NCBI GenBank assembly: GCA_030041045.1
Contig: JASHOQ010000114.1
Location: 1-64,000 of the forward strand
Direction of reading: 5' to 3'
DNA from: Acidobacteriaceae bacterium
GTDB lineage: Bacteria > Acidobacteriota > Terriglobia > Terriglobales > Acidobacteriaceae
Length of the DNA: 64,000 nucleotides
The notes beneath the pieces are model-generated. The model was not told the origin of the DNA and ran no database searches. It saw nothing but the letters and a program-made list of their open reading frames with translations. The translations under genes were made by a program, and so were the position numbers. Positions 1 to 64,000 of the stretch are shown here, piece by piece; the stretch's first letter is position 1; each line of letters begins with the position of its first letter.

Positions 1-1262
1 TAAACCCGCGCGGGATCGCACTTGGAGAAGCCGGCGTTGCGGTCGGAGGTCCATTGCATGGGCGTGCGCACGCCGTTGCGGTCGCCCAGATAAATGTTGT
101 CGCCCATGCCGATTTCATCGCCGTAATAGAGGATGGGCGTTCCGGGAAAGCTGAGCAGCAGCGAATTGAGCAGCTCGATGCGGCGCCGGTTGTTGTCGAC
201 CAGCGGCGCGAGCCTTCGCCGTATGCCCACGTTGATGCGCATGCGCGGGTCAGCGGAATAGGCAAAGTACATGAAATCGCGCTCGTCGTCGGTGACCATT
301 TCCAGGGTGAGCTCGTCGTGATTGCGCAGAAACAGGGCCCACTGGCAGTTGTCCGGAATGGGCGGCGTCTGCGCCAGGATGTCGGTGATGGGCAGCCGGT
401 CTTCCTGGCGCAGCGCCATGTAGATGCGCGGCATCAGCGGAAAATGAAAGGCCATGTGGCACTCGTCGCCGTCGCCAAAGTACGGGCGGACGTCGGCGGG
501 CCACTGGTTGGCCTCCGCCAGAATCAGCCGGTTGGCATAGCCGGCGTCGATGGCGGCGCGCAGCACCTTCACCACCGCGTGCGTCTCCGGCAGATTCTCA
601 CAGGAAGTGCCATCGCGCTCGCAAAGGTAGGGAATCGCGTCCATGCGCAGCGCGTCCACGCCCATGTCCAGCCAGAAGCGCATGGCCTTGAGCACCTCTT
701 CGATCACCAGGTGGTTGTCGAAATTCAAATCGGGCTGGTGCGAGAAAAAGCGGTGCCAGTAGTAAGCCCTTGCGGTCTCGTCCCACGTCCAGTTGGATTT
801 TTCGGTATCGGTGAAGATGATGCGCGCGTCCTTGTAGCGCTTGTCGCTGTCGGACCACACGTACATTTCGCGCTCGGGCGCGCCCGGAGCGGCCAGCCGC
901 GCGGCCTTGAACCACGGATGCTGGTCGCTGGTGTGATTGATCACCAGCTCGATCATCACCTGCATGCCGCGCTGATGCGCAGCCTCGAGCACCGCTTTGA
1001 AATCGTCCAGAGTCCCGTAGGAGGGATTCACGTCCGTGTAGTTCGAAATGTCGTAACCGTCATCGCGCAGGGGCGAAGGGAAAAAAGGGAGGAGCCAGAT
1101 GCAGGTGATGCCGAGGTCCTGGAGATAGTCGAGCCGCGAGAGAAGGCCGGGAAAATCGCCGATGCCGTCGCCGTTCGAGTCAGCAAAGGCGCGCACGTGC
1201 AGCTCATAGATGATCGCGTCCTTATACCAGTACGGGTCGGTCGCGCTCGCCAGTTTCTTCAC
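1..1262 (-). CDS. treS: Trehalose synthase / maltose alpha-D-glucosyltransferase (C-terminus cut by window edge)
   Basis: GH13 enzyme that interconverts maltose and trehalose in the cytoplasm. The frame is open from a GTG at 1262 (preceded by GGAGAAAAGGGAATT, a good ribosome-binding site) to the left edge, so about 420 residues are visible. The N-terminus [18 protein letters not shown] and the segments [13 protein letters not shown] (nucleophile Asp about residue 208), LILAEANQ (acid Glu about 250) and [11 protein letters not shown] (third carboxylate) are typical of TreS. It lies 66 nt downstream of glgE on the same strand, so TreS can supply maltose for maltose 1-phosphate; a C-terminal maltokinase fusion, common in this family, would lie outside the window. 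Start choice is inferred from the ribosome-binding site; family call is firm. Confidence 0.9.
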
Positions 1263-1328
1263 AATTCCCTTTTCTCCGGGTGGTCTGTGCGCCCCCGGCG
1301 GGCGCGCGGCGCAGACCGGGCTTAAGAC

Positions 1329-3392
1329 TCAGCGTGTCACGCGAAAGATGTGCGCCGGCTGAATGCCCGGCCGCAGCGACACGAAATTGCGGCGATCGCT
1401 CCAGTTGTAACGCGCACCGGTAAGCAGGTCTTCCAGAAGAAAGCTCTCCGAGGGGGAAATGCCGAGCTCCTCGAGATCAAGATTAGTCCAGCCGGCCTGT
1501 TCGTTGACGGCATCCAGGTTGATGGCGATCAGGATGGTGTTTTCATGCCTTGCCGTCGATTTCGAGTAGCAAAGAAGATTGGGGTTCTCGATCTCGTGAA
1601 AGCGCAGCGAGCGGTTGTCCTGCAGCGCCGGGTTGGCGCGCCTGATGCAATTGAGCGCGGTGATGAGAGAAACCAGCGAGCCGGGCATATTGCGGTTCCG
1701 TTGCCGGATTTCGTACTTTTCGCTGTCGCGATATTCTTCCGATTCTGTCTTGCCGGGCGCGGGCCGCGCGGGTGCGCTTTCCGCCAGTTCGTAAGCCGGC
1801 CCATAGATTCCGTAATTGGACGAGAGCGTGCCGGCGAGGATGAGGCGGACCATAAATGCAGGACGGCCGCCCTCCTGCAGCGTCTTGTGCAGAATATCCG
1901 GCGTATTGGGCCAGAAGTTCGGCCGGAAATAATCGCTGATGGGCGGGCGCGTGATCTCTTGGAGATAGCTCTCCAGCTCGGCCTTGGTGTTGCGCCAGGT
2001 GAAATAGGTATAAGACTGGGTAAAGCCTCTCTTGGCGAGGGCATACATGACGTGCGGCCGGGTAAACGCCTCGGCGAGAAAAATCACATCGGGATAGCGG
2101 CTGTTGAGCTTGCCCAGGCACCACTCCCAGAACGGCAGCGCCTTGGTGTGCGGATTGTCGACCCGGAAGGCGCGCACGCCGTGACCGATCCAGAACTCGA
2201 ACACGGAGTAGAGTTCGGCCCAAAGGCTCCGCCAGTCCGGCGACTCGAAGTTGAGGGGATAGATGTCCTGGTATTTCTTGGGCGGGTTCTCGGCATATTG
2301 GATGGAGCCGTCCGGCCGGATGACGAACCAGCTCGGATGCTCGTTCACCCAGGGATGGTCGGGAGAGCACTGAAAGGCTATGTCGAGCGCGATCTCGACT
2401 CCGTGCGATTGGGCAGAGGCGACCAGCCGGTCGAAATCGGCAAAGGTGCCCAGGGCAGGATGGATCGACTTGTGCCCGCCGCAGTCGCCGCTGCGGCTTG
2501 CGCCCACTGACGCGCACGGAACCGCCTCCCTGTCGCCGATGGCCCACGGACTGCCCGGCGCGTCCGAGCCGGCGTCTTCCGTGTTGTTCGGACCCTTGCG
2601 GAAGTTCCGGCCGATGGGATGGATGGGAGGCAGATAAAGAATGTCGAAGCCCATGCCGGCGATTTCAGGCAGTTGCTGCTCCACGTCGGCAAAGGTTCCG
2701 TGCCGGCCGGGAACCGGCGACGCGGAGCGGGGAAAAAGCTCGTACCAGGACGAGAAGCAGGCGCGCTCGCGATCAACCCGGACCGGCAGCTCGCGATCGA
2801 ATTGGGTTGCGTGGCGCAGGTCGGGATAACGGGCCATCAGCCGGTGCGCTTCCTGATCCAAGGGATACTCGTACGCAGTTTTGTCCTCGCCGGCCAGGCG
2901 GTCGAGCCCTCGCGCAATTTCAGCCAGCTTTCTTGCGTCGGCGCCGCGCGCCCGCGCCGCGGCTTGATGAACAAGAATGGCGCCGGTGCGCAAGGCCAGG
3001 GCAAGATCGTACGCGTCGGCTGATGCGTCTTCGTTGCCGGAGCCGGTTTGCGCAGCCCGCGCGCCAAGCCGTTTTTTCAGGTCGCTCGCCCAGGTTTCGA
3101 AGCGGTCGATCCATCCCTGGATGGTGAAGACCCAGGCGCCGAGTTTGTCGGGCGCAAACGACCCGCTCCACAGATCGTTTTCGCCCGCAAGCATGGGCGC
3201 AAAACGCCAGCGTTTTTCGCTTTTGGGGCGATAAAGAAGACGCGCCGCGAGCTGCTCGTGTCCATCGGCAAAAATCGCTGCCGTGACGGAGATTTCCCGG
3301 CCCACGACGCGGCGGACAGCGTGGCGTCCGCCATCGAGCTGAGGAGAGACATCTTCAATGACAACGCGTTTCCGCCCATCGGTCGGATTCAT
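1329..3392 (-). CDS. glgE: Alpha-1,4-glucan:maltose-1-phosphate maltosyltransferase GlgE
   Basis: Transfers maltosyl units from maltose 1-phosphate to the non-reducing end of alpha-1,4-glucans (GH13_3). The N-terminal beta domain (IEDVSPQLDGGRHAVRR) is followed by the catalytic barrel with YLPPIHPIGR, GGHKSIHPALGTF, nucleophile Asp in AFRVDNPHTK (about residue 415 counted from the upstream ATG) and acid Glu in FLAEAF (about 444). Length 690 residues is normal. ATGs at 3401 and 3392 are both in frame; the second has the better-spaced AGGATGAGG and is used here. Odd point: about 17 extra residues (nt 2481-2534) sit between SPWAIG and GGHK, where relatives usually have a short loop. Pairs with treS just downstream. 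Confidence 0.93.
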   Translation of the reverse strand: MNPTDGRKRVVIEDVSPQLDGGRHAVRRVVGREISVTAAIFADGHEQLAARLLYRPKSEKRWRFAPMLAGENDLWSGSFAPDKLGAWVFTIQGWIDRFETWASDLKKRLGARAAQTGSGNEDASADAYDLALALRTGAILVHQAAARARGADARKLAEIARGLDRLAGEDKTAYEYPLDQEAHRLMARYPDLRHATQFDRELPVRVDRERACFSSWYELFPRSASPVPGRHGTFADVEQQLPEIAGMGFDILYLPPIHPIGRNFRKGPNNTEDAGSDAPGSPWAIGDREAVPCASVGASRSGDCGGHKSIHPALGTFADFDRLVASAQSHGVEIALDIAFQCSPDHPWVNEHPSWFVIRPDGSIQYAENPPKKYQDIYPLNFESPDWRSLWAELYSVFEFWIGHGVRAFRVDNPHTKALPFWEWCLGKLNSRYPDVIFLAEAFTRPHVMYALAKRGFTQSYTYFTWRNTKAELESYLQEITRPPISDYFRPNFWPNTPDILHKTLQEGGRPAFMVRLILAGTLSSNYGIYGPAYELAESAPARPAPGKTESEEYRDSEKYEIRQRNRNMPGSLVSLITALNCIRRANPALQDNRSLRFHEIENPNLLCYSKSTARHENTILIAINLDAVNEQAGWTNLDLEELGISPSESFLLEDLLTGARYNWSDRRNFVSLRPGIQPAHIFRVTR

Positions 3393-3587
3393 TGCCCTCA
3401 TCCTTCACAACGGTTTCCGGGTGAACGGAACCAGCGCCGGTGAAAACATTGAAAACACGCATAGCTCAGCGAGTGCAGGGCAAATGCCACGCGATAGAGA
3501 AGATGCACGGTTGCCGCGGTGGGTTACTTCACAGCAAGGAAGCGGAAAACCCAAAGGATTGCGCGCGGCGGCGCCAGAACGCTACGT

Positions 3588-3739
3588 CATTTTCTGAGTT
3601 ACTGTGTCCTCTTCGTTCCTTCGCAAGGTCGCCGCTCCCTGTTGGTCCCACCCCAGCAAGCGAGGAGCGCTTGCCGGGGCCCCGGGTTGGTCGCGTCGGC
3701 TTTGTTTTCCGTCTTTGGGATATAGCTACTCAGAAAATG
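3588..3739. repeat. MITE-like palindromic repeat, copy A (with a nested palindrome)
   Basis: This fills most of the gene-free stretch 3402-3741. Its ends are inverted repeats (TCATTTTCTGAGT at 3587-3599, matched by ACTCAGAAAATGA at 3728-3740). A 22-nt core at 3626-3647 is identical, in reverse complement, to 57752-57773 in copy B (57703-57811), and the outer ends also resemble those of copy B. Unlike copy B, the core is followed by about 38 extra bp holding a CCCC-GCAAGCG / CGCTTGC-GGGG palindrome, bounded by a direct repeat GTTGGTC (3641-3647 and 3686-3692). No coding potential was seen. The rest of the gap (3402-3587) holds nothing I recognise. Confidence 0.7.
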
Positions 3740-3741
3740 AT

Positions 3742-5739
3742 TTAGCGCTTCTTTGCCGGCTTTTTGGGGGCCGCTTTCGCCGGCTTGGAGGTTTTGCCCG
3801 CTTTTGCGGGCGACGGGCGCGCCGGCTTAGCCTTTTTGGCCGCGGGCTTCGCCGGCTTTTTCGCTGCCTTTGCCGGCGGCTTGGCCATCGGCTTGCCGTG
3901 CGGCTTGGGTGCAGGCTTTTGCGGCTTTGCCGCCTTTTTTGCAGTTTTGGCGGGAGGAGGAGCCGCTTGCTTCTTCGCCGGAGCGGCAGGCTTCGCCGGT
4001 GCAGGCTTGTCTTTGACCGGCGGAGCGGGAGGTTTGGCCACGGCGGCGGCGGGCTTGCCTTTTGGCCCGGGCGCGGGCACCACCGCCGGCACAGGCTTCT
4101 TTCCTTGCGCCGGCTTTGCGGCAGCGGGCGCAGCCGGCGGTTTTTGAGCCGGGGCCGGACCGGCCTTCTGCACCTTCGCTTGAGCCCCGGACCCAGCCTT
4201 GGTCTCAGCCTTGGCAGCGGACTTTTTCCCCGCCGCCGCGGGCACAGTCTCGGCTTCTTCCTCTTCTTCTTCCTCGTCGTCCCCCTCAGGCCCGACCTCG
4301 CCCTTGGGCATGACCAACTCCAGCTCGTCCTCATCGCCGCCGACTTCGTCCAGGTCGTCCCCGGCAGGGATGGCCTCTTCAGACTCCTCGTCTTCGTCGA
4401 GATCCTTGATCTTGGCTTCGGCGCTGCGCCGGCGCGTCTTCTTGATGCTCACCTGAGGCGGCGGAGCCGGCGGAGAATAGGGCTCGAGAAACGCGCGCAT
4501 CTCTTCCGGCGTGGTAAGCCGACCATCGATCAACTGAAGAAAAATGGCATGGAGAAGCTCGTTATAGCGCGGCAATTCCGGGGTGATGCGCAGTTCCAGC
4601 ATGAGGAGGTACGGCATCCGCTGCCTGGCTTCAGGCCAGACCTTCAGGAACTGGTGATAACGCTCGACGACGGCCGCATTTTTCGATGTAAATCCCAGCC
4701 AGAGAACGGCCTCCGGATCATAGCTCGTGAACTGCTTGAAGCTTGCCGAAGGAACCGCATTCTTCTTGTCCAGAAGCACCTTGGCAAACCCGCCGGCGAG
4801 CGAATCCAGGCTGTTCCACTCCTCCACAAATCCCGGCCGAAGCATGAGCTTCTTGAGCGCGGTCAACTCTCTCCCGGTCATTCCCGCGGTCAGCAACTGC
4901 ATCTGCGCGGCGGAGGTGTCGGCGTGAACTCCCTGCATTAACAATTCCACGGCAAGCTCGTGCAGGGCTTTCAGTTTCGCCTCGTCGGCTTTGGCTGCGG
5001 TCCAGGCAGGATAGAGCGCGGCCATCCACCCTTCCTCTTCGAGGGCGCGCAGCACTTTCAATCCCTCCTCCTCATGACCGATCTGCTCCAGTTCCTGGCT
5101 GCGCGCGTGCGCTGACAGAGCCTCAATCACCTTCTCGGCTTTGGCATTTTCGTAACGCGAGAGGGTCCGCGGATCCATCTCCCATCCCAGGCGGGCGCGG
5201 TAACGGATGGCCCGGATCAGGAGGGCAGGCTCCTCAAGGAAGCCATAATTCGAAACCAGCCGCAGCGTACGGGACTCAATATCGGCGGCGCCGTTGAGGG
5301 GGTCCATGAGCAAGCCGTACGAGCCTTCGTTCAGCGAGATGGCCATGGAATTGGCGGTGAAATCCCGCCGCCGAATATCTTCCTGGATGGAGGCCGGGTG
5401 AAAAACCGGCCGTCCCGGCTTGGGATATTCAACCCGGTGCGTGCTGATCAGGTCCACGCGCACAGTTCCCGGAAAACACAGGTAGAGGCTGCGCGATTCC
5501 TCGTCTTCACCCCACACCTTGCCGCCTAATTTCTCGATTGGTTTCTTGAATTTGAGCGCGTTTCCATGAATGGCCACTTCAAGTTCGCGAACGGCGTGGC
5601 CGCTGGTCAGGTCGCGAACCGCATCTCCGGTGAGAAACAGGATGGTTGCGGCGTTGCGAGCGGCCTCACGCAGCTGGTGCAGCGCGTGCCGCTGGTCTGC
5701 GGAAAGCCGGTTCTCAAGCAGGTAGATGTAATCGGGCAT
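3742..5739 (-). CDS. tRNA nucleotidyltransferase / poly(A) polymerase family protein with ExE metal site and charged histone-like tail
   Basis: Residues 1-410 follow the class II nucleotidyltransferase fold: GDAVRD (38-43), RRDFTANSMA (124-133) and a PALLIRAIRYRARLGW motif (about 171-186). The two metal-binding aspartates expected after GGxVRD (pattern DxD) are both glutamate here (RELEV, E52 and E54); the third carboxylate, in RVDL (D96), is kept. The C-terminus is a low-complexity tail: an acidic block (runs of D/E, about residues 435-495), then about 170 residues rich in Ala, Lys and Pro. CCA addition is the family function, but the altered site makes activity uncertain. A TTG at 5775 is also in frame; ATG 5739 with GGCGGAAAC upstream is preferred. 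Confidence 0.75.
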   Translation of the reverse strand: MPDYIYLLENRLSADQRHALHQLREAARNAATILFLTGDAVRDLTSGHAVRELEVAIHGNALKFKKPIEKLGGKVWGEDEESRSLYLCFPGTVRVDLISTHRVEYPKPGRPVFHPASIQEDIRRRDFTANSMAISLNEGSYGLLMDPLNGAADIESRTLRLVSNYGFLEEPALLIRAIRYRARLGWEMDPRTLSRYENAKAEKVIEALSAHARSQELEQIGHEEEGLKVLRALEEEGWMAALYPAWTAAKADEAKLKALHELAVELLMQGVHADTSAAQMQLLTAGMTGRELTALKKLMLRPGFVEEWNSLDSLAGGFAKVLLDKKNAVPSASFKQFTSYDPEAVLWLGFTSKNAAVVERYHQFLKVWPEARQRMPYLLMLELRITPELPRYNELLHAIFLQLIDGRLTTPEEMRAFLEPYSPPAPPPQVSIKKTRRRSAEAKIKDLDEDEESEEAIPAGDDLDEVGGDEDELELVMPKGEVGPEGDDEEEEEEEAETVPAAAGKKSAAKAETKAGSGAQAKVQKAGPAPAQKPPAAPAAAKPAQGKKPVPAVVPAPGPKGKPAAAVAKPPAPPVKDKPAPAKPAAPAKKQAAPPPAKTAKKAAKPQKPAPKPHGKPMAKPPAKAAKKPAKPAAKKAKPARPSPAKAGKTSKPAKAAPKKPAKKR

Positions 5740-5799
5740 TCTGGTTTTGTTTCCGCCGCCTGGGGGCCCCGCCAAGTTCCTGATGTTGCTGCCTTTAGA

Positions 5800-5817
5800 C
5801 CCTGTTTTCCGACAGGG
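5800..5817. terminator. Short G+C hairpin in the 5740-6041 gap
   Basis: CCCTGT pairs with ACAGGG around a six-base loop. It is 60 nt upstream of the nucleotidyltransferase start and could be a leader hairpin or the remains of a terminator. No T-run follows it on either strand. Nothing else was recognised in the roughly 300-bp gap. Confidence 0.25.
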
Positions 5818-6041
5818 CCGGCAAAGCAGTACATTAACACAACCCGGCGCCGAAGGCCAGAGCTAACACGAAGGAATTGCGGCTCTTGCGCTCACTCAGT
5901 CAACATTGGGCAGGGGTCTGGTCAAGCCGTCTCCGCCGCCTGCATTCAGGCCAACGCACTCGAACCCGCTCCCTACGATGATTTTCTTGAGAGGCAACAA
6001 ATGCGGATGCGGTTTCCCCGAGCCCGTGCCCGACGCGCTCC

Positions 6042-6593
6042 ATGCGACAATCCAATGCGATGGCCTCCTCGCGCAAGCCGGTGATCGTGCGCAAGTTCTC
6101 CCGGGACTGGTGCGCCGGCTATGCAGTTCCGGGCTTTGGCCGGGACTCGGCGGAGCTCGAGATCCTCGACCTCAACGGGAAGGTATTGCGCATGGCCTGG
6201 GAGCAGGTGAAGTGGATTTGCTACGTGCGCGAACTCCCTTCCGCGAGCGGCGACCTGGTCAACCCGGAACGGCTCCTGCGCAAGCGCTTTTCCATCCGCC
6301 CCAGGACGGCCGGACTTTGGCTCCGGTTGAAACTGGCGGACGGCGACGAACTGGAAGGCCTGGCGGCGAACGATCTGACCCTGGTGGAAGGCCCCGGCCT
6401 GCTGCTCGTGCCCCCGGACACGCGGTCGAACACACAGCGGATTTACGTGCCGCGCCAGGCAATCCAGACCCTGGAGGTGCTCAGCCTGATTGGCGCATCC
6501 GGCCGCAAGCGTATCCCCGAAGTGACGGTCGAGGCGGGCCAGACGGAGCTCTTTCCGGGCGATTCAGGTCCTTCCCAAGACCAGCAGGCCTGA
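6042..6593 (+). CDS. Conserved hypothetical protein, unknown function
   Basis: A 183-residue soluble protein (or 177 from the ATG at 6060, where MASSRKPVIVRKF begins). There is no signal peptide or membrane segment. The middle is beta-strand-like (LEILDLNGKVLRMAWEQVKWICYV) and the second half has a motif of alternating hydrophobic residues (GLWLRLKLADGDELEG) that looks like a small beta-barrel domain. I do not recognise a family. Codon use and third-position G+C match neighbours, so it is likely real. Its last 113 nt overlap the 3' end of the convergent glycosyltransferase gene. A longer overlapping frame (5906-6616) has the composition of a shadow and was not chosen. Confidence 0.6.
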   Translation: MRQSNAMASSRKPVIVRKFSRDWCAGYAVPGFGRDSAELEILDLNGKVLRMAWEQVKWICYVRELPSASGDLVNPERLLRKRFSIRPRTAGLWLRLKLADGDELEGLAANDLTLVEGPGLLLVPPDTRSNTQRIYVPRQAIQTLEVLSLIGASGRKRIPEVTVEAGQTELFPGDSGPSQDQQA

Positions 6594-7779
6594 TTGGACG
6601 CAGCATCCCTGTGTAAAAGGCTGCGTGAAGATCAAGCACCCGGTCGCTCCTGAAGTGCTCGCAGGCCCAGGCGCGCGCGGCTTGTCCCATTTGGCGGCGC
6701 AGCGGATCCCGGAGCAGCCTGAGCACTGATACAGCGATTGCTTCCGGACTGCCGGGCGGAATCAGCATTCCAGTCACGTTGTGCACCACCGAGTCGCACG
6801 CGCCCGTGGCCTGCGTGGTGATCACTGGAATTCCGCTCGCGGCGGCCTCGAGTATGGCATTGGGAAATCCTTCCCGTCTCGTGGGCAGAACGAGGATCTC
6901 CATGGCGCGGTAGTAGGGCGCGGTTTCGTTCACGAATCCGGTGCAGCAGATTCCGCGGTGCGCGGCAATGCGCGCCCTTAGCGCCGGATCGAGTGCATCC
7001 TCGGCTTCATCGAACCAGCCCACAAGAAGCAGGCGCGCCTGAGGCTCGGCGGCGCGGATCGCCTCGAAGGCCTCCACCAGTTCAGGCACTCCCTTGTCGC
7101 CGGTGAATCGTCCCACGAAGCCAATCACAGGCGCGTTTCTCGGAATGCCCAGCCGGGCGCGCACGTCCGTGGGCCCGGGAGAAAACTGGAGCGTATCCAC
7201 GCCGTGGCTGCTGCCCTCGCCGAGCAAGACCAGCTTTCGTTCCGGCGCAATGCCCAGCGCAAGCGCGCGGGCGCGAAGACTCGCGCTGTTGCACAAGACC
7301 ACGTGGGCGCAAGCGGCGGCCAGCTTTTCGCCGGCCAGCAGAATGCCCCGCTTGATGCCTTGCGCCGTCTCCAGCTTGAGCCCGCGCAGCAGGTAAACCC
7401 GATGCGGCACCCTGCGCAGCCAGGCGGCCAGCGAACCCAGCAACCCGGCTTTCGGCGTGCTGAACTCAACCACGTCCGGCGAGTACTTTCCCAGCATGCG
7501 CCAAAGGCGGACGAACGAAACCGCATCGGCAAGCGGGGCAATGGTGCGGCGCATAGGAAGCGGGAATGCCTCGATTCCCTCCTCCGCTGCGGTTCGGTCC
7601 AGAAGAACGCCGGGACTTGAAACCAGCGTGATGTGAAAACCCGCTTCGCGCAGGGCGCGCAGCCGATCTCGCAGCACCAGGCAGGTTTGCGGATGGGTGA
7701 TGCCCATCAGGATTGAAGGCGCACCCGGCACTCGGACGAGCGGTGGCGCTGCCAGTTGGCATGCCGCGGAAGTCGCCAT
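6481..7779 (-). CDS. GT4 family glycosyltransferase
   Basis: GT-B fold retaining glycosyltransferase, 432 residues. The acceptor-side N-terminal half contains SILMGITHPQTCLVLRDRL and HRVYLLRGLKLE; the donor-binding half has VIGFVGRFTGDKGVPELVEAF and the EX7E-type segment TRREGFPNAILEAAASGIPV followed by TQATGACDSV. Cytoplasmic, probably adding a sugar to a lipid-linked intermediate of the local exopolysaccharide. It is divergent from the next GT4 gene (7923). The last about 38 residues are Pro/Arg-rich, lie in the overlap with the convergent gene ending at 6593, and look non-conserved. Acceptor and donor sugars cannot be told from sequence. Confidence 0.88.
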   Translation of the reverse strand: MATSAACQLAAPPLVRVPGAPSILMGITHPQTCLVLRDRLRALREAGFHITLVSSPGVLLDRTAAEEGIEAFPLPMRRTIAPLADAVSFVRLWRMLGKYSPDVVEFSTPKAGLLGSLAAWLRRVPHRVYLLRGLKLETAQGIKRGILLAGEKLAAACAHVVLCNSASLRARALALGIAPERKLVLLGEGSSHGVDTLQFSPGPTDVRARLGIPRNAPVIGFVGRFTGDKGVPELVEAFEAIRAAEPQARLLLVGWFDEAEDALDPALRARIAAHRGICCTGFVNETAPYYRAMEILVLPTRREGFPNAILEAAASGIPVITTQATGACDSVVHNVTGMLIPPGSPEAIAVSVLRLLRDPLRRQMGQAARAWACEHFRSDRVLDLHAAFYTGMLRPIRPAGLGKDLNRPERAPSGPPRPSLRGYACGRMRQSG

Positions 7780-7889
7780 AAGCGAGCCTGCGATTCCGGG
7801 GGAAATTTCCTGGTTTGGGAGTAATTAAGGGAACTTTAGCACTTCTCAATAAAATATGTGTGATTTTTTATCGAAATTCGACTATATTC

Positions 7890-7921
7890 ACTTTCCAACG
7901 ATCCATTCACGATTGGAAAGT
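7890..7921 (+). promoter_or_regulatory. Hairpin covering the ribosome-binding site of the 7923 gene
   Basis: ACTTTCCAA (7890-7898) is the exact reverse complement of TTGGAAAGT (7913-7921), around a 14-nt loop. The right arm contains GGAAAG, the only purine-rich ribosome-binding site for the ATG at 7923. The region just upstream (7830-7890) is the most A+T-rich of the locus and contains TATATT-like -10 candidates. The structure could gate translation or be an operator. Confidence 0.45.
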
Positions 7922-7922
7922 C

Positions 7923-8993
7923 ATGGGCCAGAGTTTGCGGGTCCTGATACTGGTCCCCCATCTGGGCGGAGGCGGCGCTGAAAGAGTCGCCACTCTGGTA
8001 GCCGAAGGACTGTCCAAAGAGAAGTACGAGGTTCACCTGGGCCTGGTCACAGAGGGGAATCGGAAGCTCGAAATCCTGCCGCCGCCGGTCACCATTCACA
8101 GGCTGGGCGCACGAAGAGTTCGTTCCGGGGCAATTCCGTTGGTCCGTCTTGTGCGCCGCATCCGGCCTGACGTCGTCCTTTCCGGCGCGGCACATCTCAA
8201 TTTTCTGGTGCTTCTGCTTCGTCCCATGTTCCCGAAGAAGACGCGCATCCTTATCCGGCAGGATGCAACGGTTTCCTCGGTACTGGCCTTCGGCAACGTC
8301 CCCTGGTATACGTCCCTGCTCTATCGGTCTCTTTATCGCCGCGCCGACCACATTATCTGCCAATCGCGCGCCATGGCCGACGATCTGGCCCGGGAGCTGC
8401 GGCTGGGAAAAGAACGCATTGCTGTGCTGCCTAATCCAGTAGACCTCGAGGCCATCCGCGCTGCCGCCGCCGCGCCCGGCCAGGCGCCGGCCTGCTGGCT
8501 CGGTCCGGGACCTCATCTGCTTGCCGTGGGAAGACTTGCGCGAGAAAAAGGATTCGACCTTCTTCTTGAGGCGCTGGTCACGGTGCGCGAGCGCTTTCCC
8601 CGCACCGAGATGATTATCGCCGGCGCCGGGCCGGAGGAAGCCGCACTGAAGGCGCAATGCCGCTCGCTTGGCCTGGAAGAGGCGGTCCGGCTTCCCGGCT
8701 ATGTGCAGCGGCCTTACATCTTTTATGCCGGGGCTTCCCTGTTTGTTCTTTCTTCCCGCTACGAGGGCTTGCCCAATGCGCTTCTTGAGGCTGCCGCGGG
8801 CGGGCTGCCGATCGTGGCCACGCCGGCATCGGGAGGCATTGTGGAGTTGCTGCGCAACCGGAAAAAATCCTGGCTTACACCTGAGGTTTCGGCAGCCTCT
8901 CTTGCCTCCACGCTGCTCAAGGCGCTCGACGATTTGAGCACAAGCCAGCGCAACCGGCGCTCCTTCTCTCCGGCGAAAGTTCCTGAAGCCTGA
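7923..8993 (+). CDS. GT4 family glycosyltransferase
   Basis: 356-residue GT-B glycosyltransferase. N-terminal VLILVPHLGGGGAERVATLVAEGL is the Gly-rich acceptor-domain loop; the donor domain has LLAVGRLAREKGFDLLLEAL and the SSRYEGLPNALLEAAAGGLPIVATPASGG motif region with the two conserved glutamates (EX7E). Cytoplasmic role in exopolysaccharide assembly is inferred from the neighbours. The frame is open back to 7815, but ATG 7923 has GGAAAG at the right distance and begins the conserved domain. The C-terminal 40 residues after RNRKKSWL are degenerate relative to typical GT4 ends, which usually continue with GLLV-type strands; a late frameshift or truncation is possible. Confidence 0.88.
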   Translation: MGQSLRVLILVPHLGGGGAERVATLVAEGLSKEKYEVHLGLVTEGNRKLEILPPPVTIHRLGARRVRSGAIPLVRLVRRIRPDVVLSGAAHLNFLVLLLRPMFPKKTRILIRQDATVSSVLAFGNVPWYTSLLYRSLYRRADHIICQSRAMADDLARELRLGKERIAVLPNPVDLEAIRAAAAAPGQAPACWLGPGPHLLAVGRLAREKGFDLLLEALVTVRERFPRTEMIIAGAGPEEAALKAQCRSLGLEEAVRLPGYVQRPYIFYAGASLFVLSSRYEGLPNALLEAAAGGLPIVATPASGGIVELLRNRKKSWLTPEVSAASLASTLLKALDDLSTSQRNRRSFSPAKVPEA

Positions 8994-9276
8994 ATAATTC
9001 CTAAATGGCCGGACCTTCAGGCATTTGCCCTCTTGACATTCCTGTTTCAAAGATGTTTCCTTGACCTACTTCTCCCACTAGCCTTGAGCGACGTACCCGC
9101 ATGTGGGCGGGTTCGCCCTGTCGAAAACGCAACTCAGGAGGAAGATCCATCCGCCTGAGCTGCCACTTATTTATCGCTGCACGGGCCATCGAGTAATTCG
9201 CTCATTGAGCATGTTCCCTCCATGCGGTTGCGATGCCTGATCCGGTTCGGAAGCGATTGCATTCGTCGGAGGTTAT
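8994..9276. other. Gene-free stretch with a strong hairpin
   Basis: Between two co-directional GT genes. It contains CCCGC-rich pairs at about 9098-9121 and a hairpin at 9133-9159 (CTCAGG paired with CCTGAG, plus inner GGA/TCC). I compared the strand with riboswitch consensus motifs I know (c-di-GMP-I, cobalamin, TPP) and found no convincing match. A TTGACA at about 9034 is a possible -35 without a clear -10. Confidence 0.3.
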
Positions 9277-10761
9277 GTGTTCAACCGCTGCTTTGGCATC
9301 GCGCTCGCGGCATTGTTTCTCACCTTCTCCTTCCCTCGTCATTCATGGGGCCGGCTGCGCTTTCGGTGGAAGCGAGACGCCCTGGGCCGCAAGTCCGGAT
9401 CGGCAGCATCCGCGCGCGAGCAAGCGCGAAATGAGCGTGCGGCGCTGAAGTTGGCGCCGGCCGGAAATGGGCTCACGCTCGAGCCGGCCATTGCCGCCTA
9501 CGCCGAGCTGATTGACTCCACCTGCGCCGAGATCAACACCGTCCACCTGGCCATGGTCATTCCCACGCTCGATCGCATCGGCGGGGCGGAACGGCAGGTG
9601 CTGCTTCTGGCCGTCGGGTTGCGGCGGCGCGGATGGCGTGTGACCACGGTGGCCCTGGCGGGCACGGGCGGCGCGGCGGCCGCTCAGCTCAAGGCTGCGG
9701 GAGTTGAATTCCTCAGCCTGGGCATGCGCAAAGGGCTGGCCGATCCGCGGGGATGGGCGCGTTTCATTCAATGGCTGCGGCGCAACAAGCCGGACGTTGT
9801 GCACGCCCACCTGCCTCATGCGGCCTGGCTGGCCCGGTGGTCGCGTCTCCTGGCGCCGGTGCCGGTCGTCATCGACACTCTGCACAGCGCGTCGACCGGC
9901 GGACCTTGCCGGCGCCTGGTCTACCGCATAGGCCGCTCTCTGCCTGACCAGGTGACCGCGGTAAGCCAATCGGTTGCGGACGTCCATATCTCCGCCCGCA
10001 TGGTGCCCCATGCCGGTTTGACCCTCCTGCCCAACGGTGTGTGCGCGGAGGACTGGCGCCCTGACGCAAAGGTGCGCGCGGAGATGCGCAGGGAAATGGG
10101 CCTCAAGGATGAGTTCCTATGGCTGGCAGTCGGACGGCTGGAGATGGTGAAGGATTTCCCGACACTGCTCAAGGCGATGGTTGCCGTACCTCCACAGGCC
10201 CGCCTGGTGATTGCCGGCGGCGGCCCGCTTTTGCGTAACCTGGCCCGTCTGGCTACCCATCTTGGCCTTAATGAACGCGTGAAATTCCTCGGCTTTGACC
10301 CCAATGTCAAGCGCTGGTATCAGGCTGCGGATGGATTCGTGCTTACTTCGCGCTGGGAGGGGCTGCCCATGGCGCTGCTCGAAGCCGCGGCTTGTGCGCT
10401 GCCCGCGGTTGCCACCGACGTTCCCGGAAGCGCCGAGGTGATTCTCGACGGCGAGACGGGCACGCTGGTACCGCCCGCCGATGCCTCGGCGCTTGCCTGG
10501 GCCATGACCGCCATGATGCGCAAATCGCCCGTAGAACGGCGCCGGATGGGAACAGCGGCGCGGCAGCGGGTGCTCAAAAAGTTCAGTCTCGAATCCTGCT
10601 TCGACCGCTGGGAGGAGCTCTACGGTACGCTCTTGAACCGGAACTCGCGCGCGGCCGCGGTGGAGCGCGCCACTTTGCCCGGCCCGGTCAGAACTTCGGC
10701 CGGGGCCTCGGTCGGAACCACTGTCGGGACCTCGGTCAGTAGCCCACGAAGCGTTTTTTGA
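9277..10761 (+). CDS. GT4 family glycosyltransferase with an unconserved N-terminal extension
   Basis: The conserved part starts near residue 90 (HLAMVIPTLDRIGGAERQVLLLA) and includes VVHAHLPHAAWLARW, LPNGVCAEDW, WLAVGRLEMVKDFPTLLKAM and SRWEGLPMALLEAAACALPAVATDVPG (EX7E). It is a retaining GT-B enzyme likely acting on the local exopolysaccharide. The GTG at 9277 gives a hydrophobic start followed by a basic and Ala-rich stretch with no family counterpart; an internal start close to 9451-9553 is possible. The tail after residue 460 is Thr/Ser/Val-rich and ends in a 26-nt overlap with the convergent DUF2334 gene. Confidence 0.85.
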   Translation: MFNRCFGIALAALFLTFSFPRHSWGRLRFRWKRDALGRKSGSAASAREQARNERAALKLAPAGNGLTLEPAIAAYAELIDSTCAEINTVHLAMVIPTLDRIGGAERQVLLLAVGLRRRGWRVTTVALAGTGGAAAAQLKAAGVEFLSLGMRKGLADPRGWARFIQWLRRNKPDVVHAHLPHAAWLARWSRLLAPVPVVIDTLHSASTGGPCRRLVYRIGRSLPDQVTAVSQSVADVHISARMVPHAGLTLLPNGVCAEDWRPDAKVRAEMRREMGLKDEFLWLAVGRLEMVKDFPTLLKAMVAVPPQARLVIAGGGPLLRNLARLATHLGLNERVKFLGFDPNVKRWYQAADGFVLTSRWEGLPMALLEAAACALPAVATDVPGSAEVILDGETGTLVPPADASALAWAMTAMMRKSPVERRRMGTAARQRVLKKFSLESCFDRWEELYGTLLNRNSRAAAVERATLPGPVRTSAGASVGTTVGTSVSSPRSVF

Positions 10762-11515
10762 TTCGCGCCATCAGGACGCGCCGCACCGCCATGTGCGCAT
10801 GGAACTGCTCCGCCAGCGTGAGCGCGCCCAGGGGAAATTCGGCCATCACGGAATCGACAGACGTGAACTGGTGCGCGTGACCGCAGAGAAAAACCCGCAG
10901 CGCGTCCATCTGCGCCGCACTGGCGGTGTTGGGATGAATGCAGATGGTCCACAGGCCCTCCGATTTCTCCAGCGGGGCCCAGAGCTGCTGCGGAATCCAG
11001 GTCAACCCTCCGCGCACGAAGGGGACGCGCGCGAAGCCGTCAGACAGGAGATGAATGCTTTCGGCTTTGAGAGCGCGCAGGGTATTCCAGTCGAACCCGT
11101 GTTGCGGCGCAACCCATATCCTTGGGTTGAGTCCGTGATGGCGCAGAATGTCCAGGCCTTCCGAAATCCATGTGCGCTGCCAATGGCTGGGGACACCGGC
11201 GAACTCCGATGAGCGCTGCAGCGGCACGAAGCTGCGCCCGCGGCTTTGGCGCAGATGGTGATAGCCATGCAAGCCGATGGTGGCGCCGGCCTGCTCCAGG
11301 CTGCAGAGCTCGCGCCAGAACCGCGCATCGGCAGGCGAGACCCTTAAGTCCCGGTCAAGATTGTTGGGAACCACGGCCAGAATCGGCCGGATGTGAAATT
11401 CGTCGGCGAGGGCCCGGCACTGTTGCCAGCGCTCGTGGGAGACCGTGGGACAGAGATCGTCGAAGCGAAGCAAATACCTCGCCGGCCGGGGAATCGGTGC
11501 GGCCATGGCCATCAT
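10736..11515 (-). CDS. DUF2334 / polysaccharide deacetylase-like protein
   Basis: 259 residues of NodB-like (beta/alpha)7 barrel: YLLRFDDLCPT holds the catalytic/metal Asp pair, GLHGYHH the metal histidines, and WVAPQHGFD the later barrel motif. Such proteins remove N- or O-acetyl groups from sugars, so it may tailor the exopolysaccharide; the substrate is unknown. No signal peptide was seen, which fits a cytoplasmic or moonlighting form. It starts with ATGATG at 11515, overlapping the stop of the O-antigen-ligase gene by 4 nt (ATGA), with GGAGG seven bases upstream: strong translational coupling. The frame runs open to 11818, but that part only mirrors the ligase gene. Confidence 0.8.
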   Translation of the reverse strand: MMAMAAPIPRPARYLLRFDDLCPTVSHERWQQCRALADEFHIRPILAVVPNNLDRDLRVSPADARFWRELCSLEQAGATIGLHGYHHLRQSRGRSFVPLQRSSEFAGVPSHWQRTWISEGLDILRHHGLNPRIWVAPQHGFDWNTLRALKAESIHLLSDGFARVPFVRGGLTWIPQQLWAPLEKSEGLWTICIHPNTASAAQMDALRVFLCGHAHQFTSVDSVMAEFPLGALTLAEQFHAHMAVRRVLMARIKKRFVGY

Positions 11516-12768
11516 GCAGGATCCTCCGAAGGTGTGGGCCGAGCAGCCAGCCCGGGCACCGGCCGAGGCGCAGGGGGTGCGTCGAAGGAGGGAAAGACTT
11601 GATCGAGTTCGCGGGGATTTTCGGCCTTGAGCCGGCCGGCGAGCGCGATGAGGGCCATCAACAGCCAGGTGGTGCGGCTTTCCTCCACCGTTGCCACCAT
11701 CGCGGTGACCATCCACACCAGCAGCGCTGCGGCTAAAGCAACGCGCAACGGGCCGCTCGTTGCCAGCACGGAACACACGGCCAGGGTGACAATGCCGGCG
11801 GCAAGGCACAGGGCGCAAAGGCCTCCGCTCACAAGGATGGAGAGGGCCGTGTTGTGCGCCGTGTCAATGGGCGCCAGGCCCGCGGCGCTGACAAATGTGC
11901 CTGCGCCCGTGCCCGCGAGCGGCGCCTGGCGGAAGGCGTGCCATCCGGCGGACCAGATGTTGAGCCGCTGGTTCAGGTCGCCGCCGGCAAGCTGAGCCGG
12001 GATGGTGGCGAGACGATCGAAGACGGCGCCGGGAACCAGCAGCCAGGCGGCCACGGCGACGGCGGGCAAACCGAAGACTGCGGCCAGCACGGCACGGCCG
12101 TGACCGCGTGCGAGAAGGGGAATGCATCCGGCGAGCGCCACCACCGCGGCCAGAAAGCCTCCGCGCGAAGCGGTGAGCAGAACCGCCAGAAAGCCCAGCG
12201 GCAAGTAGCCCGCGGCCAGCAGGCGCCAGGGCCGGCGTGCTTCACTGCGGAGGAGCAGGCAGGCGAGCGGAAACCCGAGGTCGAGAAAGCGGGCGACGTC
12301 GTTGGGGTCCTGCCCGTAAGCGGCAAATCGGATCTGTCCGGCGGCAATCGCTTCGGGTGAGACGGCCGAGACAGCATTGACCAGCGTGAGCGCGGCCAGT
12401 ACCCAGGAGCCGGCCACAAAGGCGCGCAGCAAAGTGCGCAAATCGGCGGGCGTTTCCGCGAACTCCCATACCAGCCAGACGATCATCATCTCCTGAAAGA
12501 AGGCGCGCATCTTCTCGAGCGTGGCCGCGGCATCGATAGTCCAGAACAAGGTGAGGCAAAGCCAGAGATAGAGGGCGAGAACCATCCATTGCATCGGCGC
12601 CCAGGTGCGCACACGCCCGCCCTGCAACACGGCGGGAACGGCGGCGAGAAGCAGCAGGATCCCCAGGATGCGCGCCACGTTCCCGAGCGGCTCGCCCAGG
12701 TCGAGCGAGTACTCCCACGGAACGGCGAAAACGAACAGCAGCAGGAGAACCCAGGCGATCTTTCTCAT
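11512..12768 (-). CDS. O-antigen ligase / polymerase family membrane protein (Wzy_C type)
   Basis: 418 residues with about 10-12 predicted membrane segments (for example IAWVLLLLFVFAVPW, ILGILLLLAAVPAVL, AAVVALAGCIPLLA, LCALCLAAGIVTLAV). The family signature region is present: long periplasmic loop with LNQRLNIWSAGWHAFRQAPLAGTGAGTF followed by DTAHNTALSILVSGG, which holds the conserved Arg and His residues. Acts in the inner membrane, either polymerising repeat units or transferring them to a lipid. Its start is 3 nt after the stop of the Wzz-OPX gene, so the three genes 15354-10736 form one operon. Polymerase versus ligase cannot be decided from sequence. Confidence 0.85.
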   Translation of the reverse strand: MRKIAWVLLLLFVFAVPWEYSLDLGEPLGNVARILGILLLLAAVPAVLQGGRVRTWAPMQWMVLALYLWLCLTLFWTIDAAATLEKMRAFFQEMMIVWLVWEFAETPADLRTLLRAFVAGSWVLAALTLVNAVSAVSPEAIAAGQIRFAAYGQDPNDVARFLDLGFPLACLLLRSEARRPWRLLAAGYLPLGFLAVLLTASRGGFLAAVVALAGCIPLLARGHGRAVLAAVFGLPAVAVAAWLLVPGAVFDRLATIPAQLAGGDLNQRLNIWSAGWHAFRQAPLAGTGAGTFVSAAGLAPIDTAHNTALSILVSGGLCALCLAAGIVTLAVCSVLATSGPLRVALAAALLVWMVTAMVATVEESRTTWLLMALIALAGRLKAENPRELDQVFPSFDAPPAPRPVPGLAARPTPSEDPA

Positions 12769-12771
12769 GGC

Positions 12772-15354
12772 TTAATACCGTTGCGAATACACCAGCGCCG
12801 AGTAAATGGTGACGCCGATGGTCGATTGCACCGCCGACTCGAGCGTGCGGTTCATCAGGTTTTTTGCGAAAGAATCGGGCACAAAGATGATGTCGCCGTC
12901 GCGAATCGGCTGATCGGGGTCCTGCCCGCGCAGAAGGCGCTTGAGGTTGAGCGCGGTCAGCGTGCGGCCGTCGTTCTGCTCGCGCACCAGCACGGCCTTG
13001 CCCAGCGCGGCGTTCTGCGTAGGCCCCCACGCCAGCGCGACCGCCTGCACCACCGTCAGTTTCTGCGCGGGATCGACGGGAAAACCCCCAGGCCGGATCA
13101 CATCGCCCACAACGTAAACCAGGCCGGCGCGGCTCACCCGCACCGTGTCTCCCGCGCTCAGCTCCGGGTTGCCGTCGGAAGCGCCCTCATCTCCGCCGGG
13201 CGTGAGGAGCACGGAATGCGGCGACTGCGGATCGTCGCGATGCACCACGATCACCAGGCGGCCGGCATCGGGCGCAAGGCCTGACGCCTCGGCGATGAGA
13301 TCGAGCAGACAGTGGTGCACGCCCAGGGGATAAATCCCGGGGCGCGTCACCTCGCCGAGCACGCTTACATCCTCGCCCGCGTAGTAGGTCACCACCACCG
13401 AAACCAGCGGGTGAAGCAGCATGCCTTTCGACATCAGGACCGATTCGATGGCGCGCGCCGCCGTCTGCTCGTCCATTCCATTGATCGTTACGTCGCCCAC
13501 CAGGGGCAGCGTGACCACGCCCGCGGCGGAGACGCGCACCGCGGAATGAAACCCCGGGGTGTGATATTCGCTGATGTCGAGCCAGTCGCCCGGACCAATG
13601 GGCGCGGGCATGGGCGGCTGGCCGGAGGCAAGCGGCTGAGTGGACGCCGGCGCCAGCCCCGGCTGATTCCACACCGGCGGCGCTTCCTGCGCGTTGGGCT
13701 GGCTGCGCGTTTCCCCGGTCTGCGGAATGCGGACCACACCCGTCGGCAATCCTGAGGTGTTGGGCGTGGGCGGCTGCGCGTTCATGCGCGCCCCCGCAAG
13801 GCACAACGCGCACAGCGCAACCGCCGTGCGCAACTGGGATGGATGAAGGGTCTCGAGCATCAGCGCGCCTCCCACTGCGATCCAGATTCCCGCGAAAAAT
13901 GTAATGGCGAGGTAAAGCGGCAGATCGGGGGCAACGGGCTTCGCGGGCTGGCGGGCGTAATCGATGACTTCGAGATTCGACGTGTGCACGCCGGCTGCCA
14001 GTCCCGCCTCTTCCGCTTTTTCTTCAAGCCGCACGTACAGTTCGTGGCTTGCATTGGCCTCCTGGCGCATGGCCGCAAATTCGGTTTCCGCCTGCTCCTG
14101 CTGCAGGCTCTCGCCGGTGATCTCCTCAAGGCTCTTGCGAATCATCTGTTCCCGGTCGAGCGCGGTCTGCCAGTTGCTGCGGAACCGCTCCAACAGCCGC
14201 GCGTCTTCTCCCTTTTTCTGGTGGTCGAGATCGTCGAGCTGGCGCCCGATCTCGACCACGCGGGGATAACTCGGGCCGAACTCGGAGGTGAGCTGCGCTT
14301 TTTCCTGCTCGAGATCGCTTTCGCGTGCGCGAATCTGCGCGAGCAGCGCGGTCGAAAAGCTGCCGCCGGACGACTCGAGATGCGGGTCGGCGGCGATCAC
14401 CAGCTCGGGGTCGCCCTGCGCCGCGGCGCGATACTCCGACTCGCTCACGATGCGATCGGCAGTAGCCGCAACCAGCTGCCGTCCGAGTTCGTCCATCTCC
14501 AGCAAATCGGGGTTGTGGCCGGCCGCGCCGGTCTCGCCCGCGGCCAGCGCCTCCGGGTCGCTCACGATGCCGTGGCTGCGCTCGAAGTCCGCCAGGCGCA
14601 GGTCGTCCTGGTCCACGCGCGCTTTCAGCTCCTTCAACTGTCCGTCAAGCCAGGCGGAAGCCTGCTCCGTGGCCTGGATCTGCGCTTCGCTGGCCTGCTG
14701 GTCGTAAACACGGATGAGCATATTGACCACCGCGGCCGACAACGCCGCGTCGCGCGAGCGAAAGCGGATCTCCACCAGCAGTGTCCGAGGAATGGTCTGG
14801 ACGTCGAGCCTGCGCGCGAAGCGTTCCAGCAGCCAGGCCTGCGCGCCGGCGTTAGGAGCGCCCTGATCCGGGGCATCGGCGCGGAAGCCCGGCTGCTCGT
14901 AGAGCCTGAGCGCCAGGATGGTTCTCCAGGCCAGTTCGTCGCTGCGCAGCTCGCCGGCCAGGGTCTCCACGGCGACGGGCGCGCCCAGGATCGAGGCGGG
15001 CGTCTGCGCGTCCGCAGCGTCGAGGCTGAGGGACGAGGCCGGCGCAACGCGCAATGCGACCCGGGCTCTGGCCTCGTATTCCTTGGGTGCGATCAGGCAG
15101 TAAAGCAGGCAGGCAAGCAGCAATCCGCCCTCCGTGCCCAGCACCGCGCGGCGGCGGCGCACCACCACATCCCACAGAGCCCGCAGAGAAGTGCTGGCCC
15201 CATGGTGGCTGACCTCGTGACGGATGGCCGCGGACTCAGGAGGGATGCTGGGTTCGTAGGGCAAGTCCTGCCGATTTTTGGGATCGTCAGGCAAAGCCGG
15301 GTACCTCGGTCCCCAATCCTCTCGCAGCCTGTCCCATGCGACAAGCCGGCGCAA
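12772..15354 (-). CDS. Fused polysaccharide copolymerase (Wzz/PCP) and export protein (Wza/OPX)
   Basis: 860 residues joining two normally separate proteins. Residues 1-70: cytoplasmic. About 71-90: membrane segment 1, then a Wzz domain (KEYEARARVALRV), a long periplasmic coiled coil (130-460) and membrane segment 2 (LYLAITFFAGIWIAVGGAL, about 476-496) with the usual Pro-rich motif (KPVAPDLP). No BY-kinase domain follows. Instead a nine-residue loop and a third hydrophobic segment (TAVALCALCLAG, about 510-521) lead to a Wza-type Poly_export domain (GPGDWLDISEY, LPLVGDVTINGM, about 588-680) and SLBB repeats (DVSVLGEVTRPGIYPL; YVVGDVIRPGGFPV). Topology places both domains in the periplasm. The start is uncertain (TTG 15354 shown). 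A good internal start lies at 13860. Heads an operon with the ligase and DUF2334 genes. Confidence 0.88.
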   Translation of the reverse strand: MRRLVAWDRLREDWGPRYPALPDDPKNRQDLPYEPSIPPESAAIRHEVSHHGASTSLRALWDVVVRRRRAVLGTEGGLLLACLLYCLIAPKEYEARARVALRVAPASSLSLDAADAQTPASILGAPVAVETLAGELRSDELAWRTILALRLYEQPGFRADAPDQGAPNAGAQAWLLERFARRLDVQTIPRTLLVEIRFRSRDAALSAAVVNMLIRVYDQQASEAQIQATEQASAWLDGQLKELKARVDQDDLRLADFERSHGIVSDPEALAAGETGAAGHNPDLLEMDELGRQLVAATADRIVSESEYRAAAQGDPELVIAADPHLESSGGSFSTALLAQIRARESDLEQEKAQLTSEFGPSYPRVVEIGRQLDDLDHQKKGEDARLLERFRSNWQTALDREQMIRKSLEEITGESLQQEQAETEFAAMRQEANASHELYVRLEEKAEEAGLAAGVHTSNLEVIDYARQPAKPVAPDLPLYLAITFFAGIWIAVGGALMLETLHPSQLRTAVALCALCLAGARMNAQPPTPNTSGLPTGVVRIPQTGETRSQPNAQEAPPVWNQPGLAPASTQPLASGQPPMPAPIGPGDWLDISEYHTPGFHSAVRVSAAGVVTLPLVGDVTINGMDEQTAARAIESVLMSKGMLLHPLVSVVVTYYAGEDVSVLGEVTRPGIYPLGVHHCLLDLIAEASGLAPDAGRLVIVVHRDDPQSPHSVLLTPGGDEGASDGNPELSAGDTVRVSRAGLVYVVGDVIRPGGFPVDPAQKLTVVQAVALAWGPTQNAALGKAVLVREQNDGRTLTALNLKRLLRGQDPDQPIRDGDIIFVPDSFAKNLMNRTLESAVQSTIGVTIYSALVYSQRY
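13858..13873 (-). promoter_or_regulatory. Internal ribosome-binding site and ATG inside the Wzz-OPX gene
   Basis: On the minus strand GGGAGG (13873-13868) is followed after seven bases by ATG (13860-13858), in frame with the fusion. Translation from here would give a 362-residue protein with MLETLHPSQLR, a hydrophobic signal-like stretch and the complete OPX part. The match and spacing are better than at the gene's own 5' end. Confidence 0.5.
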
Positions 15355-15843
15355 CCATGCAAGAGGGGGATTCCCGACTGGTTTATTTATGCGAGGGGGT
15401 TTCCAGAGTTATACACCAGAACCGGGAAAATTGGCCTAGGAAAAATGACCGATCTCGGCTATTTCTTAGGGTGGGGCGATCCGCCCGGCAGTTGAGCGGA
15501 CCGTCGCCGGCCGACGGCCGCAGGGCCTGAGTGACGGCCCGAGCGAGGTTTACAAGGCTCTCGCCAGCCTTCGGGCCTTCGTGGTATTCGTGTCTCATCT
15601 TTCTCATTATGCTCCCTCGGCAGCCTTAAGAACGGTGTCCAAATGGGCCAGCGGCGCAGAAAACGAAATAAGGTCAAAACAACGAACGCCTCAAAGCAAA
15701 ACGCTGCCAAACGCCAGGAGAAATCCGCCAATCAAGGCGATAGCAGACTAAAAGGAGAACCTGTTGCTCTTTTGCCGATTGTTGAGACCATTGTTCGAGT
15801 TCCCCCATGCGAAAAGGCGAACACAGCAAAGGAAGGCGATAAG
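15355..15843. other. Gene-free leader between the EPS operon and an A+T-richer gene
   Basis: Should contain the divergent promoters. The frame of the downstream gene is open from 15643, but its first 67 residues (Lys/Arg/Gln-rich) have no hydrophobic or conserved pattern. A CGTCG-CCGGC-CGACG inverted repeat lies near 15510. Base composition changes visibly towards A+T from about 15640. No promoter was identified with confidence. Confidence 0.3.
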
Positions 15844-16518
15844 ATGCCATGGTGGAAAGACAGGCAGTTTGTTCTGCAGCTCTTGATCTTCGTGACTGGC
15901 GTTATCGTGGCCGTCATCTACGAGTGTCAACTTAGAGAGATGGCCGAATCGAACAAGATTAATCGGGAGGCAATGGAATCTGTTCAGCGGGCATTCGTGG
16001 ATTTCATCGGTTGGGATACAACACAGGAAGCTGCACCCGATGGGCACTATTTCACTGTCTTTTACCCAAAATGGGAGAATGCTGGGAACACTTCGGCAAT
16101 GCATTTGGTTTCCTACTTTGAGGCTGATACGGTCAAGACCGACTCGATAGACGGATTCCCTTTTAAGGAGCATTTCGACGAGATTGAATACGGATACCTT
16201 GGCCCGCATTCTCCTCCAGTAAGAGCCGGGGCTCAGACTTTGAGGGACACCGATATTTTTGATCTTCCTGTCGGGGAAACCGCCATCCTCTGGGGGTGGA
16301 AAGCATACGCGGATGTTTTCCATAACGCCCACGTTACCGAGTTTTGCGATCGGGTCGCCTTCGCTAACCCCGTTCCAACTCCGGACAATCCCAAAGCTGA
16401 CTTCAGAAAGAGAACCGAATATATGGTGACAACCATTAGCTGCCAAGTACACAACTGCGCTGACAACGACTGTCCAGATCACCAAAGAATTGAAGAATAT
16501 GTGACTGCAAAGCCGTAA
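15844..16518 (+). CDS. Membrane-anchored hypothetical protein, A+T-richer than neighbours
   Basis: 224 residues: a short cytoplasmic start MPWWKDRQ, one membrane segment (FVLQLLIFVTGVIVAVIY), an amphipathic linker (ECQLREMAESNKINREAMESVQRAFVDF) and a soluble C-terminal domain of mostly beta character ending in four cysteines (TISCQVHNCADNDCPDH includes three). I recognise the layout of small N-anchored proteins common in soil bacteria but no function. ATG 15844 is preceded by AGGAAGGCGATAAG. Codons are noticeably less G+C-biased than all other genes here, which suggests recent acquisition; it splits the epimerase gene from the rest of the exopolysaccharide locus. Confidence 0.65.
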   Translation: MPWWKDRQFVLQLLIFVTGVIVAVIYECQLREMAESNKINREAMESVQRAFVDFIGWDTTQEAAPDGHYFTVFYPKWENAGNTSAMHLVSYFEADTVKTDSIDGFPFKEHFDEIEYGYLGPHSPPVRAGAQTLRDTDIFDLPVGETAILWGWKAYADVFHNAHVTEFCDRVAFANPVPTPDNPKADFRKRTEYMVTTISCQVHNCADNDCPDHQRIEEYVTAKP

Positions 16519-16660
16519 TTCTGATCTTTCCTTCTCCACCCTTCGCCGTTGAATTCCTTCGACGCACATTTGGCTAATATTGACTTACGCGACGGCGACG
16601 GCGAATTTGCGCGTCAACCGTTTTATTGCCGAATATTTTCCTGGCAAGGCACGGAACCGG

Positions 16661-17605
16661 CTATGCCGGGTTGCCCTTCCGGTACCACTCCACCGTCCGC
16701 CGCAGCCCTTCGCGGAAATCCACCTGCGGCCGGTAGCCCAGGAGCTGTTCGGCGCGGCCAATGTCGGCCAGCGAGTCGCGGATATCGCCGCGGCGCGGCG
16801 GGGCGTAAGCCGGCTCACCCTTGAATCCGGTCAGGTCGCGGAGAATGGCGAAGGTTTCGTTCAGGGTAAAGCGCCTGCCCGTGGCCAGGTTCATCATCTG
16901 CCCGCTGACCTTTTCGGCGGGCGCCGCGGCCGCCAGCAGGTTGCCGTGGACCACGTTCTCAATAAAGGTAAAGTCCCGGCTCTGCCCGCCGTCACCGTAG
17001 ATGGTGGGTTGTTCTCCGGCGAGCATGCGCCGGCAAAAGATGGCCAGGACCCCGGAGTATTGCGAAGCCGGATCCTGGTATGGCCCGAAGACGTTGAAGT
17101 AGCGCAGAACCACGGTTTCCAGGCCGTAGACGCGAGTAAAGGCGCGCATGTAATGCTCGCCGGCGAGCTTGGCCACGGCGTAAGGACTAATGGGATTGGG
17201 CGCCATCTCCTCGTGCTTGGGCAAGGTGGGCGTGTCGCCATAAGCCGAGGACGAGCCGGCGTAGACGACGCGGCGCACGCCTGCCGCGCGCGCGGCAATG
17301 AGCAGGTTCAGGGTCGCGTTGACGCAGTTGTCATTGGTTTCAGCCGGAGCGGCCACGGAGCGCGGAACCGAGGCCAGGGCGGCTTCGTGAAAGACGACTT
17401 CGACACCGGCACAGGCACGTGCACAGTCCGCCGGGTTGCGCAGATCGCCTTCCAAAAACTCCATTGCCTCAAGACCAGAAAGATTCGACCGCTTGCCCGA
17501 GATAAAGCTGTCAATGCCGCGAACGGAATCGCCGCGCCCGACGAGCGCAGCAGCAAGGGAGCGGCCGATGAAACCGGCGGCTCCGGTGACCAGGTATTGA
17601 GGCAA
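16661..17605 (-). CDS. NAD-dependent sugar-nucleotide epimerase/dehydratase (UDP-glucose/UDP-GlcNAc 4-epimerase type)
   Basis: Short-chain dehydrogenase of the extended family, 314 residues. QYLVTGAAGFIGRSLA is the NAD-binding loop, GSSSAYGDTPTLPKHE holds the catalytic Ser region, SPYAVAKLAGEHY is the YxxxK dyad, and LRYFNVFGPYQDP and GDGGQSRDFTFIENVV bind the nucleotide sugar. Residues resemble WbpP/GalE-type 4-epimerases. Cytoplasmic supply of an activated sugar for the nearby glycosyltransferases is the likely role. The frame is open from 17641; TTG at 17605, eight bases after GGGAG and directly before PQYLVTG, fits family starts best. Exact substrate is not determined. Confidence 0.87.
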   Translation of the reverse strand: MPQYLVTGAAGFIGRSLAAALVGRGDSVRGIDSFISGKRSNLSGLEAMEFLEGDLRNPADCARACAGVEVVFHEAALASVPRSVAAPAETNDNCVNATLNLLIAARAAGVRRVVYAGSSSAYGDTPTLPKHEEMAPNPISPYAVAKLAGEHYMRAFTRVYGLETVVLRYFNVFGPYQDPASQYSGVLAIFCRRMLAGEQPTIYGDGGQSRDFTFIENVVHGNLLAAAAPAEKVSGQMMNLATGRRFTLNETFAILRDLTGFKGEPAYAPPRRGDIRDSLADIGRAEQLLGYRPQVDFREGLRRTVEWYRKGNPA

Positions 17606-17685
17606 GACCGCACTCCCGCGCGCAAGGTTGAGGCAATTCAAATTGGATTGCGCACGGCTAGAATACTATTGCGATCCCTCGAACC

Positions 17686-20600
17686 ATGGCGTGCACCTTC
17701 GAATTGTCTTTGCGTTCTGCCCGAATCCCTGCGGGCCCGCGTCTCTTGCGGGCGCGGCGCGTGGAGCGCCGGAGCCGGGGCCGTTCCTTCGCAGCCCTGC
17801 AAGGGGCAGCCGGAAGAATTCTGTCTGCGGCGACCATTGCAGCCGGTTTGGCGATCGCCTCCGCGCCGGTCTTCGCGCAGAGCGGCCCGCTCGCGCAGCA
17901 GATCGACGACCATGAGCAAAAGCTTGCGTCTGCGCGCGCAGCGCAGGACACGCACGCCGAGGCCGTCGAGCTCAACACTTTGGCCAACCTCTACCGGCAG
18001 ATCGGCAAGCCGCAAAAGGCCCTCGACGACTGCAACCAGGCGCTCCAGATCGAGCAGGCGGGGGGCAGCCAGGCGGGCGTAGCGCTCACCGAGAACCTGA
18101 TGGGCCGCATTTACACGGATCTCGGCGACGAGCAGAAGGCGCTGGACCTGTTCAACCAGGCCCTCCCCGTCTGGCGCACTCTCAACAACCGGCTGGGCGA
18201 GGCCACCACGCTGAACCTGATGGGCCGCGCCTACAACAACCTGGGCCAGCGGGAAAAGGCCCTCGATCTTTTGAATCAGGCGCTGCCCATCTGGCGCGAA
18301 GTGAGCAACCGCGCGGGCGAGGCCAGCACCCTCGACAATCTGGGCAAGACCTATGCCGACATGGGTCGTGGCGAAGACGCGCTCCCTTACTTCAACCAGG
18401 CGCTGCCTCTCTGGCGCGCCGTGGGCGAACAGGGAGGCGAGGCGCTCTCACTCAACAATATGGGCCGCGCGTACGAAGACCTGGGCCGCAAAGAAGAGGC
18501 TCTTGACTCCTTCAACCAGGCGCTCGCCCTCTGGCGCGCCATCGGCAATCGCCAGGGCGAAGGGCTCACGCTGAACAACATCGGCCGGCTCTACCGCGAC
18601 CTGGGCCAGCAGCCCACGGCGCTCGACTATTACAACCAGGCGCTGCCCATCTGGCGCGAAGTGGGTAACCGCAACGGCGAAGCGCTGGCTCTGAACGACA
18701 TCGGCACCGCCTACGCCACCATGGGGCAGACGCAGAAGGCGCTCGAATTCTTCGCGCAGGCACTCGTCATCTGGCGCCAGACCGGAAACCCCCGCGGCGA
18801 AGCCATGACGCTGAGCAACATCGGCTGGAACGAGTCGGAGCTGGGCGACGCGCAGAAGGCCATGGACGCCGACAGCGCAGCGCTGCCGCTCTGGCGCCAA
18901 GTGGAAGACCGGCGCGGCCAGGCGCTGGCGCTGATGATGATCGGGCGGGCGTGGTTCCAGATGGGGCAATCCGATAAAGCGCTGGTGAGCGACCTTGCGG
19001 CTTTGTCTCTGGCCAAGGCCGCCGGCGATCCGGAGATGGAAGGCAACATTGAAGCGGCGCTGATGTACGGCTTCCGCAGCAACCACCTTCCGCAGCAGGC
19101 CATTCTCTTCGGCCTGGAGGCGGTGAACGCATACCAGCAGATTCGCCGCAACATCGGCGGCCTCGACAAAGAGCTGCAGACCGGCTTTGTGCAGTCGAAA
19201 TCGTCTGCGTACCGCATGCTGGCCGAGCTTCTGGTGGAGCAGGACCGGCTGGGCGAGGCCGAACAGGTTCTCGATCTGCTCAAGGAGCAGGAGCTCAAGG
19301 AAGTGGTGCGCGGCGCAGGCGACAATGCCGCCGCAGCCGCGCAGCCCTTGAAGCTTGCCGAAAATCAGCAGAAGGCCGAGAGCCAGCTTGCTTCGGAAGA
19401 AAACGCGGCGGCCACGCTGGCCGACATGAGCGTGGAATACGCCACGCTCGAGGCCAAGAGCGGCCGCACCGCGGACGAGGACGCGCGCCTGAAGACGCTT
19501 GAGGCGGACATCGAGACCGAGAACAGCGAGGTGGCCGACTTCTTCCGCAAGACGATTTACCCCGAGCTGGCGCAGACGGCGGGAACCGAGAACGCCAACC
19601 GACTGCTGAGCCAGGAAAAGTCGGACGTGAGTCAATTGCAGAACACGCTTGCCGCACTGGGTCCGCGCGCGCTGGGGATCCGGCTGCTGCTTGGCCAGGA
19701 TCAGGCCTACGCCATCGTGGTGACAGCGCAGGCGCGCAAAAGCTTCGCGCTGCACGCCACGCCGGCCCAGTTGCGCGACAAAGCGCTGGAGGTGCGCAAC
19801 GACCTGCGCTCGCCGGACTCCGATCCCAAACCGCACCTGGCTGAGTTGTACGCCATGGTCATTGCTCCATTCGACGCGGAATTGGCTGCGCTCGAACGCG
19901 TGCCCGGCGAAAGCGGCCGCGTGCCCACGCTCCTTTGGTCGCTCGACGGCGTCCTGCGCTACGTGCCCATGGCCGCGCTCTACGACGGCCATCACTACAT
20001 GGTGGAGCGGTTCAATAATGTCTTGTTTACGCCCGAAAGCTACGGGCACATGACCAATTCCGGCGCTGACAAGCCCGATCTGCGCGTGCTGGCCATGGGG
20101 TTGTCGAAGAGTTACGGAGGATTGCCGGCCCTGCCCGGCGTGCTGCCCGAACTGGAAGCGGTTGCGCACGACCCCGCCTTCCCTGCCTCGCATGGTCCGC
20201 TCGACGGATTGCTCCTTCCCGACGACCGCTTCACTTATTCGGCGCTCAAGAGCGCGCTCGGCGCCGGCGCCGGCTTTCCCGTTGTGCACATCGCCAGCCA
20301 TTTCGTTCTGGAGACCGGCGGCGATGCGGAACCTTACCTCATGCTTGCCGGCGAAGAGTCGAGCGCCCCGCAGGGATTTGAACTGACGCTCTCCAAGCTC
20401 GAGGACTCAACCATCACTTTTCATGGCACGCGCCTGCTAACGCTTTCCGCGTGCAGCACGGCCAAGGGCGATGTGGCCGGCGACGGCCTGGAGATGGACA
20501 GCCTGGGCATGATCGCGCAGCAGAAAGATGCCGAAGCCGTGCTGGCTACGCTTTGGGACGTGAACGACCTGAGCACCAGCCGCATCATGAGCGACTTTTA

Positions 20601-20823
20601 CGCGGGCTGGGTCAGGAATCCGGACGCGGGAAAAGCCGAGGCCCTGCGCCAGGCGCAGCTCGCCTTTCTGCGCGGAAACGGCGGGACTGAGCCGGCCGCG
20701 CAATCGGGCGCAGCGGGTCGCGGCCTCGAGGCGGAGGGAAATTCCCGCCCTGCGCCGCACGCCCATGATTTTTCGCATCCGTTCTATTGGGCGCCCTTTG
20801 TGCTCATCGGCAATTACCGGTGA
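17686..20823 (+). CDS. Exported TPR-CHAT domain protein (predicted caspase-like protease)
   Basis: 1045 residues. After a basic N-region comes a signal peptide (ILSAATIAAGLAIASAPVFAQ, about 45-65). Residues 85-480 are about ten tetratricopeptide repeats, several nearly identical (pattern ALDxFNQALPLWRxxGNRxGEAxTLNNxGRxYxDLG). A helical linker follows and the C-terminus is a CHAT domain: catalytic His in VVHIASHF (about 872) and Cys in LLTLSACSTAKGD (about 923), then AVLATLWDVND and ALRQAQLAFL. CHAT proteases cleave partner proteins; here the enzyme would act outside the cytoplasm. It stands alone, divergent from the epimerase. GTG 17761 is an alternative start that gives a shorter, more normal signal peptide. 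Confidence 0.88.
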   Translation: MACTFELSLRSARIPAGPRLLRARRVERRSRGRSFAALQGAAGRILSAATIAAGLAIASAPVFAQSGPLAQQIDDHEQKLASARAAQDTHAEAVELNTLANLYRQIGKPQKALDDCNQALQIEQAGGSQAGVALTENLMGRIYTDLGDEQKALDLFNQALPVWRTLNNRLGEATTLNLMGRAYNNLGQREKALDLLNQALPIWREVSNRAGEASTLDNLGKTYADMGRGEDALPYFNQALPLWRAVGEQGGEALSLNNMGRAYEDLGRKEEALDSFNQALALWRAIGNRQGEGLTLNNIGRLYRDLGQQPTALDYYNQALPIWREVGNRNGEALALNDIGTAYATMGQTQKALEFFAQALVIWRQTGNPRGEAMTLSNIGWNESELGDAQKAMDADSAALPLWRQVEDRRGQALALMMIGRAWFQMGQSDKALVSDLAALSLAKAAGDPEMEGNIEAALMYGFRSNHLPQQAILFGLEAVNAYQQIRRNIGGLDKELQTGFVQSKSSAYRMLAELLVEQDRLGEAEQVLDLLKEQELKEVVRGAGDNAAAAAQPLKLAENQQKAESQLASEENAAATLADMSVEYATLEAKSGRTADEDARLKTLEADIETENSEVADFFRKTIYPELAQTAGTENANRLLSQEKSDVSQLQNTLAALGPRALGIRLLLGQDQAYAIVVTAQARKSFALHATPAQLRDKALEVRNDLRSPDSDPKPHLAELYAMVIAPFDAELAALERVPGESGRVPTLLWSLDGVLRYVPMAALYDGHHYMVERFNNVLFTPESYGHMTNSGADKPDLRVLAMGLSKSYGGLPALPGVLPELEAVAHDPAFPASHGPLDGLLLPDDRFTYSALKSALGAGAGFPVVHIASHFVLETGGDAEPYLMLAGEESSAPQGFELTLSKLEDSTITFHGTRLLTLSACSTAKGDVAGDGLEMDSLGMIAQQKDAEAVLATLWDVNDLSTSRIMSDFYAGWVRNPDAGKAEALRQAQLAFLRGNGGTEPAAQSGAAGRGLEAEGNSRPAPHAHDFSHPFYWAPFVLIGNYR

Positions 20824-20881
20824 GAGCCTGCGGCTGTTCCTCTCAACCATTGCATCCCCCGGTTTGTGCTAAGGTTCAAGC

Positions 20882-21727
20882 GTGCCCCACGGGAATGACG
20901 TCCACAAGCGATCGTCCGCCGTCGCGAAAGAAACCGAACGCCGTTCCTTGAAGGGACTCACGCCCAGGGACGGCCTGGTGTGCCATCCCTTCGATCTCGA
21001 GTTCGGCGTACGCACCAGCGGCCTGGTTGCGGGCCGGAACCTCACCAGCGGGCAACGCAACGACCGCCACGCGACGGCCTACTACGCAGTTGCGCCCTCG
21101 GTTTTTCGCGGGATGATTGTCCGCTGGCGCCGATGCCGGCCGCTCGCCGCCATCGATGAGTTTACGTTCATCGATCTGGGCGCGGGCATGGGACGCGCCA
21201 TGCTGCTGGCCGCGGAGTTTCCCTTTCGCGCCGTGCTGGGCGTAGAGCTCAACCCCACGCTGGCGCGGATCGGCCGCCGCAATTTGGCATTGTGGCGTGC
21301 CGCGGGCCGCGCACGCGCGCCTCTGCGCATGTTCTGCCGCGATGCTGCGGAGTTCGATCTGCCGCCCGGCCCTTGCGTGGCCTTCCTCTTCAACCCCTTC
21401 GCGGGTCCGGTTCTGCGCCGCGTTCTGCGCAACTGGACGGGCAAACTTGGCCTTCGTTCCGGCAAACTCGACATCCTGTACGTGAACAACGTGCAGGAAA
21501 GCGTGCTCCGGCAGCAGGCCGGCTTCGCGCGGCTATTTCACGGAGAGATCCGGCGCTCGCAACCTGACACGGTGGCGGAGCGCAGGATTCTCGCCCGGCA
21601 GCCCGGCGCCGGTTACGCTGCAATGGCCTGGGAAAATTGCTCCATCTATCGCTGGATGGGGACGAACCAGGACCCGCGTGCAGAGAATCGCGAGCGCCTT
21701 CCGGCGACCGGCGGAGAACGCGCTTGA
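20882..21727 (+). CDS. Class I SAM-dependent methyltransferase-like protein
   Basis: 281 residues. TFIDLGAGMGRAMLLAAEF is motif I (SAM-binding glycine loop), AVLGVELNPTLARIGRRN motif II with the acidic ribose-binding residue, and CVAFLFNPFAGPVLRRVL resembles the NPPF/NPF motif IV. The substrate is unknown. The GTG start at 20882 has AAGG eight bases upstream. Its stop overlaps the TTG start of the PfkB kinase (TTGA at 21724-21727), so the two are co-translated even though no shared pathway is obvious. Confidence 0.75.
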   Translation: MPHGNDVHKRSSAVAKETERRSLKGLTPRDGLVCHPFDLEFGVRTSGLVAGRNLTSGQRNDRHATAYYAVAPSVFRGMIVRWRRCRPLAAIDEFTFIDLGAGMGRAMLLAAEFPFRAVLGVELNPTLARIGRRNLALWRAAGRARAPLRMFCRDAAEFDLPPGPCVAFLFNPFAGPVLRRVLRNWTGKLGLRSGKLDILYVNNVQESVLRQQAGFARLFHGEIRRSQPDTVAERRILARQPGAGYAAMAWENCSIYRWMGTNQDPRAENRERLPATGGERA

Positions 21728-22677
21728 AGAATCGGTATCTGGTCCTCGGCATCGGCGAACTCCTATGGGATTTTCTCCCCGGAGGCGCGCGTCTCGGCGG
21801 CGCACCGGCCAATTTTGCGGTCATGGCCGGCCGGTTGCGCGATCATGCCGCCATCCTCAGCCGCATCGGCAACGACGAGCTTGGCCGCAGGGCCGTGGAG
21901 CAATTGAACGCAACCCCTGTGGACTCCGTCTTTCTTGAAGTCGATCCCGCGCACCCCACCGGCCGCGTCACCGTGGATTTTTCTCGAGGTGAGCCGCAGT
22001 ACACCATTGAGGAACCGGCCGCGTGGGATTCTCTGGCGGTTTCAGACGATTGGATTCGCCTTGCCGGCCGGGCTGACGCCCTTTGCTTCGGCACCCTGGC
22101 GCAGAGAAATGCGGAGTCGCGCCACACCATTCAGACCCTCGCGGCCACAACCTCTCCTGCGTGCGTGCGCGTGCTCGATGTCAATCTGCGCGCGCCCTTT
22201 TATTCCCCTGACGTGCTGCAGGAATCGCTCGAGCTGGCAACCGTCGTCAAGATGAATGAGGACGAGACCCCCCATGTGCTGGAGTTGCTGGAACTGGGGG
22301 CGGGGGCGAAAAAGCGCTCGGCCTTGCGGACGCGCAGCCAGCTCTTGCGCGCGGCCGCACACACGCTGCTCGAAGAATTCCCCGCTCTTCGCCTGGCCGT
22401 CATTACCCGCGGCAGCCACGGCAGCCTGCTGGTGGCGCGTGAGCAGTGGCACGAGCATCCGGGATATCGCGGGCCGGTGGCCGACACGGTGGGAGCCGGC
22501 GACGCGTTTACCGCGGCCCTGGTTCACTACCTGCTGCGCGGAGCCGATCTGGCCACGCTGAACGAGGCCGGCAATCGCTGGGGCGCGTGGATGGCTTCGC
22601 AATCGGGCGCCATGCCGGAGCTCCCCTCAGCCGTGCTCGAGGCAACCGCCGCCCAAATCGAGCGGAAGAGGGAGTGA
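21724..22677 (+). CDS. PfkB-family carbohydrate kinase (fructokinase-like)
   Basis: Ribokinase fold, 317 residues. YLVLGIGELLWDFLP and LGGAPANFAVMAGRL are the N-terminal sugar-binding motif; GPVADTVGAGDAFTAALVHYLL is the C-terminal signature with the catalytic base Asp and anion hole. The N-terminal GELLWD pattern is typical of fructokinases. Starts with TTG overlapping the methyltransferase stop, with GGAG seven bases before. Phosphorylates a free sugar in the cytoplasm; fructose is the best guess. The position before two glycoside hydrolases suggests a role in using released sugars. Confidence 0.85.
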   Translation: MKNRYLVLGIGELLWDFLPGGARLGGAPANFAVMAGRLRDHAAILSRIGNDELGRRAVEQLNATPVDSVFLEVDPAHPTGRVTVDFSRGEPQYTIEEPAAWDSLAVSDDWIRLAGRADALCFGTLAQRNAESRHTIQTLAATTSPACVRVLDVNLRAPFYSPDVLQESLELATVVKMNEDETPHVLELLELGAGAKKRSALRTRSQLLRAAAHTLLEEFPALRLAVITRGSHGSLLVAREQWHEHPGYRGPVADTVGAGDAFTAALVHYLLRGADLATLNEAGNRWGAWMASQSGAMPELPSAVLEATAAQIERKRE

Positions 22678-22779
22678 AGCTCGAGCGAGCTGCGAGGCGC
22701 GCGGATACAGACTGGGTGTCCCGACGAAAGCGTTTCTTCGATTGTCTCCCCCGCCGGGAACCGGATAGTATGGCGGGTG

Positions 22780-24690
22780 ATGAAAACGCGACCGCTCGCA
22801 GCCGGCCTTTCCATCGTTCTCGCTTTTGCGCTCCATCTCCATGCGCAATCGCCTTCGCTCACCCCTTCTCTCAACATCGATGTCAGCCATCCCACGGCCA
22901 GGGTGAGTCCCACGCTCTATGGACTGATGACCGAAGAGATCAATCACTCCTACGACGGCGGGCTGTATGCCGAGCTGGTTATCGACCGCGCTATCGGGCA
23001 TGGGTTTGGAGCGCTGGTTCACTGGCCGATGGTGGCGCGCGGCAACGCCGCCGTGGAGGTTTCCGAAGACGATACCACCGGCCCCAGCGCCGCTTTGCCG
23101 CGCAGCCTGAAAGTTAGCGTGACTGCGGCTACGGATGCGGCGCCGGCTGGCGTGGAGAACGACGGCTACTGGGGCATTGCCGTGCGGCCGCACACCACCT
23201 ACAGCGGATCATTCTGGGCCAAGAGCGATTCCGGCGATGTGCCCGTGACCGTCAGCCTCGAGAACGACTCGACCGGGTTCGTCGCCGCCAAGACCACGGT
23301 CACCGGTCTTTCCGGCGAGTGGCATGAATTCGCCTACACGCTCAAAACCGGCGACGTTGCGGTCTCCGCGAATAATCACCTGATCCTGACCATTTCCCGC
23401 CCCGCGACGGTGTGGTTCGATCTTGTCTCACTCTTTCCGCCCGCCTATCGCGGCCGCGTGCACGGCAACCGCGTCGACATCATGGAGCTGCTCGCCGCCA
23501 TGCACCCCAGGTTCCTGCGCCTGCCGGGCGGCAATTATCTCGAAGGCGACCACATCGCCACGCGCTTCGACTGGAAGAAGACCATCGGCCCGTGGGTCGA
23601 CCGCCCCACGCACCAGAGCCCCTGGGAATATCGTTCGTCTGACGGCATGGGACTGCTCGAATACCTGGAGTGGTGCGAAGACCTGAAAATCGAGCCGGTG
23701 CTCGCGGTGTACGCAGGCTACTCGCTCGCCGGGGAGCACGTGGATCCCGGCCCGGCGCTCGATCCCTACGTGCAGGATGCGCTCGACGAAATTGAGTATG
23801 TGGCCGGCAGCGCAGAAACCAGGTGGGGCGCCGAGCGCGCGAAGGATGGCCACGCCGATCCGTTCCCCCTCCATTATGTTGAGATCGGCAACGAAGACTG
23901 GTTCGACCGTTCGGGCTCCTACGACGGCCGGTTCGCCCAGTTCTATCACGCCATCAAGGACCGCTTTCCTAATTTGCAGCTGATTGCCACTGCGCCCGTG
24001 AACAGCGTCGCGCCGGATGTGCTCGACGAGCACTTTTACATGCCGGCCGAGGAGTCGTTCGCGCAAAGCGGCCATTATGACAATCACCCGCGCACGGGGC
24101 CGAAGATCTTCGTGGGCGAGTGGGCCACGCGCGAGGGCGATCCCACGCCCAACCTCGAAGCGGCCCTGGCCGACGCCGCGTGGATGACCGGGCTCGAGCG
24201 CAACAGCGATCTCATCGTCATGTCCAGCTATGCGCCCCTGTTCACCAACGTGAATCCCGGCGCCATGCAGTGGGCGCCTGACCTGATCGGCTACGACGCG
24301 CTCTCAAGCTACGGCTCGCCCAGCTACTGGGCCCAGGCGATGTTCGCCTCGAATCTGGGCACGGAAATCGTCCCCGCAAAACTCGCCGGCACGGCAACGC
24401 GCATCTATACTTCCGTGACGCGCGACGAGACGCAGCACAAGCTTTACATCAAGCTGGTGAATGCAACCTCCGATCCACAGCCGCTTGCCATCGCTCTTGA
24501 GGGTGCGGGCAAGGTTGCGCCGCAGGCGGAACTCATCACCCTGAGCGGCAAGACGCCCAATGCGACCAACAGCATCGCGAATCCACGCTCCGTCATCCCG
24601 GTGAAGCATGCCATCGCAGTTGCCGGGCCGCGATTCACTGAGACCTTTGCGCCGTATTCGGTGAATGTGCTCGAGCTGAGCTACCAATAG
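22780..24690 (+). CDS. Exported alpha-L-arabinofuranosidase (GH51)
   Basis: 636 residues starting with a signal peptide (MKTRPLAAGLSIVLAFALHLHAQ). An N-terminal carbohydrate-binding-like beta domain (about 90-220) precedes the TIM barrel with FLRLPGGNYLEGD, acid/base Glu in YVEIGNEDW (about 372) and nucleophile Glu in FVGEWATREGD (about 447), then a C-terminal beta-sandwich. Removes arabinose from arabinan or arabinoxylan in the periplasm or outside. GTG at 22777 directly precedes the ATG at 22780. The next gene (GH106) is 130 nt downstream in the same direction; both probably act on pectin or hemicellulose side chains. Confidence 0.92.
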   Translation: MKTRPLAAGLSIVLAFALHLHAQSPSLTPSLNIDVSHPTARVSPTLYGLMTEEINHSYDGGLYAELVIDRAIGHGFGALVHWPMVARGNAAVEVSEDDTTGPSAALPRSLKVSVTAATDAAPAGVENDGYWGIAVRPHTTYSGSFWAKSDSGDVPVTVSLENDSTGFVAAKTTVTGLSGEWHEFAYTLKTGDVAVSANNHLILTISRPATVWFDLVSLFPPAYRGRVHGNRVDIMELLAAMHPRFLRLPGGNYLEGDHIATRFDWKKTIGPWVDRPTHQSPWEYRSSDGMGLLEYLEWCEDLKIEPVLAVYAGYSLAGEHVDPGPALDPYVQDALDEIEYVAGSAETRWGAERAKDGHADPFPLHYVEIGNEDWFDRSGSYDGRFAQFYHAIKDRFPNLQLIATAPVNSVAPDVLDEHFYMPAEESFAQSGHYDNHPRTGPKIFVGEWATREGDPTPNLEAALADAAWMTGLERNSDLIVMSSYAPLFTNVNPGAMQWAPDLIGYDALSSYGSPSYWAQAMFASNLGTEIVPAKLAGTATRIYTSVTRDETQHKLYIKLVNATSDPQPLAIALEGAGKVAPQAELITLSGKTPNATNSIANPRSVIPVKHAIAVAGPRFTETFAPYSVNVLELSYQ

Positions 24691-24820
24691 GAGCAGTTTT
24701 TTTCGCGGCTCGGCAGATGAATTGGCTCTGGCGCATTCGCGTGCGCAGTTCTTCGGTCCCGTTTCCACTCCGGTGATCCTCCAGCTTAGATACAATCCGG
24801 CCTTCCCCAGGAGCTTCTTC

Positions 24821-27547
24821 ATGTTCCTTCCCCGCCGCTCTCCTTCCCCTTCGCATCTTGGCCGCGCGCTTGTGTTCTTCGTCTTGTCTGCGCAACTGCT
24901 GGCCGCACAAAATCCGGTCGAAGCGCTGCGCCGGGGATTTCTTGAACCCCCAGACAATGCCAGGCCGATGATGCGCTGGTGGTGGTTTGGTCCGGCTGTG
25001 GTCAAGCCGGAGCTCGGGCGGGAACTTGAGACCATGCGCGACGCCGGCATGGGCGGCGTGGAAATTCAGCCTGTTTATCCGCTCATGCTCGACGATCCGT
25101 CAAAAGGCGTCGTCAATCTGCGCTACCTGTCGCCGGAGTTTCTCGACGATGTGAGCTTTGTCAACGACAAGGCGCACCAGTTGGGCCTGCGCGTAAGCAT
25201 GACCCTGGGCAGCGGATGGCCTTATGGAGGTCCCACAACCGCGCTCGCGCTGGCGGCAGGCCGGCTGAAGGTGATCGCGGAGCCGGTTCACAACGGAACT
25301 GCAAGCCCGCCCCAGTTGGCTGAAGGCGACAGCATGATTGCCGCGTTCCTGGTTGCGGGAACGGAAAAATCCTTCGACCCGGCCGCGGCGAAGCAATTCG
25401 ATCCTGCCGAACCTCCTCCCAGCGCAACCGCGAATTCGACTGCCCTCTACTTTGTCTCAAGCCATACGCGCCAGATGGTCAAGCGCGCGGCCTTCGGCGC
25501 CGAGGGCTACGTGCTCGATCACTTCTCGCGCGCTGCGATCGACGAACACTTGAAGGATGTGGCCACGCCGCTCGTCCATGCGTTCGGCGACCAACCGCCC
25601 TTTTCCGTCTTCTCCGATTCGCTGGAAGTGTACGGCTCCGACTGGACTTGGAATCTGCCCGCGGAGTTCAAGAAGCGGCGCGGCTACGATCTCCTTCCGC
25701 ATCTTCCCGAATTGCTCGCCGGCGGAACGCCGGAAGCGGAGGCCGTGCGTCACGACTGGGGCGAAACCCTCTCTGACCTGATTCGCGATAACTACCTCGC
25801 ACCGCTCACGCACTTTGCTGAGGCGCACGGGACGCTGTTCCGCTCGCAAACCTACGGCGACCCGGCGGTGACGCTGGCCGACGAAGCCGTCCCCAATCTG
25901 CCTGAAGGCGAACAACCGGAATGGCGCGCGTTCTCTTTCGCGCGCTGGGCCAGCTCCGCCGGCCATCTCTACGACCGGAACGTCACGTCGGCGGAGACAT
26001 GGACCTGGCTCCATTCACCGGCCTTCCGCGCCACGCCGCTGGACATGAAGGCTGAAGCCGACCGCATGTTTTTGATCGGCATCAACCAGTTCGTCGGCCA
26101 CGGGTTCCCGTATTCTCCTCCAGCGGCGGGAGAGCCCGGCTGGGCGTTCTACGCCGCCGCGGTGTTCAACGCGCACAATCCCTGGTTCCCGGTAATGCCC
26201 GACGTCATGCGTTATCTGCAACGGGTAAGCTGGCTGCTGCGCCAGGGCCAGCCCGCCAACGACGTCGCCATTCTTCTTCCTGAAGACGATGCGCAGGCTG
26301 CTTTCTCGCCGGGCCAAGTTTCGGTGACCGATGAAATGCCGAAGCACATCACCCCGGAGCTGATGGGAACCATCCTCGACGCGGGCTACAACGTGGACTA
26401 TATCGACGCCGCCGCGATCAACGAATTGGGCTTCATCCCATATCCGATTTTGCTTCTTCCGCCCACAGACCGTATTCCGCTCTCGACCTACAGGAAGATC
26501 GCCGCCTATGCGGCCAAGGGGCATGTGATCGTCATCGGCAAGCTGCCCTCGCTGGCGCCAGGATGGCTCGAGCAGAACGAGTCTCCGCAGATTGCCGCGC
26601 TCTCAAAGCAGATTTTTGCGGACGAGGGACATCGAGGAGCGTTCATCGGCTCGGTCAGCGAGCTTGCCGACGCGCTCCATCGCGCCCTGCCTCCCGACGT
26701 CGATATGTCGGGCACGACCGAAGGGCTCGGCTTCGTCCATCGCAAGCTCAAAGATGCCGACATTTATTTTCTGGCCAACACAGGGAACAAGCCCATCGAC
26801 GGCGCGGTCGTCTTCCGCTCGGCTCATTCTGCGGTAGAAGCCTGGGACCCCGACTCGACCCGCGTGTTGTTTTCCGCAGAAAATGCGCGCGGAACAAGAA
26901 TCCCTCTCGCGCTCGCACCCTATGAATCGCGCGTGTTTGTTCTTGCCGATCGCTCTGAACCTGCGGCTCCGGTTGGGCAACGGCCCGAGCAGGAAGAGTC
27001 GATCGCCGACCTCAGCACCGGCTGGTCGATTCAATTCTCCGGTGCGCCCGAGCCTCAGCAGCTTGCCGGCCTGCTCTCATGGACAGATATGCCGGGCAAG
27101 CTGAATTTTTCCGGCGAGGCGGACTACACGCGGGACTTCTCCCTGCCCCAGTCGCTCCCAAAAGGCACGCGCATTTTTCTTGACTTCGGCCAGGGTACGC
27201 CGATTGCCGACAATCGGCCGCCGGGCTCGAGCGGCATGCACGCACTGCTCGATCCGCCCATTCGCGAAGCGGCGATTGTGTACGTGAACGGCCGCCGCGT
27301 GGGCTCGCTCTGGCACCCGCCTTATCGCATTGAGATCACACCGTTCCTTCTCGGCAAAGACAATCGCGTTGAGGTGCAGGTATACAACACCGCCATCAAT
27401 GAGCTGGCCGGTCAACCGCCGCACGACTACAGCGCGCTCTGGGCCAGGTACGGCAAGCGGTTCGAACCGCAGGACATGGAGAATCTTCATCCCATCCCTT
27501 CCGGCCTTTTCGGCCCCATTCGCCTGCTGGAGGAAACGCCCAATTGA
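24821..27547 (+). CDS. Exported GH106-type alpha-L-rhamnosidase
   Basis: 908 residues. Signal peptide MFLPRRSPSPSHLGRALVFF...LLAAQ at the N-terminus, followed by the GH106 hallmark region RPMMRWWWFGPAVVKPELGRELETM and GMGGVEIQPVYPL. The C-terminal galactose-binding-like domain contains VNGRRVGSLWHPPYRIEI. The family hydrolyses terminal alpha-L-rhamnose from rhamnogalacturonan and related glycans. The frame is open from 24722, but ATG 24821 has GGAG eight bases upstream and starts the signal peptide. It forms a likely pair with the GH51 gene. Specificity could be another deoxysugar; the catalytic glutamates were not assigned individually. Confidence 0.87.
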   Translation: MFLPRRSPSPSHLGRALVFFVLSAQLLAAQNPVEALRRGFLEPPDNARPMMRWWWFGPAVVKPELGRELETMRDAGMGGVEIQPVYPLMLDDPSKGVVNLRYLSPEFLDDVSFVNDKAHQLGLRVSMTLGSGWPYGGPTTALALAAGRLKVIAEPVHNGTASPPQLAEGDSMIAAFLVAGTEKSFDPAAAKQFDPAEPPPSATANSTALYFVSSHTRQMVKRAAFGAEGYVLDHFSRAAIDEHLKDVATPLVHAFGDQPPFSVFSDSLEVYGSDWTWNLPAEFKKRRGYDLLPHLPELLAGGTPEAEAVRHDWGETLSDLIRDNYLAPLTHFAEAHGTLFRSQTYGDPAVTLADEAVPNLPEGEQPEWRAFSFARWASSAGHLYDRNVTSAETWTWLHSPAFRATPLDMKAEADRMFLIGINQFVGHGFPYSPPAAGEPGWAFYAAAVFNAHNPWFPVMPDVMRYLQRVSWLLRQGQPANDVAILLPEDDAQAAFSPGQVSVTDEMPKHITPELMGTILDAGYNVDYIDAAAINELGFIPYPILLLPPTDRIPLSTYRKIAAYAAKGHVIVIGKLPSLAPGWLEQNESPQIAALSKQIFADEGHRGAFIGSVSELADALHRALPPDVDMSGTTEGLGFVHRKLKDADIYFLANTGNKPIDGAVVFRSAHSAVEAWDPDSTRVLFSAENARGTRIPLALAPYESRVFVLADRSEPAAPVGQRPEQEESIADLSTGWSIQFSGAPEPQQLAGLLSWTDMPGKLNFSGEADYTRDFSLPQSLPKGTRIFLDFGQGTPIADNRPPGSSGMHALLDPPIREAAIVYVNGRRVGSLWHPPYRIEITPFLLGKDNRVEVQVYNTAINELAGQPPHDYSALWARYGKRFEPQDMENLHPIPSGLFGPIRLLEETPN

Positions 27548-27625
27548 GCGGTTCTTGCGTTGGTTTCGCGCTCCGGCTCGAGGCGCTTCCGCACCGGACG
27601 GGCCTTCAAGTAGAGTGATGACATC

Positions 27626-29011
27626 GTGATCATCGACCTGGCCAGGCGCGCGCACGACCACAACTGGGAGCTCGATCCCATCACGCGCTCCCTGCTCGAT
27701 ACTGATTTCTACAAGCTGCTGATGCTGCAGTTCATCTGGAAGAACTTTCCCCAGACCCACGCAACCTTCAAGCTGATCAATCGCACCTCCGGAGCGCGCC
27801 TGGGCGAAGTGGTAGACATCGAGCAGCTGCGCGAGCAGCTGGAGCATGCGAGAAAATTGCGCTTTCGCAAGTCGGAGCTGATCTGGCTCGCGGGCAACAC
27901 CTTTTACGGCCGCCGCGGCATCTTCGAGCCGGCATTCCTAGAATGGCTGGAGAGCGATTTCCGGCTCTCCGATTACGAGCTCTCCGTCAAGGACGGCCAA
28001 CTGAACCTCGAGTTTCGCGGCCTCTGGTCGGCCACCTCGATGTGGGAGATCTTTGCGCTTTCTCAGATCGGCGAGCTGAAGACGCGCGCCAGTCTCAAGC
28101 AGCTGGGAGAACTTGAGCTCGATATTCTCTACGCGCGCGCCAAGGCCCGGCTCTGGGAAAAGATGGAGCGCCTGCGCGGAGTTCCGGATTTGAATGTGAC
28201 CGATTTCGGAACGCGCAGGAGGCACAGCTTTCTGTGGCACGAATACGTAGTGAACGCCATGCGCGACACGCTGGGCGAGAGCTTTGCCGGAACCTCGAAC
28301 GCGTACCTTGCCTACAAGCACGATCTTGAGGCCATCGGCACCAATGGCCACGAGCTGCCCATGGCCATGGCCGCGCTGGCGCGCGATGACGAGGAGCTGC
28401 GCACGGCGCAATATCGGCTGCTCGAGCTGTGGCAGCAGAGTTATCAGGGCGAGCTGCTGATCCTGCTTCCCGATACTTTTGGCACCACGCAATTTCTCCG
28501 CGATGCTCCCTCCTGGGTGGCGAATTGGACCGGCCAGCGGATTGACAGCAAGGACGCGTACGTGGCGGGAGACGAATACATCGCCTGGCTCGAGCGGCGC
28601 GGCCGCGACCCGCGCCAGAAGCGGCTCATCGCCTCTGACGCGCTGGATGTGGAGCAGATTCTGGGATTGCATGCGTATTTTGCCGGCACGCTGCGCAATG
28701 GCGCATCGCCTGACGATTTCCGCGCGGCCGGCGATTTTCTCGATTCCAGGCGCTGGATTCCTTCGCGCCGCATTCGCTTCACCAGCGGCTGGGGCACGCT
28801 GCTGACCAACGATTTTCGCAATTGCAATCCGCAGGGCGGCGACAGCTTCAATCCCGTGAGCCTGGTTTGCAAATTGAGTGAAGTGGAAGGCCGGCCCGCC
28901 GTCAAGCTGTCAGACAATTACGCCAAGGCGCTGGGCGCGCCCCGGGAAACCGAGCGCTACCGGCGCGTTTTCGGCGTAGCCGGATTGGCCGACGTGCCCG
29001 TTCTCACCTGA
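27626..29011 (+). CDS. pncB: Nicotinate phosphoribosyltransferase
   Basis: 461 residues, type II PRTase of NAD salvage: joins nicotinate and PRPP with ATP. Typical are SLLDTDFYKLLMLQFIW at the N-terminus, TDFGTRRRHSFLWHEYVV with the catalytic His region, GTSNAYLAYKHDLEAIGTNGHELPMA, and RFTSGWGTLLTNDF at the phosphate site. Starts with GTG (GTGATCATCGAC). Located 75 nt after the GH106 gene and apparently unrelated to it. Confidence 0.94.
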   Translation: MIIDLARRAHDHNWELDPITRSLLDTDFYKLLMLQFIWKNFPQTHATFKLINRTSGARLGEVVDIEQLREQLEHARKLRFRKSELIWLAGNTFYGRRGIFEPAFLEWLESDFRLSDYELSVKDGQLNLEFRGLWSATSMWEIFALSQIGELKTRASLKQLGELELDILYARAKARLWEKMERLRGVPDLNVTDFGTRRRHSFLWHEYVVNAMRDTLGESFAGTSNAYLAYKHDLEAIGTNGHELPMAMAALARDDEELRTAQYRLLELWQQSYQGELLILLPDTFGTTQFLRDAPSWVANWTGQRIDSKDAYVAGDEYIAWLERRGRDPRQKRLIASDALDVEQILGLHAYFAGTLRNGASPDDFRAAGDFLDSRRWIPSRRIRFTSGWGTLLTNDFRNCNPQGGDSFNPVSLVCKLSEVEGRPAVKLSDNYAKALGAPRETERYRRVFGVAGLADVPVLT

Positions 29012-29085
29012 GCGAGTCTGCTGTCGCGCCCGCGCCGAGGCGCCGCCGCTGTTCTCGCTCCAGATGCGCGGTGTAGGCTTCGGGT

Positions 29086-30069
29086 ATGGCGGCTGAATCG
29101 GCGTGGTACGCGAGCCAGCTTCGCGCCGAGCTGCTGGTGCGCGCCCGGCGCCACGCGCGCGGCAAGTCGCATGTAGAAAGCTACGGCAGCCCGCCTGTGG
29201 TTGTGTTTGCGCCGCAGCGTGGACGCCACGGAAACTTCTTTGACGCCGCGTTTGCCGCGATTGCGCAGAATCCCGCCTGGATGCGGCGTTTCAATAAAGT
29301 GCATGCGCAGGCTGCGCGCTGCCTGCCCAAAGCCGAGCGGCGTTGGCGCGAGCTCGATTCCTCCATGAGCTCCGACGCTCTCCTGATGAATGTGTTCTGC
29401 ACGCCGGGCGTAGCGGAAACGGCCGCGGTGCGCCATGTGCTCGGCGTCGAAGCGGGAGCGGCGCCGGAGTTCGGATGGAAGGCGCGCGTGCCGCTCAAGA
29501 ACGGGCGGCTCGATCGCACCGAAGTCGATATGCGCTTCGGCTCCCTTCTCGTTGAAGCCAAGCTGACCGAGAGCGACTTTCAAACCTGCGCGGTGTCCGT
29601 GGCCGAAGCATACCGTGACTTCGATTCCGTGTTCGATCGCGATCTGCTGCCGAAGGTCGAATTGCCCGTTGCACGGCCGCGCCGGTTGAGCGAATTCCCT
29701 GAGGACTACTCTCAGGAATTCGAGAGCGAAATCGGCGATCGGGAATCGAGCGCGGTGATCGACGAGTTGGTCCCCGCGCCCACCGCTCCCGGCTATGCGA
29801 GCTATCAACTCATTCGCAACGTGCTGGCTGCCTGCGCAGCCGAGACGAGCTTTTGCGCGCTGCATGACGCGCGCCGTCCCGACCTGCGCGAAGATTGGTT
29901 TCGCGTGATGGCCGCGGTCCGGCACGCGGAGATCCGCGTCCGGCTCAAAGTGCTCACCTGGCAGGAACTCGCTGCGCACCTGCCGGAAGAACTGCAGACG
30001 TTCCTCGATCGCAAGTACGGAATCGTCGCCCCCGGCAACCATCCCTCGCCAATCGAATGGTCGTCCTGA
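29086..30069 (+). CDS. PD-(D/E)XK nuclease-like protein (PGN_0703-type)
   Basis: 327-residue soluble protein. The segment RTEVDMRFGSLLVEAKLTESDF carries D-x(n)-ExK, the core of PD-(D/E)XK nucleases, with the acidic residue, beta-hairpin and EAK in the proper order (about residues 146-167). N-terminal ARRHARGKSHVESYG is basic. This matches my memory of proteins annotated as PGN_0703-family putative restriction endonucleases. No methyltransferase partner is adjacent, so a solitary nuclease or a nuclease-derived protein of other function are both possible. Follows pncB by 74 nt. Confidence 0.6.
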   Translation: MAAESAWYASQLRAELLVRARRHARGKSHVESYGSPPVVVFAPQRGRHGNFFDAAFAAIAQNPAWMRRFNKVHAQAARCLPKAERRWRELDSSMSSDALLMNVFCTPGVAETAAVRHVLGVEAGAAPEFGWKARVPLKNGRLDRTEVDMRFGSLLVEAKLTESDFQTCAVSVAEAYRDFDSVFDRDLLPKVELPVARPRRLSEFPEDYSQEFESEIGDRESSAVIDELVPAPTAPGYASYQLIRNVLAACAAETSFCALHDARRPDLREDWFRVMAAVRHAEIRVRLKVLTWQELAAHLPEELQTFLDRKYGIVAPGNHPSPIEWSS

Positions 30070-30114
30070 GCCACCGGAATGCGCGCAGGCGTGGATCGAG
30101 GCTTTCGCGCCGGA

Positions 30115-31167
30115 TCAGAGCCCCAGAATCTTTCGATTCCGCTTCGCATCCGCCGCGCCGCCGGCAAAGTCGTCAAAGGCGCGATCCGTCACGCGAATCA
30201 TGTGGCTGCGCACAAAGTCCGCGCCCTCGGCGGCGCCGTCTTCCGGATGCTTGATGCAACACTCCCACTCCACCACGGCCCAGCCGGGATAATCGTACTG
30301 CGCCAATTTGCTGAAAATCTGCTGGAAATCGATCTGGCCGTCGCCGAGCGAGCGGAAGCGGCCCGGCCGATCGATCCATTCCTGATAACCGCCGTAGACG
30401 CCGGCACGGCCGCTGGGATGGAACTCGGCGTCCTTCACGTGGAACGCGCGAATGCGCTCGTGGTAAAGATCGAGGAACTCGAGATAGTTCAGCTGTTGCA
30501 GAACCATATGGCTGGGATCGTAAAGAATGCAGGCGCGCGGATGGTTGCCGGCTGCAGAAAGAAACCGCTCGAAGGTCGCACCGTCGTGCAGGTCTTCGCC
30601 GGGATGCAGCTCGAAGCAGAGATCCACGCCGCCCGCGTCGAAGGCGTCGAGAATGGGCGTCCACAGCCGGGCCAGCTCCGCAAACGCCTCGTCGATGAGC
30701 CCCGCGGGCCGCTGCGGCCAGGGATAGAAGAAAGGCCACGCCAGCGCGCCGGAGAAGGTGGCATGCGCGCTCACGCCCAGGTTACGGCTGGCCTTCGCCG
30801 CCCAATGCAGTTGCTCCATCGCCCATGCCTGCTTGGCCTTCGCATCGCCCGCGAGTTCGCGGGGTGCAAAGGCATCGAGCAGCGTGTCGAAGGCAGGATG
30901 GCTCGCGACCAGTTGCCCCTGAAGATGGGTCGAGAGCTCGGTGACGGCGAGCCCGGCCTGCGCAACCAGCCCAAGAATCTCGTCGCAATAGGTCTTGCTT
31001 TCTGCGGCGCGCTTGAGATCGAAGAGTCGCCGGTCCCAGCTGGGAATCTGGATGCCCGTGTATCCCAGCTCTGCAGCCCATTTGGCCATGCCTTCAAGCG
31101 AGTTGAAGGGCGCCGCGTCCGAGGCGAACTGCGCCAGAAAAATCCCCGGACCCTTGATGGTCTTCAT
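30115..31167 (-). CDS. Sugar phosphate isomerase/epimerase (xylose-isomerase-like TIM barrel)
   Basis: 350 residues of AP-endonuclease-2/xylose isomerase-like barrel. Metal ligands are visible in order: DLCFELHPGED (Glu), ILYDPSHM (Asp/His), RAFHVKDAE (His, Asp) and AVVEWEC (Glu). Such proteins isomerise or epimerise keto sugars or act on inositols. It lies downstream of the Gfo/Idh/MocA gene on the same strand, a common pair in sugar oxidation pathways. A 7-nt tandem array (31259-31291) is in the gap between them. Substrate unknown. Confidence 0.85.
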   Translation of the reverse strand: MKTIKGPGIFLAQFASDAAPFNSLEGMAKWAAELGYTGIQIPSWDRRLFDLKRAAESKTYCDEILGLVAQAGLAVTELSTHLQGQLVASHPAFDTLLDAFAPRELAGDAKAKQAWAMEQLHWAAKASRNLGVSAHATFSGALAWPFFYPWPQRPAGLIDEAFAELARLWTPILDAFDAGGVDLCFELHPGEDLHDGATFERFLSAAGNHPRACILYDPSHMVLQQLNYLEFLDLYHERIRAFHVKDAEFHPSGRAGVYGGYQEWIDRPGRFRSLGDGQIDFQQIFSKLAQYDYPGWAVVEWECCIKHPEDGAAEGADFVRSHMIRVTDRAFDDFAGGAADAKRNRKILGL

Positions 31168-31258
31168 GATGCAAATCCCCCATCCTCTTCCATTTCGAAC
31201 TCAACCCCAGAGCGGAGACCATCCGCATCGCGGCACGATTCCTTACCCGGCTAGGACC

Positions 31259-31291
31259 AGCTGAACGCTGACAGCTGAAAGCTGAAAGCTG
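31259..31291. repeat. Heptamer tandem array (AGCTGAA)
   Basis: Four and a half copies of a 7-nt unit (AGCTGAA, CGCTGAC, AGCTGAA, AGCTGAA, AGCTG). It sits 4 nt past the stop of the MocA-type gene and about 90 nt before the isomerase start. A close relative (AGCTAAA) precedes aroA at 52850. Confidence 0.7.
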
Positions 31292-31294
31292 TCT

Positions 31295-32503
31295 TCAGAA
31301 CTCCACCCACCCCGCGATGCGATTGCTCTCAATCACCCGCTCAATGAAGCGCATGCCGCGCACGCCGGCTTCGATGCCGGGCAAAGTGGCCGGCAACGGC
31401 TGCGGGTTTCCCTTCTTCCATTCGAGCAGCGCATCCGCAAACTCGCGATAAAGGACCGCGAAGGCTTCGAGATAGCCTTCCGGATGGCCTGCGGGCACCC
31501 GCGCCACGGCCAGCGCATCGCGGCCCAGGTAGCCTGCTGCCGCGTGATGAATTTCTTCAGGACCGTCAAGCCATTTGACGATCAGCCGATTGGGATCCTG
31601 CTGGCGCCATTCAATCGAGCCGGTCTCGCCATAAATGCGCACGCGCATCTCGTTCAGTTCGCCTGCGGCGACCTGCGAGCAGGCCAGCGTGCCGGCAGCG
31701 CCGTTGTTCATGCGCACAAACGCATTGCAATCGTCGTCGAGCTTGCGCCACGGCACCACCGTGCGCAGTGTCGCGTTGATTGCCGTCACCTTGAGGCCGC
31801 TGATGTACTCAAGCAGATGAAAGGCGTGCGTGCCGATGTCGCCGATGGCCCCGCCGGGCCCGTTGCGCGCAGGGTCGGAGCGCCACTCGGCCTGCTTGTG
31901 CCCCGCAGTTTCGAGCGGCCGGCTCAGCCATCCCTGCAGATACTCGACAGCAACTTTGCGAAGGGCGCCGAGTTTTCCGGCAGCGCACATAGCGCGCGCC
32001 TCGCGCACCATGGCATAGCCGGCGTAAGTATGCGTCAGTCCATACGGAAGACCGGAACCCCGCACTGCTTTTTCGAGCTCCAGCGCCTCCGTGTACGTTG
32101 CCGTCGCCGGCTTGTCGCTCATCACCGGAATGCCGGCCTTCATGGCCGCGAGCGCGATGGGCAGGTGAAGATGATTGGGCGTGGTGATGACAACAAAGTC
32201 GATCCCATCATTCCGCTTGCGCTCCGCTTCGATCATCTCGCCGTAGCTCGCGTAAGCGCGCGCCGGGTCGATGCCGAAGGCCGCGCCGGCCGCGCGCGAG
32301 CGCTCCGCCGATTGCGAGAATGCCCCGGCAACCAGCTCGCAACGGCCGTCCAGCTCCGCGGCGATGCGATGCACCGGGCCGATGAATGCGCCCGGCCCTC
32401 CGCCCACCAATCCCATGCGCAACTTGCGCCGTTCCGCCAAGTCCTGCCTCGCCAATCGTCCCTCGCCGTGCAGCCATCTCGTTGGGGTTCGCGAGCGCCC
32501 CAT
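31295..32503 (-). CDS. Gfo/Idh/MocA family oxidoreductase
   Basis: 402 residues. [19 protein letters not shown] is the Rossmann NAD(P) loop, [33 protein letters not shown] the second half with the conserved Lys (DKP in place of the usual EKP), and [20 protein letters not shown] carries the catalytic His region. Oxidises or reduces a sugar, sugar acid or inositol. It is divergent from the KDG kinase gene (32608) and upstream of the isomerase. The ATG at 32416 (residue 30) begins the conserved domain and may be the true start. Confidence 0.87.
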
Positions 32504-32607
32504 GCAGTTTACGCCGCTGTACCGGCACGAAGGAAAAAATCGCTTCTCACGCGCTCTGCGCCCACGCAGACCAACGGCAGCGCCATGCGATAAATTATTG
32601 GGTGACC

Positions 32608-33705
32608 ATGCATGCGATTTCCATTCCTCACACGGCGCGCCGCTGGGATTGCCTGAGCCTGGGCGAGGTGATGCTCCGCTTCGATCCCGGCGAAGGCCGC
32701 ATTCACACCGCGCGCCAGTTCCAGGTGTGGGAAGGCGGGGGCGAATACAACGTAGCGCGCGGGCTGCGCCGCTGCTTTGGTTTGCGCACCGCCATCGCCA
32801 CGGCTCTCGCCGACAATCCCATCGGCCGCCTGGTGGAGGATTGCATCCTGCAGGGCGGCGTGGATACGGCGCTGGTCAAGTGGGTGTCCTACGACGGCGT
32901 GGGCCGCGCCGTGCGCAACGGCCTGAACTTTACCGAGCGCGGATTCGGCGTGCGCGCCGCGGCCGGCTGCTCCGATCGCGGCCACACCGCGATCAGCCAG
33001 GTGAAGCGCGGCGACTTTGATTGGGCTTCGATTTTCGGAAACGCGAACGGCACCAAGTGGTTCCATACCGGCGGCATTTTTGCGGCGCTCTCACCCTCCA
33101 CGGCTGAAGTGGCCGTGGAAGCCATGGACCTGGCGCGCGCACACGGCACGCCGGTTTCCTACGACCTGAATTTTCGCGAATCGCTTTGGAAATCCATCGG
33201 CGGAAAGGCAAAGGCGCAGGAAGTGAATCGCGAGCTTGTGCGCAAGGTCGATTTGCTGCTGGGCAACGAGGAAGATTTTTCCGCGATGCTGGGGGTCCAG
33301 GTCAAAGGCGTGAGCGAAGATTTCGCCGAATTGCCCATCTCCGCCTACGCAGAGATGCTGCGCGAAGTGGCGATGGCATATCCCAATCTGAAGCTCATCG
33401 CCGGCACGCTGCGCACCGCGCAAACGGCCAGCCGCAACGCCTGGGGCGCGATCGCGCTTTACGAAGACCAAATTGTGCACGTGCCGCAGCGCGAGATCGA
33501 TATTCTCGACCGCGTGGGCGGCGGCGACAGTTTTGCCTCCGGACTGATTTACGGGCTGCTCGCCGGCAGAGGAATCGAGTGGGCTGTGCGCTGCGGCGTG
33601 GCTCACGGCGCGCTGGCCATGACCACGCCCGGCGACACCAGCATGGCTACACTGGCAGAAGTGGAGCGCCTGATTCAAGGAGGATCCGCGCGCATTGCGC
33701 GCTGA
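32608..33705 (+). CDS. kdgK: 2-dehydro-3-deoxygluconokinase (PfkB family)
   Basis: 365 residues. LSLGEVMLRFDPGEGR and WEGGGEYNVARGLRR are the N-terminal substrate motif; DRVGGGDSFASGLIYGLL is the C-terminal signature with catalytic Asp. GEYNVARG with the following eda gene points to phosphorylation of 2-keto-3-deoxygluconate. Start at ATG 32608; the frame is open further upstream (32386) without conservation. An 82-nt gap with two tandem arrays separates it from eda. The longer middle section (about residues 100-140, RAAAGCSDRGHTA) is an insertion relative to compact KDG kinases. Confidence 0.85.
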   Translation: MHAISIPHTARRWDCLSLGEVMLRFDPGEGRIHTARQFQVWEGGGEYNVARGLRRCFGLRTAIATALADNPIGRLVEDCILQGGVDTALVKWVSYDGVGRAVRNGLNFTERGFGVRAAAGCSDRGHTAISQVKRGDFDWASIFGNANGTKWFHTGGIFAALSPSTAEVAVEAMDLARAHGTPVSYDLNFRESLWKSIGGKAKAQEVNRELVRKVDLLLGNEEDFSAMLGVQVKGVSEDFAELPISAYAEMLREVAMAYPNLKLIAGTLRTAQTASRNAWGAIALYEDQIVHVPQREIDILDRVGGGDSFASGLIYGLLAGRGIEWAVRCGVAHGALAMTTPGDTSMATLAEVERLIQGGSARIAR

Positions 33706-33775
33706 CTCGCTGACTCGCTGGCTTGCTTTCTTTGAAACTCCGCTAGCGCCGCTAACCCCGCTAGCTCCGCTTTCG
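33700..33775. repeat. Two adjacent tandem arrays (8-nt and 9-nt units) before eda
   Basis: First an octamer array, CGCTGACT repeated with decay (33700-33731, entering the kinase stop codon region), then four copies of a nonamer CCGCTAGCG / CCGCTAACC / CCGCTAGCT / CCGCTTTCG (33740-33775). The last unit ends within GAGG, the probable ribosome-binding site of eda. Confidence 0.7.
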
Positions 33776-33786
33776 AGGTGTTCATC

Positions 33787-34434
33787 ATGGCCGAAACTAC
33801 CTGGGAGACCATCGAACGCGTCGGCCTGATCCCCGTGCTGCGCGCCAAAAGTGTTGCTCAGGGGCGCGCCGTGGTTGACGCCATGGTTGCCGGCGGCGTG
33901 GCCATCGTCGAAGTCACCATGACCGTGCCCGGCGCCATCGATCTGCTCAAGGAACTCCGAAACCAGTACAGCGCGAAGGACCTCCTGCTCGGCTCGGGAA
34001 CGGTGACCACGGCGGATCAGGCAAAGGCCACCATCGATGCCGGCGCCGAATTTGTCGTCAGCCCCAGCCTGCATCCCGAAGTGATCCGCGTAACCAAGGC
34101 CAACAACAAAGTTGCCTGCCCCGGCGCGCTCACGCCCACCGAGGCCATTACCGCGTGGAATGCGGGCGCAGATTACGTGAAGATTTTTCCCTGCTCCGCA
34201 GTGGGCGGCGCAGATTATCTGAAGGCGCTGCTGGCTCCCTTTCCGCATCTCAAGCTGATTCCCACCGGCGGCGTCACGCTCGAAACCGCGGAGAGCTTCA
34301 TCCGCGCCGGCGCACGAGCGCTCGGTGTGGGCAGCGATCTGGTGAATCTCGCCGCAATCGACGCCGGCAAACCCGAGACCATAACCGAGACAGCGCGCGC
34401 GTACTTGAAGGTGCTGGCGGATGCGCGGAAGTAA
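33787..34434 (+). CDS. eda: KDPG / KHG aldolase
   Basis: 215-residue class I aldolase cleaving 2-keto-3-deoxy-6-phosphogluconate to pyruvate and glyceraldehyde 3-phosphate. VGLIPVLRAKS, VAIVEVTMTVPGA (Glu base), LLGSGTVTTADQAKATIDAGAEFVVSP, ADYVKIFPCSAVGGADYLKALL (Schiff-base Lys) and LIPTGGVTLETAESFIRAGA are the family motifs in order. The ATG at 33787 has GAGG eight bases upstream; GTG 33778 is also in frame. With kdgK it completes the KDG to pyruvate branch. Confidence 0.93.
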   Translation: MAETTWETIERVGLIPVLRAKSVAQGRAVVDAMVAGGVAIVEVTMTVPGAIDLLKELRNQYSAKDLLLGSGTVTTADQAKATIDAGAEFVVSPSLHPEVIRVTKANNKVACPGALTPTEAITAWNAGADYVKIFPCSAVGGADYLKALLAPFPHLKLIPTGGVTLETAESFIRAGARALGVGSDLVNLAAIDAGKPETITETARAYLKVLADARK

Positions 34435-34556
34435 ACGAGCTGGCCCGGAGCGCAACCCTTGAACATGCCCGGAACGCGAGAGTTATCGAGTTCGGGGAGG
34501 GTCATTGCGGTTATCTGCTGAAAACGGATTCCTGACGCCTCGATGGCGCAGAACGC

Positions 34557-34594
34557 TTGACAATCCCTTCTGATACATAGCATGATATGTATCA
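34557..34594 (+). promoter_or_regulatory. Promoter and autoregulatory operator of vapBC
   Basis: TTGACA (34557-34562) is followed 18 bases later by CATGAT (34581-34586), a usable -10. A perfect 9-bp inverted repeat, TGATACATA / TATGTATCA (34571-34579 and 34586-34594, six-base spacer), covers the -10. This is the usual design of toxin-antitoxin autorepression. Confidence 0.7.
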
Positions 34595-34611
34595 GCTCTG
34601 GAGATGCTCTC

Positions 34612-34860
34612 ATGTCCGAAATCGTCAAGACCCGAGTCTTCATGACCGGCCGCAGCCAGGCGGTTCGCATTCCGGCAGAATTTCGCTTCAAGACCGATGA
34701 GGTTTACGTCCGCCACGACCCCCAGACCGGCGACCTGATTCTCTCGCAATCTCCCGAAACCTGGGCCGAGATCTTTGCCGCTCTTGACCGGGCGCAGTTC
34801 CCGCCTGAATTCCTCGCAGATCGTCAACAAGGGACGGCCGAGAAACGCGAGCCGTTATGA
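34612..34860 (+). CDS. vapB: VapB-type antitoxin (AbrB/SpoVT fold)
   Basis: 82 residues. The N-terminal half, VKTRVFMTGRSQAVRIPAEF, is the swapped-hairpin DNA-binding motif of VapB/AbrB antitoxins; the C-terminal half (SQSPETWAEIFAALDRAQFPPEFL) should wrap the toxin. GGAG lies nine bases upstream of the ATG. Its stop overlaps the toxin start by 4 nt (ATGA), as is usual for such pairs. Represses its own promoter, inferred from the palindrome at 34571-34594. Confidence 0.9.
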   Translation: MSEIVKTRVFMTGRSQAVRIPAEFRFKTDEVYVRHDPQTGDLILSQSPETWAEIFAALDRAQFPPEFLADRQQGTAEKREPL

Positions 34861-35273
34861 CTCGCCTGTACATGCTCGACACCAACACCGTCAGCTATGT
34901 CCTCAAAGGCATCTCCGCAGCGGGCCGCAAGCGAATTTCCGCTCTTCGCCGGAATGAAGTCGTTTCCGTCTCCGCCATCACCGCAGGAGAGCTTTGGTAC
35001 GGCCTCGAACGCATCGGCAGCGGCGATCTGCGCCGCAATGCCCTCCGCTCTTTCCTTGGCCGCATCCAGGTGTTGCCGTGGGGCAGCGATGTGGCCGATG
35101 CCTACGGCACTTTTCGTGCTCATCAGGAAGCAATCGGCCGCCCACTCGGGCCTCTCGACACACTGATCGCCGCACATGCCATTGCCGCAGGCGCAATTCT
35201 CGTCAGCAACGACACCACCTTCCGGCACGCCGTCGGTTTGCCCGGCCTCGAACGGTGGGCAACCGACGTCTGA
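34857..35273 (+). CDS. vapC: VapC-type PIN-domain toxin RNase
   Basis: 138-residue PIN domain ribonuclease. Acidic metal ligands are in MLDTNTVSYVLKG (Asp about 8), SAITAGELWYGLER (Glu about 43), GPLDTLIAAHAI (Asp about 100) and LVSNDTTFRHA (Asp about 119). VapC toxins cleave tRNA or rRNA when VapB is lost. The order antitoxin-toxin and the overlap support a functional pair. It is embedded between eda and the FAH hydrolase gene, so the surrounding catabolic locus is split by it. Confidence 0.92.
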   Translation: MTRLYMLDTNTVSYVLKGISAAGRKRISALRRNEVVSVSAITAGELWYGLERIGSGDLRRNALRSFLGRIQVLPWGSDVADAYGTFRAHQEAIGRPLGPLDTLIAAHAIAAGAILVSNDTTFRHAVGLPGLERWATDV

Positions 35274-35354
35274 AATCCTGTCTGTGACCACCGACCCATT
35301 CCGTCTCGATGTCCGCATTGGCCTCAGCCCTACCATTGATTGAGGAGCCTATCG

Positions 35355-36194
35355 ATGAAGATCGTTTCGTTTTCAATTGAAGGCGGCGCGCCTCAACCCG
35401 GCGCTTTGTTCGAGGAAATGAACCTGGTCATGGATCTTTCGCCAACACCTTATGCCGACACGCTGGCCATGATCAAAGCCGGCCTTACGGCGATTGATCC
35501 GCCCGGGACCTACGTCGCCTACAACCTCAGCGACGTCCGCCTGCACGCGCCCCTCGTGAATCCGCCGCGCATCTTTGCCATCGGATTGAATTACCGTGAG
35601 CACGCCATCGAGTCCAAGCTGCCGTTCCCTGACTTTCCCGTCGTCTTCTTCAAGCTGCAAACGGCCGTCATCGGTCCCGGCGAGGCCATCGTGCTGCCGA
35701 AAAACTCCAGCGAGCCGGATTACGAAGTGGAGCTCGCCTTCGTGATCGGCAAGGGCGGCTTTCGCATTCCGGCTTCGGCGTGGCGCGAGCACGTCTACGG
35801 CTATACCATCATCAACGATGTGAGCGCGCGCGACATCCAGCGCTCCACTTCGCAGTGGTCCATGGCCAAGAGCTTTCCCACTTTTTGCCCCATGGGCCCG
35901 TCGATTGTCACTGCCGACGAGATTGCCGACCCGCACGCGCTGAAGATCAGCCTGAGCATCGATGGCGTGGCGCTGCAGAACTCCACGACAAGCGAGTTGA
36001 TCTTCAAGATCCCCGACCTTATCGAGTATCTCTCGTCCATCACGCCGCTGCTTCCCGGCGACATCGTCTCCACGGGCACGCCGTCCGGTGTGGGCATGGG
36101 CCGCACCCCGAAGCGCTGGCTCAAACCGGGCGACACGGTAACGGCAACCGTTGAGGGACTGGGATCGCTCACCAATCCGGTTGTGGCCGAGTAG
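35355..36194 (+). CDS. Fumarylacetoacetate hydrolase family protein
   Basis: 279 residues. The FAH fold is marked by FAIGLNYREHAIES, PDYEVELAFVIGKGG (two metal-binding Glu), INDVSARDIQRSTSQWSMAKSF (Asp) and GDIVSTGTPSGVGMGR. Members hydrolyse or decarboxylate beta-diketo acids; in non-phosphorylated deoxysugar pathways a close relative cleaves 2,4-diketo-3-deoxy-L-fuconate, which would suit the FucP-like permease next door. ATG 35355 is preceded by GAGGAG. Convergent with the permease gene, 27 nt apart. Confidence 0.85.
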   Translation: MKIVSFSIEGGAPQPGALFEEMNLVMDLSPTPYADTLAMIKAGLTAIDPPGTYVAYNLSDVRLHAPLVNPPRIFAIGLNYREHAIESKLPFPDFPVVFFKLQTAVIGPGEAIVLPKNSSEPDYEVELAFVIGKGGFRIPASAWREHVYGYTIINDVSARDIQRSTSQWSMAKSFPTFCPMGPSIVTADEIADPHALKISLSIDGVALQNSTTSELIFKIPDLIEYLSSITPLLPGDIVSTGTPSGVGMGRTPKRWLKPGDTVTATVEGLGSLTNPVVAE

Positions 36195-36221
36195 ACCGTT
36201 CGACCACGAAATCTGCGCGCG

Positions 36222-37550
36222 TCACACGGCTTCGGCCAGTTCTTCCGGTTCCGGCTTCGACAGGAACCACGCGTAGAGCGCCACACCCACAAAGCAGACG
36301 GCCGGCACCAGGTAGCTTTGCGCCACGCCCGGAACCAGACCCATGACCAGCGGAATCGCGGCGCCGCCGGCGATGGACATGACAATCAATGCCGATCCGC
36401 TCTTGGTGCGCTGCCCCAGCCCTTTCACGCCCAGGGCAAAGATCGTCGGATACATGATGGACATGAAAAAGCTGACGGCCAGCAGGCATGCCACGCCCAA
36501 CCAGCCCGGCCAAAGCACGGCCACACTGCAGATGATGCTGTTCAGGATGGCATAAACGCCGAGCAGCGTGGCGCCGGACACGTAGCGCAGGAGCCACGTG
36601 GAAAGAAAGCGCCCGGCGGTGAACGCCACCAGCACCGCAGTGAGCCAATATCCGGCCGCGCGCTGCGTGAGTGCCGTATAGCGCATGGCATAGGCGATAA
36701 AGAAGCTCCACGTGCCCACCTGCGCGCCCACGTAAAGAAACTGCGCGGCGACGGAAAAGACAAAATGCTTCCGCTTCCAGAGCGGTTTTGAAGTGTCGTG
36801 GGTCCGGCTTTCTTTGGAGAAGTCCAGACCCGCGTGGGGAAACGGCGTGAACGCAATCAGGACGGCCCAGAACAGCACCACCGCGCCAAGAATCAGGTAG
36901 GGATTGACCACGCGCAGAGTCTCTGAGCGGAGATAGGCGTGATAAATATGCCGCGCCTGCAGGTCGGCGACCTGCGCCGGCTTCAGCTCAATGCCGGAAA
37001 AGATGAAGCGGCTGCCGAGCAGCACCGCAGCGATGCTTCCCAGCGGATTGAAAGCCTGCGAGAAATTGATGCGCTGCTCCGCCGTCGCCGCATCGCCCAC
37101 CTGGATGATGAACGGGCTCGCCGCCGTCTCAAGAAACGAAAGGCCGCTGGCGATCACAAACAGAGCCATCAGAAAAAACCAGTACTGCGTGATCATGGCG
37201 GCCGGCCAGAAAAGAACGCACCCCGAGCCGTAGAGGATCAAGCCGGCCAGGATCCCGGCCTTATAGCCGGCACGGCGCATGAGCTGCGCCGCGGGCATGG
37301 CCAGGAAGAAGTACCCCAGGTAAAACGCGAATTGCACCAGCCCCGCCTGCAGGCGGTTGATCTCGAACGATTTCATGAACTGGCTGATGAGAATGTCGTT
37401 GAGATTGTTGGGCACGCCCCACAGAAAGAACAGCGCCGTCACCAGGACGAACGGCAGCATGCGGCCCCGCGGAATCAATCCGCCTTTGGATCGCGCATCG
37501 CCTGAAGAAGTAAGACTCGTTTTCCCGGCGGGTCCGGCGGTGAGGGTCAA
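36222..37550 (-). CDS. fucP: FucP-type sugar:proton symporter (MFS)
   Basis: 442 residues with twelve membrane segments. LFFLWGVPNNLNDILISQFMKSFEI and QAGLVQFAFYLGYFFLAMPAAQLMRR are highly characteristic of the L-fucose permease subfamily, as are FLETAASPFIIQVGD and AQRINFSQAFNPLGSIAAV-like stretches. Imports fucose or a related sugar with protons. The frame is open to 37595; TTG 37550 with GAGGAG upstream is the best start. Two abutting palindromes (37598-37621) lie just upstream. Whether the substrate is fucose, galactose or another hexose cannot be read from the sequence. Confidence 0.87.
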   Translation of the reverse strand: MTLTAGPAGKTSLTSSGDARSKGGLIPRGRMLPFVLVTALFFLWGVPNNLNDILISQFMKSFEINRLQAGLVQFAFYLGYFFLAMPAAQLMRRAGYKAGILAGLILYGSGCVLFWPAAMITQYWFFLMALFVIASGLSFLETAASPFIIQVGDAATAEQRINFSQAFNPLGSIAAVLLGSRFIFSGIELKPAQVADLQARHIYHAYLRSETLRVVNPYLILGAVVLFWAVLIAFTPFPHAGLDFSKESRTHDTSKPLWKRKHFVFSVAAQFLYVGAQVGTWSFFIAYAMRYTALTQRAAGYWLTAVLVAFTAGRFLSTWLLRYVSGATLLGVYAILNSIICSVAVLWPGWLGVACLLAVSFFMSIMYPTIFALGVKGLGQRTKSGSALIVMSIAGGAAIPLVMGLVPGVAQSYLVPAVCFVGVALYAWFLSKPEPEELAEAV

Positions 37551-37597
37551 CGGGATTCTCTCCTCAGGCAGCGCGTGAAGGCGCGGATGGCACAAAG

Positions 37598-37621
37598 GCT
37601 TCCGGAAGCGTTTTCGAAAAC
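37598..37621. promoter_or_regulatory. Twin perfect palindromes upstream of the fucP-type gene
   Basis: GCTTCCGGAAGC (37598-37609) and GTTTTCGAAAAC (37610-37621) are each perfect 12-bp palindromes and directly abut. They are about 48 nt upstream of the permease start. The central CG is typical of LacI-family operators, so a sugar-responsive repressor site is likely; no regulator gene is in the window. Confidence 0.5.
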
Positions 37622-37711
37622 CTTTGCGGGCAACACCTTTTTATCCAATCAGCGGCGCAGATGGCAAATTGCCCCTGTGGCATGGCAGGGGCGATGCGCC
37701 AAGAATGCGCG

Positions 37712-40696
37712 TCACAGCACGCGGGCCAGCCACTTGCCCGTGTGCGAGTGAAGATTGGAGGCGATCGCCTCCGGCGGGCCTTCGGCCACGATGCGTCCGC
37801 CCGCGTCGCCGCCCTCGGGGCCGAGATCGATTACCCAGTCGGCGCTCTTGATCACGTCGAGATTGTGCTCGATGACGATGAGCGAGCCCCCGCCGTCGAT
37901 GAGCTTGCGAAACGCCGTGAGCAGCTTGGAAACATCGTCGAAGTGCAGCCCCGTGGTCGGCTCGTCCAGGATGTAGAGAACGCGGCTTGCCTGCGAGGGC
38001 CTGGCCGTCGCGTTGGCCGCGCGCACCGCGGCCAGGTGCGCAGCCAGCTTCACGCGCTGCGCCTCGCCGCCGGAGAGCGTGGTGGCCGACTGCCCCAGGC
38101 GCAGGTAGCCCAGGCCGATCTCGTCCAGCACCGCCAGCTTTTCCAGCAGTTTGGTCTGGCCGGCGAAAAAGCGCAGCGCTTCCTTCACCGTCATCTGCAG
38201 CACTTCGTGAATATTTTTTCCTTTGTATTGCACCTCGAGAATCTTCGCCTGGTAGCGCGTGCCGTTGCAGTCCTCGCAGGGCAGCTCCACGTCGGCCAGG
38301 AACTGCATCTCCACGGTGACCGTGCCGTCGCCCTCGCAGGTGTTGCAGCGGCCGCCGGGCACATTGAAGGAAAAATGCCCGGGCGTAAGCGAGCGCCGCT
38401 TGGCCTCAGGCTGCGCCGCAAACAGCTCGCGGATGAGATCGAATCCCTTGATATAGGTGATGGGGTTCGAACGCGGCGTGCGCCCGATGGGCGTCTGGTC
38501 GACGAGCACTACGTCGTTCAGCCGTTCCACGCCGGTCAGGGAGGTAAACGACCCCGCCGCGTCGCCGCCATCTGCCTGCCCCAGCGCGCGGGCAACGCCG
38601 CGATAGAGCACCTGGTGCACCAGCGTGGATTTGCCCGATCCGGAGACGCCGGTAATGGCCACCAGCAGTCCGAGCGGAATCTCCACGTCAAGCCCGCGCA
38701 GGTTGTTGGCGCGTGCTCCGCGCAGCACCAGCTTCTCACGGCCAGGCGCGCGGCGGCGCGTGGGCACGGGTATGGAAATCTTGCCGGAAAGATAGCGGCC
38801 GGTGAGCGAACCGGGATCGGCTTCAATCTCGGCCAAAACTCCCGAGGCGAGCAGCCTGCCGCCGAACTCGCCCGCTCCGGGCCCCAGGTCGAGCAGATGA
38901 TCGGCCGCGCGCAGCATGTCGGCGTCGTGCTCCACCACCAGGATGGTGTTGCCCAGGTCGCGCAGTTCGCTGAGGATGCGGATCAGGCGCGAAGTGTCTC
39001 GTGTGTGCAGGCCGATCGAGGGCTCGTCGAGAACATAGAGCGCGCCCACCAGCCGCGAGCCGAGCGACGTGGCCAGTTGAATGCGCTGCGCCTCGCCTCC
39101 GGAGAGCGTGGAGGCCAGCCGGTCGAGGGTGAGATATTCGAGGCCCACCGCATCGAGAAAGCTCAGCCGCTGCCGGACTTCTTCGAGAATCGGCCCGGCG
39201 ATCTCCTCCTGCATGGGCGTCAGCTCCAGCGCATCGAAGAATTCCTTGGCTTGCGCAATGGTCAGCGCCGTCGCCTGGCAGATGTTTTTCCCGGGCGAAT
39301 TTCCATTCTCGAGGCGCACCGCGCGCGCTTCGGCGCGCAGGCGCTCTCCCCGGCACTCGGGGCACTCCGTGTAGCCGCGATACTTGCTCAGCATCACGCG
39401 TACATGGAGCTTGTATTTCTTGCGCTCCATCTGGGCAAAGAATCCGCGCACGCCCTCAAAGCCGTCTCTTCCGCGCAGCACCATCTCCTGCGCTTGTTCG
39501 GGCAGCTCGCGCCATGGCCGGTCGAGTGGAATGCCCAGCTCCGGCGCGCGCTTGCGCAGTTCGTTCAACCACCCGCGATATTTGGGACGGTTCCAGGGAT
39601 CGATCGCGCCATCATTCAGGCTGAGCGCCTGGTCGGGAATCACGAGATTCAGATCGTAATCCACGGTGTTGCCAAAGCCCTGGCAGCACGGGCAGGCGCC
39701 AAAGGGATTGTTGAAGCTGAACAGGCGCGGTTCCGGCTCGCGTCCGGGCCGGTGGCAATTCGTGCACTCGTACGCGCCGGAGAATCGGAACCGCCTGCGC
39801 TCGGCATCCTCTTCCCGGGGTTTCGGGGTCCCCACGGACAGGTCTCCGTCCGTGGGGTGACGGGGCGCCTCTTCAAAGAGGACCTCGCCGCCTTCGCGAT
39901 ACGCGGTTTCAATCGCGTCCACAATGCGGGGACGATTTTCGGCGCTCACCACAATCCGGTCCAAAAGTACAAAGAGCGGAGCTCCGAAATCGAGGTCGAT
40001 CAGCGATTCCGGCGTGGAGAACGCGAAGATTTTCCCCTGCTGCCACAGGCGGTTGAATCCGCCCGCGCGCAGCTCGGCCAGCCGCGCCTTGAGCGCTTCG
40101 CTATGCGCAGAATCGCCCGCCGCCGCGGACCTTGCCTTTGCGCCGCGGCTGGATTTTCTCTTGGGCTTCGCCGCGCTCTTGGGGTCGGCTTCGGGAGCGG
40201 CACTGGCCGTCACCACGGGAAACAGCACATTAAGCCGCGTCCCCTCGCCCAGCGCCAGAATCACTTGGGCGGTTTCATCCACGGAATCGCGCTTGACCAG
40301 ACCGCCGCAATAAACGCAGTGCACGGTGCCGCAGCGCGCGTAGAGCAAACGCAGATAATCGTAGATCTCCGTCGCCGTGGCCACGGTCGAACGCGGATTG
40401 CGCGTGGAGTTTTTCTGCTTGATGGCGATGGCCGGCGCGAGGCCGTCGATCTCATCCACGTCCGGTTTCTCGATCCGTTCCAGAAACTGCCGCGCGTAGG
40501 CCGAGAGCGACTCCACGTAGCGCCGCTGCCCTTCGGCATAAATGGTGTCGAACGCAAGCGAGCTCTTGCCCGAACCCGACACGCCACTGATCACCGTCAG
40601 CTTGCCGTGGGGAATTTCGCAGGAGATGTTCTTCAGGTTATGTGTCCGCGCGCCGCGGATGGTAATGGCGTCGTTCAATGCAGGGGCACCGCGCAA
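37712..40696 (-). CDS. uvrA: UvrABC excinuclease subunit A
   Basis: 994 residues. Two ATP-binding cassettes with Walker A GVSGSGKSSLAFDT near the N-terminus and GVSGSGKSTLVHQV in the second half, signatures LSGGEAQRI and LSGGEAQRVKLA, Walker B LDEPSIGLH and LDEPTTGLH, and zinc fingers CTNC...CPCC and CNTC...CEDC. Damage recognition in nucleotide excision repair. It is about 50 residues longer than E. coli UvrA because of a Lys/Ala-rich insert (about 170-205) and a second insert near 275-295 that is encoded by a palindromic element (39830-39857). The start is TTG in either proposal (40696 or 40678). Confidence 0.96.
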   Translation of the reverse strand: MRGAPALNDAITIRGARTHNLKNISCEIPHGKLTVISGVSGSGKSSLAFDTIYAEGQRRYVESLSAYARQFLERIEKPDVDEIDGLAPAIAIKQKNSTRNPRSTVATATEIYDYLRLLYARCGTVHCVYCGGLVKRDSVDETAQVILALGEGTRLNVLFPVVTASAAPEADPKSAAKPKRKSSRGAKARSAAAGDSAHSEALKARLAELRAGGFNRLWQQGKIFAFSTPESLIDLDFGAPLFVLLDRIVVSAENRPRIVDAIETAYREGGEVLFEEAPRHPTDGDLSVGTPKPREEDAERRRFRFSGAYECTNCHRPGREPEPRLFSFNNPFGACPCCQGFGNTVDYDLNLVIPDQALSLNDGAIDPWNRPKYRGWLNELRKRAPELGIPLDRPWRELPEQAQEMVLRGRDGFEGVRGFFAQMERKKYKLHVRVMLSKYRGYTECPECRGERLRAEARAVRLENGNSPGKNICQATALTIAQAKEFFDALELTPMQEEIAGPILEEVRQRLSFLDAVGLEYLTLDRLASTLSGGEAQRIQLATSLGSRLVGALYVLDEPSIGLHTRDTSRLIRILSELRDLGNTILVVEHDADMLRAADHLLDLGPGAGEFGGRLLASGVLAEIEADPGSLTGRYLSGKISIPVPTRRRAPGREKLVLRGARANNLRGLDVEIPLGLLVAITGVSGSGKSTLVHQVLYRGVARALGQADGGDAAGSFTSLTGVERLNDVVLVDQTPIGRTPRSNPITYIKGFDLIRELFAAQPEAKRRSLTPGHFSFNVPGGRCNTCEGDGTVTVEMQFLADVELPCEDCNGTRYQAKILEVQYKGKNIHEVLQMTVKEALRFFAGQTKLLEKLAVLDEIGLGYLRLGQSATTLSGGEAQRVKLAAHLAAVRAANATARPSQASRVLYILDEPTTGLHFDDVSKLLTAFRKLIDGGGSLIVIEHNLDVIKSADWVIDLGPEGGDAGGRIVAEGPPEAIASNLHSHTGKWLARVL
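39830..39857. repeat. Palindromic element inside uvrA
   Basis: CCCCACGGAC pairs perfectly with GTCCGTGGGG around an eight-base loop. It is in frame and encodes part of an insert (TDGDLSVGTP) not expected in UvrA. A similar element is in the SpoIIE-phosphatase gene (52008-52035). Confidence 0.65.
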
Positions 40697-40979
40697 AAAG
40701 TTCCGGGAGCATCCCTGCGCGCTCAGTGAGGCTCAGGGCGCAACCCGCCATTCTTCATTATAAGGCGCGGCGGTCGAGCGCGCGTGAGCGGGCGGCGGTG
40801 CGGAAAAAACACGCGCGCGCCCCGCGCAAACGCCGGGAGAGAAGCGGCGTCCGCATGGGGCGCGGAAGAACGGCTCGCGCCGGCGAACACGGCCCGAGCG
40901 AGACAACCATCTGAGGAAAGCAGGAGCACACCCGCACGCATGCAGGTGAAGAATTCGTGAGGCGATTTTTTTTCGAATC

Positions 40980-41243
40980 TTAAGCGGCGAGCGCGGTCCG
41001 GCGCACGTAGCTTATTTGCGCGGCAGCATCTTCGGTCTTACGGTTCAGTACACCGGCCAGCCCCATCAGCGCTTCAGAGGCACACGCCGGACAATGTTGC
41101 GCGCAGTTCCCTATCGAATTGCAATCCTGGCAAAGATAAGCATGGGTCAAAGGTATGTGCTGCATGGAAACGACTGTCATTGATTCACCCCGATAACCCC
41201 ACCGGTCACTCAGAACGCGTTTTGCCTCAGTCCGCTCCATCAT
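40980..41243 (-). CDS. Small zinc-ribbon-like protein
   Basis: About 87 residues from the ATG at 41243, or 66 from ATG 41180. The core AYLCQDCNSIGNCAQHCPACAS has CxxC then C and CxxC, a compact zinc-binding ribbon, followed by a short hydrophobic helix (EALMGLAGVLNR). I recognise the pattern from small acidobacterial proteins but know no function. The frame continues to 41345 without conserved features. It is isolated: the 283 bp before uvrA (40697-40979) contain no gene I recognise. Confidence 0.6.
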   Translation of the reverse strand: MMERTEAKRVLSDRWGYRGESMTVVSMQHIPLTHAYLCQDCNSIGNCAQHCPACASEALMGLAGVLNRKTEDAAAQISYVRRTALAA

Positions 41244-41473
41244 GTGGGTCCCCCAAATCGAGACGTACACACTTGGAGGGATGCGGCAGGACAGGTCGAA
41301 GTTGTCTTTTTTAGGTTCATGGGCCGTCCTGTTCGTAACCCCCAATTGCCCATCAACAATTCCTTCATATCATCCGGAGAATGGTGTTGGCAGGAGCATC
41401 AGCGTTTCATATGACTCCCCAGTAACTCGATTAACGTCCCACCCATCCGCGTAAACTGGTTACTGAGGATTTT

Positions 41474-42808
41474 GTGTCGCGCGCGCCATTTCTCGTACTC
41501 CTTTTGGCTCTGCAATTTGGGCCTGGATTAAGCTTTGCTCAGGATTCTTCTTCGGCTGCGGCCGTGGCACAAAGCGGTACGCCGGAAGAAGGCAGCGCGC
41601 ACAATCCACCCGAGCCGGTGGCCGCCGCGGAGGCCGCGATCGCGCAATCGGACTGGAAGACGGCACAGGCCAAACTGGATGCGTGGCTTGCGGCCAATCC
41701 AGCGGATGCACGAGCGTTGTTCGATGCCGGCTATGTGGCCGACGCAGAAAACCGCCCCGATGATGCGGAGCAGCTTTATCGCCGCGCGATCGCGGCCGAT
41801 CCCAATTCCTTTGAGGCACATCTCTCTCTGGGTCTGCTGCTCGCCCGTGAAGGCAAGCCCGACCAGGCGCGCCCCGAGTTGCAAGCGGCCACGACGCTCG
41901 ACCCCGGCGAAGGCGGACCGGCGCTGAAGGCGCGCGCGTGGCGGGCGCTCGCCGCAATCGACCGGCCGAAGCCCGGCGGCGACAATGACCCCACGGCCGC
42001 CTCCAACGATCTGATTGAGGCGCTCAAGATTTCGCCGGAGACGGAGGACGACACGCTGCTGGCCGCAAATCTGGCCGAAGATGCGGGCCAGTATGACGCA
42101 GCCGAAGATGCCTATCGCCGGGTGTTGGCCAAGGATCCCAAATCAGAACCGGCAAACACCGGCCTGGCGCATTTGCTGATTGCGCGCCGGAAATATCCTG
42201 AAGCCGAAACCATGCTGCGCGCCGCGCTCGACGCATTCCCCGGCGATCCCACGCTCACCGCGCAACTGGCAACCGTGCTCGCGGCGGAGAACAAGGCGGA
42301 AGCATTGCCGCTTCTCGAAAAGCTGCACGACGCTCATCCCGACGATCTGGCCATCGCGCGCATGCTTGCGGAGGTCAGGGCCGATGCCGGCGACTACGCC
42401 GGCTCTGACCAGCTCTACGCTCCTCTGCTCACGGCGCATCCTGACGATCCTCAGCTTCTTGTGGCGCACGGGCAGAACCTTGTGCACCAGCAGCGCTACG
42501 CTGAGGCTTACAGTGCTTTCGACCGGGCCACGCAGATCGACCCCGCGAGCGCCGACGGCTGGAGCGGGCTGGCCTTCGCCGCCGAGCGCACAGGCCGGCC
42601 CGAGGTGACTCTGCACGCGCTCACCATGCGCTCGGAGCTGGTGCCTGAAAGCGCGTCCACTTATTGGCTCTGGGCCATTTCTTACGACAAGCTGCGGCAA
42701 AACAAACAAGCCATTGCGTATTACAAGCGCTTCCTTGACGCCGCGCAGGGCAAGTTTCCCAACGAGGAATGGCAGGCGCACCAGCGTCTCGAGCTGCTTT
42801 CCAAATAA
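41474..42808 (+). CDS. Exported TPR-repeat protein
   Basis: 444 residues with signal peptide (FLVLLLALQFGPGLSFAQ) and about nine tetratricopeptide repeats, such as DARALFDAGYVADAENRPDDAEQLYRRAIAADP and SEPANTGLAHLLIARRKYPEAETMLRAAL. A periplasmic scaffold for protein-protein contacts is likely. GTG start with GAGG six bases upstream. Two small exported helical proteins follow in the same direction (42961, 43479), so the three may form an envelope module. No enzymatic motif seen. Confidence 0.8.
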   Translation: MSRAPFLVLLLALQFGPGLSFAQDSSSAAAVAQSGTPEEGSAHNPPEPVAAAEAAIAQSDWKTAQAKLDAWLAANPADARALFDAGYVADAENRPDDAEQLYRRAIAADPNSFEAHLSLGLLLAREGKPDQARPELQAATTLDPGEGGPALKARAWRALAAIDRPKPGGDNDPTAASNDLIEALKISPETEDDTLLAANLAEDAGQYDAAEDAYRRVLAKDPKSEPANTGLAHLLIARRKYPEAETMLRAALDAFPGDPTLTAQLATVLAAENKAEALPLLEKLHDAHPDDLAIARMLAEVRADAGDYAGSDQLYAPLLTAHPDDPQLLVAHGQNLVHQQRYAEAYSAFDRATQIDPASADGWSGLAFAAERTGRPEVTLHALTMRSELVPESASTYWLWAISYDKLRQNKQAIAYYKRFLDAAQGKFPNEEWQAHQRLELLSK

Positions 42809-42960
42809 CCCGCAGGCCGGAAGGGTCCAGACGCGATTTCCCATTTCTCGTAACCCCGGTAACCACCTCTTCCAAAAGTTGCATCTTATCCCTTGCAGTT
42901 TGCCGCAAGATGGGCCTACTATTAGTCACGCTTGAGGTTGAACCGCCTCGGAGGTCCCGT

Positions 42961-43419
42961 ATGAGGACTGCTTTTCTGATGGCCGCGTTCTTTGCATTAG
43001 GTTCCTGTTTGCAACCTCTGCGCGCCTCGTCCCCCGACGACAAATCTCCCGATCAGCAGGCGATTGACGATCTGGAAGCTCGCGCCAGCCAGGCGCAGCC
43101 GCGCGATCAATGCTTCTTGTACGCCCAGCTCGTGCACCAGATGACGGAGTTGAGCGTCAAGCAGTATGCCGCCGGCAACGTGGAAGCCGCCAACAGCCTG
43201 CTCAGAAAGATTCAGACCTTTGCCCAGAAAATCCATCTCTCGCTGGCGAACAACGACAAGCGGCTGAAGAACGCCGAGATTCTCCTCAACCACACTGCCT
43301 TCCGGCTGAACGAGATGCTGCACGCCACTGACTTTCAGGATCGCCCGCTGGTGCAGCAGACCCTGGCGCAGGTGAATCAGGCGCAAAGCGAAGCCATGAT
43401 GGACGTATTCAAGAAGTAG
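42961..43419 (+). CDS. Small exported helical protein, unknown
   Basis: 152 residues. Signal peptide MRTAFLMAAFFALGSCLQPLRA contains a cysteine but no clear lipobox. The rest is almost all amphipathic helix (DQQAIDDLEARASQAQ, RLKNAEILLNHTAFRLNEMLHATDF). ATG 42961 is preceded by GGAGG eight bases upstream; the frame is open from 42769 by chance. I recognise no family. Composition, position and size resemble the next gene. Confidence 0.65.
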   Translation: MRTAFLMAAFFALGSCLQPLRASSPDDKSPDQQAIDDLEARASQAQPRDQCFLYAQLVHQMTELSVKQYAAGNVEAANSLLRKIQTFAQKIHLSLANNDKRLKNAEILLNHTAFRLNEMLHATDFQDRPLVQQTLAQVNQAQSEAMMDVFKK

Positions 43420-43478
43420 GCCTGCCTCGTCCGGTCATGCGCCCTCAAGCGATGCCCATATCCCATTGCAAGCGTCGA

Positions 43479-44015
43479 ATGAATGCCATGCGCATTCTGG
43501 CTGCCACGCTCCTGTGTTTTCTGGTTGCTGCGCCTCTGCGCGCGCAGAAGGAGAAGCGCGAACCGCTGACCGAGACGCAGCAGGATCAGATCGCCGAGGC
43601 CGGCATCGATCCGGCCGCGCGCGTCAGTCTTTACGTCAAGTTCCTGAATGAGCGCGCCGATACCATCCACGGCCTCATCCCGCGCGTGCATTCGAGCGCC
43701 CGCAGTTCCCGCCTCGACGGCGAGCTTCAGGATTTCGCCGCCCTGATGGACGAACTGGGCGACAATCTCGATATGTACGCCGACCGCAAAGCCGATATCC
43801 GCAAAAGCCTGAAAGGCCTGAATGAAGGCGTCCAGCACTGGCAGGCAATCCTGAACAGCCTGCCCACTGAGCCCGGCTTCGAGCTCTCGCGCCGGGACGC
43901 GATCGAAAGCAGCAACGACCTCTCCGCGCAGGCCAAGCAGATTACCGCCGACCAGACGGAGTACTTCAAGGATCACAAGGACCAGAAGGGCCAGGACCGC
44001 GCCGAGCCTAATTGA
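43479..44015 (+). CDS. Small exported helical protein, unknown
   Basis: 178 residues. Signal peptide MRILAATLLCFLVAAPLRAQ, then a helical body (YVKFLNERADTIHGLI, LQDFAALMDELGDNLDMYADRKADIRKSL) and a charged Lys/Asp/Gln-rich tail. It may be a distant relative of the previous protein: both are periplasmic helical bundles of similar size, 60 nt apart. ATGs at 43437, 43479 and 43488 are all in frame; the latter two give a normal signal peptide. Function unknown. Confidence 0.65.
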   Translation: MNAMRILAATLLCFLVAAPLRAQKEKREPLTETQQDQIAEAGIDPAARVSLYVKFLNERADTIHGLIPRVHSSARSSRLDGELQDFAALMDELGDNLDMYADRKADIRKSLKGLNEGVQHWQAILNSLPTEPGFELSRRDAIESSNDLSAQAKQITADQTEYFKDHKDQKGQDRAEPN

Positions 44016-44243
44016 AAAAACAGGGAGCAGGAAACAGGGAACAGGGATCAGGGATCAGGGGTCATGAAACAGGAAGAGGGAAATGGAATAGTACCTTCGG
44101 AGCGGATGGTGCCGCTTGCGCACTGCCCACGCCGCGCAACAAAGAGCAAACGCTTCACCTTTTCCCTCACCCCGCTGATCGCTGAACTCTGATCCCTGAC
44201 CCCTGATCCCTGACCCCTGATCCCTGACCCCTCTTCCCTGTTA
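44016..44243. repeat. Inverted pair of octamer arrays (CAGGGATC / GATCCCTG)
   Basis: Left arm 44021-44076 repeats AACAGGGA and ATCAGGGA; right arm 44189-44242 repeats its complement (TGATCCC, TGACCCC). The arms could pair into a long imperfect hairpin. The array ends a few bases before the SprT-like gene start at 44257. About 110 ordinary bases lie between the arms. Confidence 0.7.
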
Positions 44244-44256
44244 TGCTCTCCACTTG

Positions 44257-44943
44257 GTGACCCCAGAGATCGTCCCCATTTTTCAGCAGGAGTACCGGGC
44301 GCTCCGGCCGCGCGCGCCCATGCCTCCCATGCAGGTCCGCTTCCGCCGCTTCACCTCTCTGAATACCACCATCCGCCTGCGGGAAGGCCGCATCCTCGTC
44401 CATCTCTCCGATCTGCTTGAAGGCGCGCCCGAGTCGGTTCTCCACGCTATCGCCCACATTCTGCTGGCCAAGCTCTACAAAAAGCCGATTGAAGCCGCGC
44501 ACAACCTGCGCTTCAAACGTTTTGCTTCGAGCGCCGCGGTGACCCGGCAGACGGAACTGATTCGCACCGCCCGCGGCAGCAAGCGTTACCTGGGACCGGA
44601 GGGCCGGTACTTTCACCTCGAAGAGGTCTTTGACGCGCTCAACTTCCGCTTCTTCGGCGGGCTGCTGGGACGGCCCGAGCTTACCTGGAGCGAGCACACG
44701 GCCAAGCGCTCGCTCGGCCACTACGATGCCGCGCACAACACCATCGTGGTGAGCCGCGTCTTCGACCGGCCGTCGAGCCCGCGCTATGCCATCGAATATC
44801 TGCTCTTTCACGAGATGCTGCACCTCAAGCACCCGGTGCGCATGCGCGGCCTGCGCCGCTGCGTGCACTCGCGCGAGTTCAAGGCCGAGGAGGCGCGCTT
44901 CCCCCAATTGGCTGAGGCCCTGGCCTTTCTCAAGCGCCTTTGA
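44257..44943 (+). CDS. SprT-like zinc metalloprotease
   Basis: 228 residues. The HExxH zinc site is in LLFHEMLHLKHPV (His185, Glu186, His189), with the third ligand likely in CVHSREF. HLEEVFDALNFRFFGGLLGRPELTWS is the typical SprT N-terminal helix and strand region. A cytoplasmic protease related to SprT/Spartan, which in other organisms degrades DNA-protein crosslinks; function in bacteria is less clear. Possible starts are TTG 44254 and GTG 44257, directly after the repeat arrays; neither has a strong ribosome-binding site. Confidence 0.8.
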   Translation: MTPEIVPIFQQEYRALRPRAPMPPMQVRFRRFTSLNTTIRLREGRILVHLSDLLEGAPESVLHAIAHILLAKLYKKPIEAAHNLRFKRFASSAAVTRQTELIRTARGSKRYLGPEGRYFHLEEVFDALNFRFFGGLLGRPELTWSEHTAKRSLGHYDAAHNTIVVSRVFDRPSSPRYAIEYLLFHEMLHLKHPVRMRGLRRCVHSREFKAEEARFPQLAEALAFLKRL

Positions 44944-45045
44944 GCGGCCCTCTATCCCGCCTCGCGCGAAAAATTGCTTTGCATCTCCCCGTCGACGTGA
45001 GAAACTTCTAACCGAAGTTGCCAATCACCTCTGCGCCTTGAGTTC

Positions 45046-45068
45046 CGGACGGACATTTGCTCCGTCCG
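45046..45068. promoter_or_regulatory. Hairpin upstream of the TonB-dependent receptor gene
   Basis: CGGACGGA (45046-45053) is the exact reverse complement of TCCGTCCG (45061-45068), seven-base loop. It lies 144 nt before the receptor start in the 268-bp gap and shares the CGGAC / GTCCG core with the palindromes in uvrA (39830) and at 52008. It may be a repeat unit or an attenuator. Confidence 0.4.
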
Positions 45069-45211
45069 AGCGCTCGATTTCTCAAGGCGATTTCCCGATC
45101 TGCGTTTTCTGGCGAAGCAAGGGCTCGATCTGTCGCCATCTACTCGGGCGACAGGGATGAAACGATTTCGCTTCTCAGCCGGTTGCAAGCTGCCGACGCA
45201 AACAGGGGAAT

Positions 45212-48049
45212 ATGACGTTCAAGCTGCGACTGCTGGGCTCCCTTGTGCTGGCCCTGTTCCTGTTGTTGCCCGCACAAAGAGCCGTAAGCCAGACCGGGGA
45301 ACTCCGCGGCATCGTTTTCGACCCCAGCGGAGCCGCCATCCTCGGAGCCCAGGTCACGCTCGCCGGGGCCGGCGTCGCCTTGAGGGGAGAATCCAGCGCC
45401 GACGGACTCTTTGACTTTCACGGGCTTGCGCCCGGCGTGTACCTGGTTTCAGTTGCGGCCAAAGGCTTCCTACCTCAAATCGTCTCCAGTATTGTGGTGA
45501 CGGCGGGCCGCGTAAGAGAAGTCAAAGTTTCGCTCAAGATCGCCGTCGAGCCTGAAGACGTGACCATCTCCGGCCAGGTGCGCGGCCTCGCTCTCAATCC
45601 CGACCAGAATGCGAGCGCCATGGTCCTAAGCGGAAGCGCCCTCAATGCTCTGTCCGACGATCCCGACGAGCTGCGCAACGAGTTGCAGGCCTTGGCCGGC
45701 CCGGTGGCAGGTCCGAGCGGCGGCCAGATCTATATCAACGGCTTTTCCGGAGGCCAGCTCCCGCCCAAGTCCTCGATTCTGGAGGTGCGCGTCAACCAGA
45801 ATCCCTTCTCTGCGGAGTTCGACCGCCTCGGTTACGGCCGCGTGGAGATCATCACCAAGCCGGGCACGCAAAAGCTCCAGGGCAGCCTTGCGGCCGGCGG
45901 CAACGATTCCGTCCTGAATACCGCGGTGCCGCTGGTAACCGTGCAGCCCAGCTACTACCAGTACGCCCTCGTCGGCAACCTCAGCGGACCGCTCTCCAAA
46001 CGCGCATCGGGATTCTTCAGCGGCTATTATGTCTCCCGGCAGAATCAGGCCATCGTCGACGCGCTCAATCCGCAAAACACCAGCGCTTCCATCCAGGAGG
46101 CCGTTCCCCAGCCCATCGACTATCTCCTGCTGAACCCGCGCATCGATTTTCAATTGGGCCGCAACACCTTCTCCATTCACGATCTTTTCTACCGCACCCG
46201 GGAGTCGGGAAACGGCGTGGGCGCGCTCAGTCTCGCCTCTCAGTCGAACAACGTGATCAGCGAAGAAAACGCGCTCCAGCTCAGCGACGAGGTGCTGGTG
46301 AGTCCGCAGTTCGTGAATGAAACCCATTTTCAATGGAGCCGCATTTACAACGACCAGGTGCCTGCGAACCCTGCGCCCACTGTCATTGTGGAGGGCGCGT
46401 TTTCCGGCGGCGGCAGCTCCGCGGGCATTTTGCGGGATGCCCAGAACAACTTCGATATTCAGAACGACTCCACCGCCATCGCGGGCGCGCATACGCTTCG
46501 CTTCGGCACGCGCCTGCGCCTTTACGACGACTCGAGCTACGCAACCACCGGTGCCAACGGTACCTATACCTTCAACTCGATCGCCAGCTACAACGCGGCC
46601 ACTCCCGCTCCGGAGCTGTACACCGTTACCCAGGTCAATCATCCCCTGGCCAGCGTTCTTCTTTTCGATGGGGCATTCTTCTTTCAGGACGACTGGCACT
46701 GGAAGCCGAATTTCATGGTGGCCGCCGGCCTTCGCCTGGAGGGCCAGAACCGGATTCACGATCGCGCGGACTGGGCGCCGCGGCTCGCCGTTGCGTGGAG
46801 TCCCGCTCGCGGCTCGGGAGCGGCCCAGCCCAGAACCGTCATCCGCGCCGGCTCGGGATGGTTTTATAACCGCTTCACCGTGCCCAGCTTTTTCAATTCG
46901 AACTCCGGCACGCCCTACGTTCTCAGCACCATTCACTTCAACGGCGCGAACGAATTGGCTTACGTGATCGAGAATCCGGATCTATACAATCCCTCCGCCA
47001 CCGAACCGCCCTCCGCGTTCGGGTCCGCCAGCTCTTCGATTCCCACCCACCTGTCCCTGGACCCGTATTTCCGCACCGCGCTCGACATGCAGACCGGGGC
47101 CGGAATCGACCGGCAGATTACGCGTACGATCATGGCCAACGTCACCTATCTCTACACGCGGGGGATTCACCAGTACCTTTCCAACAACGTAACCGCACCG
47201 CCCTTTGATGTGGCCACATATACCGTCACCGGCCCCTTGCCCGGCAGCGAGAATTATCAATTCCAGTCCGGCGGCGTTTACCGGCAGAACCAGGTCATCT
47301 TTACCGTAAACACGCAGCTCAAGCGCCTGATCGTCAACGCCAATTACATGCTCAATGAGGCCAAGAGCGACACTCAGGGCGTATTCTATTTCCCTTCCGT
47401 GCCCCAGGATCCGGGAATCGATTACGGCCGCGCGACCTTCGGCAACCGGCAGCGGCTCACCTTCATCGGCTCCTGGAGCGCCCCCTTCGGCGTGAGCGTC
47501 AGTTCCCTGCTGGTCGCGCAATCGGGCACGCCCTACGACCTGACCATCGGCGACGATGCCACGGAGAACAATCAGTTCAACGCGCGGCCCACTTACGGCA
47601 CCTGCGGCGCCGCGGGCGTTATTCCAACCCGCTACGGTTGCCTGGATACAGACCCGGAGGGCAAAAGCGAGCGGATGGTTCCGTTTGGCGCGGGAATCGG
47701 GCCGCCGAATGCCGTGGTTCATATCCGCCTGAGCAAAGTAATTGGCGTGGGACCGCGCGTGGGAACGGCGCAGCAGGGAACCAGCTACCAGGCGGGAAGC
47801 AGCGTGAGCGGGCGCGGATTGAGCGGCGGCAGCGGATCGGTGCGCCTCGACGAATCCGCACCCAGGCGCTATAACCTCACCTTCGTGGTGCGCGCGGCCA
47901 ATCTCTTCAACATGGTCAACATGAGCCCGCCGAACGGAGTCTTGCTGTCGCCGCTCTTCAACCAGTCGCAGTCCATTGCGCCGCCGCCGTTTCAAAGCGC
48001 CACGCCCGGCAGCCGCTCCTTCAGCTTTCAGACATTTTTCTCGTTCTGA
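45212..48049 (+). CDS. Oar-like TonB-dependent receptor with N-terminal carboxypeptidase-like domain
   Basis: 945 residues. Signal peptide (LRLLGSLVLALFLLLPAQRAVS), then a CarboxypepD_reg domain (GELRGIVFDPSGAAILGAQVTLAG), a plug-like region (LPPKSSILEVRVNQNPFSAEFDRLGYGRVEIITKPG) and a beta-barrel with many aromatic-rich strands. The last residues are SFSFQTFFSF, typical of barrel termini. Large families of such receptors are a hallmark of Acidobacteria and take up glycans or other large ligands. Only one copy is present. The start ATG follows AGGGG. I did not find a clear TonB box. Confidence 0.9.
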   Translation: MTFKLRLLGSLVLALFLLLPAQRAVSQTGELRGIVFDPSGAAILGAQVTLAGAGVALRGESSADGLFDFHGLAPGVYLVSVAAKGFLPQIVSSIVVTAGRVREVKVSLKIAVEPEDVTISGQVRGLALNPDQNASAMVLSGSALNALSDDPDELRNELQALAGPVAGPSGGQIYINGFSGGQLPPKSSILEVRVNQNPFSAEFDRLGYGRVEIITKPGTQKLQGSLAAGGNDSVLNTAVPLVTVQPSYYQYALVGNLSGPLSKRASGFFSGYYVSRQNQAIVDALNPQNTSASIQEAVPQPIDYLLLNPRIDFQLGRNTFSIHDLFYRTRESGNGVGALSLASQSNNVISEENALQLSDEVLVSPQFVNETHFQWSRIYNDQVPANPAPTVIVEGAFSGGGSSAGILRDAQNNFDIQNDSTAIAGAHTLRFGTRLRLYDDSSYATTGANGTYTFNSIASYNAATPAPELYTVTQVNHPLASVLLFDGAFFFQDDWHWKPNFMVAAGLRLEGQNRIHDRADWAPRLAVAWSPARGSGAAQPRTVIRAGSGWFYNRFTVPSFFNSNSGTPYVLSTIHFNGANELAYVIENPDLYNPSATEPPSAFGSASSSIPTHLSLDPYFRTALDMQTGAGIDRQITRTIMANVTYLYTRGIHQYLSNNVTAPPFDVATYTVTGPLPGSENYQFQSGGVYRQNQVIFTVNTQLKRLIVNANYMLNEAKSDTQGVFYFPSVPQDPGIDYGRATFGNRQRLTFIGSWSAPFGVSVSSLLVAQSGTPYDLTIGDDATENNQFNARPTYGTCGAAGVIPTRYGCLDTDPEGKSERMVPFGAGIGPPNAVVHIRLSKVIGVGPRVGTAQQGTSYQAGSSVSGRGLSGGSGSVRLDESAPRRYNLTFVVRAANLFNMVNMSPPNGVLLSPLFNQSQSIAPPPFQSATPGSRSFSFQTFFSF

Positions 48050-48101
48050 TCGGACTCGGGACCCGAGGAGAATCGTAGCCGGTTCCGCGGGAGCGGGTCC
48101 C

Positions 48102-48884
48102 CTACGCCGGCTTCTCCATCACCGCGGAAACACGCTCGGCTCTTCCCGCCTGCCGCGATGCCGTCCAGACAAGAATGCCGATGCCGGCAAGCGCCGCGCC
48201 GGCGCTGGCCAGCTGCGCGTTCGAAAGACCCCACAGCACCCTGGGGTTGCGGCGGATGAATTCAACCAGGAAGCGTGCGATGCCGGTGAGCAGCAGATAT
48301 TGGCCGAGGATCACCCCATGGGCATGCGGCTTGCCGGCTCTGCGCCACAACCACCAGCCGATGAGAAGCGCGGCGGCCATCTCGTAGAGCGGCGTGGGAT
48401 GGACGCGCACGGTCGTGGGATCGATGCCATGGGGAAAGCTCATGCCCCAGGGCAGCTTGGTGGGAATCCCATAACAGCCGTCGCCCGACAGAAAGCAGCC
48501 GATGCGCCCCAAACCGTACCCGATGGCCGCGGCCGGCGCAGCCAGGTCAAGCGTGCGCAGGGCGCCGATCTTGGCCCGCCAGCCCTGGTACACCAGCGCG
48601 GCGATGCCGAACGTCAAACCCCCGTACCAGGCAAAGCCGGCCGGATCGTAAAGCACGCGCCAGCCCAGCTCGCGAAAATCGGCGGGCGTATCGAACACGT
48701 GCCAGATTTTGGCGCCCACAATGCCGGCCACCACGGTAATGGCCACGATTCCCACCGCATCGGCGTCGATGCGCGCGCGCCGGAAGCCGCGCTCGACCAC
48801 GATCGCGGCGGCCACGGCAGCCAGCCAGAGCATGAGGCCGAAGGTAGGAAGGTTGAAGTGCCCGATATGAATATACGGATACAT
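48102..48884 (-). CDS. lgt: Phosphatidylglycerol:prolipoprotein diacylglyceryl transferase
   Basis: 260 residues, about seven membrane segments. First step of lipoprotein maturation. FAWYGGLTFGIAALVY and the AAPAAAIGYGLGRIGCFLSGDGCYG motif (family pattern GRIGNFxxGE with Cys-rich variation) with VHPTPLYEMAAAL and RFLVEFIRRNP identify it. Convergent with the TonB receptor gene, whose stop is 52 nt away. The second cysteine (DGCYG) is an unusual replacement near the active site but occurs in other long-branch Lgt proteins as I remember them. Confidence 0.9.
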   Translation of the reverse strand: MYPYIHIGHFNLPTFGLMLWLAAVAAAIVVERGFRRARIDADAVGIVAITVVAGIVGAKIWHVFDTPADFRELGWRVLYDPAGFAWYGGLTFGIAALVYQGWRAKIGALRTLDLAAPAAAIGYGLGRIGCFLSGDGCYGIPTKLPWGMSFPHGIDPTTVRVHPTPLYEMAAALLIGWWLWRRAGKPHAHGVILGQYLLLTGIARFLVEFIRRNPRVLWGLSNAQLASAGAALAGIGILVWTASRQAGRAERVSAVMEKPA

Positions 48885-48998
48885 CTCCCCTCCAGTATAG
48901 ACGCGGCCCCGCTCCTGCAGGCTCGAGCCGGAAATGGCACCAATTCAAAGCTCGATTTGCACAGGCTCGCGCCGGGATAATTGGCGTGATACTGGGGC

Positions 48999-49544
48999 AT
49001 GGCTACCATGACCTACCAGGGACTCGAAGTTCTTTATTCCCGGCAGCAAATTGCCGAGCGCGTTGCCGAGATGGGCGCCCAGATTACCCGCGACCTGAAC
49101 GGCGAGCGGCTGGTGATGATCGGCGTGCTCAAGGGCGCTGCGCCCTTTCTCGCCGATCTGGCGCGCGCCATCCAGGCTGACGCCACCTTCGACTTCGTCG
49201 CCGTCTCCAGTTACGGCAGCGGGCAGCGCTCCTCCGGCGCGGTCAAGCTCATCAAGGACCTGGACCAGCCCATCGAAGGCAAAAATGTTCTGGTGGTCGA
49301 AGACATTCTCGACACCGGCCTCACGCTTGCCTACCTGCGCAAGCTCTTCCTCCAGCAGCATCCCAGGACGCTGCGCATTGCCGCGCTGCTCGACAAGCCC
49401 TCCCGCCGCATCGAGAACATCAATGCCGATTACGTGGGCTTTTCCATCCCCAATCTCTTTGTGATCGGCTACGGCATGGACTACGCCGAGCGCTACCGGA
49501 ATCTGCCCGATATCTGTTTGATGCCGCCCTCCCCAGGCGAGTAG
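48999..49544 (+). CDS. hpt: Hypoxanthine phosphoribosyltransferase
   Basis: 181 residues. LVMIGVLKGAAPFLADLARAI (pyrophosphate loop), FVAVSSYGSGQRSSG (flexible loop), NVLVVEDILDTGLTLAYL (PRPP-binding motif with two acidic residues) and VGFSIPNLFVIGYGMDYAERYRN (C-terminal purine-binding region) define the family. Makes IMP and GMP from hypoxanthine and guanine. deoC follows 160 nt downstream, so the two may serve nucleoside salvage. ATGs at 48999 and 49008 are possible starts. Confidence 0.94.
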   Translation: MATMTYQGLEVLYSRQQIAERVAEMGAQITRDLNGERLVMIGVLKGAAPFLADLARAIQADATFDFVAVSSYGSGQRSSGAVKLIKDLDQPIEGKNVLVVEDILDTGLTLAYLRKLFLQQHPRTLRIAALLDKPSRRIENINADYVGFSIPNLFVIGYGMDYAERYRNLPDICLMPPSPGE

Positions 49545-49704
49545 CGAGTCACACTTCCGTACCCTGCGCCTGGTCCCTCGCCGTACCTCGCGCGCCTGCG
49601 TCTAGTCAGTTGGCGCGGACAGCGAGCTGATCTATACTCGTTCTCCGGAGATTGCTCAGCGGCCGGCTCGAGAGCCGGGTTTGAACGGCAAGGAGCTTAT
49701 TTTG

Positions 49705-50460
49705 ATGAAAGTCTTTACCCCGATCCAGGAATCCGACCTTGAGTTTGACTACGGTACCTTTGACGCACCTGCATTTGCCGCCCAGACCCTCGCCAACTGG
49801 CAATCCCTGGCTTCCATCATCGACCACACTCTGCTCCATCCCGAGGCCACGCGCGCGCAAGTCGAGCGCCTCTGCGAGGAAGCCGAACGCTACCGCTTTG
49901 CCTGCGCCATGGTGAACCCGGTCTGGGCCTCGACCGCCGTCAATGCGCTCTCCGGGAGCGGCGTCCAGGTGGGCGCGGTTCTCGGTTTTCCTTTCGGCGC
50001 TTCCCTGGTTTCCACGCTCCGCCATGAAGCTGCCGCGCTTGCCCGGCTGGGCGTGCGCGAGCTGGATATGGCCATTCCCATCGGCCTGCTCAAGAGCGGC
50101 AATCACCACGCCGTTCAGCACACCATCCATGCCGTCGCCGGCGTGGCGCACCATCACGGCACGCTGCTCAAAGTTATCCTCGAAACTTCCCTGCTCAGCA
50201 TGGAAGAGAAGCTGCGCGCCGCGGAAATCGCCATCCAGGCCGGCGCGGACTTCATCCGCACCTCGACCGGTTTTTCCTCCGGCGGCGCCAACGCGGCCGA
50301 TGTGGCCCTGATGCGCGGCGTGGCCGGCGCGCGCTGCGGCGTGAAGGCCGCGGGCGGCATTCGCACGCTGGACGATGTGCGCGCCCTGCTCGACTCCGGC
50401 GCCAACCGCGTCGGCACGTCGGCGTCGGTCGCCATCCTGCGCGAACTCGGCGCCGAGTGA
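49705..50460 (+). CDS. deoC: Deoxyribose-phosphate aldolase
   Basis: 251 residues, class I aldolase splitting 2-deoxyribose 5-phosphate. SIIDHTLLHPEATRAQVE, CAMVNPVW, VLGFPFGAS, ELDMAIPIGLLKSG (acid), LLKVILETSLLS (Schiff-base Lys) and CGVKAAGGIRTLDD (second Lys) appear in the standard order. ATG 49705 is preceded by AAGGAG; a TTG 49681 start in the same frame is unlikely. Works with hpt in nucleoside recovery. Confidence 0.94.
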   Translation: MKVFTPIQESDLEFDYGTFDAPAFAAQTLANWQSLASIIDHTLLHPEATRAQVERLCEEAERYRFACAMVNPVWASTAVNALSGSGVQVGAVLGFPFGASLVSTLRHEAAALARLGVRELDMAIPIGLLKSGNHHAVQHTIHAVAGVAHHHGTLLKVILETSLLSMEEKLRAAEIAIQAGADFIRTSTGFSSGGANAADVALMRGVAGARCGVKAAGGIRTLDDVRALLDSGANRVGTSASVAILRELGAE

Positions 50461-50465
50461 GAAGA

Positions 50466-50636
50466 GCAGGGAGCAGGGAGCAGAAGACGCGAGTCATTCG
50501 CGAAACATCGAACAACATCCCGCCCGTTCCTCGATCCCTGAACCCTGACACCTGATCCCTGACCCTTGATCCCTGTTCCCTACTCCCTACTCCCTACTCC
50601 CTACTCCCTGTTCCCTCGTTCCCTCGTCCCCTTGCT
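50466..50636. repeat. Inverted octamer/heptamer arrays between deoC and the GAF-SpoIIE gene
   Basis: Left arm 50466-50483 repeats GCAGGGA; right part 50530-50630 repeats CTGATCCC-type octamers, then a clean heptamer array CCCTACT (four copies from 50578) that decays into CCCTGTT and CCCTCGTT. The array runs to within 25 nt of the gene start at 50656 and is open in the gene's frame, which falsely lengthens the ORF. Confidence 0.75.
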
Positions 50637-50655
50637 ATCATTCCCTTCAACGCCG

Positions 50656-52509
50656 ATGCCCGATCCCCCTCCATCCACGCCCGCGCCGCAGGAGCTCGAA
50701 GGCGACTATCGCCCCGCAGAAGGGTCGGCCTTCGATCCCGCGAACCCGCGCATCGAGCCGGCGGACGCAGCGTTTCTGATGAAGTTAAATGACACCCTCA
50801 ACACCACGCTCGATCTGCAGACGCTGCTCAACCGCACCTCCGAGCTGGTGCGCGCGGTCATCAACTATCGCATCTTCGCCATCTTTCTGCTCAACGAGCG
50901 CACCCGCGAGCTGCGTATGCGCTTCCAGATCGGCCACACGCCCCAGGTGGAGCGTACGCGCGTGCCCCTCGGCAAAGGCATCGTGGGCCAGGTCGCGCTC
51001 ACGCGCCAGCCCGCGCTGCTCAATGACGTTTCTGCGTCGGAGCATTACATCCCGGCCAATCCCGACGTGCGTTCGGAACTCGCCGTGCCCCTGATCGCCA
51101 AGAACCACCTCATTGGCGTGATGGATCTCGAGAGCGAGGAGGCGGGCTACTTTCGGCCCCAGCACCTGCATGTGCTCACCGTCACCGCCTCGCGCATCGC
51201 GCAGGCCATTGAGAACGCGCGCCTCTATGCGCGCGTTTCGCGCCAGGCGCAGACGCTCGAAGTGCTCAACGAAATCGCCGTCGAGCTGGCCTCCATCCTC
51301 GAGCTCAACCCCCTCTTCGAGCGCGTCGGCCAGCTTCTGCGCCGGCTCATCGATTACCAGATGTTCACCATCATGCTGCTCGACGAAAAAGGCGAGGTGC
51401 TCATCACACGCTACGCCTGGCGCTTCGGCTACGCCCACGCGCCCATGCGGCGCATCCCGGTAACCAGCGGCCTGGTGGGCGCGGCCGTGCGCGAGTGGCG
51501 CCCCATCAACGTACCCGACGTGCACAAAGATCCGCGCTATCTGGAAATGAATTCGGAAACGCGCTCGGAACTGATCGTGCCTTTGTTCTACAAAGGCCGC
51601 GTCATCGGCGTGCTCGATCTCGAGCACACGCGCACCGGCTTCTTCAATGAAGAACATGAGCGCATGCTCACCACGCTGGCCTCGCAGATCGCCATCGCCA
51701 TTGAAAATGCGCGCCTCTACCAGGCCGTGCGCCGCCAGGAGCGGCAGCTCGAGCGCGATCTGGCCATGGCCCGCGAAGTGCAGCTGCGGCTGCTGCCGCA
51801 GGCGCCGCCCGTCCATACCAATGCCGATCTGGCGGTGCGTTTTCTTCCCGCGCGCACCATCGGCGGCGATCTTTACGACTTCATCGAGTATGGACCCGAC
51901 CGCACCGCCATCGTTCTCGGCGACGTCAGCGGCAAGGCGGCGCCGGCGGCGCTCTTCGCCGCGCTCGTCAGCGGCATCATGCGCTCCGCCGCGCAGCAGC
52001 CCGGGGCCCCCACGGACGAATCCACATCTGTGGGGTGGAAGCAGCTCGGTCCTGCGCAGATGCTCGCGCATCTCAACGACGCGCTCCAGGAGCGGAAACT
52101 CGAATCGCAGTACGTCACCCTGCTCTTTGCGCTCTGGAACGATGAGAACCGCACCCTCCAGGTGGCCAACTCGGGCGCCATTCAGCCGTTGTTTTGCCGC
52201 GCCGGACAATCGATCACGGTGCAGGCGGAAGGGTTTCCGCTGGGCATGTTTCCCGATGTGACCTACGAGGAATTCAACCTGGCCACGCAGCCCGGCGACG
52301 CCATCGTCTTCGTCTCCGACGGCATTCTCGACGCCGAAAACGAGAAAGACGAGATGTACGGCCAGGAGCGGCTTGCCCAATTGCTCTGCGCCAACCGCGA
52401 TCTGCCCGCACAAGCCATCGCCGACGAAATCCTCGCCGACGTCACCCGCTTTCAAGGCACCCACGACCGCTTCGACGACGAGACCATCATCGTGCTGCGC
52501 GTGCGGTAA
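50656..52509 (+). CDS. GAF-GAF-SpoIIE (PP2C-type) serine phosphatase
   Basis: 617 residues. Two tandem GAF sensor domains (LDLQTLLNRTSELVRAVINYRIFAIFLL and LELNPLFERVGQLLRRLIDYQMFTIMLL; IGVMDLESEEAG, IGVLDLEHTRTG) lead to a linker helix (ERDLAMAREVQLRLLPQ) and a SpoIIE phosphatase domain: TIGGDLYDFIEY, LGDVSGKAAPAALFAALVS, FVSDGILDAEN and DDETIIVLRV supply the metal-binding aspartates. Likely regulates an anti-sigma factor antagonist. ATG 50656 is preferred. In the phosphatase domain a 16-residue stretch (about 451-466) is encoded by a palindromic element (52008-52035). Confidence 0.9.
   Translation: MPDPPPSTPAPQELEGDYRPAEGSAFDPANPRIEPADAAFLMKLNDTLNTTLDLQTLLNRTSELVRAVINYRIFAIFLLNERTRELRMRFQIGHTPQVERTRVPLGKGIVGQVALTRQPALLNDVSASEHYIPANPDVRSELAVPLIAKNHLIGVMDLESEEAGYFRPQHLHVLTVTASRIAQAIENARLYARVSRQAQTLEVLNEIAVELASILELNPLFERVGQLLRRLIDYQMFTIMLLDEKGEVLITRYAWRFGYAHAPMRRIPVTSGLVGAAVREWRPINVPDVHKDPRYLEMNSETRSELIVPLFYKGRVIGVLDLEHTRTGFFNEEHERMLTTLASQIAIAIENARLYQAVRRQERQLERDLAMAREVQLRLLPQAPPVHTNADLAVRFLPARTIGGDLYDFIEYGPDRTAIVLGDVSGKAAPAALFAALVSGIMRSAAQQPGAPTDESTSVGWKQLGPAQMLAHLNDALQERKLESQYVTLLFALWNDENRTLQVANSGAIQPLFCRAGQSITVQAEGFPLGMFPDVTYEEFNLATQPGDAIVFVSDGILDAENEKDEMYGQERLAQLLCANRDLPAQAIADEILADVTRFQGTHDRFDDETIIVLRVR
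52008..52035. repeat. Palindromic element inside the SpoIIE-phosphatase gene
   Basis: CCCCACGGA (52008-52016) pairs with TCTGTGGGG (52027-52035) with one mismatch. It encodes an in-frame insert (PTDESTSVGW) in a loop. It shares CCCCACGGAC and GTGGGGTG with the element in uvrA at 39830-39857. Confidence 0.6.
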
Positions 52510-52511
52510 AT

Positions 52512-52575
52512 GCAGGGAACAGGGAACAGGGATCAGGGATCAGAGAAGAAACGATCCCTGCCCCATCCTGACCGC
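52512..52575. repeat. Octamer array (CAGGGAAC / CAGGGATC) after the phosphatase gene
   Basis: Units CAGGGAAC, AGGGAACA and GGGATCAG run from 52513 to 52542; ATCCCTG and ATCCTGACC on the other side (52553-52575) are their complement, so it is again an inverted pair with a short loop. Same sequence family as the arrays at 44016 and 50466. Confidence 0.65.
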
Positions 52576-52658
52576 GCTTTCTGCGGTTTGGGTGGGAAAA
52601 CACGTACCCGACCCGCTGGACCCCGCGACGGCGCGCGTCAGCGGGCCAAAGAAGGTAG

Positions 52659-52715
52659 CCCCAGGCGCAAGCCTGGGGATCGAAAGCCACTGCAGCCCAA
52701 GCCCCTGTAAGGGGC
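52659..52715. repeat. Two tandem REP-like hairpins
   Basis: CCCCAGGC / GCCTGGGG (52659-52678) form an eight-bp stem closed by a GCAA tetraloop. GCCCC / GGGGC (52701-52715) form a second stem with a TGTAA loop. They lie in the 374-bp gap between the phosphatase gene and aroA (52510-52883). Nothing else coding was seen there. Confidence 0.55.
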
Positions 52716-52849
52716 GAAAGAGCATCGACGGCTTGCCCTGGCCGCCGGCGCCGGGCGATAACGCGAACCTCTGGCGTGCCTCCGCCCAAGCATCACTGCA
52801 AGCCCGCTGGCCCAGTCCGATAAACTCGAACCAGCACATCGCACGAACA

Positions 52850-52881
52850 AGCTAAAAGCTAGGAGCTAGAAGCTAAGAGCT
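52850..52881 (+). repeat. Heptamer array (AGCTAAA) ending at the aroA start
   Basis: Units AGCTAAA, AGCTAGG, AGCTAGA, AGCTAAG, then AGCTGT immediately before the ATG at 52884. The only purine-rich stretches upstream of aroA (AGGAG at 52861, TAAGAG at 52874) are inside the array, so it supplies the ribosome-binding site. Confidence 0.7.
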
Positions 52882-52883
52882 GT

Positions 52884-54173
52884 ATGTCCGACCGCCTCAT
52901 CCGCCCCGCGCGCAACCTCTACGGCAGCCTGCGTCTGCCCGGCGACAAATCCATCAGCCATCGCTACGCCATGCTCGGCACCTTCGCCGAAGGCACTTCG
53001 CGCTTCACCAACTTCTCCACCGGCGCCGACTGCGCCTCCACTCTCGCGTGCATGCAGGCCCTCGGCGCAAAGGTGAATCGCCTCGACGATCATTCCGTCG
53101 CAATCGCCGGCGTGGCCGGCCGCGTCACTCCGGCAAACCATCCTCTCGATTGCGGCAACTCCGGCTCCACCATGCGCATGATTGCCGGCCTCCTCGCACC
53201 GCAAGAGGGCCGCTTCACGCTCACCGGGGACGCATCGCTCTCGCGCCGCCCCATGGAGCGCATCCGCAAACCGCTTGAAGCCATGGGCGCACGGATCACC
53301 CTCACTGACGGCCACGCGCCCCTCACCATTGAAGGCGCGCCGCTGCGCGCCATCGACTTCACCACGCCCACCCCCAGCGCGCAGGTCAAGACCTGCATCC
53401 TGCTTGCCGGATTGCAAACCGCGGGCACCACCACCGTGCGCGAAGCCGTGCGCACCCGCGATCACAGCGAACTGGCCCTTCGCGCTTTCGGCGCCAAATT
53501 AACGCGCACCGCGAACTCGGTCTCCATTGCCGGCCCGCAACCGCTCCACGCCATCGACGCCGCCGTCCCCGGCGACATTTCTTCCGCTGCATTTTTCATG
53601 TGTGCAGCCGCGCTCTTTCCCGGCTCCGGCCTGGTCATCGATGCGCTCGGCCTCAATCCCACGCGCGCGTCCCTGCTTGATGTGCTCACCGCGCTGGGCG
53701 CGCACATCAGCGTGCTCAATCTCGAAGAAAAAAACTCCGAGCTGGTGGGAACGGTGCAGATTGCCGGGCCGGCAGAGGGACTCGGATCGACGGAAATCAG
53801 CGGTTCACTCGCCGCGGCGCTCATCGACGAATTGCCGGTGCTCGCGGCCATTGCGCCGGCAACAAGCGGCGGCATCCGCATCCGCGACGCGAAGGAGCTG
53901 CGCGTGAAAGAGTCCGACCGCATCGCGCTCGTCGCCGGAAATCTGCGCGCCATGGGCGCCGAGGTGATCGAGTTTGAAGACGGGCTCGATGTGCCCGGGG
54001 GCCAGCCGCTCCACGGCGCAACTATCGATGCGGGCGGCGATCATCGCATCGCCATGGCCTTCAGCGTGGCCGCGCTCAAGGCCGAGGGCGAAACCCTGAT
54101 TCAGGGCGCCGAATCGGCAGCCATCAGCTTCCCTGAATTCTTCGATCTCCTCGATCTCGTCGCCGAGCGATAA
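52884..54173 (+). CDS. aroA: 3-phosphoshikimate 1-carboxyvinyltransferase (EPSP synthase)
   Basis: 429 residues. LPGDKSISHRYAMLGTFAEG (N-terminal signature), DCGNSGSTMRMIAGLLA, GDASLSRRPMERI, TPSAQVKTCILLAGL and KELRVKESDRIALVAGNLRAMG (C-terminal signature) with GGDHRIAMAFSVAA are in the normal order. Makes EPSP from shikimate 3-phosphate and PEP in aromatic amino acid synthesis. The length is normal. No other aro gene is nearby. The ribosome-binding site is provided by a repeat array. Confidence 0.95.
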   Translation: MSDRLIRPARNLYGSLRLPGDKSISHRYAMLGTFAEGTSRFTNFSTGADCASTLACMQALGAKVNRLDDHSVAIAGVAGRVTPANHPLDCGNSGSTMRMIAGLLAPQEGRFTLTGDASLSRRPMERIRKPLEAMGARITLTDGHAPLTIEGAPLRAIDFTTPTPSAQVKTCILLAGLQTAGTTTVREAVRTRDHSELALRAFGAKLTRTANSVSIAGPQPLHAIDAAVPGDISSAAFFMCAAALFPGSGLVIDALGLNPTRASLLDVLTALGAHISVLNLEEKNSELVGTVQIAGPAEGLGSTEISGSLAAALIDELPVLAAIAPATSGGIRIRDAKELRVKESDRIALVAGNLRAMGAEVIEFEDGLDVPGGQPLHGATIDAGGDHRIAMAFSVAALKAEGETLIQGAESAAISFPEFFDLLDLVAER

Positions 54174-54197
54174 ATCCCCACCGCAATGCAGCGCATT

Positions 54198-54218
54198 GGG
54201 CGCCCCATCTGGGGGCCC
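54198..54218. terminator. Possible bidirectional terminator between aroA and the TolC-like gene
   Basis: GGGCGCCCC pairs with GGGGGCCC across ATCT, with one bulge, in the 120-bp gap between two convergent genes. A TTTTT follows 20 bases later on the plus strand. Weak by the strict hairpin-plus-T-run rule. Confidence 0.35.
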
Positions 54219-54293
54219 TCTGGGCACGACGCATCTGTTTTTGCCGCAACGGTGTGAAATCGAATCCCTCAGCCCAACACATCGGCTGCGCAG

Positions 54294-56492
54294 TTATTGT
54301 CCCGTTCCCGGCGCCGAGGGCGCTCCGGAGGGCTGCTCCCCCTGAGGCGTTGTCGACGGCTCCTCTTCCGGCGGCGCGGCGTGCACGCCCGGCACCACCG
54401 GCGCAGTTCCCACGGTTCCCTGCGCTGCATCGCCCAAGTTGATTCCATAATGCTCGAGCGTGGAAGCCAGAGTCTGGTACAGGCCGGCACGGTCCTTGGC
54501 ATAAGCCGCGTTGGCCGCAATCAGGTTATCTTCCGCCGTGGCCAGGTTGCGCTCCTGCTGCAATACGTTCGCCGTGGTCGATGCGCCCAGGTGCAGCTTC
54601 TTTTCCTCCGCATCCAGGCTTTGCTGGTTGTAGTCGCGCGCGGCCTGGGCCGCTTCCACCGCGGCGCGGTCGTTGGTGAGCGCGTACATTGCGTTCACCA
54701 CCTGCATGCGGATCTGCGTGTGCAGCTGTTCCAGGCGCAGCTCCGCCTGCCGGTACTCCATCAGCGAGCGCTCCTGCACCGATTGCGCCTCGCGGTTGCG
54801 GAGGTTGACGGTCAAATTGAAGCCCGCACCCTTGTTGGGAGCGCTGCTGTTCACCAGGTTGCTCAGCGTGCTTTCGTAGCCCACGGTGGGGACCGTATTG
54901 GGCGCGCACGGTCCCGCGGGGCTGCTGAAAAAGTTAAAGCAGCTCGGACTCTGCGCGCCGCCTGAGGCGCTGGCGCCGTAAAACCCGAAGACGTTCAGCG
55001 TGGGCAGCAGCGCATTGCGCGCGCCCTTGAGCGTGATTTCGTCGTTGCGCAACGTGAGCACGGCCTGCTCCAGCTCCGGCCGCTGCTTGAACGCGTCCTG
55101 CACCAATTGCTCCACCGGCTCGCTCTCTTCGGGAATCGGCTCCAGGCTCACGCGGTCGGTGGGAATCACGGGCGCGGCCGAAAGCACGGGATCGTTCAGG
55201 TTGCGGGCAATGGCCTGCTTGATGATCTGCTGCTGGTAATTCAGCGCGTTTTGCGCGCTGATCAGCGCCTGCTTGTCCGTGGCCACATTGGACTCGGCGT
55301 TGACTACGTCGAGCGGCGCCATGGTGCCGATCTCCAGCTGCTTGCGGTTGTCCTCGAGCAGCCGCGAGCTCTGGTCCAGCGCGCGTTGCTTGGCCTGCAC
55401 GTCCTCGTAAGCCTGCACCAGTCCCCAGTAAATCGTCTCCACCTGGTTCACGGTGTAAAGAATCTGCTGCCGGAAGGACGAGTCCGTGATGCGGCGGTCG
55501 TTCGCGGCCTGGTACATGAAGCGTTTGTTCACCCAGATGCCGGCGCCCTGCAAAAGCTGTTGCGTAACCGTGGCCTGGAAACTGGAGCTCAGGAGCGGGC
55601 TGTATTCGTAGAGCTCGCTGTTGGTCGTCAGCCGCTGATTGTCGAACGTGAGGGCGAGCGAAGTGCCGGTGATGAATCCCTGGTTGTAGGTAAAGTTGTA
55701 TTGGTCGGTGTTGGTTGAAGCGCGCGGCTGAAAGATGCTTACCGCCGGCGACTCCTGCCGTTGCAATTCGATTGCGCCCGTGAGCGTGGGATCGAGCACT
55801 TCGGGGTTGGGGCCCGCGCCCGCGGTGGTCAACGTGAGTCCGGAGACGCCCGAACCGGCGCCGCCCGAGCCCACCGTTGTTCCGCCCGGTCCGCCGCCGG
55901 TCGTCAGCGTGGACGCCGAGCCGCCCAGCGTGCCCGTCACCAGGCCTGAAGGCGCGCCCAGCAGTGCGGCGCCGGTCTTGGCGCGCAGGATGTCGGTATC
56001 GGCAATGTCCAGGTCGTAGCGGGCGATGGCGATGTCGTAGTTATTCTCGATGGCCAGCGCCAGCGCGTCCGAGAGGCTGAGATAAATCTTGCCGTCTTTC
56101 ACCAGGTCGCCCAGGCGCACCGAGTTCGCAAAGCTCGCCTTGCCGATCGTCGTGGGCCGGAAGATATTGATGGGGTCGCCCAGCCAGCCGGCGAAGGGCT
56201 TGGAATAGTCGCGCTGCGAAGCCCGCAGGGGATAAGGCGACGTAGCAATCGGCGCGGGCGCCGGGGGCAGGTTGGAAGCGGCCTTGTCCGGCCCCTTCGC
56301 GCCTGCGGCCGGCATCTGGGAAAATCCCGGCGGCATTCCGGAAAATGCCGTAAGCACGATCATGGCCCCGGCGCGCCAACCGCTTATCCTTTTCCCATTT
56401 CGCGAATTTCCGCGGGATGGGTTCGCCTTGCGCCCCGGTTCCCGCTTTCCGGCAAACACACGAGTCCTCTCAAAATGCATAAATTTCTCCAT
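54294..56492 (-). CDS. TolC-like outer-membrane efflux protein
   Basis: 732 residues, well above the 450-500 usual for TolC. After a hydrophobic N-terminus (AGAMIVLTAFSGMPPGFSQ) come TolC duplicate repeats: YLSLSDALALAIENNYDIAIARYD, LIAANAAYAKDRAGLYQTLA and long alpha-helical barrel segments (ALDQSSRLLEDNRKQLEIGTMAPLDVVNAESNVATDKQAL). Extra sequence includes a Gly/Thr-rich insert (about 185-220) and a Cys-containing loop (SPSCFNFFSSPAGPCAP). No RND or ABC pump genes adjoin it. A TetR-operator-like palindrome lies 224 nt upstream. Starts 56492 and 56480 are both possible. Confidence 0.85.
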   Translation of the reverse strand: MEKFMHFERTRVFAGKREPGRKANPSRGNSRNGKRISGWRAGAMIVLTAFSGMPPGFSQMPAAGAKGPDKAASNLPPAPAPIATSPYPLRASQRDYSKPFAGWLGDPINIFRPTTIGKASFANSVRLGDLVKDGKIYLSLSDALALAIENNYDIAIARYDLDIADTDILRAKTGAALLGAPSGLVTGTLGGSASTLTTGGGPGGTTVGSGGAGSGVSGLTLTTAGAGPNPEVLDPTLTGAIELQRQESPAVSIFQPRASTNTDQYNFTYNQGFITGTSLALTFDNQRLTTNSELYEYSPLLSSSFQATVTQQLLQGAGIWVNKRFMYQAANDRRITDSSFRQQILYTVNQVETIYWGLVQAYEDVQAKQRALDQSSRLLEDNRKQLEIGTMAPLDVVNAESNVATDKQALISAQNALNYQQQIIKQAIARNLNDPVLSAAPVIPTDRVSLEPIPEESEPVEQLVQDAFKQRPELEQAVLTLRNDEITLKGARNALLPTLNVFGFYGASASGGAQSPSCFNFFSSPAGPCAPNTVPTVGYESTLSNLVNSSAPNKGAGFNLTVNLRNREAQSVQERSLMEYRQAELRLEQLHTQIRMQVVNAMYALTNDRAAVEAAQAARDYNQQSLDAEEKKLHLGASTTANVLQQERNLATAEDNLIAANAAYAKDRAGLYQTLASTLEHYGINLGDAAQGTVGTAPVVPGVHAAPPEEEPSTTPQGEQPSGAPSAPGTGQ

Positions 56493-56715
56493 GATTTGGC
56501 TGCGTCACTTGGAATGCCAACTCTCAAGACGGGCCGCAGAGCCTTCCGGATGCAAATTTTCCCATCCCTTAGACGATTATCGCCTTCACGCCAAACTGCG
56601 AGAACCTGCCTGGAATTACGAATTCGATACCCTCGTTGTTCCCGCCCCCGCCTTTCTCCGCTGCACTCGACGGTCGCCCGAACCGCTCCGAAATCAGTTC
56701 CGCGGTGACGACCGT

Positions 56716-56737
56716 TTTAACTAACTGGTTAGTAAAA
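56716..56737. promoter_or_regulatory. TetR-operator-like palindrome in the 56493-56835 gap
   Basis: TTTAACTAACTGGTTAGTAAAA reads as ACTAAC-TG-GTTAGT flanked by TTT / AAA, a near-perfect 22-bp palindrome (56716-56737, one mismatch pair). The form matches operators of TetR/AcrR-family regulators of efflux genes. It lies between the TolC-like gene (minus) and truA (plus); no regulator is encoded nearby. The rest of the 343-bp gap shows nothing recognisable. Confidence 0.5.
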
Positions 56738-56835
56738 TACGGCATCGCCCGCCCGGAGTGCAAGCGGGCCGGAGATCCGGCCCTCCCTTCTCGGTTCTGG
56801 ATCGGGCATCCTGTAGGCTGTAGGCGGCGGCCACG

Positions 56836-57684
56836 GTGAGCACACCCCCTCAAAGCGACGGGCACCCGCAGACCTGGAAACTCACGCTGGCCTATGACGG
56901 CACGGATTTCCACGGCTGGCAGATTCAGCCAGACCGGCCCACCATCCAGGGCGAGCTGCAGTCGGCTCTCGAGCGCGTCACCGGCGAGAGCCCATTGCCC
57001 CAGGGATCGGGCAGGACCGACGCCGGCGTGCACGCCCTGGCGCAGGTGGCCAGCTTTGCTCTGTCTGCGCCCATCCCGCCAGAAAACCTGCGCCGCGCGC
57101 TCAACCGCACCTTGCCCCTGGCAATTCGTGTCTCCGAAGCCAAGACGGTGCCAAGCACTACCTTTCACGCCCGTCATTCCGCTCTGGCCAAGACCTATGA
57201 GTACCGGATTTTTTTGGGAGAGACTTGTTCCCCTTTTCACGCCCGCTATGTACTTCCGTGCCTGTGGAAAATTGATCCAGTTCTGCTTCAGGAATCGGCT
57301 CGCATCTTTCTGGGAGAACATGACTTTTTGAGCTTCGCCGCCACTGACCCGGAACGCTCCGCGCGCGGCGCCCCGGCAATCCTGGACGAGGACGGCGACG
57401 AGCAGGGCTCCGGACCTGGGAGTACCCTCCGGACCATCTTTTCCTCAGCCTGGCAAGAGCGCGGCAGCGAAGCCGGCGCGCTGCTGGTCTATCGCGTCCG
57501 CGGCAACGGATTCCTGCATCACATGGTCCGCAACCTGGTGGGGACCATGCTCGAAATCGGCCGCGGGCAATTGGCCTTGGACGAGCTCGTGAAAATCCTG
57601 GCCGCGCGTTCCCGCTCCGCTGCCGGACCCACGGCGCCCGCATGCGGGCTTTTTCTGCACTCGGTTGAATATCCGCAGGAATGA
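56836..57684 (+). CDS. truA: tRNA pseudouridine synthase A
   Basis: 282 residues. LTLAYDGTDFHGWQIQPDRPTIQGELQSAL, catalytic Asp in GSGRTDAGVHALAQV (Asp62), TFHARHSALAKTYEYRI, HDFLSFAA and FLHHMVRNLVGTMLEIGRG are the ordered motifs. Makes pseudouridine at positions 38-40 of tRNA anticodon stems. GTG start with GGCGGCC upstream. A Gly/Ser/Asp-rich loop (DEDGDEQGSGPGS) is longer than usual. Followed by a MITE-like repeat. Confidence 0.95.
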   Translation: MSTPPQSDGHPQTWKLTLAYDGTDFHGWQIQPDRPTIQGELQSALERVTGESPLPQGSGRTDAGVHALAQVASFALSAPIPPENLRRALNRTLPLAIRVSEAKTVPSTTFHARHSALAKTYEYRIFLGETCSPFHARYVLPCLWKIDPVLLQESARIFLGEHDFLSFAATDPERSARGAPAILDEDGDEQGSGPGSTLRTIFSSAWQERGSEAGALLVYRVRGNGFLHHMVRNLVGTMLEIGRGQLALDELVKILAARSRSAAGPTAPACGLFLHSVEYPQE

Positions 57685-57702
57685 TTCTCCCCCGCGACTA
57701 TT

Positions 57703-57811
57703 GCGTTTTCGGAAATGGTGTAGACCGAAGCTGGGACCGAGAAGTCAACGCGACCAACAGGGAGCGGCGACCTGGCACGATGCAAAAAGACCACAGTATT
57801 TCTGAAAACGC
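57703..57811. repeat. MITE-like palindromic repeat, copy B
   Basis: 109 bp with inverted ends GCGTTTTCGGAAATG / CATTTCAGAAAACGC-type (57703 and 57811). Its core 57752-57773 is identical in reverse complement to 3626-3647 of copy A. Inner sequences align on both sides of the core except for the nested insert of copy A. Lies in the 225-bp gap between truA and the M20 peptidase gene. Confidence 0.7.
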
Positions 57812-57909
57812 CGTAAACGCGCAACCGCCGCGCATTCCCGCCACTCTCTTCGCGCCGCTCGCCGCACTGCGGAAACCCGCGCTTCCGCGCGCCTGCTAAC
57901 CTGAAGGCA

Positions 57910-59175
57910 ATGGCCATGGCGCTGGTCTCGCACAACTCCGCCTTTTCCCGGGTTACGGCGCTGGCCGCGCTCAGGCCCGTCCACGGAGCTTTCGCGTGGC
58001 TGCACGGCAACCCGCAGAAAATCATGGACTGGCAATGCGAGCTGGTTTCCATTCCCGCTCCTCTGAACGGCGAGCAGGCGCGCGCGGAGTGGCTCAGCCG
58101 GCATTTCACTCAAGCCGGATTGAGCGGCGTGGAGATGGACACGGTTCACAATGTCTACGGTGTCCTGCCCGCGCGCCATCTCCCCCCGGAAAGCACCGGG
58201 CCCGCGGTCGTGCTCTCGGCGCACCTCGACACGGTGTTTCCCCGCGAGACTCCTCTGAAGCCCGTGCTCGAGGGCGACCGCCTCCGCGCTCCGGGCGCCT
58301 GCGACAATGGCGCCGGCGTGGCCGGCCTTCTGGCCATCGCGCACGCCCTGGTTCAGGCGCAGGTGGAACTGCCGGTTCCCCTGGTTTTCCTCGGCAACGT
58401 AGGCGAAGAGGGCGAAGGCGACCTGCGCGGCATGCGCCACCTCTACACGCAAACCGCACTGGGCGGGCGCGTGGCCGCGCACATCGTTCTCGATGGCGCC
58501 GGAGCCGATGGCGCCGTAACCCAGGGAGTGGGCAGCCGGCGATTTCAGGTCTCCATCACCGGTCCCGGCGGCCACAGTTTCACCGATGCGGGCACTCCCA
58601 ATCCCATCGCCGCCATGGCCTCGGCCCTTGCTGCGCTCGCGGAAATTCCCTTGCCCGATGAGCCCCGCACCACCATGAACCTGGGAACCATCCGCGGCGG
58701 AACCAGCGTGAACTCCATCCCCGAATGCGCGCACGCCACCGTCGATTTCCGCTCCACCAGCGCCGAGCAGTTGCTTCGCCTCGAGAGCGCCCTCGAGCGC
58801 GCGGCGGAAGACGCGGTGGAGAAATGCAATGCGCAGGCGCGGGACGCGGGCAGCGCCAGCAAGGGTCCGCTCATTTTTTCCATCACCAGAATCGGTGACC
58901 GTCCCGCGGCAGGTCTTGCCGGCGATTCTCCGCTGCTGGAAGCGCTGCGCGCCGTTGACCGTCATCTGGGCCTGCGCACCGATCTTCGTCTGGGGTCCAC
59001 GGACGCCAATCTGCCGCTCTCGCTCGGCGTACCCGCGTTGTCCATCGGCGCGGGCGGGGAGGGTGGCGGGGCGCACACTCTGGCCGAGTGGTACTCGGCA
59101 AAAGACCGGGAGCTCGGCCTGCGCCGAGCGCTCTTGCTCACCCTGGCCATGGTGGAGTGGGCAGGCGAGCAATAG
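57910..59175 (+). CDS. M20 family metallopeptidase
   Basis: 421 residues, dinuclear zinc hydrolase of the M20 peptidase / acetylornithine deacetylase family. Zinc ligands lie in VVLSAHLDTVFP (His, Asp), GACDNGAGVAG (Asp), FLGNVGEEGEGDLRGMRH (two Glu) and VLDGAGADG (Asp); the dimerisation domain is GGHSFTDAGTPNPIAAMASALAAL. It cleaves peptides or N-acyl amino acids in the cytoplasm; no leader peptide is seen. Alternative name would be carboxypeptidase G2-like or peptidase T-like; the exact substrate cannot be told. ATG start at 57910 (GGCAATGGCC context). Confidence 0.87.
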   Translation: MAMALVSHNSAFSRVTALAALRPVHGAFAWLHGNPQKIMDWQCELVSIPAPLNGEQARAEWLSRHFTQAGLSGVEMDTVHNVYGVLPARHLPPESTGPAVVLSAHLDTVFPRETPLKPVLEGDRLRAPGACDNGAGVAGLLAIAHALVQAQVELPVPLVFLGNVGEEGEGDLRGMRHLYTQTALGGRVAAHIVLDGAGADGAVTQGVGSRRFQVSITGPGGHSFTDAGTPNPIAAMASALAALAEIPLPDEPRTTMNLGTIRGGTSVNSIPECAHATVDFRSTSAEQLLRLESALERAAEDAVEKCNAQARDAGSASKGPLIFSITRIGDRPAAGLAGDSPLLEALRAVDRHLGLRTDLRLGSTDANLPLSLGVPALSIGAGGEGGGAHTLAEWYSAKDRELGLRRALLLTLAMVEWAGEQ

Positions 59176-59535
59176 TTCCCGTCGTTTTTCTCCCATCTCT
59201 CTCGATTCAGTGAACTTCTCGCCTCCGCCGCGGCCCCCCGCGCTCGGCCGCTACTCTTTGCCGCCGGCCGCGTCTATACACAGGACCGGACACAGGACCG
59301 GCCGTTCCTCCGCCGGCGATGAAGGTCGGGAGCGGCGGGTCTCGAGAAAAAACGCGGTCATCGATTCCGGGCGCGGCGTGTGCAACTGGCTATACTGTGA
59401 GTTGGTGCATCAAACTTGAGAATTGGTGTATCCAGGCGTGCCGGCCCAGGGCCGGCCTTTTGAGGTCGCGTTTTTGAGGTCCCATTTTCGAGGTTCCCCT
59501 TTTCGAGGTTCCCATTTTCGAGGTTATTGAACGGT
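59176..59535. repeat. Gap before degP, with a 15-nt tandem array
   Basis: The first part holds a direct repeat of ACAGGACCGG (about 59280-59300). From 59458 to 59525 a 15-nt unit TTTTCGAGGTTCCCA is repeated five times with decay (starting copies TTTTGAGGT). The last copy ends ten bases before the ATG of degP, and its GAGGT may serve as the ribosome-binding site. Nothing else was recognised. Confidence 0.7.
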
Positions 59536-61176
59536 ATGAAATCGCTCTTTGAACGCCTGCGTTCCCGCCGTCTCGCTTCGGCTTTCCTGGTGCTCGCCGC
59601 GCTCACGGCAGCCATCCTGACGGGTTCGTTCGCGGCGCATGGCGTGCGCGGCCAGGAGCAGCAGCAGCAGAACTCGAGCACCGATGCCGCTCCGCTCAAG
59701 ATCGTCAACTCCGCCATTGCTCCCAATGAGTTTGTGAAGATTGCCCACGAAGTGGCGCCGGCGGTGGTCAACATCAACACCCAGACGCTTCCCAAGCAGT
59801 CGGATAATCACGGGCGCCGGAACTTCCATTTTCGCAACCAGCCTGACCAGCAGAATCCGGGAGACGACGGCGACGACGACGATCAGGGCCAGGGCGAGGA
59901 CAACTTCCAGGACTTCTTCAACCGCTTTTTCGGCGGGCAGGTTCCCGGCCAGCCTGACCAGGGCGACAACGGCGGGCAGGTGCAGGAGTCGCTGGGATCC
60001 GGATTCATCGTCGACTCCAAGGGCTACATCATCACCAACGAGCACGTGATCGAAAAAGCCGACAGGATTTACGTCAAGCTTTCCACCGATCCCGACACCC
60101 AGGATCTGGGACGGCCGGCACGCGTCATCGGCGTGGATAAGGCTACCGACCTTGCCGTCATCAAGATCGATGCCAACACGCCCTTGCCGATCGTGAAGAT
60201 GGGCAACTCCGACGAGTCTCAGGTGGGCGACTGGGTTGAGGCCATCGGCAGTCCCTTCGCTCTGGCGCAGACCGTCACCGCGGGCATCATCTCCGCCAAG
60301 AACCGCACCATCGACCAGGGCGCTCCGGGCCAGTTCCAGCACTTCATCCAGACGGATGCGGCCATCAATCCTGGCAATTCCGGCGGTCCGCTCCTCGACA
60401 TGAACGGGAATGTGATCGGCGTCAATACGGCCATTTACACGCAGTCGGCGGGCTATGAAGGCATCGGCTTTGCCATGCCCTCGAATACCGTGGTCTCCGT
60501 GTACAACGACCTCATCGGCCCCGGCCACAAGGTGGTGCGCGGCTCCATCGGCATCCAGTTCCGCGAGGGGCTTTCGAGCGCGGTGAATCGCGTCTACGGT
60601 TTCAAGAACGGCGTCCTGGTGCAGGAAGTGCAGCCCGGTGGTCCGGCGGATAAGGCCGGCATGAAACCGGGCGACATTATTGTCACCATCGACGGCCGCC
60701 CGGTGAAGGACGGCGACGATCTGGTGAACGAGATCGCCAGCCGCAAGCCTGGCTCGACCATCAACCTGGGCTTCCTGCGCGACGGCAAACAACAGGACAC
60801 GACCATTACCATCGGCGACCGCGACAAGGTGTTTGCGGAGCTGGCCGGAAATCAGCCGCAGGCCAACCCGGAGACTTCAGGCGATCCCAGTGAAACCAAG
60901 CTGGGCCTGGTGGTGCGCGATCTTTCGCAGACAGTGGTTGGCAGGATTCACACCTCCGGCGTGGAAATCGAATCGGTGCGCACGGGCTCGTTCGCTGACC
61001 TGCAGGGCCTCGAACCCGGTCTGGTTATCACCCACGTCAACCGGCAGCCCACGGCCACCAAGGACCAGTTCGAAGCCGAGGTGAGCAAGCTCAAGACCGG
61101 CGACGACGTAGTCTTCGAGGTGGTGGACCCGCATCATCCTGAAGAAGGCATCAACTACATTGGAGGTACGCTGTAA
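59536..61176 (+). CDS. degP: HtrA/DegP-type periplasmic serine protease
   Basis: 546 residues. N-terminal signal anchor (LASAFLVLAALTAAILTGSFAA), then an Asp/Gln-rich loop (DDGDDDDQGQGEDNF), a trypsin-like domain with catalytic His in ITNEHVIEKADRI (170), Asp in ATDLAVIKID (205) and Ser in NPGNSGGPLLDM (282), and two PDZ domains (IGIQFREGLSSAVNR... and LGLVVRDLSQTVVGRI...). Degrades misfolded envelope proteins. ATG 59536; the TTG at 59527 in the same frame is also possible. The acidic loop is longer than in E. coli DegP. Confidence 0.93.
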   Translation: MKSLFERLRSRRLASAFLVLAALTAAILTGSFAAHGVRGQEQQQQNSSTDAAPLKIVNSAIAPNEFVKIAHEVAPAVVNINTQTLPKQSDNHGRRNFHFRNQPDQQNPGDDGDDDDQGQGEDNFQDFFNRFFGGQVPGQPDQGDNGGQVQESLGSGFIVDSKGYIITNEHVIEKADRIYVKLSTDPDTQDLGRPARVIGVDKATDLAVIKIDANTPLPIVKMGNSDESQVGDWVEAIGSPFALAQTVTAGIISAKNRTIDQGAPGQFQHFIQTDAAINPGNSGGPLLDMNGNVIGVNTAIYTQSAGYEGIGFAMPSNTVVSVYNDLIGPGHKVVRGSIGIQFREGLSSAVNRVYGFKNGVLVQEVQPGGPADKAGMKPGDIIVTIDGRPVKDGDDLVNEIASRKPGSTINLGFLRDGKQQDTTITIGDRDKVFAELAGNQPQANPETSGDPSETKLGLVVRDLSQTVVGRIHTSGVEIESVRTGSFADLQGLEPGLVITHVNRQPTATKDQFEAEVSKLKTGDDVVFEVVDPHHPEEGINYIGGTL

Positions 61177-61335
61177 ACGGATGCGGACTGCGCCTGGAAG
61201 GGAAAGCCATTACCACTGCCGTTACCTCGGTGTAGCCCACCCCCCTATCGAAGGGTATTCTCATTGCCGAAATTTGGTTTATTCCGATAGACTCGAGGGA
61301 TTACCCCGGTTATCGAGTATCTATTTGAGGTGATT

Positions 61336-61803
61336 TTGCTCGTGTCTTCTCTTCGAGCAGCATTGGCAATTCTGGTTACCGCGGGGCTGATGGCGTCGCC
61401 TGTGCTGGCGTCCACGGCACATACGTCTACCACTGCGCACCATGCGCACCGGCTCGCGGCCCATCGCCGGTCGCACCACACCGTGCGCGGACAGCAGTCC
61501 ATCGACTCCGGGCGCGCTACCGAGATTCAGCAGGCGCTCATCCGCGAGCACTACCTCAACGGCGATCCCAGCGGCAAGTGGGACCCGGCGACCATTGCGG
61601 CCATGCAGAAATACCAGGCCGACCAGGGCTGGCAAACCAAGCTGATGCCCGATTCGCGCGCCCTCAAGAAGCTCGGCCTCGGACCCGATTATTCCAACGC
61701 GCTCAATGCCAAGAACGCGAACTTCTCCAGCGCGCCTCCCGCTGCCGCAGCGCCTGCGGCACAGAACGCCGGCTTCGCCGCGGCCTCCGGCGTGAACCAA
61801 TAA
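61336..61803 (+). CDS. Exported peptidoglycan-binding-domain protein
   Basis: About 155 residues. Signal peptide (LRAALAILVTAGLMASPVLAS), a His/Arg-rich linker (AHHAHRLAAHRRSHH), then one PG_binding_1-type domain: RATEIQQALIREHYLNGDPSGKWDPATIAAMQKYQADQGW. The Ala/Pro-rich tail may be flexible. A small cell-wall-associated protein that docks or spaces another factor. Start is uncertain: GTG 61330, TTG 61336 and GTG 61342 are in frame; TTG 61336 has GAGG five bases upstream. Confidence 0.78.
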   Translation: MLVSSLRAALAILVTAGLMASPVLASTAHTSTTAHHAHRLAAHRRSHHTVRGQQSIDSGRATEIQQALIREHYLNGDPSGKWDPATIAAMQKYQADQGWQTKLMPDSRALKKLGLGPDYSNALNAKNANFSSAPPAAAAPAAQNAGFAAASGVNQ

Positions 61804-61920
61804 CCGATCCAAAATCAGGTACAGGAAGCGCGACCCGGAAGGAGCAGTTGCCTTCAGGCCACTGAATCCGCGCCTCGCCTCGACCGGCCTTCAAGTCCGG
61901 CAACACTGAAGCGTGCGCCC

Positions 61921-63483
61921 TCAATCCCTCCTCGGCATCCACTGCTCGAGGAATTCATACCGCGCCCGCGTCGTATCCGGCGCGGCCGTGATCTCATTGT
62001 CGAGATGGAGAACATTGCCGCCCTGGTCGAAACGCGGCCACGCGGGCAGCCCTGCCCCATTCGGGTCGCCCGTCCTGGCGAAGTTGGTCCAGTAATCCAT
62101 CATTTCGTTGCTCAGCTTGCGGTCCTCGGGCAGCCACTCGGCGCCGGGGCGCGTATCCAGAGTGCCGAAGACATACTCGATGTCGTCGGAATGATACGCG
62201 AACCAGCCGGGATGAAATTTGCTCGGCGGCGCCGGCTGCTCGAAGTGATAGCGGTACACCGGCGCACTGCCCGTCTTCACCTGCGCCTCGATCCACTGCC
62301 AGGTGCCGTAGGCGATGAACGTATCGCCGTTGTAATCGATGGCCGAGCGCACCGCCTGCTCATCGCTGTCGCCGGGAAAGACCGACAGGAATTCGTCGGC
62401 ATGCGCGCCGAAGGTCTCCGCGGCAAAATCTTTCCACTGCGCCGCCGTCATTTCTTGCCGCAGCGGCGCACCCTCGTCGCGATTCCATCCCGCGAGCAGC
62501 GGCACATGCGCCTGCTTTCCCTCGGCATAGGTCTGCGCAACCGGCTCGGTAAGAAACTTGCCGTCGACCACGGGCGAAAACCGCGGGCTTCCTTTTTGCA
62601 TCGCCGCGTCGAGTACTTTCGCCGCCGGCAGCAAACGCATCCCGACAAGCGAGCTTGCGCCCAGCGCAGCGGCCGCCCAGGCATCACTTTGCTGCTCGCG
62701 CGTCGCCAGCGTGGAGCTCGACTGCGCGCCAAGGCTCAGGGCCCCGCCGCTTTCGCCGATGGCTTTCGCAAACAGCCCTTGGGCCGATGCCGCGGCCATC
62801 AGCGTGCTCACTGCGAACGATCCCGCGCTCTCGCCGAAGATGGTCACGTTCGCCGGATCGCCGCCGAAGCGGGCGATATTCGCGTGCACCCACTGGAGCG
62901 CAGCCACCATGTCCATCAGTCCGTAGTTTCCCGCCGACCCTCCCGCTTCCTGCGCCAGCTCGCTTGTGACCAGAAATCCGAAGACGCCCAGCCGGTAATT
63001 GATGGTGACCAGCACCACGCCTTTGAGCGGCAGAAAATCGCCGTCGTGGCGCGGCTCCGAGGCCGATCCTGACGTGTAGCCGCCGCCATGAATCCAGAAC
63101 ATCACCGGCAGCTTGCTCTTCGCTTTGGCATTGGCCGGCGTAAAGACGTTCAGGTAAAGGCAATCCTCGCTTGGGCCGTTATCCTGGAACGCCATGTCGG
63201 GGTAAATATCCGCCTGCATGCAGCGCGCGCCGTAGCTGGTGGCTTCGCGTTTGCCCTTCCACCTCGCCGGTGGCTCCGGGGCTTTCCAGCGCAGATAGCC
63301 CAACGGCGGCGTAGCATAGGGCAGCCCCAGAAACGCTCGCACTTTGCCCTCATTGATGGTCTTGCCATGCACTTTGCCCTGCTCGGTCTTCACGGTCAGC
63401 GAATCGGCGTGCGCGCGGGCTGACGAGCCCAAAGAAGAAAGAACGATCGCAAGAGCAAGCGCGCAAAAAAGCCGCGAGGGCAT
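61921..63483 (-). CDS. Exported type B carboxylesterase
   Basis: 520 residues, alpha/beta hydrolase. Signal peptide MPSRLFCALALAIVLSSLGSSARA. EDCLYLNVFTPAN and FWIHGGGYTSGSAS (oxyanion hole) precede FGESAGSFAV with nucleophile Ser about 219; acid Glu is expected in GWNRDEGAPL and catalytic His in WFAYHSDDIEYVF. Hydrolyses esters in the periplasm or outside, possibly acetyl or feruloyl groups on plant polymers, but the sequence gives no direct substrate clue. Convergent with the peptidoglycan-binding gene. Confidence 0.9.
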   Translation of the reverse strand: MPSRLFCALALAIVLSSLGSSARAHADSLTVKTEQGKVHGKTINEGKVRAFLGLPYATPPLGYLRWKAPEPPARWKGKREATSYGARCMQADIYPDMAFQDNGPSEDCLYLNVFTPANAKAKSKLPVMFWIHGGGYTSGSASEPRHDGDFLPLKGVVLVTINYRLGVFGFLVTSELAQEAGGSAGNYGLMDMVAALQWVHANIARFGGDPANVTIFGESAGSFAVSTLMAAASAQGLFAKAIGESGGALSLGAQSSSTLATREQQSDAWAAAALGASSLVGMRLLPAAKVLDAAMQKGSPRFSPVVDGKFLTEPVAQTYAEGKQAHVPLLAGWNRDEGAPLRQEMTAAQWKDFAAETFGAHADEFLSVFPGDSDEQAVRSAIDYNGDTFIAYGTWQWIEAQVKTGSAPVYRYHFEQPAPPSKFHPGWFAYHSDDIEYVFGTLDTRPGAEWLPEDRKLSNEMMDYWTNFARTGDPNGAGLPAWPRFDQGGNVLHLDNEITAAPDTTRARYEFLEQWMPRRD

Positions 63484-63554
63484 GATGGAAATTCCTCCAC
63501 CGAGAACTATACGCGTGCAGGTGCGGGTTCGAATGCGGGTTTCGCTTTCTCAGT

Positions 63555-64000
63555 TCAGGCTGTCCGATGGCAATACAAACGCCAGTTGAGCGCAGCCGCA
63601 ATGAGCAGGCTCGCAACCGCCAGAATGTCGGCAACGCGATCGACCAGAACCGCGGTGAAGACAATCATGGTGAAGAACAGTCCCCACTTTGCCGCCTCAG
63701 GACGCATGGCAGAAGCCCAGGAACCGGCCGCTTCAGAAGACCAGGGCCCTACGTCCGGCGCAGACTCACGCTGAAAGAGCCGCAGCGCCAGTGCGGCCTC
63801 GCCAGCCACAAGGATCAGGAATCCCCACAGCGGCGCGAGAGCGCCGATTCCCACGGCATAAAACACCGAACCAAGATGCCGCTCCACGCGCGCACTCAAA
63901 GATGACATTTGGGCCCGGTTGGCCGCGGTGCGCATGGCCGCGCCGCAACCCGTCAATCCGGTCGCGACGGCGAAGAGCATCCGCTCCAGCGTCCGCGCAT
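63555..64000 (-). CDS. Hypothetical membrane protein (start may be outside the window)
   Basis: At least 141 residues with about three membrane segments (GSVFYAVGIGALAPLWGFLILV, GLFFTMIVFTAVLVD, ADILAVASLLIAAALNW). The frame is open to the right edge (ARTLER before the first Met at 63980), so the true start is probably beyond it. No family recognised. Follows the esterase gene's promoter region by 71 nt. Confidence 0.55.
   Translation of the reverse strand, partial: ARTLERMLFAVATGLTGCGAAMRTAANRAQMSSLSARVERHLGSVFYAVGIGALAPLWGFLILVAGEAALALRLFQRESAPDVGPWSSEAAGSWASAMRPEAAKWGLFFTMIVFTAVLVDRVADILAVASLLIAAALNWRLYCHRTA

Follow-up and report, generated by a model that had tools for sequence, protein, structure and literature searches.

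The copolymerase (PCP) of the inner membrane and the export protein (OPX) of polysaccharide systems have been described as separate partners, with docking tied to a tyrosine-kinase cycle. In the accessible part of PMC12881504, Wza-Wzc is an octamer on an octamer and D1 of Wza meets the forearm of the Wzc helical arm. A PCP-OPX fusion was not found in the literature searched, which included the accessible parts of PMC9603273, PMC9601211, PMC4594306, PMC11845990, PMC12881504, PMC4443731, PMC12004946, PMC2850547, PMC5837995, PMC4295842 and PMC11899642; priority is not established by that search. The window analyzed here, a 64,000-nucleotide stretch of contig JASHOQ010000114.1 (assembly GCA_030041045.1) from an Acidobacteriaceae bacterium, carries such a fusion on its minus strand. 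The 860-codon frame (15354..12772) is free of stops when the sequence is read directly, and the plus strand at 12772-15354 is interrupted by them. Residue numbers throughout are those of the 860-codon ORF, not of the 840-aa product.

12772..15294, minus strand: PCP-OPX fusion gene, 840 aa if translation begins at the conserved TTG; the computed ORF reaches back to 15354
15304..15307, minus strand: GAGG Shine-Dalgarno-like motif, 9 nt ahead of the TTG start, from the sequence, with an SD-like 4-mer in 34 of 40 orthologs

Orthologs were collected in 53 rows, of which 47 were kept after dropping six identical copies. A second set of 20 rows is kin to the first; two of its loci had been examined beforehand, and one (L065) is misplaced at an NN run yet counted among the 20. 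Translation probably begins at residue 21 (TTG, 15294-15292), because orthologs have start-type codons there, Shine-Dalgarno (SD)-like 4-mers upstream and, in two cases, an in-frame stop just upstream. The 43 orthologs with a residue in that column have TTG in 30, GTG in nine and ATG in one, and an SD-like 4-mer lies 5-16 nt upstream of 34 of these 40 start-type codons.

13777..15294, minus strand: PCP part (Wzz/GNVR) with the putative internal signal peptide, residues 21-526, from Pfam, NCBIfam and the alignment to Wzc
15085..15147, minus strand: TM1, about residues 70-90, from hydropathy
13855..13923, minus strand: TM2, about residues 478-500, from hydropathy; the alignment to Wzc reaches its residue 448
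12775..13776, minus strand: predicted mature OPX, residues 527-860, from Pfam, NCBIfam and the alignment to Wza
13390..13602, minus strand: Poly_export domain, residues 585-655, from Pfam
13135..13368, minus strand: SLBB domain, the better of two matched stretches, residues 663-740 (SLBB_2 model)

The N-terminal half has the predicted architecture of a PCP, two TM helices around a periplasmic Wzz/GNVR region, and the C-terminal half that of an OPX, with Poly_export and SLBB matches and an alignment to Wza. The Pfam matches to GNVR (429-499), Poly_export (585-655) and the two SLBB stretches are all above cut-off; the Wzz match at 56-105 is below its own. In NCBIfam the N-terminal half matches EpsF and eps_transp_fam and the C-terminal half matches EpsE, all under cut-off. 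No AAA_31 or other kinase domain was matched by Pfam in the fusion, and the NCBIfam Wzc models match it only outside the kinase, at residues 365-501. As judged from these matches, the protein does not appear to be a PCP-2a, which carries a BY-kinase fused after TM2. At the C-terminus of the OPX, where a class 1 OPX such as Wza has an outer-membrane helix, there is a conserved segment with a weak hydrophobic moment; a three-sequence structure model of the full protein was poor (mean pLDDT 35.4).

The fused reading frame is real, as the first-pass annotation had claimed when it placed both proteins in one gene and proposed a search of genomes for the same domain order, and it is conserved. A single match in one frame crosses the junction in 59 of the 80 genomes searched within the genus; outside the genus, six genomes from two other genera of the family have it too. 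That annotation also named an assembly error as the alternative, and an artefact joining two genes could draw on the frames broken in four genomes. In two of these, G444 and G449, the break is at another place in the gene; near the junction there are an NN run in G440 and a frameshift downstream of the signal peptide in G472. Since one match bridges the junction in so many genomes of three genera, the artefact reading has next to no chance of being right and was rejected. An apparent fusion in a Betaproteobacteria MAG (L039) was likewise rejected; it consists of two separate overlapping ORFs. Among 72,556 plasmid records 218 match, and in none of them does a single place cover 80% of the query; among the 12 matches listed, two genes are annotated in 11 and no gene in the remaining one.

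The unfused relatives examined are separate genes, mostly a PCP-kinase followed by an overlapping OPX. AAA_31 is above cut-off after TM2 in all eight unfused PCPs scanned with Pfam. Of 18 distinct same-strand pairs, 14 have the PCP ahead of the OPX, and each of these 14 has an OPX frame, with a possible start codon, that begins upstream of the PCP stop. The other systems of the same genome also have separate PCP and OPX genes, in line with the earlier expectation of separate genes elsewhere. Trees of both halves, which took in 16 of the 47 fused rows plus unfused ones, place the fused rows on one side of a 100/99 branch. The fusion may have originated by loss of the kinase segment that separated TM2 from a downstream OPX gene, the start of which already overlapped the PCP gene; this would have put PCP and OPX in one frame, and once fused, any new stop would truncate either TM2 or the OPX. 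The absence of a kinase noted at first holds for the fusion's contig, where a search of its own genome with the BY-kinase family (TIGR01007) gave no match; kinases were found on other contigs, and the stand-alone kinase-family frames on contigs C103 and C28 could act in trans with the fusion, in the manner of the separate BY-kinase partner of a PCP-2b, which is usually encoded by a neighbouring gene.

What joins the two halves is a third hydrophobic segment, which would put the OPX on the periplasmic side as originally proposed.

13777..13860, minus strand: putative OPX signal peptide kept within the fusion, residues 499-526, from the ortholog alignment and comparison with unfused OPX
13774..13779, minus strand: predicted signal peptidase I site A526-Q527, from conserved -1/+1 residues in two ortholog sets
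13603..13776, minus strand: P/T/S-rich tail/linker, residues 527-584, from the ortholog alignment

The segment resembles a signal peptide that the OPX has kept, including a site of the signal peptidase I type. Across the 47 orthologs its h-region is variable, position -1 is A in 36, G in 10 and P in one, position +1 is always Q, and position -3 is small or aliphatic in 45 and Met in the other two. The second set has A or G at -1 in 19 of 20 and Q at +1 in 20 of 20 (one site by eye). [A/G/S]Q follows a hydrophobic stretch in 27 of the 27 distinct unfused OPX frames listed (by eye). At the site in the window, position -3 is Met; Pro stands at -1 in L037, an 83% relative of the window, and Cys in L107 of the second set. 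An internal signal peptide with a signal peptidase I motif is thus present at the motif level, and cleavage is predicted. There is no lipobox in any of the 47 orthologs, Q being at +1, so that the first-pass view of an OPX with no outer-membrane lipoprotein signal stands, and the protein would not carry the N-terminal lipoprotein cysteine of a class 1 OPX such as Wza.

In a crude survey of signal peptides in the window and the fetched loci, Q was at +1 in 11 of 89, vs 4.6% after the same motif elsewhere. The survey was too noisy to be counted as support.

The tail after the site is 56-66 aa long in the 47 fused orthologs vs 8-53 aa in 16 of the 27 unfused OPX frames, the other 11 being unmeasurable and one measured site (L089) apparently misassigned. 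It starts with a consensus of Q-A-P-T-P-S-T-S-G-L-P-T-G-V (Q-P-P-T-P-N-T-S-G-L-P-T-G-V in the window's protein), the first residues of which are near-invariant. A linker this long and conserved in length may be compatible with a functional tether. If the protein were left uncut, the third segment would anchor the OPX in the inner membrane, the 58-residue linker would run up along the exterior of the PCP, and a fixed 8:8 trans-envelope channel would be built from eight chains without kinase-driven docking. The retention of a single frame in 59 of 80 genus genomes and two more genera, and the narrow length and near-invariant start of the linker, are consistent with such a chain, as is the octamer-on-octamer arrangement of Wza-Wzc, with D1 at the helical-arm forearm (accessible part of PMC12881504). 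About 58 extended residues, roughly 200 angstrom by estimate, could span the required distance. However, the A/G-Q motif is conserved although a plain TM segment needs none, and the uncharged hydrophobic run of the segment, usually 15 residues (31 of 47 orthologs; range 9-20, with 20 residues scanned), is short for a stable TM helix. We regard the uncut chain as unlikely, though well worth considering. A further objection to it lies in TM2.

13868..13872, minus strand: internal Shine-Dalgarno GGAGG, inside TM2 codons 495-496, supported by Gly codon bias
13858..13860, minus strand: candidate internal start, an ATG at residue 499, 7 nt past GGAGG

GGAG(G) followed by a start codon at 499/500, within the last TM2 codons, is found in 27 of 47 orthologs, the window among them. 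Gly495 is encoded by GGA in 31 of 41 vs a background of 17.6% (p=8e-16), the most biased of 42 Gly positions, the next having p=1e-5; in a subset of 30 sequences with <72% identity the count is 17 of 24 (p=1e-7). An SD plus start within residues 495-505 occurs in 28 of 47 orthologs vs 7.3-7.5 expected from synonymous shuffling. These residues rank first of 80 windows scanned, with z 10.6 vs 4.0 for the next non-overlapping one (6.7 vs 4.6 in the subset). Counts above those of the shuffles also occur at residues 660-670 (34 vs 19.9) and, when the subset is scanned, at 550-560 (7 vs 1.8). TTG is clearly enriched at residue 499 when all orthologs are counted (14 of 27, p=9e-6, ranking second among 96 Leu positions), but ranks only sixth of 112 Leu positions in the non-redundant subset (p=0.013). 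In the second set Gly495 is GGA in 13 of 17 (p=1e-6), and the SD plus start is present in 9 of 20 vs 4.2 expected, with 3 of 1000 shuffles equally high. None of 19 unfused PCPs has the pair. The second start is not universal, because the pair is missing in 20 of 47 orthologs; at the cleavage site all 20 still have Q at +1, preceded by A or G. An internal start signal within the long frame thus appears to be favoured, in 27 of 47 orthologs only.

Could the GGAGG in TM2 have another purpose? Instead of starting a second protein, the motif could make ribosomes pause and so aid the insertion of TM2 and the third segment. Four of the 31 orthologs with an SD-like motif, which have no start codon at 499/500, would fit pausing. 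However, the start codon accompanies the motif in 27 of these 31 and occurs in 8 of the 16 orthologs without it (Fisher p=0.009), and the spacing here is 7 nt, so that pausing is a very improbable explanation. For the uncut chain the pair has both sides: its absence in 20 of 47 orthologs agrees with a fusion that acts by itself, but its biased presence in 27 would be pointless if the fusion alone worked. The covalent chain of fixed 1:1 stoichiometry put forward by the first-pass annotation is therefore not the better-supported reading, because the third segment, with its A/G-Q site, is signal-peptide-like and 27 of 47 orthologs have an internal ribosome-binding site with a start codon, from which additional free OPX would be made.

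The reading we favour, with moderate confidence, is a single frame that has two translation starts plus an internal signal peptide and yields a PCP and a periplasmic OPX, probably as two proteins. Ribosomes at the TTG would make a PCP-OPX precursor that inserts in the order TM1, periplasmic PCP domain, TM2 and the signal peptide as third segment. Signal peptidase I would cut after residue 526, so that membrane PCP and periplasmic OPX result in equal amounts. From ATG 499, ribosomes would make extra OPX, exported and cut in the ordinary way, and the OPX ring would dock on the PCP ring to form a conduit without a kinase of its own. It is also conceivable that full-length PCP-OPX and internal-start OPX are both structural, with free subunits completing the OPX ring. 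The start signals in 27 of 47 orthologs and in 9 of 20 of the second set suit this mixed assembly, as does YscQ of the injectisome, the full-length protein of which requires its own internal-start product, YscQC, for assembly (accessible part of PMC4295842). The signals are not in all orthologs, however, and cleavage at the conserved site would remove the tether, and we consider the mixed assembly improbable. Also proposed, though unlikely, is a kinase-free one-gene trans-envelope machine in which at least partly uncut PCP-OPX seeds the OPX ring and internal-start OPX completes it, the tether and second start replacing the kinase cycle of docking and release.

A conserved natural fusion without a kinase offers a ready test of whether the kinase cycle is needed and whether PCP and OPX are required in a 1:1 ratio. 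The putative second start and the putative signal peptide are also a caution against equating a database entry for a domain fusion with a fused protein. If the two-start reading is true, a cell-envelope case would be added to the class of one gene, two proteins.

The surroundings of the gene are as follows.

11512..12768, minus strand: Wzy/O-antigen ligase-like polymerase, Wzy_C (Pfam), with its ATG 3 nt past the fusion stop
10736..11818, minus strand: DUF2334 protein, domain at ORF residues 114-306 (Pfam), N-terminus of the ORF uncertain
9277..10761, plus strand: GT4-type glycosyltransferase (Pfam)
7815..8993, plus strand: GT4-type glycosyltransferase (Pfam)
6481..7779, minus strand: GT4-type glycosyltransferase (Pfam)
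16661..17641, minus strand: NAD-dependent sugar epimerase (Pfam)

In all 12 loci of relatives that were checked, the Wzy-like polymerase adjoins the fusion, and a protein with an N-terminus like that of the epimerase adjoins the fusion in L065, L066, L071 and L072 (by eye). The PCP and OPX would serve one Wzx/Wzy-type pathway. No beta-barrel partner, as for a class 3 OPX, was matched by Pfam among the eight neighbours scanned, and Rfam gave no match within 6000-22000.

Among known systems, the PCP half is most readily set beside E. coli Wzc (PCP-2a), which its profile finds with a whole-sequence E=2e-14, aligned from TM1 (about residue 20) through the end of TM2 (448). After TM2, however, Wzc has its cytoplasmic BY-kinase, where the fusion has a signal peptide and an OPX. 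The OPX-half profile aligns to residues 67-344 of E. coli Wza (class 1 OPX; 2j58) with E=5e-15, but the lipoprotein cysteine of Wza is replaced by Q at +1 in 47 of 47 orthologs. EpsE and EpsF (TIGR03028, TIGR03017) are the best-scoring equivalog models of the two halves, below both cut-offs; they are two genes, neighbours as annotated on the H1 plasmid, whereas here there is one frame. In Bradyrhizobium the FbcH cytochrome b/c1 precursor also joins a membrane and a periplasmic protein via a cleaved internal signal peptide; its proteins are unrelated to PCP-OPX, and its cut is experimental whereas that of PCP-OPX is predicted. The PCP-2 systems EpsV/EcpK and HfsA/HfsB (accessible part of PMC12004946) resemble the fusion in having a PCP without a fused kinase, but they have a stand-alone pseudokinase partner, and no kinase was found on the fusion's contig. 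In SctQ/YscQ and Cas8b/Cas11b an in-frame internal start yields the C-terminal part of the protein (accessible parts of PMC4295842 and PMC11899642), whereas here the predicted internal product would carry a signal peptide of its own and be exported.

The first-pass annotation had placed a copolymerase (PCP, Wzz) and an export protein (OPX, Poly_export/SLBB) in one gene, and both do lie in a single open frame that is conserved in relatives. It contains two candidate internal translation signals.

15354..12772, minus strand: fusion ORF, a single open frame of 860 codons
13872-13868, minus strand: candidate internal Shine-Dalgarno (SD) sequence GGAGG at codons 495-496, within the second PCP membrane helix (TM2)
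13860-13858, minus strand: candidate internal start codon ATG, 7 nt after GGAGG

Translation of the fusion probably starts at TTG at 15294, 20 codons within the mechanical ORF and with GAGG upstream. TTG, GTG or ATG occupies this column in 40/43 orthologs, and a stop lies just upstream of it in two. The protein is therefore taken as 840 residues, although residue numbers follow the 860 numbering of the mechanical ORF. Pfam assigns GNVR (36.5 bits against a cut-off of 27.7) and, weakly, Wzz to the N-terminal half; Poly_export and two SLBB stretches are found in the C-terminal half. The nearest NCBIfam models, EpsF/eps_transp_fam for the N-terminal half and EpsE for the C-terminal half, are all below cut-offs.

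Within the genus 64 of 80 genomes match the fusion at E<=1e-60, and in 59 of the 80 (a count of rows that includes G444 and G449, whose gene is broken elsewhere) one match in one frame spans the junction. The five matching genomes without a junction-spanning match are G440, with a break at an NN run inside the predicted signal peptide, G472, with a frameshift after it, G446 and G482, where the OPX part alone was matched, and G448, whose sole match is a PCP of kinase length (34%). For good genus genomes the search tally is 35/42, G448 counted in. The fusion occurs in 10 of 150 genomes of the family sample: four belong to the same genus and six to two further genera (47-54% identity). A profile search of the class sample (n=399) gave 15 full-length matches, all from the same genus or one of the two other genera, and two PCP-only matches. 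The phylum sample (n=396, E<=1e-60, a cut that distant fusions could escape) gave four, all of the same genus. The distribution figures refer to these four samples, sampling beyond the phylum being sparse. In trees of both halves a 100/99 branch sets the 16 fused rows used apart, which is consistent with one origin. No PCP-OPX fusion was found described in the literature searched, which did not extend to the main review.

At the junction TM2 is followed by a short loop, a hydrophobic stretch and a near-fixed [A/G]-Q-[A/P]-P. The stretch is variable (column entropies mostly 1.4-2.5 bits), whereas the predicted cut, A526|Q527, has Q at +1 in 47/47 different orthologs, A (36), G (10) or P (1) at -1, and A, L, G, S, T, I or V at -3 in 45, with M in two. 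In a second set of 20 fused loci (18 additional genomes plus loci L065 and L066, with no overlap with the 47) A or G is at -1 in 19. Signal peptides of unfused OPX proteins end alike, by eye, with [A/G/S]Q in 27/27 distinct frames. Because of the variable hydrophobic stretch, the motif and this shared ending, the preferred reading of the segment is a signal peptide that belongs to the OPX and has been retained for its function. None of the 47 orthologs has cysteine at +1, in agreement with the annotated absence of an outer-membrane lipoprotein signal.

OPX initiated at the internal ATG would have a 28-residue predicted signal peptide. Gly495 is encoded by GGA in 31/41 orthologs against a gene background of 17.6% (p=8e-16, weakened, like the other p-values for codon bias and SD + start, by kinship), the second strongest bias among 42 conserved glycines being 1e-5. 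A non-redundant subset (30 sequences, <72% identity) has GGA in 17/24. When synonymous codons were shuffled within each gene, about 7.4 SD + start pairs were expected at residues 495-505 and 28/47 were observed. This window ranks first along the gene in the 47 orthologs and in the subset alike; windows 660-670 and, in the subset, 550-560 also exceed expectation. SD and start codon are associated with each other across orthologs, and 0/19 unfused PCPs have the pair at the matching place. The second set, which is related to the first, has GGA in 13/17 (p=1e-6) and the pair in 9/20 against 4.2 expected (3/1000 shuffles as high). With a median protein identity of 60% within the 47, however, synonymous positions are expected to be close to saturation. 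The pair is missing from 20/47 orthologs, and A or G at -1 with Q at +1 is retained in 20/20 of these, a pattern that speaks for cleavage of the long precursor rather than of the short product alone.

The signal-peptide-like segment and the candidate internal start speak against the covalent PCP-OPX proposed in the first-pass annotation, and the linker speaks for it, so that the proposal is supported in part. The linker is long and even, 56-66 residues in orthologs against 8-53 in measurable unfused OPX, and its first residues are near-invariant. At 13603-13776 (residues 527-584) it opens with the consensus Q-A-P-T-P-S-T-S-G-L-P-T-G-V, followed later by P-N-P-K-E-A-P-x-V-W, motifs not seen among the unfused OPX N-termini compared. 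Simple cleavage leaves the linker's length and near-invariant start unexplained, and a model in which PCP and OPX stay tethered through the linker is therefore still alive on the sequence evidence.

Separate genes are found elsewhere: PCP-kinase and OPX genes lie on contigs C20 and C130 of the same genome, and 18 distinct unfused same-strand pairs were found. The order is PCP then OPX in 14 of the 18, and in 14/14 of these the reading frame of the OPX, including a possible start codon, begins ahead of the PCP stop. Unfused PCPs are 731-858 aa long in 19/23 rows, several others being truncated by locus ends, and AAA_31 (kinase fold) follows GNVR in 8/8 scanned. Loss of the kinase segment may have moved the OPX start, which already overlapped the PCP gene, up to the end of TM2; where the frames matched, the two genes would have merged. 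After fusion a stop before codon 499 would truncate TM2 and a later one would lose OPX; thus the fusion could be locked in even without benefit from the covalent link. Contig C137 of G448, a genus genome without the fusion, carries a separate PCP, an OPX and a 35% identical Wzy; this locus (L075) may be an unfused, distantly related counterpart of the fusion cluster.

The fusion lies in a Wzx/Wzy-type surface polysaccharide locus, with Wzy 3 nt downstream and three GT4 glycosyltransferases, an epimerase and a DUF2334 protein as neighbours. Wzy adjoins the fusion in 12/12 relatives' loci checked and is followed by a MurJ/MatE-family flippase candidate in nine. In whole-genome searches Wzy was present in 5/5 genomes carrying the fusion; of ten without it, eight had no match and two had distant matches alone. 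The flippase gene is absent from the window at 11480-11820, where nine of those 12 loci carry the candidate, and elsewhere only a 22% match was found in the same genome and a 24% match in G478, an 83% relative. Elsewhere in the window, 3742-5775 (minus) is by appearance a nucleotidyltransferase-like ORF whose long C-terminal tail, rich in Lys, Ala and Pro, is similar to histone H1-like tails. At 17686-20823 (plus) TPR repeats are joined to a CHAT protease-like domain, and a possible signal peptide with VFAQ at its end lies ahead of them.

Against solved structures, profiles built from 18 orthologs for each half found Wzc and Wza: the PCP half aligns with Wzc in stretches that run from TM1 to the end of TM2 at residue 448, and the OPX half aligns with residues 67-344 of Wza (2j58). 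In E. coli the Wza and Wzc octamers are described as docked and released under the kinase cycle (PMC12881504). PCPs without a fused kinase are known and are described as paired with a partner (pseudo)kinase (PMC12004946), whereas none is present on the fusion's contig, which at contig level bears out the annotated lack of a separate kinase. Equal synthesis of PCP and OPX from one frame, with additional OPX supplied from the internal start, could take over part of the control exerted by the kinase cycle.
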